Shown one piece after another: positions 1 to 22,352 of a stretch of DNA of 22,352 nt. The stretch is from positions 1-22,352 of the IMG/VR virus record IMGVR_UViG_3300024062_000076, one strand, 5' to 3'. The stretch comes from a virus. Both the position numbers and the translations under genes were made by a program. Each line of letters begins with the position of its first letter. The first letter of the stretch is position 1. The notes beneath the pieces are model-generated. The model was not told the origin of the DNA, ran no database searches, and saw nothing but the letters and a program-made list of their open reading frames with translations.

Positions 1-189
1 GCCAACAGAAATCCTGTCACCGCAGACCCAACGCTGTGCTCGCATCACAGCGCTGTTAATGCGTATGGCAATCTGATGCTTTTCTTTCCCACTTTTGTTG
101 ATCGAAACTCTGATCGAATTTTCGCTGTAGTCTCGTGATCCTCCGCGACTTGGCGAAACCCATTGGAAGTTAAATTTGTCTTTTGTCAT
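1..189 (-). CDS. Small phage protein, 3' end outside window (partial)
   Basis: A leftward frame opens with ATG at 189-187 and stays open for 63 codons to the window edge, so its stop is not visible. The protein begins MTKDKFNFQWVSPSRGGSRD and is rich in polar and basic residues, with alternating hydrophobic positions (IRVSINKSG, HQIAIRINSA) that suggest beta strands. I do not recognise a family. The start is supported by a strong ribosome site, AAGGAG, seven bases before ATG. This 16-base start module is identical to the one of the next gene upstream (437-452). It is the last gene visible in the leftward operon and lies 49 bases beyond its neighbour, with a GC hairpin in the gap. Its function is unknown. 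Confidence 0.7.
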   Translation of the reverse strand, partial: MTKDKFNFQWVSPSRGGSRDYSENSIRVSINKSGKEKHQIAIRINSAVMRAQRWVCGDRISVG

Positions 190-210
190 TGTCGTTCTCC
201 TTGGTTGGTT

Positions 211-231
211 GCCCCGGCGCTGGGCCGGGGC
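211..231 (-). terminator. GC-rich hairpin between two small leftward genes
   Basis: Arms GCCCCGGC (211-218) and GCCGGGGC (224-231) form a perfect 8-bp stem with a 5-base loop, in the gap between the genes at 239-439 and 1-189. Neither side has a clear T run; on the leftward strand the next bases are AACCAACC. It could be a weak or Rho-assisted terminator, or an mRNA-end processing hairpin. It is a structure seen in sequence with uncertain role. Confidence 0.4.
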
Positions 232-238
232 GGTTGGG

Positions 239-439
239 TTATGTGCTGCGCTGAAACAGGCCGTTGCGACCAAATACCTTGATGGGCAACCCGTGCCGCT
301 TGGCCATCGCCACGGCGTCCACCTTCCGGTATAAGTATTCCGCTTCTCCAACCTGAAATTCATTTTCATCAAGGTGAGTGCAGCACCAGCCATTCCTTGC
401 GTCGGTGTAAAAAACATGAATGCTTGTCGCGTTGTCCAT
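239..439 (-). CDS. DUF2188-like small protein, 66 aa
   Basis: The start is placed at ATG 439-437 (MDNATSIHVFYTD) because it has AAGGAG seven bases upstream. A longer frame starting at 460 lacks such a site and would overlap the operator. The pattern is an N-terminal strand region with GWCC, then a helix VDAVAMAKRHG, then LPIKVFGRNGLFQ. This resembles the strand-helix-strand layout of DUF2188-type small proteins (helix with regular Ala, then a strand ending in G-x-G). That family has no established activity. The gene lies downstream of the DNA polymerase, separated by 81 bases that hold a candidate promoter and two related operator-like palindromes, so it may be controlled separately from the replication genes. 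The gene is likely real; the family assignment is tentative. Confidence 0.75.
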   Translation of the reverse strand: MDNATSIHVFYTDARNGWCCTHLDENEFQVGEAEYLYRKVDAVAMAKRHGLPIKVFGRNGLFQRST

Positions 440-452
440 TGTCGTTCTCCTT

Positions 453-493
453 TGTGACACGTCACAGATATCAGCCGTGTCGCGTCACTACAA
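453..493 (-). promoter_or_regulatory. Leftward promoter with two operator-like palindromes
   Basis: On the leftward strand a -35-like TTGTAG (493-488) and a -10-like TATCTG (470-465) are separated by 17 bases. Two related inverted repeats overlay them. TGTGACACGTCACA (453-466) sits at the expected transcription start. GTGTCGCGTCAC (477-488) lies in the spacer; it matches the core of the first at 10 of 12 positions and starts 23 bp away, about two helical turns. This is the usual arrangement of a repressed promoter. The elements are seen; the function is inferred. The bound protein is not known. Confidence 0.5.
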
Positions 494-520
494 GAGCTAA
501 TTTGACATTCCTGAAAAGAT

Positions 521-2320
521 TTAGACTTCGACGTCTTCCAGCTCGCCCCAGTTCGGCCCCACGCCGCCCTCGACCAGCCTGTCTACCGGCGCTCCGGGGA
601 AGATGTCAGAGTATCCGGCGACCATGTCGGACTTCATCCTAACCAGCGCCTCTTGGGCGTCTCTGTCGGCAGCCTCGTCGATCAGGGCGTCGTGGATCGT
701 GGATGCCATCCACACGTCTTTCCCTGCAGCTCGCATGCCCAGAACGCTGTCGTGGTGACGGACGATAGCGCGCGCCATAACCGACAGCGCGGCCCTCTGG
801 ACCGGGTAGTTGGCGCACTGGGTGGGGCTGAGACGCGAGGGCTTGCCCATGTAGATCGTGCCTCCGTCGATAACGCGCAGGTAGCCGTCGTCGCGGGCCG
901 CCTGCTGCATGGCCTCGTCACGCAGCGCAAATGCCTTAGGGTAGCGGCTGGCCCAGTAATTGATCAGATCCTGCGCGCGGTCCATGTTAGTCTTGAGCGT
1001 GGCGCTCAGGCCGAGAGACGAGATGCCGTAGACGATGCCGAAGCTCACCGCCTTAGCGTTCTGGCGGATCTCCTTGTCTTCGGTAACCTTCTTGTTTAGA
1101 CGCCTGCCGGCCATGTAGCTGCCCATCTCAAGATGGACGTCTCCGTTGATCATGTCCTCCAGTAGCTGCTCGTCGCCGCTCAGGAGAGCCAGCACGCGCA
1201 GCTCAATGCCGCTGTAGTCGAGGCTCACCAACTGCCGATCAGGCCCCGCTATGAAGCTCTGGCGTACGCTCAGGCGCTGCCCGAAGAAGTCTCGGTCTCG
1301 GGGGATCTGCTGCAGGTTCGGGCCGGAAGAGCTGAAGCGGCCAGTCTTGGCTGCCGCGATGTTGTACCGCGCGTGGACGCGGAGGTCGGGGTCCATCGTA
1401 GCTTTGGTGATCAGCGTGTCGCCGAAGGACGATACGTACTTCGTGAGCGTCTTGTACTCAGACAGGAGCGTCAGGGCGTCTTGCAGAGGAGTGTCAGCGA
1501 AGAGGGCCGCGCCAACGCTCTTCAAGTCTTTGTTGGCCGTAGACAGCAGCCCAGTCTTCTCAGTCCTCGGCCACGCGTCCAAATGCTCGTCGGTCAGGAT
1601 AGAGCAGAAAAAATCACTGAGCTGCGTGCCGCTGTTGAGATTGGCGACTTCGTCCGTGGTGATAAAATCACGGATCTGCTCGACGCGCTCTCCGGCCAGT
1701 TCCTGCCAGTGATCGACCAGCAGGCGGTGCCGGTCTGGGTCGAGCGTCAGGCCGCTGCCCTCCATCTCTATCACCGGGGGTATCATGTCGTTTAGCAAAT
1801 TGAAGGCGCGCATGTGGTCGTCGTCCGCTCGGCCTCTCCAGAGCTGCCACAACCGCCACGTCCACAGGGCGTCGTCGGCGGCGTAGTCGAGCTGCGACTT
1901 CGTCAGCTCCGCAGCGCCCCAGTTCGACGCCTGCTCGTCTTTGGGCATCTCGTGTTCAAAATCCCAAAGCAGAGCCTTGGCGAGGCCGAAGTGTCCGCCG
2001 CCCTCGACAGCCTTCCGCAGCAGTGCCACGTCAAAGCATGTGACAGCATTGTCTGTCGCGTCCATGAACCAGCGCTGCTCGAACCCCGCGTTGAACACGA
2101 TCCACCGTGCGTCCGCAAACCAGTGCGCCACGGCCCGGAAGCCCCCGATCTGGTCAAAATCAACGACCCACCAGCCGTCGTCGTTACACACCTGCACGAG
2201 CCGCACGCGACCCTCTTCAGGCACGAAGGCGGTCGTCTCAAAATCGAGCGCGGCCTCGCCCTCTCCAATGACGTCGAGCATGTCCTCCAGCTCGTCCAGC
2301 GTCGTCACCATCTGGTACAT
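521..2320 (-). CDS. polA: DNA polymerase, family A, with 3'-5' exonuclease domain
   Basis: Replicative phage DNA polymerase of 599 aa. The N-terminal DEDD exonuclease shows motif I at D26/E28 (DFETT), a motif II variant FNAGFE (76-81) with Glu in place of the usual Asp, and motif III Y146-x3-D150. The polymerase domain shows TGRFSSSGPNLQQIP (326-340), motif A DYSGIELR (368-375, with Gly where Gln is usual), motif B R419-x3-K423-x3-F427-G-x2-Y431-G, and motif C IHDAL (542-546), where the usual HDE reads HDA. F427 corresponds to E. coli Pol I F762. No 5'-3' exonuclease domain is present, as in T7-type polymerases. The start at 2320 follows a GGGGG run eight bases upstream; M4 lacks a site. It lies within the leftward replication operon and probably works with the primase-helicase at 5872. 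Confidence 0.97.
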   Translation of the reverse strand: MYQMVTTLDELEDMLDVIGEGEAALDFETTAFVPEEGRVRLVQVCNDDGWWVVDFDQIGGFRAVAHWFADARWIVFNAGFEQRWFMDATDNAVTCFDVALLRKAVEGGGHFGLAKALLWDFEHEMPKDEQASNWGAAELTKSQLDYAADDALWTWRLWQLWRGRADDDHMRAFNLLNDMIPPVIEMEGSGLTLDPDRHRLLVDHWQELAGERVEQIRDFITTDEVANLNSGTQLSDFFCSILTDEHLDAWPRTEKTGLLSTANKDLKSVGAALFADTPLQDALTLLSEYKTLTKYVSSFGDTLITKATMDPDLRVHARYNIAAAKTGRFSSSGPNLQQIPRDRDFFGQRLSVRQSFIAGPDRQLVSLDYSGIELRVLALLSGDEQLLEDMINGDVHLEMGSYMAGRRLNKKVTEDKEIRQNAKAVSFGIVYGISSLGLSATLKTNMDRAQDLINYWASRYPKAFALRDEAMQQAARDDGYLRVIDGGTIYMGKPSRLSPTQCANYPVQRAALSVMARAIVRHHDSVLGMRAAGKDVWMASTIHDALIDEAADRDAQEALVRMKSDMVAGYSDIFPGAPVDRLVEGGVGPNWGELEDVEV

Positions 2321-2379
2321 TTACAAATCCCCCCACTGCGGCTATCGTTGCCGCACTCTGCTCTACTGTTGGACCAACT

Positions 2380-2412
2380 GCCCCCCGCCTAAAAAGCGGG
2401 GGGCCTTTTTAG
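2380..2412 (+). terminator. Intrinsic terminator oriented rightward, overlapping a second hairpin
   Basis: GCCCCCCGC (2380-2388) and GCGGGGGGC (2396-2404) form a 9-bp GC stem with loop CTAAAAA, followed by CTTTTTAG (2405-2412). This is a canonical Rho-independent terminator when read rightward. The flanking genes are transcribed leftward, and in that direction there is no U tract after the stem. An interleaved pair, CTAAAAAG (2389-2396) and CTTTTTAG (2405-2412), can form an alternative hairpin that excludes the first. Confidence 0.65.
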
Positions 2413-2413
2413 T

Positions 2414-3157
2414 TTATGCGGCGCGGTGACGTCGGCGCTTCTTGGGAGCTTCAGACTCCTCTTCTGGAGCTTCGAGCTGATCAGCCGGGGCGTACTTTCC
2501 CTCCAGCAGGTCGTCCATAGATCCGACTTCGGCGGCCATGTAGGCCGAGACCTCGTCCCTCGTCACCCATCCCTGAACCGAGATCACAGGCTTGCTGTTG
2601 ACCTGACCTTGCGCCGTGAACTCCTCGACCGAGAGGCACACGACCGGTATCGACGGATCTCCGGCAGCCAACTGGTCAGCGATCTCGGTGTTCAAGTCTG
2701 CAAAGACATTGAGGCCCGAGACGCTGTTGAGTGTAAACTTGACCATCTTGCCGTCTTCCGACAGCAGGCCAATACCGCGCAGGGGCTTCCACCCCTCGCC
2801 CGCATTCTCATTGTAGGGGCCGTGGTCTTGAAGGTCAGCGGGACGTACAGCGCCGGATAGGTCATACGCAGACCACTCGTGCTTGGCGACGGGGCGGCCA
2901 CCCTTCCAGCATGTCCAGCCCTCCACGGCGGCAAAAGGCTCGACGACAAACAGGTCGTCAGCAGATACACCTGCCTTGTCTCTGCCGAGACTGTACGTGC
3001 CCTTCTTGCCGGAAAAAGAAAGGAACTCAAAGTCTCCTCCTCCTCCTCCTCCACCACTGCTGCTGGTGTCAGCGGACCTGCGTAGGGCCGCTGCCGCGTC
3101 TGCGTCGCTCATCTGTAGTGCGCCGCTCTGTGCAAATTTTGCTAATGCGCCTGCCAT
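2414..3157 (-). CDS. Replication-module protein with polyglycine linker, possibly ssDNA-binding
   Basis: A 247-aa protein starting MAGALAKFAQ. The start at 3157 is chosen because GGAG lies six bases upstream; an ATG twelve bases earlier (3169) overlaps that site and lacks its own. Order: an Ala-rich helical N-terminus (1-30), a seven-Gly linker (35-41) encoded by a GGA trinucleotide run, a central globular part of about 180 residues with many aromatic and hydrophobic strands (for example the region around KWTC-like GWTCWKGG at 80-87), then an acidic stretch EAPEEESEAP and a basic end KKRRRHRAA. I do not recognise the family. Position between the nuclease and the polymerase, plus the charged tail, make a ssDNA-binding or accessory replication factor plausible, but classical SSB proteins have an N-terminal OB fold and an acidic tip, so this is inference. 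It is 23 bases downstream of the nuclease gene. Confidence 0.85.
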   Translation of the reverse strand: MAGALAKFAQSGALQMSDADAAAALRRSADTSSSGGGGGGGDFEFLSFSGKKGTYSLGRDKAGVSADDLFVVEPFAAVEGWTCWKGGRPVAKHEWSAYDLSGAVRPADLQDHGPYNENAGEGWKPLRGIGLLSEDGKMVKFTLNSVSGLNVFADLNTEIADQLAAGDPSIPVVCLSVEEFTAQGQVNSKPVISVQGWVTRDEVSAYMAAEVGSMDDLLEGKYAPADQLEAPEEESEAPKKRRRHRAA

Positions 3158-3180
3158 TTTAATCTCCATGATTGCAGTTG

Positions 3181-4179
3181 CTATTTGACCGTCAGCCGCT
3201 CGCTCGCGGCTCCGACGGTTTCGTATGGGGATAAGTCTATCCCCGCCTTCTGGACAGCCTTCCTGTCCAAACTCTTGCGCCCCGCGACGGGGCTGATCTC
3301 TAGGTGCTTACCGGCGATGTCTACCGACGTCGTGCCTCGGGTCTTCAGCTCCGCCTTTATATGCTCGCTGGCTTTCTTGAGGTCTTCGTCTGCGGAGGCC
3401 TTGCGCTCTTTTGCTTCTGAGTAGGCGTTCACAAATGTCTCCAGCTTAGATCCTCGGTTGGCTCGGCTGGTGTCAGTGGTCTCAGTGGTGGTCGTCTCCA
3501 CGCCGCACACTGCGGTGTACGCGCAGTACCGGCACTCGTAGCCGTTCGTCTTCCCCTCCCTCGGCAGGCGTCCCGCAGACTTCGACCGCAGGATCTTCTG
3601 CGCGCGCGGCTTCATAGCATCCAAAATGTCAGGATCAAAATCGACGTCGAACTGCACACTATCGTCCCAATTCGAAGCGTCAGTGTAGACGATGACGCCA
3701 TTCGTAAACGGCAGGTCCGGCAGTCCGAGCTGGCCTTTAATCAAGTTAACCAGCGCCATGCCGATCTGGAGCTGCGCGACGTGTTCTTTCTTTGGCAGCT
3801 TGGAGCGATTGGTGCGCGGATCAATCGACTTGAACTCAGTACCGATCAGGGCGGAGTTGGTGACCTGCACGCCGTCGGGTGTCGCCGAGATCATATGCTC
3901 ATCTGAGAACACCTGCTCCTGCACGTCGCCCCCGAGCCGCAGATCTACACCTGCTGCCAGTAGGCACTCGACGACGTGACGCTCGACGCCCCGGCCACGG
4001 CGGGCAAAGCCCCAGCTCTGCGGTGCGCCCTCCTCCGGTCGATGCTTTGAGTACCACTGCCGACGGATGCAGCCGAGGGCCTCGGACGCATTCATGTACG
4101 CCCTCCGCTCCCCGTCGTCGAACTTGTCGTCGGCGGCGTCAATGATGTCGCCGCCCCGCTTGATCAGATCACTTAGCAT
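3181..4179 (-). CDS. Cas4/RecB-like PD-(D/E)XK nuclease with Fe-S cluster
   Basis: A 332-aa predicted nuclease. Catalytic-type residues: H68 in ERHVVECLL, D102 in ATPDGV, E115-x-K117 in IGTEFKSID, and Q136/Q138 in HVAQLQIG, the motif set of the RecB/Cas4 nuclease superfamily. Four cysteines, C37 (EALGCIRRQWY) and C216/C219/C225 (CRYCAYTAVC), match the split Fe-S arrangement of Cas4, AddB and Dna2 nucleases. Such proteins resect DNA ends during recombination. The C-terminal part is helical and basic. I place the start at ATG 4179 because GGAAGG lies nine bases upstream; the frame also has an ATG at 4197, which lies on that site. The gene overlaps the helicase stop by 11 bases, so translation is probably coupled. 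With the helicase it likely forms a recombination/end-processing pair. Confidence 0.92.
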   Translation of the reverse strand: MLSDLIKRGGDIIDAADDKFDDGERRAYMNASEALGCIRRQWYSKHRPEEGAPQSWGFARRGRGVERHVVECLLAAGVDLRLGGDVQEQVFSDEHMISATPDGVQVTNSALIGTEFKSIDPRTNRSKLPKKEHVAQLQIGMALVNLIKGQLGLPDLPFTNGVIVYTDASNWDDSVQFDVDFDPDILDAMKPRAQKILRSKSAGRLPREGKTNGYECRYCAYTAVCGVETTTTETTDTSRANRGSKLETFVNAYSEAKERKASADEDLKKASEHIKAELKTRGTTSVDIAGKHLEISPVAGRKSLDRKAVQKAGIDLSPYETVGAASERLTVK

Positions 4180-5656
4180 CTGTGTGTGCCTTCCCAATGT
4201 TGTTGAATATCTGGTGCTGCCTGCGCTTCGTGCTGCTGATGTTCGACAGAGCCGCGTCCAGCTTGCTCTCGCTCTGCAGGACGTCTACGTGGACGTGCTT
4301 CTCCTGACCGAAGCGCCAAAGGCGAGCATAGAACTGGTCCATCACCGACGGTGACCAGTCCTCCTCAACGACGATTATCTGGTTGCCGCCTTGTTGCAGG
4401 TTCAGGCTGACGCCCATGGCGGCGATCTGCCCGATCAGGACATCGACGTTTCCAAGGTTCCACTCGGAGACAGTCGTCTCGCGGCTGCCCGCGCTCGTCC
4501 GGCCATCGATAACGGCTCGGGTACATCCTCCCAGCGCCGCGTACAGCTCATCGATCACGGCTGTGTGCCACGCGCCGACGAGAACTTTCTGGCCGCTCTC
4601 GACGCGGTCCTTGATCTCCTGAGCTGCGGCCTTGACCTTGGCGACACCGAGACGGCGGCGGACGGTCGCCAGCGCAGGCTCTTTCGCTTCCAGCTTCTGG
4701 CGCAGATCTGAGATAGACTGCCTCTCCAGCTCCTTGAGCATGGCCTTCAGCTCAGGATCTGCGTCGAGGCCAATGGTGTAGCTGTTTATAGTCAGCGGCG
4801 GCATGTCCTTGAAGACTTCGTCCAGATCGAAGCGGAGAGCGTGGCCCTCACCGTAGACCCAGTCTGCCAGCTCGTCGGTGTTTCTGTTACCGACCACCAT
4901 CTGAACGGGAAAGCGAGCGCCCGCGAACTTGCGAGACTGTCGGACTGTGTACCGGAGCTGAAATCGCTCGGACGTAGCCATGCTGCGCTCGACCATACCT
5001 TTACGGTCTGCGCGGCACAGGAAGGCAAACATATCGTCGTTCCAGCGCGTGATCGGGGTGCCGGTCAGCATCCAGCTATGCGCGGCAAGAGAGACGACAC
5101 CGCCGCGACCGAGGATGGCCTTGGTGCGCTTTGCCTTGGCACTCTTCAGGGCGTGGCTCTCGTCTGCGATGACGACGCCCTCTGCGATCCAGTCGCGCAG
5201 CTCCTCGGATCGCTTCGCGGCAATGGCGTAGCTCACGACGAGTATCTGCTGGTCCACCTTGATCTCTGTCTTGCCGGTCTTCAGGAGGCCCGATACGTCA
5301 GCAGATACGTCGAGGTAGTCCCTCGTCTCCCGGAGCCACATTGGCAGGGCGATGGGTGGCGCGATGATCAGGACGCGCCGACGGTTTGGGCATGGCTTGG
5401 GCGCGGCAGGATCTGCGCGGGTGACCACCGGCCACTCAAAATAGTCCATGTCTCCGTCTACATAATCAGTGAACGGCGTCTTTGTCGGACTTATAGTATT
5501 AAGTACGTCACCCAGATCTACTTTGTGCCAGACGCGCCGTACGGCCTCCAGACTGGTCAGCGTCTTGCCGGTGCCCATGCCTGCGAACAGGCCCGCAAAC
5601 TTGCGGCTGGACAGGAAGGCAGCGCCTTGGATTTGGTGGGGGTATAGGTCGATCAT
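4169..5656 (-). CDS. SNF2-type superfamily 2 DNA helicase/translocase
   Basis: A 495-aa ATPase. Motifs: a YPHQ Q-motif near residues 5-8, Walker A GMGTGKT (26-32), APPIALPMW (99-107, motif Ia), Walker B DESH (165-168), motif III LTGTP (197-201), and in the C-terminal RecA lobe QIAAMGVSLNLQQ and QFYARLWRFGQ, the motif V and VI pattern of SNF2-family proteins. It lacks extra domains, consistent with compact phage helicases that act in replication fork remodelling or recombination. ATG at 5656 is preceded by GGAG ten bases upstream. It is the first gene of the leftward operon, about 26 bases from the predicted transcription start, and overlaps the nuclease gene that follows it. Confidence 0.95.
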   Translation of the reverse strand: MIDLYPHQIQGAAFLSSRKFAGLFAGMGTGKTLTSLEAVRRVWHKVDLGDVLNTISPTKTPFTDYVDGDMDYFEWPVVTRADPAAPKPCPNRRRVLIIAPPIALPMWLRETRDYLDVSADVSGLLKTGKTEIKVDQQILVVSYAIAAKRSEELRDWIAEGVVIADESHALKSAKAKRTKAILGRGGVVSLAAHSWMLTGTPITRWNDDMFAFLCRADRKGMVERSMATSERFQLRYTVRQSRKFAGARFPVQMVVGNRNTDELADWVYGEGHALRFDLDEVFKDMPPLTINSYTIGLDADPELKAMLKELERQSISDLRQKLEAKEPALATVRRRLGVAKVKAAAQEIKDRVESGQKVLVGAWHTAVIDELYAALGGCTRAVIDGRTSAGSRETTVSEWNLGNVDVLIGQIAAMGVSLNLQQGGNQIIVVEEDWSPSVMDQFYARLWRFGQEKHVHVDVLQSESKLDAALSNISSTKRRQHQIFNNIGKAHTDAK

Positions 5657-5688
5657 TGCTTCGTTGCTCCATTGCTATTGCAGTCACC

Positions 5689-5763
5689 GTTCTACAAAAC
5701 GTGACGTATATCGTCAACCAGAAAAGAGGGGTATTGACGTATGGTGCGAGGGTTGACCATAAA
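5689..5763. promoter_or_regulatory. Divergent promoters with shared TGACGTAT operator-like sites
   Basis: Leftward: -35 TTGACG (5717-5712), 17-base spacer, -10 TAGAAC (5694-5689), giving a start near 5682. Rightward: -35 TTGACG (5734-5739), 18-base spacer, -10 CATAAA (5758-5763). An inverted repeat TGACG-TATAT-CGTCA (5702-5716) overlaps the leftward -35. Its left half, TGACGTAT, recurs at 5735-5742 over the rightward -35, 33 bp away. Together this looks like a shared switch for the two replication operons. Promoter scores are judged by eye. Confidence 0.55.
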
Positions 5764-5795
5764 AGGAAGCCCCCGCCTCGGTCGGAAGCGGGGGC
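5760..5795 (-). terminator. Leftward-oriented intrinsic terminator in the leader of the rightward operon
   Basis: GCCCCCGC (5769-5776) and GCGGGGGC (5788-5795) form an 8-bp stem with an 11-base loop. Read leftward, the stem is followed by TTCCTTTTA, a U-rich tail typical of a Rho-independent terminator. Read rightward, the following bases are CTTGCACA, so termination in that direction is unlikely. It lies just after the predicted rightward start site, so in the rightward mRNA it would be a 5'-terminal hairpin. The -10 box of the rightward promoter lies inside the leftward U tract. Confidence 0.55.
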
Positions 5796-5825
5796 CTTGC
5801 ACATACCCAGAGAGAGGAGAACTCG

Positions 5826-5879
5826 ATGTACAATCAACACATTATCGGCACTTGGGAGGAAAACCGAAGCAATGTCTGA
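5826..5879 (+). CDS. 17-aa leader ORF overlapping the primase-helicase start
   Basis: ATG at 5826 follows GAGAGGAGAAC, the best ribosome site in this leader, and reads MYNQHIIGTWEENRSNV before TGA at 5877-5879. The stop overlaps the downstream gene's ATG (5872) in another frame, eight bases back. The arrangement suggests translational coupling or a regulatory leader peptide. No run of one amino acid suggests classical attenuation. It may equally be a fortuitous ORF; the strong ribosome site is the main support. Confidence 0.35.
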   Translation: MYNQHIIGTWEENRSNV

Positions 5880-7998
5880 CACTATAATAAACGAAGCACT
5901 GCGAATAGTGCAAGACTTTGGTTTGAAAGTATTCCCGTGCAGCGTGGACAAGAAGCCGCTCACGGCGTGGCGGGACGAGGCGACGTCTGATCCTGACAAG
6001 GTGAAAGAGCTGTTCAGCCACTCCTCTGCCGCCCTTGTCGGCGTCCCGGCTGGAGAGACGAACGACCTCTTCGTCTTGGACCTCGACCTCTACAAGGCCG
6101 ACGAGAGCGACATGGTCTTTGACTTTGCGGAGGAGCTGGACCGGCTGCCAGATGTGCGTGTCCACATGACGAAGAGCGGCGGCCTGCACTACCTGTTCCT
6201 AAATCCAACAGGCCGCAAGTGGGCGCGCAATCCAATGGGATCTTGCGAGGGCATTGGCGAGGGCTTCTACTTCATCTGGCCGACGGAAGGCTCCGGCTAC
6301 TCGGTCGAGACCGACGTGCCCATGAGCGATCTCGTTGAGCCAGACGACCACCTCCTGACGCAGAGAGAGAAGATCCGGGGCGCGACAACGACGGGCGCGA
6401 TGATGTCCTCAGAGGACGCGGACGCCTGCATGAGATCTGACGGAAAGACGGCGTCCCGGCACGACGCCCTCCTGCGCCTGACGCACGACTTCGTTCAGGC
6501 GATACCGAAGGGCCACTTGAGCGACATGCAGTGGATGACGGATACGTTCTCAGAGCTGTTCCGGGAAGACTACGGCGACGTCCTGTCGTCAGATCGGATG
6601 GAGGAGCTTCTGGAGGCCCGGCAGGACCAGCACGGAGACTGGCACGGGGAGTTGGTGCGGGCGCTGTCGTATCCGCTCAAGCTGCGGAGATCGGAGCTGG
6701 GTACAGAGCGCATGGTCGAGCTGCTCAAGGGCAGCGGGGAGGTTCCCATCATGCCCGCGCCGGTCAAGGCCGCGAGGCGGGCGTCTACGTATGAGGGCGA
6801 GATGTTCGGTGCCTTCACTGAGGAGGACGAGGACACGAAGCCGTGGCTCGTTCGGAACTTCATGAGAGTGGAGGGCAGCGGCGCGATCATTGGGCAGTCT
6901 GGCGTCGGCAAGACGACGCTGACGGCTCTGTGGGTGGCCGCCTTCATCGACGGGCAGGCGGAGGTCGCTGGCTTCCCGGAGATCGACCGGCCACTCAATG
7001 TGGCGTGGATGAATGCGGAGGAGGAGGCCGCAGACTTGAACCAGCACGTGAGGGAGGCGCAGCGGGAGCTGGGCCTGAGACCCAACGGCACGCTGATCAC
7101 CATGGGGGAGGAGATACTGGACCGGCACGAGGAGGGCATATCTCTGGTGATCAAGAAGAGAGACCCGGAGCTGAACTTCACAGACCTCGTCGTCAACATG
7201 CCGCTGGTCAACAAGATCGCGGACGAGATCCGGGCCGCCGGGATCGACCTCCTGATCGCAGATCCAATCACAGAATTTAACGACGGCAACGAGAACGACA
7301 GATCCGACGCCAAGAAGCTGAACCGAGCGTTCAAGCTGATCGCACAAAAGGCGGGCGTCGCGGTCCTGTACTGGGCGCACACGGGCAAGCCGCCGGAGGG
7401 CAAGAGGCCGGACTGGCACCGGGACGACCAGTTCTCTCAGCGCGGGTCGTCGCAGAACATTGGCGCAGTCAAGACGTCCGGCACCCTGACGCCGTGCCTG
7501 CCGCCGGGTAAGGCGGACGAGGCGCAGTCCTATTACGCAAAGTCGCGTGACCACGACCGCTTCCCGGAGGTGCCCAACATCGTAAGGATGAAGCTCCTGA
7601 AGGTGAAGAAGTGCCCGGCCAGACTGGACCTGTACTACGACATCAAGCCGGGGTCTCGCGACCGTGACATACCGGTGGCGCACTACGTGGACAGCCAGAC
7701 TGCGGTCAACATGACGGCTGCCGCAGAGGACAAGGACCGCCGTCTGAAGACGCTGCAGATAGGCCAGATCCTGATCGACCAGCTCGGCAATGGCACGCAC
7801 AACAGGACGGCGGTCAACCGGGAGATGGAGGGCATAGAGCTGCCGGGAGGTACAGTCTGGGCAAAGGACGCGAAGGCCTCAACGAAGAAGTGGAGCGCCA
7901 TCCTGTCGCTGTTCTCGGAGCCTGTGAAGATAGACAAGCTCACCATCTCAGCGACGTTCGAGGAGGGCGAGACAGCCTTCGAGGTGTACATCAGATGA
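5872..7998 (+). CDS. Primase-polymerase fused to RepA-like hexameric helicase
   Basis: A 708-aa fusion. The N-terminal archaeo-eukaryotic primase (bifunctional primase/polymerase type) has FPCSVDKKPL near the start, the metal-binding D70-L-D72, SGGLH (102-106) and a GEGFYFIWP segment. A linker of about 140 residues leads to a RecA-like ATPase of the AAA_25/RepA type with Walker A GQSGVGKT (341-348), Walker B IDLLIAD (458-464) and the WAHTGKPPEG strand that follows in RepA-like helicases. The last 180 residues may carry a DNA-binding domain. It would unwind and prime phage DNA for the family A polymerase. The frame is open back to 5656, but only ATG 5872 has a ribosome site (GGGAGGA) after the promoter. 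Iteron-like repeats begin 13 bases after its stop, as in plasmids where RepA acts near the origin. Confidence 0.93.
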   Translation: MSDTIINEALRIVQDFGLKVFPCSVDKKPLTAWRDEATSDPDKVKELFSHSSAALVGVPAGETNDLFVLDLDLYKADESDMVFDFAEELDRLPDVRVHMTKSGGLHYLFLNPTGRKWARNPMGSCEGIGEGFYFIWPTEGSGYSVETDVPMSDLVEPDDHLLTQREKIRGATTTGAMMSSEDADACMRSDGKTASRHDALLRLTHDFVQAIPKGHLSDMQWMTDTFSELFREDYGDVLSSDRMEELLEARQDQHGDWHGELVRALSYPLKLRRSELGTERMVELLKGSGEVPIMPAPVKAARRASTYEGEMFGAFTEEDEDTKPWLVRNFMRVEGSGAIIGQSGVGKTTLTALWVAAFIDGQAEVAGFPEIDRPLNVAWMNAEEEAADLNQHVREAQRELGLRPNGTLITMGEEILDRHEEGISLVIKKRDPELNFTDLVVNMPLVNKIADEIRAAGIDLLIADPITEFNDGNENDRSDAKKLNRAFKLIAQKAGVAVLYWAHTGKPPEGKRPDWHRDDQFSQRGSSQNIGAVKTSGTLTPCLPPGKADEAQSYYAKSRDHDRFPEVPNIVRMKLLKVKKCPARLDLYYDIKPGSRDRDIPVAHYVDSQTAVNMTAAAEDKDRRLKTLQIGQILIDQLGNGTHNRTAVNREMEGIELPGGTVWAKDAKASTKKWSAILSLFSEPVKIDKLTISATFEEGETAFEVYIR

Positions 7999-8010
7999 CG
8001 GTGCAGAAGT

Positions 8011-8114
8011 GGTGCAACTTTGGTGCAACTTTGGGGTGGTTGCAACTTTCTGCACCAGTTAGTTTGTTTGTTTTCAATAGGTTAGTCGGTGCAACTTTAT
8101 TTAGGTGCAACTTT
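8011..8114 (+). repeat. Iteron-like direct repeats, unit GGTGCAACTTT
   Basis: Perfect 11-base copies at 8011-8021, 8022-8032, 8088-8098 and 8104-8114, plus TTGCAACTTT at 8040-8049. All are in one orientation. The first two are in direct tandem; the last two are 16 bases apart. Partial copies (GGTGCAGAAG at 8000-8009, GTTGCAGTAC after the last unit) flank the array. The arrangement resembles initiator-binding iterons. Confidence 0.75.
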
Positions 8115-8179
8115 GTTGCAGTACCAGTAAGTCGTTGGAAACAAACAGTAAATCGGGTTGCTGCAAAATGCAGGCAAGT

Positions 8180-8199
8180 AGGGGTAGTAAACTACCCCT
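8180..8199. repeat. Short perfect hairpin in the putative origin
   Basis: AGGGGTAG (8180-8187) and CTACCCCT (8192-8199) are exact inverted repeats around TAAA. No T run follows on either strand, so it is not an obvious terminator. It may be a protein site or a structured element of the origin region. Confidence 0.5.
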
Positions 8200-8252
8200 T
8201 CCACTACGTATCTGCACTGCGCGAAAGGGGGGAGTTACTGCCTGCCCCTGCT

Positions 8253-8280
8253 GGGGTGGGATCGGGGTGGGGAGGGAGGG
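8253..8280 (+). other. G-quadruplex-type G tract
   Basis: Six G runs of three or four bases, separated by 1-3 bases (T, ATC, T, A, A), fit the standard quadruplex pattern several times over. The tract continues into a 10-base AG repeat. It lies on the coding strand between the iterons and the resolvase gene. Confidence 0.6.
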
Positions 8281-8290
8281 AGAGAGAGAG

Positions 8291-8334
8291 CGGCCCTCGG
8301 TCTGGAGAGCGGTGACGCGCTTGACCGAGGGCCG
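8291..8334. repeat. 12-bp perfect hairpin
   Basis: CGGCCCTCGGTC (8291-8302) and GACCGAGGGCCG (8323-8334) are exact inverted repeats around a 20-base loop containing GGTGACGCG. It is the longest perfect stem noticed in the window together with the 8957-8996 repeat. Lack of a T run argues against a simple terminator. It may be a binding site, an origin hairpin, or an RNA structure in the resolvase leader. Confidence 0.6.
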
Positions 8335-8351
8335 GTGACCCAATAGGGTCT

Positions 8352-8381
8352 ATGGCGACGAAACCATGGAGACAGAGATGA
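8352..8381 (+). CDS. 9-aa mini-ORF, first in a chain before the resolvase
   Basis: ATG at 8352 reads MATKPWRQR and stops at TGA 8379-8381, which overlaps the next mini-ORF's ATG as ATGA. Its ribosome site is poor (GGTGA 13 bases upstream). Support comes only from the overlap geometry, so confidence is low. Confidence 0.2.
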   Translation: MATKPWRQR

Positions 8382-8410
8382 CACACCCAACCAGCGACCT
8401 CAACAGATGA
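8378..8410 (+). CDS. 10-aa mini-ORF coupled to the resolvase start
   Basis: ATG at 8378 is preceded by GGAG with six bases between, and reads MTHPTSDLNR. Its TGA (8408-8410) overlaps the resolvase ATG (8407) as ATGA. The resolvase start itself has no ribosome site, so ribosomes loaded here would reinitiate there. This is an inference from layout; the peptide probably has no function of its own. Confidence 0.4.
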   Translation: MTHPTSDLNR

Positions 8411-8874
8411 TTGTGTTCGGCATTGATCCCGGAGCTACCGGAGGCCTCGCCGTCTTGAGGGACGGCAGGCTGATTGACGCAATGCGGATGCCGACCGTCG
8501 TCGTGCGAGGAAAGCCAGCGGTTGACGGCTCCGTCCTGCATGATTGGATGTACGGCCACCTAGACGGCGGCGCTCTGTTTGTCTTGGAGCATGTCCACGC
8601 CATGCCGAGGCAGGGCGTGAGCAGCAGCTTCCAGTTCGGTAGGATGTTCGGTGCCGTCGAGGCTCTGGCTATCGCGACGGGCCGGAGGGTGGAGCATGTG
8701 ACGCCCTCGGTCTGGAAGAAGGCATTCCACCTGACCACTGACAAGCAGGCCAGCATCGACGCCGCACGCCTGCGCTTCGGTGATGAGGTGAGCAAGTACG
8801 TCAAGATCAAGAAAGACGAGGGCGTGGCGGAGGCCTGCCTGCTCGCTGCCTACGGCCATGATCACCTGCTGTGA
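8407..8874 (+). CDS. ruvC: RuvC-like Holliday junction resolvase
   Basis: A 155-aa RNase H-fold endonuclease of the RuvC type, expected to cut branched DNA during recombination or before packaging. Motifs: FGIDPGATGG with D7, FVLEHVHAMP with E61, and KDEGVAEACLLAAYG near the C-terminus, where D137/E138 and E142 supply the remaining acidic ligands. It is slightly shorter than E. coli RuvC, as usual for phage versions. The start must be ATG 8407, since no other start codon lies between an upstream in-frame stop and D7, yet no Shine-Dalgarno sequence precedes it; translation is probably coupled to the mini-ORF at 8378. It sits between the putative origin and the terminase genes. Confidence 0.92.
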   Translation: MIVFGIDPGATGGLAVLRDGRLIDAMRMPTVVVRGKPAVDGSVLHDWMYGHLDGGALFVLEHVHAMPRQGVSSSFQFGRMFGAVEALAIATGRRVEHVTPSVWKKAFHLTTDKQASIDAARLRFGDEVSKYVKIKKDEGVAEACLLAAYGHDHLL

Positions 8875-9044
8875 CTGCACCGAGGGGGCTGTATCAGGCG
8901 TACAGGCGCAGCGGCCCGGCAGCGCAGCCACACGCGCGCGAGCTATTACACGGTGCATTTAACATAATACCGCCGATAATAGTCATTATGTTAAATACGG
9001 TTATTGAGTGTTATCAAAGGCTTAACTCTGTTAGGCCCAGATAA
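8871..9044 (+). CDS. Possible 57-aa single-membrane-span protein
   Basis: A GTG at 8871 overlaps the resolvase stop as GTGA and opens a 57-codon frame. The product starts (M)TAPRGLYQAYRRSG, continues to a hydrophobic stretch FNIIPPIIVIMLNTVIEC (about residues 30-47) and ends basic (YQRLNSVRPR). One membrane span flanked by positive charges could suit a small lysis or membrane protein. Against it: the frame runs across two strong inverted repeats (8957-8996 and 9008-9047), which suggests regulatory DNA, and there is no clear ribosome site apart from coupling. I rate it a candidate only. Confidence 0.28.
   Translation: MTAPRGLYQAYRRSGPAAQPHARELLHGAFNIIPPIIVIMLNTVIECYQRLNSVRPR
8957..8996. repeat. 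12-bp AT-rich inverted repeat
   Basis: ATTTAACATAAT (8957-8968) and ATTATGTTAAAT (8985-8996) are perfect inverted repeats around a 16-base centre. AT content is far above that of its surroundings. It could be a protein-binding site for the terminase small subunit or a late regulator. No T run fits a terminator. Confidence 0.6.
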
Positions 9045-9047
9045 CAC
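9008..9047. repeat. Two-tier hairpin upstream of terS
   Basis: Outer arms GTGTTATC (9008-9015) and GATAACAC (9040-9047) enclose inner arms GGCTTAAC (9019-9026) and GTTAGGCC (9030-9037), which pair except for one G-U, with loop TCT and an AAA/CA internal loop. The 40-base element would fold as RNA or act as a symmetric DNA site. Its role is unknown. Confidence 0.55.
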
Positions 9048-9254
9048 GACGATCACACAACCCAGACGGGAGATATAGGACAGGTTGGGGCAAAAATTGA
9101 GGCGAGAGGCCCCCCCGGTGTGGGGCGCGGCGGGGGGTGGCTGCATATGTACCCCCACACGCACCAATTTTTCATTGCGTTTTTGGATCTGTTTGCCATG
9201 GGGGGGCGGGTTCCGTAGTGTGGGCTTGCCAGAAAATTTTTTGAGGAGAGTTTT
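9045..9254. other. Structured non-coding leader before terS, candidate packaging or late-control region
   Basis: About 210 bases without a gene. AAAAATTG (9092-9099) pairs with CAATTTTT (9165-9172), and nested inside GTGTGGGG (9118-9125) pairs with CCCCACAC (9153-9160). Long C and G runs (9110-9116, 9132-9137 and seven G near 9200) add alternative folds. A 23-codon ORF from 9147 (MYPHTHQFFIAFLDLFAMGG) has weak support. Phage packaging sites commonly lie in or near terS, so this is a reasonable place for one. No confident sigma70 promoter was found. Confidence 0.4.
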
Positions 9255-9671
9255 ATGCCGGGACGTCCGCTGAAACGCCGAGTCGAGAGCGCGGTCAAGA
9301 CGATGGAGCTGGTCGATTACATCGCCAAGGGCGGCACCGTGAAGGGTCTGGCGGAGGAGCTGGGCTGCTCGCGGTCGTTCCTGTCGCGGATGCTGAACTC
9401 TCAGTTTGCCGCAGAGATGGACGAGGGGCGGCGGCTGCACGCGGACGCGCTAGCGGAGGAGTGCCTGACGATTGTGGACGGCCTGCCCGAGCATGAGGAT
9501 CTGACGTCGGCGCAGGTCCAGCGCGCGAAGGAGAGGGTCTCGGTGCGCAAGTGGATGGCGTCGATGAATAACCCCGACAGGTTCGCCCCGAAGAAGGACA
9601 ACGTGACGATCAACATCAATGAGCTGCACCTCGGCGCGATGAAGAAAATGAAGACGATTGAGCATGAGTGA
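9255..9671 (+). CDS. terS: Terminase small subunit
   Basis: A 138-aa protein directly before TerL. Residues about 20-55 (LVDYIAKGGTVKGLAEELG, CSRSFLSRML) form a helix-turn-helix expected to recognise the packaging site; the rest is helical and suited to oligomerisation, ending in a charged tail with KMKTIEHE. It would select phage DNA and stimulate TerL. The ribosome site GAGGAGAG lies just ahead of ATG 9255. The stop overlaps the TerL start by eight bases. Assignment rests on HTH, size and position rather than on a highly conserved motif. Confidence 0.85.
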   Translation: MPGRPLKRRVESAVKTMELVDYIAKGGTVKGLAEELGCSRSFLSRMLNSQFAAEMDEGRRLHADALAEECLTIVDGLPEHEDLTSAQVQRAKERVSVRKWMASMNNPDRFAPKKDNVTININELHLGAMKKMKTIEHE

Positions 9672-11052
9672 CAACCCGTTCGAGGAATTTGTCGATCTGT
9701 ATGCGGACGACCCCGTCGGCTTCGTCAGGGATGTGCTGGGGGCCAGCCCCCTGCCGTATCAGGCAGAGTTTCTGGAGGCGGTGAAGGTCGAGAGGAAGAT
9801 CTCCGTCCGGTCAGGCCACGGGACGGGAAAGTCCACGGCGGCCAGTTGGGCGATGCTGTGGTTTGTCCTCCTGCGCTTCCCGAACAAAGTGGTGGTGACT
9901 GCGCCGACCAGCGGGCAGTTGTTTGACGCCCTGTTTGCGGAACTGAAGCGGTGGATCTCGGAGCTTCCGGACCCACTGAGGGTGCTTCTGGAGGTCAAGT
10001 CTGATCGCGTGGAGCTTGTGGCCGCCCCGTCTGAGGCGTTTATTTCGGCGAGGACGTCGAGAGCTGAGACGCCGGAGGCTCTGGCCGGCGTACACTCCGA
10101 CAACGTCATGCTGGTAGTGGACGAGGCGTCGGGCGTGCCTGAGCAGGTGTTCGAGGCCGCCGCAGGATCGATGAGCGGGCACAGCGCGATCACGATGCTG
10201 TTTTCCAACCCGACGAGATCCAGCGGCACGTTCTACGAGACCCAGACGCGCCTCAAGGGGAGCTGGCGCACGTTCCACTGGAGCTGCGTAGACAGCCCTC
10301 TGGTGTCAGACGAGTTCGTCGAGGAGATGAAGCTCCGCTACGGCGAGGACAGCAACGCATTCAGGATCAGGGTTCTCGGCGAGTTCCCGCTGGCAGACGA
10401 TGACACGATCATACCATTTCACTTGGTGGACGCGGCGTCGAACCGTGACATCGAAGCCGACGGGCCGCAGGTGTGGGGCCTCGACGTCGCGAGGTTCGGA
10501 AGCGATAAGACGGCACTGGCGAAGCGTCAGGGGGCGGTGATCACCGAAGTGTCACGCTGGCAGGGACTGGACTTGATGCAGACGGTGGGTCGGGTGAAGG
10601 CGGAATACGACGGCCTCCCGACGCACCTGCGCCCGCAGGAGATCATGGTGGACGTCATTGGCATGGGTTCCGGCGTGGTGGACCGACTGCGGGAGCTGGG
10701 CCTCCCGGTACGCGGCGTGAATGTGTCAGAGGCCCCGTCGATGGGCGGGACATACCTGAACCTGCGCGCGGAGCTGTGGTTCAAGTTGAGGGGCTGGCTG
10801 GAGCAGCGGGGGTCCAAATTACCAAAAGACGAGCAACTTATTGCCGAATTGACCTCAATCCGCTATAGCTTCATGAGCAGCGGAAAAATTAAGGCCGAAG
10901 GTAAAGACGAAATGCGCAAGCGTGGACTGCCCTCACCAGACTTGGCTGACGCCGTGTGTTTGACCCTGTCGGCTGACGCAGCCACGGCACTGGGCGGGAA
11001 GGTCGTGTCATGGGGCAAGCCCCTACGCCGCGCTCTGAAAGGGATAGCCTGA
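9664..11052 (+). CDS. terL: Terminase large subunit
   Basis: A 462-aa packaging motor and nuclease. ATPase: Walker A SGHGTGKS (50-57), Walker B LVVDE (150-154) with catalytic E154, and the coupling segment FSNPT (180-184). RNase H-type nuclease: D274 in VWGLDVARFG, D330 in IMVDVIGMGSG, and D426/D429 in SPDLADAV. It translocates DNA into the prohead and cuts concatemers. ATG 9664 is preferred; a TTG two codons upstream is possible. It overlaps terS and hands over to the next gene through TGATG. A patch at about 10813-10917 has AT-richer codons (AAA, ATT, TTA) than the flanking GC-rich codons. Confidence 0.97.
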   Translation: MSDNPFEEFVDLYADDPVGFVRDVLGASPLPYQAEFLEAVKVERKISVRSGHGTGKSTAASWAMLWFVLLRFPNKVVVTAPTSGQLFDALFAELKRWISELPDPLRVLLEVKSDRVELVAAPSEAFISARTSRAETPEALAGVHSDNVMLVVDEASGVPEQVFEAAAGSMSGHSAITMLFSNPTRSSGTFYETQTRLKGSWRTFHWSCVDSPLVSDEFVEEMKLRYGEDSNAFRIRVLGEFPLADDDTIIPFHLVDAASNRDIEADGPQVWGLDVARFGSDKTALAKRQGAVITEVSRWQGLDLMQTVGRVKAEYDGLPTHLRPQEIMVDVIGMGSGVVDRLRELGLPVRGVNVSEAPSMGGTYLNLRAELWFKLRGWLEQRGSKLPKDEQLIAELTSIRYSFMSSGKIKAEGKDEMRKRGLPSPDLADAVCLTLSADAATALGGKVVSWGKPLRRALKGIA

Positions 11053-11648
11053 TGGGATTACTCGACTTCTTCACCGGCGGCAGCAGCGCCCCGACTAAAA
11101 CCACCAAAGCATCCAGCCCGGCAGCGCCCCCCGAGAGAGCGCCGTACCGTGGCTTCAGCGGCGTTATCCGAGACGCAACAGACGGCGGCGGGTTTGGTCA
11201 ATCGATCTTTGGCCCCCCTCAAAAAATAGTGCGCCGGGAGACGCCCCAAGAGGATTACAGTTTCTTCCGAGATATTTTTGACGGCGGCGGTATGGGACAC
11301 TCCGCCAACGCGTTCGGCGGGCCTTTTGGTGGACTGCTGAACGCATTTGGGATACGCCCTATGGGATACACCGAGCCGCAGAAGCCTACGGCAGATATGC
11401 TCGCAGCCAAGAATGCCATGATGCGCCGCATCGGCACAGCTCCTCCAGCAGCAAACGCAGTCGCGATGCCGGGTCGCTTTGATCGACCGGAGAACCCCTC
11501 GCGGATGCCCCCTGCTCCTTTTGCGAACGCTGCCCCATTTAATCAGCGCCGGGTGGACTACCTGCAGTCTGGAGATCCGGACTTGAGGGCAGCTTACATG
11601 GCCTATCTCGACATGTTCGACCGCAGTCGTCGCACTGGGCCACAGTAA
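11052..11648 (+). CDS. Pro/Gly-rich putative virion protein, paralogue of next gene
   Basis: A 198-aa protein starting MGLLDFFTGGSSAPTK. ATG 11052 overlaps the TerL stop (TGATG). It is low in predicted order: Ala/Pro/Gly-rich throughout, with FGGPFGGLLNAFGIRPMGYTEP in the middle (cited here in parts: GGLLNAFG, PMGYTEP). The C-terminus AAYMAYLDMFDRSRRTGPQ resembles the end of the 11672 product. This is the position where a portal is normally encoded, but length and composition exclude a portal. Late-operon context suggests a virion or assembly protein. No known family is recognised. Confidence 0.85.
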   Translation: MGLLDFFTGGSSAPTKTTKASSPAAPPERAPYRGFSGVIRDATDGGGFGQSIFGPPQKIVRRETPQEDYSFFRDIFDGGGMGHSANAFGGPFGGLLNAFGIRPMGYTEPQKPTADMLAAKNAMMRRIGTAPPAANAVAMPGRFDRPENPSRMPPAPFANAAPFNQRRVDYLQSGDPDLRAAYMAYLDMFDRSRRTGPQ

Positions 11649-11671
11649 GAGCTAATTTAAGGGGCTTCACG

Positions 11672-12391
11672 ATGTACAACAGAAGCAAATCAGGGAAGCC
11701 TAACCGACGCCCCAAGGGCGGTCTTCTAGCGCTTATGGACCCGCAGGCCGCCTCAACCTCGACTGGCTACGCCGATATTGACGCGATGATCGCGCGATCT
11801 GAAGCCCGCAGCCGGGAGATAGACGAGCTTCTCGCGTCAGTAAGGGCAAACGCGCCTGACCGCCTGCGAAACACTCCCGGATTTCGCATGCTGGCAGGCG
11901 GGGGTGCGCCCGCCCAGCCGGGTATTTTGCCGGACGCGTCAATGGAGCCTATGGGCTATGAGCCGCCCCCAGTCACGGCGGACTACTTCGCCACCCCTGC
12001 GCCTACTGAATATCAAGAGTTCGCCGCCCCCGCCCCTACCGAATACCGAGGCTTCGCGCCGATTGCCGAGTTGCGGGCAGGCTACGATGATTTCATCCGC
12101 GACCAAGGTTTGGTCAACCCAGATTACCCTGAACTGGCTACGGACGCTGATCTCAACGCCAACTATGAGCAGAGCCTCCGCGACCGGGGCATGCCCGTAC
12201 CTCTTCCGCAAACTGAAGGCCCCATGATGACTTCCGAGTACGTGGATCTTCTGGATCGCTTGGGCGCGCTGGTCCCCCAAGATGATCCATTCGACGCCCG
12301 CCTTGGAAACTACATGACGCAAGACGGCATGCAGGCGTACATTGATTACTTGAGATCGATCATGCGTTCGGGCCGTGCAGGGGTCCAGTAA
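11672..12391 (+). CDS. Pro-rich putative virion protein with PAPTEY repeats
   Basis: A 239-aa protein beginning MYNRSKSGKPNRRPKGG, with AAGGGG seven bases before the ATG. A helical part (about 33-60) precedes a proline-rich segment with two near-identical repeats, PAPTEYQEFA and PAPTEYRGFA (109-130). Shared features with the preceding gene are PMGY followed by EP and TAD, and a C-terminus QAYIDYLRSIMRSGRAGVQ close to AAYMAYLDMFDRSRRTGPQ. I infer that the two genes are diverged duplicates. Function unknown; disordered virion or scaffold-type protein is likely. Its TAA overlaps the next ATG (TAATG). Confidence 0.82.
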   Translation: MYNRSKSGKPNRRPKGGLLALMDPQAASTSTGYADIDAMIARSEARSREIDELLASVRANAPDRLRNTPGFRMLAGGGAPAQPGILPDASMEPMGYEPPPVTADYFATPAPTEYQEFAAPAPTEYRGFAPIAELRAGYDDFIRDQGLVNPDYPELATDADLNANYEQSLRDRGMPVPLPQTEGPMMTSEYVDLLDRLGALVPQDDPFDARLGNYMTQDGMQAYIDYLRSIMRSGRAGVQ

Positions 12392-13872
12392 TGGGGATAC
12401 GAGACGATATTGTCAGAAACGCTACGAGGGGGCTACTGCCCCGCGTGACAGGCGCGCCTTCAGGATTGCCTCCTCTGCCCCCCGCTCCTCCCGGTATTAA
12501 TGCCACGGGTCGAGTTCCGGGTGCGGACCCCAACTTCGGGCCTACGGGGCGTATTTCGACACGCCAGCCGTCAGGACCAAACGCGGACGCTGACCCCCTT
12601 ACCGGGCGTCTTACTATTGGTCAGGCTGATATAGATCGCGGCGGTACTCTCCAGAAAAACATGGAGTTTATTGCTAACCAGCCGGGATATGAGTGGCTAC
12701 GAGACTTGCCTGCGGATGAGGCTGCCACGCTGTATAACGACTTCCAGCGTGAAAACATTAGCTTCGTGATGGACCGCCTGCCGTCTGAATTTCAAGATCG
12801 GGCGAAGCTGTGGTACACTGGGGCAAACAGGTTTTCTGACGAGGTAGCGCAGAGGTATGGATTACCTAGATCTTCGATGTCTGGCGTCATCGCTGCCCTG
12901 TCACCTCAGATGGATTGGTTCAAAAATGCTTCACTGGCAGAGCGTGTCGCGGACGCCGCGATAGCGAATAGAAACCACCCTTGGACTGCTGAGATGACGG
13001 CTGTGGCGGAGCGGTATCCGTCTTTCGTAAATGGCCGCAGGGGTCGTAACGCAGAGATATGGTCTCAGATCCAAGGAAAGTCATACGCCGATCTTGAGAC
13101 GATTGAGCAGAAGGCCATGTGGGTCCGAGCGTTTGATGAGGCTATGAACCCTAAGACGTACCGGTCCCTGACGCCTGAAGGCGACCTCGGTAATTTTGTC
13201 TTAAAGCAAGACGGTCAACCAGCAGCCATTTCGTGGGGCGGTTTCGGGGATATTGAAAAAGCGATTACGTCTTTGGAAAGCGGAGGCGACTTCGGTGTTA
13301 TATCTAACGCGATGGGTGGGCAGCATAAAGTCCGTAACTTCTTTAACAATATTGAAGTCCCCTTCAGTGACATGGGCGACATCACAGTAGATACGCACGC
13401 CATCGCGGTAGGAAACATGCGCCCTCTCGCGGGGAGCGATCCCCTGACCATACAAGGTCTGGGGGGTATGTTTAAAAGCACACCTACGGGTTCGATGGGT
13501 AATTACGGCCAGCAGGCGGATAATTATCGTGCTGTGGCTGCTGACCGAGGGCTTCTTCCGAGGGAGACGCAATCGATTACGTGGGAGGGCATACGCGGCC
13601 TGTTTACCAACAAATCCGCGCAGACAAAGCGCAATGTTGAAGGTATCTGGCAGGCGCACTCTAGGGGTGAACTGACACAGCAGCAGGCTCTGGATATGAT
13701 CGAAGAGCAGGCAGGCGGTTTCAGTATGCCAAACTGGCTTTCAGAGCCTGACCCCAGACGGAGCATCGCCACAGGAGGTCGAACGATGTTTGGCCTCGGC
13801 GTAGGCGGCGGTTTGTTGGCACCCCAAGAGCAAGAAAGATCCCCCAGAAGAGGTCTGTTAGATGGCTTCTGA
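12391..13872 (+). CDS. HhH-GPD/DUF7178-like protein with disordered ends
   Basis: A 493-aa protein. Residues 1-80 are Pro/Gly-rich and probably disordered. The core (about 95-410) carries LWYTGANRFSDEVAQRYG (140-157), GVIAALSPQMDWFKNAS (165-181), KVRNFFNNIEVP (313-324), ITVDTHAIAV (331-340) and QSITWEGIRGLF (394-405). This series resembles phage DUF7178-type proteins, which have a helix-hairpin-helix DNA glycosylase-like layout, with the Asp of VDTHA in the place of a catalytic Asp. The similarity is from memory of the pattern and needs a profile search. C-terminus: GGGLLAPQEQERSPRRGLLDGF region. It is encoded among virion genes, not with replication genes, so it may be packaged and ejected. 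It overlaps the following gene by 11 bases. Confidence 0.85.
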   Translation: MGIRDDIVRNATRGLLPRVTGAPSGLPPLPPAPPGINATGRVPGADPNFGPTGRISTRQPSGPNADADPLTGRLTIGQADIDRGGTLQKNMEFIANQPGYEWLRDLPADEAATLYNDFQRENISFVMDRLPSEFQDRAKLWYTGANRFSDEVAQRYGLPRSSMSGVIAALSPQMDWFKNASLAERVADAAIANRNHPWTAEMTAVAERYPSFVNGRRGRNAEIWSQIQGKSYADLETIEQKAMWVRAFDEAMNPKTYRSLTPEGDLGNFVLKQDGQPAAISWGGFGDIEKAITSLESGGDFGVISNAMGGQHKVRNFFNNIEVPFSDMGDITVDTHAIAVGNMRPLAGSDPLTIQGLGGMFKSTPTGSMGNYGQQADNYRAVAADRGLLPRETQSITWEGIRGLFTNKSAQTKRNVEGIWQAHSRGELTQQQALDMIEEQAGGFSMPNWLSEPDPRRSIATGGRTMFGLGVGGGLLAPQEQERSPRRGLLDGF

Positions 13873-15205
13873 CTTGCACCCTCGCATCCGAGCTAGGATG
13901 GAGGGCAGGTACAACGCCCTGCACCGCGCGTACACAGATACCGGCACTCTGTCTCCAGAAGCGTGGTCGGAGATGTCGTCTATCTACGAGCGGCTTTTGC
14001 CTACTATGGAGGCGGAGGCGGCGCAGTATGAGGCTGAGACCCAGCCTGCCATACGTGCGTACACTCCGACCACTCAGGAGGCGGTGGCGGGCTATATCGG
14101 GGACCGTCTGTCTGGCGTCCTGCCGAACTCGTCTTACCGCGTAGGTCACCGCGTCTCTAACTTACTGGATCTCCTCCCCGGCACGGGTACGCTCATGGCT
14201 GGAGATCAGGCACGGAGGGACTACAACGAAGGCAGCTACGGATCTGCCGCCCTGAACGCGGGTTTCGCGGCGCTAGACGCTCTGCCCTTTGTCGGGGCTG
14301 CTGCCAGAGCCATACCGTCTGATGCGATATATGCAGGACGATCACTGTTAGAGGGAGACCCTAGAGGGCTGCTTGAGGCAGTTTCGCCCACCCGTCCTCG
14401 TCAGAGCCTAAGCGCCATGAGGGCAGATAACCCCGGCGGTCGGCGGCTTGAGGGTAAAACCCCAGCCCAAGAGATTGCGCGTCTTCTGCGTGAGGGCCGC
14501 GCGTCAGAGGTGTCGGATGACCTGTACGCAGCCGCAGACCCGCAGGAACTGCACAGGCTCTATGAGACCGGAGCCACGGGCGCAGATATGCCTATGGATA
14601 CGACGAGCCGGATGGCAAGGGCGGAAGAAGCGGGTTTTGATGCGGATACGCCGCTTTATCACGGGGGCGACGGGTTCGGGCTTGATGTGAATTTTAAGTA
14701 TCCTGCACCCGTCTACGTAGCGGATGAGACTTTTGGAGCGAGCGAATATGCGTTAGACCGGGGCGGCGATGACGCACAAGTTGCCCCCTTGGTCGCGCGT
14801 ATGGGTAAAATCGCAGACGGCGACGAAGTTCTGCGCGTGTGGGAAGACGTATCAGGAAGGTCGCGCGATGGGCTGGATTATCAGTTTGGCTGGGTGCCGT
14901 TAAATGACACTTATTCGGACCACACTTCGCAAGTTCACCAAGGTTTATTAGATCGGGGTTATGACACCGCTTACTTCGATGACGATTTTACGCCAGACGG
15001 CGAGGTTATTGAAAGTTACGCGCTGTTAAACCCAGTATCCAACATCCGCAGTCGCTTCGCCCGCTTTGACCCCCGCCTGTCCCACCTTCGCAACCTGTCC
15101 TCAGGCGTGGCGGGCGCTGGCGCGGTGGGCCTTGGTCTTCTATCCCAACAACCAAGCCAATCAGAAGTTGAGCAATATCTGGCCGAAAGGGGCCTGCTAC
15201 AATGA
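13862..15205 (+). CDS. ADP-ribosyltransferase-like putative ejected virion protein
   Basis: A 447-aa protein. Residues 1-70 are helical. An Ala/Gly-rich hydrophobic stretch at about 125-165 (AALNAGFAALDALPFVGAAA) could touch membrane. The C-terminal half has the arrangement of phage polyvalent-type ADP-ribosyltransferases: RMARAEEAGFDADTPLYHGG with H267, VYVADETFGASEYA with Y296, LLDRGYDTAYFDD, and YALLNPVSNIRSRFARFDP (386-404). The usual Glu directly before the Y-x-x-x-x-P strand is Ser here, with E384 one residue earlier, so activity is uncertain. A hydrophobic AGAGAVGLGLLSQQ lies near the end. ATG 13862 follows AGAGG. Late-operon context suggests it enters the host with DNA and modifies a target; the target is unknown. 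Confidence 0.85.
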   Translation: MASDLHPRIRARMEGRYNALHRAYTDTGTLSPEAWSEMSSIYERLLPTMEAEAAQYEAETQPAIRAYTPTTQEAVAGYIGDRLSGVLPNSSYRVGHRVSNLLDLLPGTGTLMAGDQARRDYNEGSYGSAALNAGFAALDALPFVGAAARAIPSDAIYAGRSLLEGDPRGLLEAVSPTRPRQSLSAMRADNPGGRRLEGKTPAQEIARLLREGRASEVSDDLYAAADPQELHRLYETGATGADMPMDTTSRMARAEEAGFDADTPLYHGGDGFGLDVNFKYPAPVYVADETFGASEYALDRGGDDAQVAPLVARMGKIADGDEVLRVWEDVSGRSRDGLDYQFGWVPLNDTYSDHTSQVHQGLLDRGYDTAYFDDDFTPDGEVIESYALLNPVSNIRSRFARFDPRLSHLRNLSSGVAGAGAVGLGLLSQQPSQSEVEQYLAERGLLQ

Positions 15206-15816
15206 GCCTGACGACGTACACTGAACTGAAAGCCGCCGTTGCCGACTGGCTCCTGCGGGACGATCTGACGTCGGTAATCCCGAGCTTCATATCGCTCGCG
15301 GAGGCGGACATGAACCGGACCTTGCGTCACTGGCGCATGGAGGCTTCTGTGTTTGCCTCCCTGTCCGACCAGTTCTCACCCCTTCCGGCTGACTTCATTG
15401 AAGTGGCGCGGGTCACGGGGCCGAACTCAGAGCGCATCGAATTAGCTAGCCGGGGAGACATGCAGGACATGCGGAGCCGTTCCAGTGACACTTCTGGAAC
15501 TCCGACCAGCTACGCCCTGACCAGCGGAAAGCTGGAGCTTTACCCCACGCCGTCTGCCAGTATGCAGATCACGTTGGAGTATGTAGCCCGGCCCCCGGCA
15601 CTGTCGGACAGCAACGCCACGAACTGGGTGATGACCTACCACCCAGACATCTACCTTTACGGCACCCTGATGCAGTCCGCTCCATACCTGAAGGACGACG
15701 AGCGCGTATCGATCTGGGGCGGAATGTACCAGAAGGCCCTGCAGGAAGCGAACACAGCGAGCCAGCAGGCGCGTTTTGCCGGGACTAACCCGCGCGTAAA
15801 AATTAGGAGCTACTGA
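15202..15816 (+). CDS. Head-tail adaptor, SU10-like
   Basis: A 204-aa protein matching the pattern of podophage SU10-type adaptor proteins: MSLTTYTELKAAVADWLLRD, PSFISLAEADMNRTLR (26-41), an LPADFIEVARV strand, ITLEYVARPPAL, and a C-terminal helical region with YHPDIYLYGTLMQSAPYL. Adaptors of this type bind below the portal and connect it to the tail. Its presence suggests a short-tailed (podovirus-like) particle. The ATG overlaps the previous stop as ATGA. In many phages it follows portal and capsid genes; here neither is seen upstream. Confidence 0.85.
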   Translation: MSLTTYTELKAAVADWLLRDDLTSVIPSFISLAEADMNRTLRHWRMEASVFASLSDQFSPLPADFIEVARVTGPNSERIELASRGDMQDMRSRSSDTSGTPTSYALTSGKLELYPTPSASMQITLEYVARPPALSDSNATNWVMTYHPDIYLYGTLMQSAPYLKDDERVSIWGGMYQKALQEANTASQQARFAGTNPRVKIRSY

Positions 15817-16430
15817 TGGCTGTATTTTCTTATTCTCTGCCCACAATCGGTGGATCTGAGGACACGTGGGGAACGGCCCTGAACGGGAACTGGACTGCTC
15901 TAGGGACATTCCTTGGCAGTCTGGACAGCACCGAACTGGCCGTTCTGGACGGCATTACGGCGTCCACGGCAGAACTCAACACACTGACGGGCATCACCGC
16001 CACCGTGACGGAGTTGAATTACACAGCCGGTGTCACCAGTGCGATCCAGACACAGCTCGACGCGAAAGAGGCTGCAGACGCTGAGATCCTCAAGGCGGAC
16101 ACCGACGACAACCTGACTGCCGGATACACCGCGACCGCAGCCGACGACGGCACGAAGTCCAGCGGCACATACACCCCGGCCCCTGCGGCCGGGAACCTGA
16201 AGCGGATCGTGAACGGCGGGGCGTTTACGCTCGCCGCGCCGACCGCGTCAGGCGACTACACCATCATCGTCCAAGTGACCAACAATGCCTCTGCGGGGGC
16301 GATCTCTACCTCTGGCTTCTCCAAGACGACGGGGACAGGGAACCTGACCACTACAGACGGCGACGATTTCTTCGCCTACATCACCAAGATCAACGGCTTC
16401 ACGTCTCTGCTGATTGAGGCGCTTCAGTGA
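15816..16430 (+). CDS. Fibre-like protein with ELN-type repeats
   Basis: A 204-aa protein starting MAVFSYSLPTIGGSEDTWGT. Residues 44-84 show tandem repeats typical of phage tail fibres: LDGITASTAELNTLTG, ITATVTELNYTAGV and TSAIQTQLDAKEA, a trimeric fibre signature. The remainder is Thr/Ser/Gly/Asp-rich beta structure (SSGTYTPAPAAGN, GDYTIIVQVTN), ending with FFAYITKINGFTSLLIEALQ. It could be a short fibre or tail appendage that contacts the host. The TGA overlaps the next gene's GTG. Confidence 0.83.
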   Translation: MAVFSYSLPTIGGSEDTWGTALNGNWTALGTFLGSLDSTELAVLDGITASTAELNTLTGITATVTELNYTAGVTSAIQTQLDAKEAADAEILKADTDDNLTAGYTATAADDGTKSSGTYTPAPAAGNLKRIVNGGAFTLAAPTASGDYTIIVQVTNNASAGAISTSGFSKTTGTGNLTTTDGDDFFAYITKINGFTSLLIEALQ

Positions 16431-17254
16431 CCTTTCCCTTTCCGATCTTCTCGGCGGCGTCACGCGTATCTGCCGCCGACATCTTCACCGCGATGGCGGC
16501 GAATGCGGGGTCGTATGCGTCGTCGCACCCCAGCAACTATTCCGGCGGCATGTACACCTTTAGTGACACGCAGACCTTTGATAATTCGCCGGAACAACCC
16601 ACCGGCACCGACGTGTTCCGAAACGGGGATACGAGCGACAGTACATTCACTGCGGGCGCGCAAGCGGAGAGCCTTGGCCTGCCCGTCACCTCGGCTCTCG
16701 CGTGGCAGTCATCAAACACCGACGATGCTGCGCAAGACCCTAAGATCAACGGTGCCGCCGCCACAGCGGTCAACGCCTTCATGTATCAAACGTCGTCCAC
16801 GTCGGATAACGGAAAGACCTACCGATCCTCATACCGGGTGTTTAAGGCTACGACACCACTGACGGCAAGCACGACGACTGCGAGCGTGGACTTTCAGGGC
16901 GGAAGCTCCGCCACACAACTCAACAACAAAGGCGGAATAATTCTCTTGCCGGGGAGTTGGGAGGCCGACTCGAGAAGCTCCGTGTTCGGCGCGACGGGAA
17001 CCCTAACTATCCCCGGAGGAATGTTGGCGTTGGTCCTTATACAAGGCAACCCAAACACCTACGCAGACCTGCTCAATTTTGGAACGAACGCCAGCCTTAC
17101 CTTTCTTCTGCACTACAACACTTGGTGGTATGATAATGTCCAAGTAGCGGTCATTGGGAACCTAACGGGGACCGACCAAGACATAACGTACTCTCTGGGC
17201 GCGGACAGGATTATCCTACCAAAAGCAGCATTCTTTAAGCTCGCGGGAGACTGA
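16427..17254 (+). CDS. Putative virion structural protein, beta-rich
   Basis: A 275-aa protein read from GTG 16427 (overlapping the previous stop as GTGA), with GAGG seven bases ahead. The first in-frame ATG would give a protein shorter by 22 residues. Composition is Ser/Thr/Ala/Asn-rich with beta segments: SYRVFKATTPLTASTTTASV, GGIILLPGSWEADSRS, MLALVLIQGNP and SLGADRIILPKAAFFKLAGD. No family is recognised. It lies between a fibre-like protein and the tail-hub candidate, so a tail or decoration role is likely by context only. Confidence 0.78.
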   Translation: MTFPFPIFSAASRVSAADIFTAMAANAGSYASSHPSNYSGGMYTFSDTQTFDNSPEQPTGTDVFRNGDTSDSTFTAGAQAESLGLPVTSALAWQSSNTDDAAQDPKINGAAATAVNAFMYQTSSTSDNGKTYRSSYRVFKATTPLTASTTTASVDFQGGSSATQLNNKGGIILLPGSWEADSRSSVFGATGTLTIPGGMLALVLIQGNPNTYADLLNFGTNASLTFLLHYNTWWYDNVQVAVIGNLTGTDQDITYSLGADRIILPKAAFFKLAGD

Positions 17255-17255
17255 C

Positions 17256-18734
17256 ATGCTTGTCGAACTAAAACCGCCCCCCGGAGTGTTCTCTACCGGC
17301 ACAGACCTAGAGAGCGAGGGACGGTGGCACGACGCGAGCCTCGTGCGCTGGAGAGACGGCAGCCTGCGCCCGGTCGGCGGGTGGGTCAGCCGGTTTGGGT
17401 CTGCGTCTTACGCCGCGCCCCCCAGAGGCATGCTTGCGTGGGAGGCTCTGGACGGAACCCGGTGGCTGGTGGCAGGTACGTACAACAAGCTGTACGCCAC
17501 GACAGCCTCTGGGACGACGTCTGATATAACGCCCTCCGGCTTTTCTTCTGGAACGGAAGACGCGACTGTCAACACCGGCTACGGCGGCGGCCTTTACGGA
17601 ACTGGCTTCTACGGACAGGCCCGGCAAGACGTCGGGAACTACGGAGAGGCCGCTACGTGGTCGCTCGACACGTGGGGCCAGTATCTTGTCGCCTGCTCGC
17701 AGTCGGACGGGAAGATCTACGAGTGGCAACTGAATGCGTCTACTGCCGCGCAGCAGATCGCAAACTCCCCCTCTAACTGCCTCGGCCTCGTCGTTACAGA
17801 AGACCGGTTCATCTTTGCGCTAGGCGCGAACGGAGACCCTCGAAAGATCGCGTGGTGCGACTTTGAGGACAACACCCTGTGGGCTGCCGCTTCCACTAAT
17901 CAGGCGGGAGACACTACGCTCCAGACCAGCGGCCAGATCATGACGGGCATCCGCACGCAGGGCCAGACGCTTATCTTGACAGACCAAGACGCTCACCGGT
18001 CTACGTATATCGGCGCTCCCTTCATTCATCAGTTCGAGCGCGTCGGCTCCGCATGCGGGACTGTATCCAGAAAGGCCGTAGCAGATACCCCTGCCGGAGT
18101 ATTCTGGATGGGCCAGAGAGGGTTCTTCAATTACGCGGGTGCGACTGTTCAAGAGGTTCCGTGTGCAGTCAGCGACCGCGTCTTTGAAGACGTAAACACG
18201 GCCCAGATCAGTAAGTCGTGGGCCGTGTCAAACGGCCAGTTCGGGGAGGTGTGGTTCTTCTACCCAAGCTCCTCCAGCACAGAGATCGACCGGTACGTCG
18301 TCTACGACTACAAGGAAAACCACTGGACCATAGGTTCACTAGACCGCACTTCCGGCGTAGACCGGGGCGTGTTCTCCAAGCCCCTGTGGGCGTCTTCCGC
18401 CGGAGAGGTCTACGATCATGAGACGGGCTACAACCACGGGTCTCAAGAAGTGTTTGCAGAGAGTGGACCCTTCAAGATAGGGGCCGGTGACAAGCTCGCT
18501 GTCGTCACAGATCTAATTCCAGACGAGCTGAACCTCGGCGACGTGACAACGTCTTTTAAGACCCGTCTGTACCCTAACTCCACGGAGACGACGCACGGCC
18601 CCTACAGTCACACGGAGCCTACCAGTGTACGCTTTCAAGGCAGGCAGATACGAATGCGCGTCTCGGGTGCTGTAAACGCGGCGTGGCGGGTGGGTAAGTA
18701 CCGCTTTGAAGTCAAGCCCGGTAGCCGTCGATGA
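17256..18734 (+). CDS. Tail hub / packaged-DNA stabilisation-like protein
   Basis: A 492-aa protein with GGGAG seven bases before ATG 17256. It opens with KPPPGVFSTGTDLESEGRW and LVRWRDGSLRPVGGW, and then has repeated beta-blade-like segments ending in aromatic/Gly motifs (WLVAGTYNKLYATT, TWGQYLVACSQSDGKIYEW, VVTEDRFIFALG, DQDAHRSTYIG, GVFWMGQRGFFNY, VVYDYKENHWTIG). This looks like a beta-propeller and resembles podophage hub/stabilisation proteins (P22 gp10 type, similar in length) in layout. Identity is inferred from pattern and size. The product would close the tail channel and hold packaged DNA. Confidence 0.8.
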   Translation: MLVELKPPPGVFSTGTDLESEGRWHDASLVRWRDGSLRPVGGWVSRFGSASYAAPPRGMLAWEALDGTRWLVAGTYNKLYATTASGTTSDITPSGFSSGTEDATVNTGYGGGLYGTGFYGQARQDVGNYGEAATWSLDTWGQYLVACSQSDGKIYEWQLNASTAAQQIANSPSNCLGLVVTEDRFIFALGANGDPRKIAWCDFEDNTLWAAASTNQAGDTTLQTSGQIMTGIRTQGQTLILTDQDAHRSTYIGAPFIHQFERVGSACGTVSRKAVADTPAGVFWMGQRGFFNYAGATVQEVPCAVSDRVFEDVNTAQISKSWAVSNGQFGEVWFFYPSSSSTEIDRYVVYDYKENHWTIGSLDRTSGVDRGVFSKPLWASSAGEVYDHETGYNHGSQEVFAESGPFKIGAGDKLAVVTDLIPDELNLGDVTTSFKTRLYPNSTETTHGPYSHTEPTSVRFQGRQIRMRVSGAVNAAWRVGKYRFEVKPGSRR

Positions 18735-19384
18735 GCGTAGGTCTCCCGCCCCCATTTGGCCCGGACTGGAAAGTGTGGGCGCGGCAACTGTCCGCGTACT
18801 TGGCGCGCACGGCGTCAACGCTTCGTGGGTATACCGCAGACGCGTCTCCGTCCCAGAACGGCATCCTTCTCTGGGACGACGTCAACGGTTACCCGGTCGT
18901 GTCCAAGAACAACGAGTGGCGTCAAGTGGTTCTCGAAGGCGGGCATTACGCTGGTACGATCACGTCCGATGTCACCGCCGCGCTGGTCGATACCGCGTAC
19001 CCGCTGACATTTACAGCCTCTTTGTCAGACGGCATTACGAACGGCACCCCGGCGTCACGCATCGTCTTCGAAGAAGGCGGTCACTACATGGTGTCGTTTT
19101 CGGCGCAGATCAGTTCTACATCCGGGTCAACTGTGCTGTTCCGATTTTGGCCTCGTATCAACGGCGTTGATCAGACGGGCAGCACCATCGTCGCCAGTTT
19201 GCACCAAAACAACGCCACGACCGTCGTGTCGCGTGCCACGACTTTCACAGTGTCGGCTGGAGACTATCTTGAAGCGGCGTGGGCCGTCGATAGAACCAGC
19301 GGCTTTTTGGATGCCGTGGCGGCGACGGCATACGCCCCGGCAGCGCCCGCTGCCACTATTGGAATTACGAGGCTACACGGATGA
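18731..19384 (+). CDS. C1q/TNF-like jelly-roll virion protein
   Basis: A 217-aa protein, ATGA-coupled to the previous gene. The N-terminal 60 residues (GPDWKVWARQLSAYLARTAS) form a helix and linker likely to attach to the particle; SQNGILLWDDVNGYPVVS follows. The C-terminal domain (about 90-215) has GGHYMVSFSAQISS, FWPRINGVDQTGSTIV, TFTVSAGDYLEAAW and TIGITRLHG, the strand pattern of C1q/TNF-like trimeric jelly rolls common in phage fibres. It is likely a receptor-binding or capsid-decorating protein. The fold is inferred from pattern. Confidence 0.8.
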   Translation: MSVGLPPPFGPDWKVWARQLSAYLARTASTLRGYTADASPSQNGILLWDDVNGYPVVSKNNEWRQVVLEGGHYAGTITSDVTAALVDTAYPLTFTASLSDGITNGTPASRIVFEEGGHYMVSFSAQISSTSGSTVLFRFWPRINGVDQTGSTIVASLHQNNATTVVSRATTFTVSAGDYLEAAWAVDRTSGFLDAVAATAYAPAAPAATIGITRLHG

Positions 19385-19803
19385 CAGACGTAACTCTCGC
19401 ATATGTACCCCTTGACGTCATGGACCGTTACTGGCCTGTCGCGGAGCCTATGCTGAAGCTGGCCCAAGCCCGCTACGACCATGAGTACGGAATGGACGAC
19501 CTGAAGGATGCGGTCTACACGGGCAAGTGCCGCCTCTGGCTAATCCTTGTCGAAGGTAAACCGAGAGCAGCCATGACGACGTACGACGAGGTCCACCCGA
19601 GGCGCAAATCCCTTTTGATTGAACTGCTCGGGGGCGAGGGCCTCGCGGACTGGGCGGAGGCCGCTGTCGTAGAGCTTTCGAGGGTCGCAAAAGACGCCGG
19701 TTACGACGCCATCCGCACCAATGCACGATCTGGCTGGATAAAAATGGCAAAACAGTATAATTTCACGCCAAAGCACGTGGCGTACGAGATGGAGCTACAC
19801 TGA
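19381..19803 (+). CDS. GNAT-like protein in the virion operon
   Basis: A 140-aa protein, ATGA-coupled upstream and TGATG-coupled downstream. The layout matches GNAT N-acetyltransferase folds often found beside podophage internal proteins: LKDAVYTGKCRLWLILVEGK (strand pair), PRAAMTTYDE, LLIELLGGEGLADWAEAAV, a helix WAEAAVVELSRVAKDAG, then DAIRTNARSGWIKMAKQYNF. The classical acetyl-CoA loop Q/R-x-x-G-x-G/A is not evident; GGEGLADW occupies that place. It may be inactive or a structural use of the fold. Function unknown. Confidence 0.82.
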   Translation: MTDVTLAYVPLDVMDRYWPVAEPMLKLAQARYDHEYGMDDLKDAVYTGKCRLWLILVEGKPRAAMTTYDEVHPRRKSLLIELLGGEGLADWAEAAVVELSRVAKDAGYDAIRTNARSGWIKMAKQYNFTPKHVAYEMELH

Positions 19804-20534
19804 TGGGTTCAGGAAAAAGCACTGCGACGAAAGAGATGCCTGCCTTTCAGCAGGACTACCTTGAGAACACGGTCATACCATTTGCGACCGACGTCTCGCA
19901 GACGCCGTTCACCGCCTACACGGGCGACTTCGCCCCTAGCATGAGCGCGTACAACACACGCGCAGCGGACACGTACGGGCAGATGGCTCAGGCGGGTAGC
20001 ATGACCCCGGCGGAGTATCAGGCACTGACGGCCCAGAACCTTCAGGGCTTCCAAGGCAACGTGATCGACCCGACAATGGCCGCAATGGACAGGCGCTTCG
20101 CGCAGGAGCGCGTAGGAGACCAGTCAAACGTGATTGGGTCTGGCGCGTTCGACAGTAGCCGACGAAGCGTGTTCGAGGGTGAGCGGGAGGCAGCTCGCGA
20201 CATTGGGATGGCCCAGACGATAGCGAACCTAAATCGTCAGGGCTACGACGCAGCTAACGCTCAGACTATGGCGCAGCTTGGGATGCAGCAGCAGGCTCTA
20301 GGCGCTGGTGCCGCAGGACTATCTTCTGCGGGCAGCATGGAGACAGCCCTCGCGCAGCAAGCCCTTCAGGGGCAGCTCAATGAGTTCATGCGTGAGCAGC
20401 AAAACCCCTACCAGCAATTGGGCGCGCTCACTGGGGGGGCAACGGCAATCCCCGGAGGATATGGAGCGACGACCGAGACCCGGCAGCCGGGCCTCTTCGA
20501 TTACTTGACCGCTGGATTTGGGATGTTTTCCTAA
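19803..20534 (+). CDS. Ala/Gln-rich internal virion protein
   Basis: A 243-aa helical protein starting MGSGKSTATKEMPAFQQDYL. The opening GSGKST mimics a P-loop, but nothing else indicates an ATPase. Middle: MTPAEYQALTAQNLQGFQGN, RRFAQERVGDQSNVIGSGAF and DSSRRSVFEGEREAARD, then long Gln/Ala-rich helices (about 140-205). The pattern is familiar from podophage tail/ejection proteins. It ends PGLFDYLTAGFGMFS, which resembles the N-terminus MGLLDFFTGG of the 11052 product. Likely role is assembly of an internal core or ejection conduit; this rests on context. Confidence 0.82.
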   Translation: MGSGKSTATKEMPAFQQDYLENTVIPFATDVSQTPFTAYTGDFAPSMSAYNTRAADTYGQMAQAGSMTPAEYQALTAQNLQGFQGNVIDPTMAAMDRRFAQERVGDQSNVIGSGAFDSSRRSVFEGEREAARDIGMAQTIANLNRQGYDAANAQTMAQLGMQQQALGAGAAGLSSAGSMETALAQQALQGQLNEFMREQQNPYQQLGALTGGATAIPGGYGATTETRQPGLFDYLTAGFGMFS

Positions 20535-22193
20535 ATGAGAGTTCCCGGCCTTATAAGAACACCCGCGCCTCTCCCGGCGAGTTCTTACGCTACGCCGGTT
20601 GCGTACTTCGAGGATCACTACGGGCCTAAGAGGCCCTACGCCCCGAGGGACGAATGGTTTTCCGTCATCAACCAAGCTGTGGACGACACTTTTGGGGCGG
20701 ACCACACGGTGCGGATGCAGTCCGGTTCGAATATCGATTACAACGGATCTGGAGAGGCCCTGCCACAGCACGGATCTCGGCGACACGGAACTGGGCTGGC
20801 TGGCGATTTCTCAATCATGAGGCCCGACGGCAGCATCGTTCCCATAGACAGCCCGGAGAGCCTTCGATTTATGCACAGGGCATCGGAGCTGGGCATCACG
20901 GGAATGGGCGCGGGGACCGAGTATATGGGTCCGACGTCTTACCATATGGACTTAGTTACACCGGACCCCGCTCGCGGCGAAGGACACGTATGGGGTTCGG
21001 TAGCGAGGGCAAACGCGCCCTCTATCGTCCCTCTAATGACTGGACAAGACAGCCCGAGTAGGATCGCGGGCGACGCTATGGATGCACTGGGGATCACTAT
21101 GAACGCCAACCGACCGCCGCAGCCAGCCCAGCCGCAGGGGCTGCTTGGCTTTTTAGGAATGCAACGACAAGACCAGTCAGCGGGAGGCGAGACGGCGATG
21201 CCGTTTTACCAGCGCCCCACCTTCCAAGACTTCGCTGGCAAAGCTGCGCAGGCGTTCAACACGCTGCGCCTGCGCCCCGACGATCAGTTAGGCGCTGTGA
21301 TTAAGGACCGGCGGGAAGGCCGTCAGGAAGAGGCCAGAGCAAGCCGCACAACCGACTGGCTGTCTCAGCAGCCCGGATCGGAGGCGTACGTGGAGGCCAT
21401 TAGAGGCGGCGCAGATCCCGGCGCGGTCCTGATGGAGTATCAGGCCGCTCGAACCAAAGCCGCAGCCTCGCCAGATCAGACGTCGGCCATACAGAACTAC
21501 GAATACATGCTCGCGCAGGGCGAAGACCCCGCAGCCGCCAGAGAACGCGCCTTCGGAGGCGGCGTAAATATTGACATGGGTGGAGGCACAGACGTAGCGA
21601 GCGAAAGCGCCAAATACCTCGCACAGCAGGCCGTAGATTACAGCACTCAGGGGCAGGCCGCTGCCACACTGGCGCAAGATTTGGACGCGCTTTCAGCGCT
21701 TGCGGATGTGCAGTCTACCGGCCCTTTAGCCGGGCGATTTGCTGAGATGTTCCCTGATCTGAACAACGCGGACGCAGTTCGGAATGCTATTGTAAAACGC
21801 GTTGGGCCATCTCTACGCGCAGAAGGCAGCGGCTCTACGTCGGACATCGAATACCAAGGTATGCTGGACTCTTTGGGAAGCCTTAAATACACCCCAGAAG
21901 CCAACCGCGCGTTGATATCTATCTTCATTCGACGCAGTGAGTTTATGCAGCAGCGCGGCGCTCTGGCTCGCCAAGCGATGGCAGGTCAGATAACAACCAA
22001 AGAGTATCTCGACAGCCTCACTCAACTGGAGAATAATTTAGGTACTATGCCTCCAGAACTTATGGCTGTGATAAACCGAAACCTAATAGTACCTGCATCT
22101 AATGAGGGTAATCTCGGCTCAACTGAAGCCAGAGACCAGCGCGCCGATACACTAAGCTCTGAAATTTTTGGAGACACGACTGATGGCCGATAA
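20535..22193 (+). CDS. Large virion protein with M15 peptidase-like domain
   Basis: A 552-aa protein beginning right after the previous stop (TAAATG). Residues about 35-150 carry QHGSRRHGTGLAGDFSIM with H84 and D91 in the H-x6-D zinc pattern of M15/VanY-type peptidases, then GAGTEYMGPTSYHMDLV with H137 as the likely third ligand, implying peptidoglycan cleavage at entry. The remainder (about 200-552) is helical and Ala/Gln-rich, with PQGLLGFLGMQRQ near 200 and coiled-coil-like segments to the end, as in ejected internal virion proteins. No signal peptide is seen. Start has only a weak ribosome site. It overlaps the next gene by 11 bases. Confidence 0.85.
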   Translation: MRVPGLIRTPAPLPASSYATPVAYFEDHYGPKRPYAPRDEWFSVINQAVDDTFGADHTVRMQSGSNIDYNGSGEALPQHGSRRHGTGLAGDFSIMRPDGSIVPIDSPESLRFMHRASELGITGMGAGTEYMGPTSYHMDLVTPDPARGEGHVWGSVARANAPSIVPLMTGQDSPSRIAGDAMDALGITMNANRPPQPAQPQGLLGFLGMQRQDQSAGGETAMPFYQRPTFQDFAGKAAQAFNTLRLRPDDQLGAVIKDRREGRQEEARASRTTDWLSQQPGSEAYVEAIRGGADPGAVLMEYQAARTKAAASPDQTSAIQNYEYMLAQGEDPAAARERAFGGGVNIDMGGGTDVASESAKYLAQQAVDYSTQGQAAATLAQDLDALSALADVQSTGPLAGRFAEMFPDLNNADAVRNAIVKRVGPSLRAEGSGSTSDIEYQGMLDSLGSLKYTPEANRALISIFIRRSEFMQQRGALARQAMAGQITTKEYLDSLTQLENNLGTMPPELMAVINRNLIVPASNEGNLGSTEARDQRADTLSSEIFGDTTDGR

Positions 22194-22352
22194 GCAGTTC
22201 ACACCCGCAGAAGCGTCAAGAGCAATGGCGGCCTACAACGCTTTTATCGACATTCCGGCTGATCGTCGTACACCGGCGGAGCAGGAGTTTATAGACAACG
22301 TAGACCGCAACCGGCCAGCCCTAGATGCGGTTCTCAGCGAGACCACGGCGCG
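22183..22352 (+). CDS. Start of a downstream virion-operon gene (partial)
   Basis: ATG 22183 has GGAG eight bases upstream and opens a frame to the window edge (56 codons plus two bases). It reads MADKQFTPAEASRAMAAYN and continues with acidic helical sequence (FIDIPADRRTPAEQEFIDNV). It overlaps the end of the preceding gene in another frame. The family cannot be told from this fragment; a helical virion protein is likely by context. Confidence 0.75.
   Translation, partial: MADKQFTPAEASRAMAAYNAFIDIPADRRTPAEQEFIDNVDRNRPALDAVLSETTA

What the first reader, a model, noticed from the sequence alone, without database searches (positions are those of the whole stretch)
11052..15205. Accessory block where portal and capsid genes would be expected
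TerL is followed by two Pro/Gly-rich proteins, an HhH-GPD/DUF7178-like protein and an ADP-ribosyltransferase-like protein, and only then the head-tail adaptor. No portal, scaffold or major capsid is recognisable in the window. Four tightly coupled genes, two with enzyme-like folds, suggest a cassette of virion-carried proteins that act in the host right after DNA entry. The portal and capsid genes are probably beyond the right edge.
Basis: partly seen in the sequence, partly recalled or inferred. Interest (0 to 1): 0.62.

Follow-up and report, generated by a model that had tools for sequence, protein, structure and literature searches.

The report
Swappable effector cassette in marine podovirus
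Between its DNA-packaging gene and its first tail gene, this ocean bacterial virus carries a small cassette whose ends stay the same while the enzyme in the middle is swapped between sister viruses, which looks like a delivery slot for proteins that sabotage the host as infection begins.

Summary
TerL (9658-11052) is followed by four coupled genes A-D, then the SU10-type adaptor; no portal, scaffold or capsid gene is in the window. The head genes have moved. In six near relatives and in the cultured podovirus OANV2 (MW805364), portal-scaffold-MCP lie 14-17 kb downstream of TerL or fit that map, beyond the right edge. In 55 of 55 complete TerL-adaptor intervals of the clade only variable cargo lies between. 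A and B coexist with an intact portal in L222, so they are not disguised head genes. C carries DUF7178 (Pfam 1e-20); D ends in an ART-PolyVal-type domain, shown through homologues. The locus is a swap site. A sister phage (96.8% identical upstream) keeps the ends of C and the first 200 residues of D but has unrelated cores. A 111-aa N-terminal stem carries ART, PBECR5, DUF7178 or GNAT cores in relatives. These are polyvalent-type domains, so virion-packaged, ejected host-takeover or anti-defence effectors are the best reading (about 0.7). Packaging itself is not shown. HhH-GPD for C is not confirmed.

The parts
9255..9671 (+). small terminase subunit (TerS) candidate
   Evidence: 33-51% identity to ORFs immediately upstream of TerL in relatives L033, L089, L012; the functional name is inferred from position.
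9658..11052 (+). large terminase (TerL), left border of the variable locus
   Evidence: Pfam Terminase_6N 7e-6, phrog_2 2.7e-45; 55-62% to phiM5 and MW202879/711/496 TerL.
11052..11648 (+). gene A: Pro/Gly-rich protein, 198 aa from the coupled start (212 aa from ATG at 11010); family with a 'DGGGxG' motif
   Evidence: Homologues directly after TerL in G001, OANV2 gp4 and many clade members, and in L222 together with an intact portal.
11672..12391 (+). gene B: Pro/Gly-rich protein, 239 aa, 'GGLLALMD' near the N-terminus
   Evidence: 71-94% homologues in L088, L091, L222, L223, L224; in L222 followed by SLT, portal, scaffold and MCP.
12391..13872 (+). gene C: effector candidate with a DUF7178 core (493 aa)
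   Evidence: PF23802 1e-20; AlphaFold2 model pLDDT 83.7, pTM 0.82; the same fold occurs in phage polyproteins that include ART-PolyVal-like ones.
12391..12543 (+). C N-terminal stem (residues 1-51), disordered, shared with the sister phage
   Evidence: pLDDT below 50 for residues 1-51; near-identical in L088 for about 35 residues although the core is unrelated; DNA similarity stops at 12495.
12550..13761 (+). C exchangeable core (residues 54-457, DUF7178); invariant K313 and D334
   Evidence: 79 IMG/VR homologues; 37 invariant columns in 46 sequences; replaced by an unrelated core in L088.
13807..13869 (+). C disordered C-terminal tail (residues 473-493), ends RRGLLDGF
   Evidence: pLDDT below 50; last 16 residues 94% identical in L088.
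13862..15205 (+). gene D: effector candidate, N-terminal stem plus ART-type cartridge (447 aa)
13862..14458 (+). D stem (residues 1 to about 199), Gly/Ala-rich hydrophobic segments
   Evidence: 87-88% identical in L088 D, which has a different C-terminal half; DNA similarity to L088 ends at 14458; residues 76-191 resemble the stem of L188 (blastp 1.5e-7 in a small set).
14459..15202 (+). D cartridge: ADP-ribosyltransferase-like domain (YHG ... NIRSRFARFDPRLSHLRNL)
   Evidence: Same cartridge on other stems in L089-L095 and OANV2 gp6; L090 scores PF18760 3.8e-10; DNA similarity to L091 starts at 14459.
15202..15816 (+). SU10-type head-tail adaptor (tubeA), right border of the locus
   Evidence: PF24175 7.6e-39; 100% identical in L088.
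17256..18734 (+). P22 gp10-like tail or DNA-stabilisation protein (tubeB)
   Evidence: phrog_3287 1.4e-84; 50% to the MW202879 phage stabilisation protein.
20535..22193 (+). internal virion protein candidate; in relatives portal-scaffold-MCP follow a few genes further on
   Evidence: 35% to the G001 protein two genes before the portal and 44% to OANV2 gp19.

Best explanation
The window is a fragment of a LUZ24/phiM5-type marine podovirus, probably of Rhodobacteraceae or related Alphaproteobacteria, in which portal-scaffold-capsid have moved to the far end of the late cluster. The slot between TerL and the adaptor is an exchange site for effector genes. Each effector has a conserved N-terminal stem, often a conserved C-terminal tail, and a core that recombination replaces. 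In this phage the cores are DUF7178 (C) and an ADP-ribosyltransferase-like domain (D). Most likely C and D are made late, loaded into the particle through the stem and tail, ejected with the DNA, and used at once to disarm defence or redirect host machinery; changing defences would select for the swapping. Shown: gene order, relocation, stem/core swapping, domain identities (D through homologues). Inferred: packaging, ejection, target, and that stem and tail are the loading signal. A and B are long-standing neighbours of TerL of unknown role, perhaps minor head or carrier proteins.
For: Relocated head genes: clade records G001, G072-G075 and the complete cultured OANV2. Late-cluster position with coupled starts. 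Swapping: window versus L224/L088; L186 versus L198 at 95-97% flanks with unrelated cores. One 111-aa stem always near the N-terminus in 95 complete ORFs, carrying ART-PolyVal (11 of 66), PBECR5 (9), DUF7178 (5) or GNAT (3) cores. The C core lies inside 2.7-5.1 kaa proteins, one with ART-PolyVal and methyltransferase domains, and is structurally matched in BFVD to ART-PolyVal-like polyproteins. Iyer et al. 2017 (PMC5512222) predict injection for such proteins; T4 Alt and Ip1-3 are experimental precedents (PMC9026906, PMC12373910). Stem and tail of C are predicted disordered. 'GLL' occurs in the last 45 residues of 22 of 45 cargo proteins, against 2.1 expected by shuffling.
Against: No virion proteomics for any phage with this locus; the OANV2 paper reports none. 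C and D each have a single recognisable core, unlike typical polyvalent proteins. D itself falls below all family thresholds and its model is poor (pLDDT 46), so catalytic competence is unknown. The stem has no recognised packaging homology, and the D stem matches the clade stem only weakly (7.4 bits). The GLL enrichment is partly shared ancestry and also occurs mid-protein (8 of 51 versus 0.8 expected).
Confidence: 0.7

Rival explanations
1. C and D are late-expressed proteins that act in the producing cell (late host takeover, superinfection exclusion, timing of lysis) and are not packaged; the locus is an ordinary moron or accessory hotspot.
For: No packaging data. Accessory hotspots with swapped cargo are common in phages. 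A and B are not enzyme-like.
Against: Position inside the TerL-adaptor virion cluster in all complete intervals; conserved N-terminal stem with exchanged cores, which an unexported late protein does not need; cores shared with polyvalent proteins that are encoded among virion genes.
Confidence: 0.2
2. The stems are structural ejection or channel-forming proteins (P22 gp7/gp16/gp20-like) and the cores are incidental or decayed passengers.
For: Stems have hydrophobic Gly/Ala-rich segments; SLT transglycosylase genes occur in the same slot in L144, L159 and L222; phiM5 IVP28, detected in particles, ends in GLL.
Against: Separate internal virion proteins are encoded downstream (20535-22193; OANV2 gp19-20); some clade members have no large cargo at all (L146, gap 545 nt); core residues are highly conserved (37 invariant columns in C), so they are not decaying.
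Confidence: 0.1
3. One of the four genes is a divergent portal, scaffold or capsid protein.
For: They occupy the slot where the portal lies in phiM5 and relatives.
Against: No head-protein HMM match; C has a DUF7178 fold and D an ART-type domain; A and B coexist with a real portal in L222; real portal, scaffold and MCP exist downstream in the relatives.
Confidence: 0.01
4. MuF-type polymorphic toxins for competition between bacteria or phages.
For: Conserved N-terminus with variable C-terminal nuclease or ART cores resembles MuF polymorphic toxins (PMC5576092).
Against: No MuF domain found by Pfam in C, D or other cargo; no room for an immunity gene after C or D (overlaps of 11 and 4 nt); OANV2 infection ends in cell lysis, whereas MuF toxins are linked to temperate phages.
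Confidence: 0.04

Closest known systems
Polyvalent proteins of phages (Iyer et al. 2017, PMC5512222)
   Same: Same domain pool (ART-PolyVal, PBECR, methyltransferase, ParB-like, peptidase); encoded among virion genes; the DUF7178 core of C and an ART occur in one 3.1-kaa protein of LS06-2018-MD07.
   Different: Here the domains sit in separate 300-850 aa proteins with a common N-terminal stem and are exchanged as cartridges at one fixed locus.
T4 internal proteins Ip1-3 and Alt (PMC9026906, PMC12373910)
   Same: Works-like analogy: variable bodies behind a conserved N-terminal element; Alt is an ART; the Ip proteins are ejected anti-restriction factors.
   Different: No sequence relationship was found; the stem is about 110-200 aa or a disordered 50-aa segment rather than a 10-residue capsid-targeting sequence; packaging is not shown.
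MuF polymorphic toxins (PMC5576092)
   Same: Conserved N-terminus with polymorphic C-terminal effector domains, in a phage head gene cluster.
   Different: No MuF domain and no immunity gene.
LUZ24-like / phiM5 podoviruses (MF074189; lineage in PMC10386132)
   Same: TerL, adaptor (tubeA), gp10-like tubeB; in relatives also the same portal, scaffold and capsid families.
   Different: Portal-scaffold-MCP are not after TerL but 14-17 kb downstream; the usual place holds the effector cassette.
Octadecabacter Antarctic DB virus 2 (OANV2, MW805364)
   Same: Same relocated order: TerL-A-small ORF-gp6 (stem plus ART)-adaptor ... portal-scaffold-MCP; cultured podovirus.
   Different: Its TerL has no blastp match at E 1e-3 to the window TerL; it has a single large cargo gene with a different stem and an extra domain before the ART; no DUF7178 protein in the slot.

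Membership tests
PF23802 DUF7178 (protein C) | Profile match above the curated cut-off | tested here: met
   74.9 bits versus cut-off 27, E 1e-20.
HhH-GPD DNA glycosylase superfamily (protein C) | Profile or fold match to HhH-GPD enzymes | tested here: not met
   hhalign to 29 Nth/MutY-type proteins: probability 0.3%; to a single Nth: 1.5%. Foldseek to PDB not significant, although the highest-probability hits are 8-oxoG glycosylases (1xqp prob 0.28 E 0.68; 8bvx prob 0.18).
HhH-GPD DNA glycosylase superfamily (protein C) | Catalytic Lys and Asp, the Asp in a (V/I)D(T/V)H-type motif | tested here: inconclusive
   K313 and D334 (GGQHKVRN ... ITVDTHAI) are invariant in 46 sequences and spaced much as in Nth/OGG1, but the assignment rests on my reading of the motif.
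PF18760 ART-PolyVal (protein D) | Profile match above the curated cut-off | tested here: inconclusive
   D itself: no hit at E up to 1. Homologues over the same region: L090 41.1 bits, cut-off 31.2, E 3.8e-10; L155 42.2 bits, 1.8e-10.
Polyvalent proteins | Several domains of disparate activity in one polypeptide | tested here: not met
   C and D each show one recognisable core. L088 D combines ParB-like (by eye) and methyltransferase regions, and homologues of the C core lie in multidomain proteins.
Polyvalent proteins | Domains from the polyvalent pool, encoded among virion genes | tested here: met
   Slot between TerL and adaptor; ART-PolyVal, PBECR5 and GNAT cores at the same locus in relatives.
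Polyvalent proteins | Packaged and injected with the DNA | not testable with these tools
   Needs virion proteomics; none found in the literature searched.
MuF polymorphic toxins | N-terminal MuF domain | tested here: not met
   No MuF hit by Pfam in C, D, relatives or 66 stem proteins.
MuF polymorphic toxins | Small immunity ORF downstream | tested here: not met
   C/D overlap 11 nt and D/adaptor overlap 4 nt.
T4-type internal proteins | Short N-terminal capsid-targeting sequence cleaved by a prohead protease | not tested
   No CTS pattern or protease search was made; only the analogous architecture (conserved N-terminus, variable body) was observed.
LUZ24/phiM5-like podovirus | Homologous TerL and adaptor/tubeB genes | tested here: met
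   TerL 54.7% to phiM5; SU10 adaptor and gp10-like protein.
LUZ24/phiM5-like podovirus | P22-type order TerL-portal-scaffold-MCP-tubeA | tested here: not met
   0 of 55 clade intervals have a head gene after TerL; the order holds in phiM5, most of L112-L137 and L222.

The most novel reading that the evidence does not exclude
The N-terminal stem is a previously undescribed virion-loading and ejection domain that defines a polymorphic effector family in marine podoviruses: one fixed slot, one delivery module, exchangeable ART, RNase (PBECR5), DUF7178, acetyltransferase or methyltransferase cargo, independent of MuF and of T4-type targeting sequences.
Probability: 0.4. Interest if true: 0.8.

Novelty: new variant of a known kind. 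Interest (0 to 1): 0.62.

Why it matters
It turns a general prediction (polyvalent effectors are injected) into a compact, testable system: a fixed locus in a well-represented marine phage clade where near-identical phages differ in little but effector cores, plus a cultured representative (OANV2). Comparing alleles could reveal which host defences drive the exchange, and the stem may show how podoviruses load non-structural cargo. It also documents relocation of the normally stable portal-scaffold-capsid block, so a missing portal after TerL in this clade is not evidence of a defective phage or a satellite.

Tried and rejected
(1) Divergent portal or capsid: HMMs of 17 portals, 19 scaffolds and 24 capsids found nothing. 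(2) C as an Nth/MutY-type HhH glycosylase: hhalign negative, no PDB sequence match, Foldseek non-significant. (3) A confident model of D: pLDDT 46, not used for a fold search. (4) PADLOC on C and D: nothing; weak hits only for L088 D and L194. (5) My first labelling of many clade cargo proteins as DUF7178 was wrong: their blast hits were to the N-terminal stem of the G001 protein, not its core; corrected, with core typing redone by Pfam. (7) Prophage search in genome contigs: one locus, in a Rhodobacteraceae metagenome bin, so the host assignment is weak. (8) Literature on DUF7178: none. (9) Assembly chimera: rejected because L009 is 99.98% identical over 5.2 kb and independent pairs show the same swap pattern.
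Full report
What is in the window. The record is a 22,352-base IMG/VR virus contig. Its right part encodes TerS, TerL, four genes A-D, an SU10-type adaptor, tail and host-contact genes, a P22 gp10-like protein, and an internal virion protein candidate. A starts in a TGATG overlap with the TerL stop, B/C share TAATG, C/D overlap by 11 nt and D/adaptor by 4 nt. A and B are Pro/Gly-rich. C matches DUF7178 at 1e-20. D has no direct family hit, but its C-terminal half is about 35-45% identical to proteins that match ART-PolyVal.

No head genes, and where they are. Portal, scaffold and capsid HMMs made from relatives find nothing credible in the window. In phiM5 and three Manatee Spring phages, whose TerL is 55-62% identical, TerL is followed by portal, scaffold and MCP, and the same order holds in most adaptor relatives. 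In the window's own clade it does not. G001 (37.9 kb, TerL 83%) has its gp10-like gene split over both contig ends, so it is a near-complete permuted genome. Its order is TerL, A, C, adaptor, tail, internal proteins, portal, scaffold, MCP, with the portal about 16.8 kb after TerL. Four further contigs (G072-G075) put the portal 14-16 kb downstream of TerL on the same strand; a fifth (G080) is consistent with a permuted form of the same map. Of 81 loci with TerL at 75% or more, 55 cover the whole TerL-adaptor interval (545-4,311 nt, median 1,809) and none has a head gene in it. A cultured, complete podovirus, OANV2, has the same layout: TerL gp3, gp4 (A family), gp5, gp6 (stem plus ART), tubular tail gp7, then portal gp22 and MCP gp26, 15.3 kb from TerL to portal. 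The head genes of the window phage should therefore start near 25-28 kb, off the right edge. A and B are not hidden head genes: L222 (TerL 58%) has TerL-A-B-SLT-portal-scaffold-MCP.

The locus is a cartridge exchange site. L224 is 96.8% identical to the window over 2416-11939. L088, from the same metagenome and probably the same phage, continues from B: the adaptor is 100% identical in protein, but the middle of C (12495-13797) and the end of D (14458-15133) have no counterpart. The C gene of L088 keeps the window's N-terminal stem and last 16 residues around another core. Its D gene keeps the first 200 residues at 88% but carries a different C-terminal half, ParB-like by my reading and methyltransferase-like (62% to CRP-738 gp40). 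Conversely, L091 shares D only from nucleotide 14459 onward, exactly where L088 similarity stops, and the D cartridge sits on other stems in L089-L095 and OANV2. Independent pairs repeat this: L186 and L198 are 95-97% identical from TerL through the stem and again in the adaptor, with unrelated cores between (PBECR5 versus an unnamed core); L194 and L197 do the same at 93-94%.

A shared stem. An HMM built from the L186 N-terminus finds a 111-aa domain near the N-terminus of 95 complete ORFs (66 distinct). Pfam finds ART-PolyVal in 11, PBECR5 in 9, DUF7178 in 5 and GNAT in 3 of the 66; core clustering gives at least five unlinked groups. The D stem is a weak match (7.4 bits; blastp 1.5e-7 to L188 in a small set), and the C stem of the window is a different, disordered sequence. 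So there are several stem types, not one. The string GLL is over-represented at both ends of cargo proteins (last 45 residues: 22 of 45 versus 2.1 expected; first 45: 16 of 38 versus 1.9), and less so in the middle (8 of 51 versus 0.8). One particle-detected internal protein of phiM5 ends in GLL. I treat this as a lead only, since tails are partly related by descent.

What C and D probably do. The C core recurs in 79 viral contigs, as a 400-700 aa protein, in several cases beside TerL, portal or capsid genes, or as a module in 2.7-5.1 kaa proteins. In LS06-2018-MD07 the 3.1-kaa protein also holds ART-PolyVal and methyltransferase domains. AlphaFold2 gives a confident helical core (residues about 80-460) with disordered stem and tail. 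BFVD matches include ART-PolyVal-like and acetyltransferase polyproteins; PDB gives no significant match, the least unlikely being 8-oxoguanine glycosylases. The invariant K313 and D334 in a GxxHK...ITVDTH context look like a bifunctional HhH-GPD glycosylase, but profile comparison fails, so an enzyme on DNA is a plausible guess and not a result. D is most likely an ADP-ribosyltransferase; activity is unknown.

Mechanism. Established: late cluster, fixed slot, conserved ends, exchanged cores, and a domain pool typical of polyvalent proteins, which Iyer et al. (PMC5512222) argue are packaged and injected. Precedent: T4 internal proteins are packaged through a short N-terminal element and ejected; Ip1-3 block type IV restriction enzymes and Alt is a packaged ART (PMC9026906, PMC12373910). 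Inferred here: stem and tail load C and D into the head or portal region, they leave with the DNA, and changing host defences select for swapping. The main rival is a late, non-packaged role. MuF-type competition toxins fit less well: no MuF domain, no immunity gene.

Comparison and novelty. The phage is a LUZ24/phiM5-type podovirus by its genes but not by gene order. The cargo shares domains with polyvalent proteins but fails their multidomain definition; it works like T4 internal proteins without being one. I rate it a new variant of a known kind.

Limits. Most relatives are metagenomic contigs from one collection; ORFs were called mechanically; host assignment rests on a Rhodobacteraceae bin and cultured Rhodobacteraceae phages with distant homologues; there is no proteomic or biochemical evidence.

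Noticed in passing
window 20535-22193; G001 and OANV2 gp19 homologues: The internal virion protein candidate matches its relatives only from about residue 195-200 on; its N-terminal part, which reads like an M15-type peptidase (by eye), differs from theirs (OANV2 gp19 is annotated cell wall hydrolase), so this protein may also have a swapped hydrolase domain.
   Followed up: partly
L010 6581-7872, L012 10982-12273: Close relatives carry two tandem SU10-adaptor-like genes, reminiscent of the dual tubeA arrangement described for Sulfitobacter phage PhiGT1 (PMC10386132).
   Followed up: no
L008 (OP947163, Rhodobacteraceae phage LS06-2018-MD07) 1-9155: A 3,103-aa protein annotated 'methyltransferase' combines ART-PolyVal, methyltransferase and DUF7178 domains, plus a peptidase-like motif seen by eye.
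   Followed up: partly
L334 (MW805364, OANV2) 625-2085: The OANV2 TerL gives no blastp match (E 1e-3) to the window TerL although the rest of the late cluster is homologous and in the same order, so TerL has been replaced within this layout.
   Followed up: no
L119 3-1211: A C homologue (38%) lies immediately upstream of TerL in a phage with the usual TerL-portal-scaffold-MCP order.
   Followed up: no
L129: A more distant relative shows adaptor, gp10-like, portal and MCP in that order, suggesting a second case of relocated head genes.
   Followed up: no
window 521-5656 and L099 (G008) 2307-7615: The leftward block (PolA, SSB, Cas4-like exonuclease, helicase) is shared with G008 at 42-55% but is absent or divergent in G001, so the replication module is exchanged independently of the late genes.
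   Followed up: no
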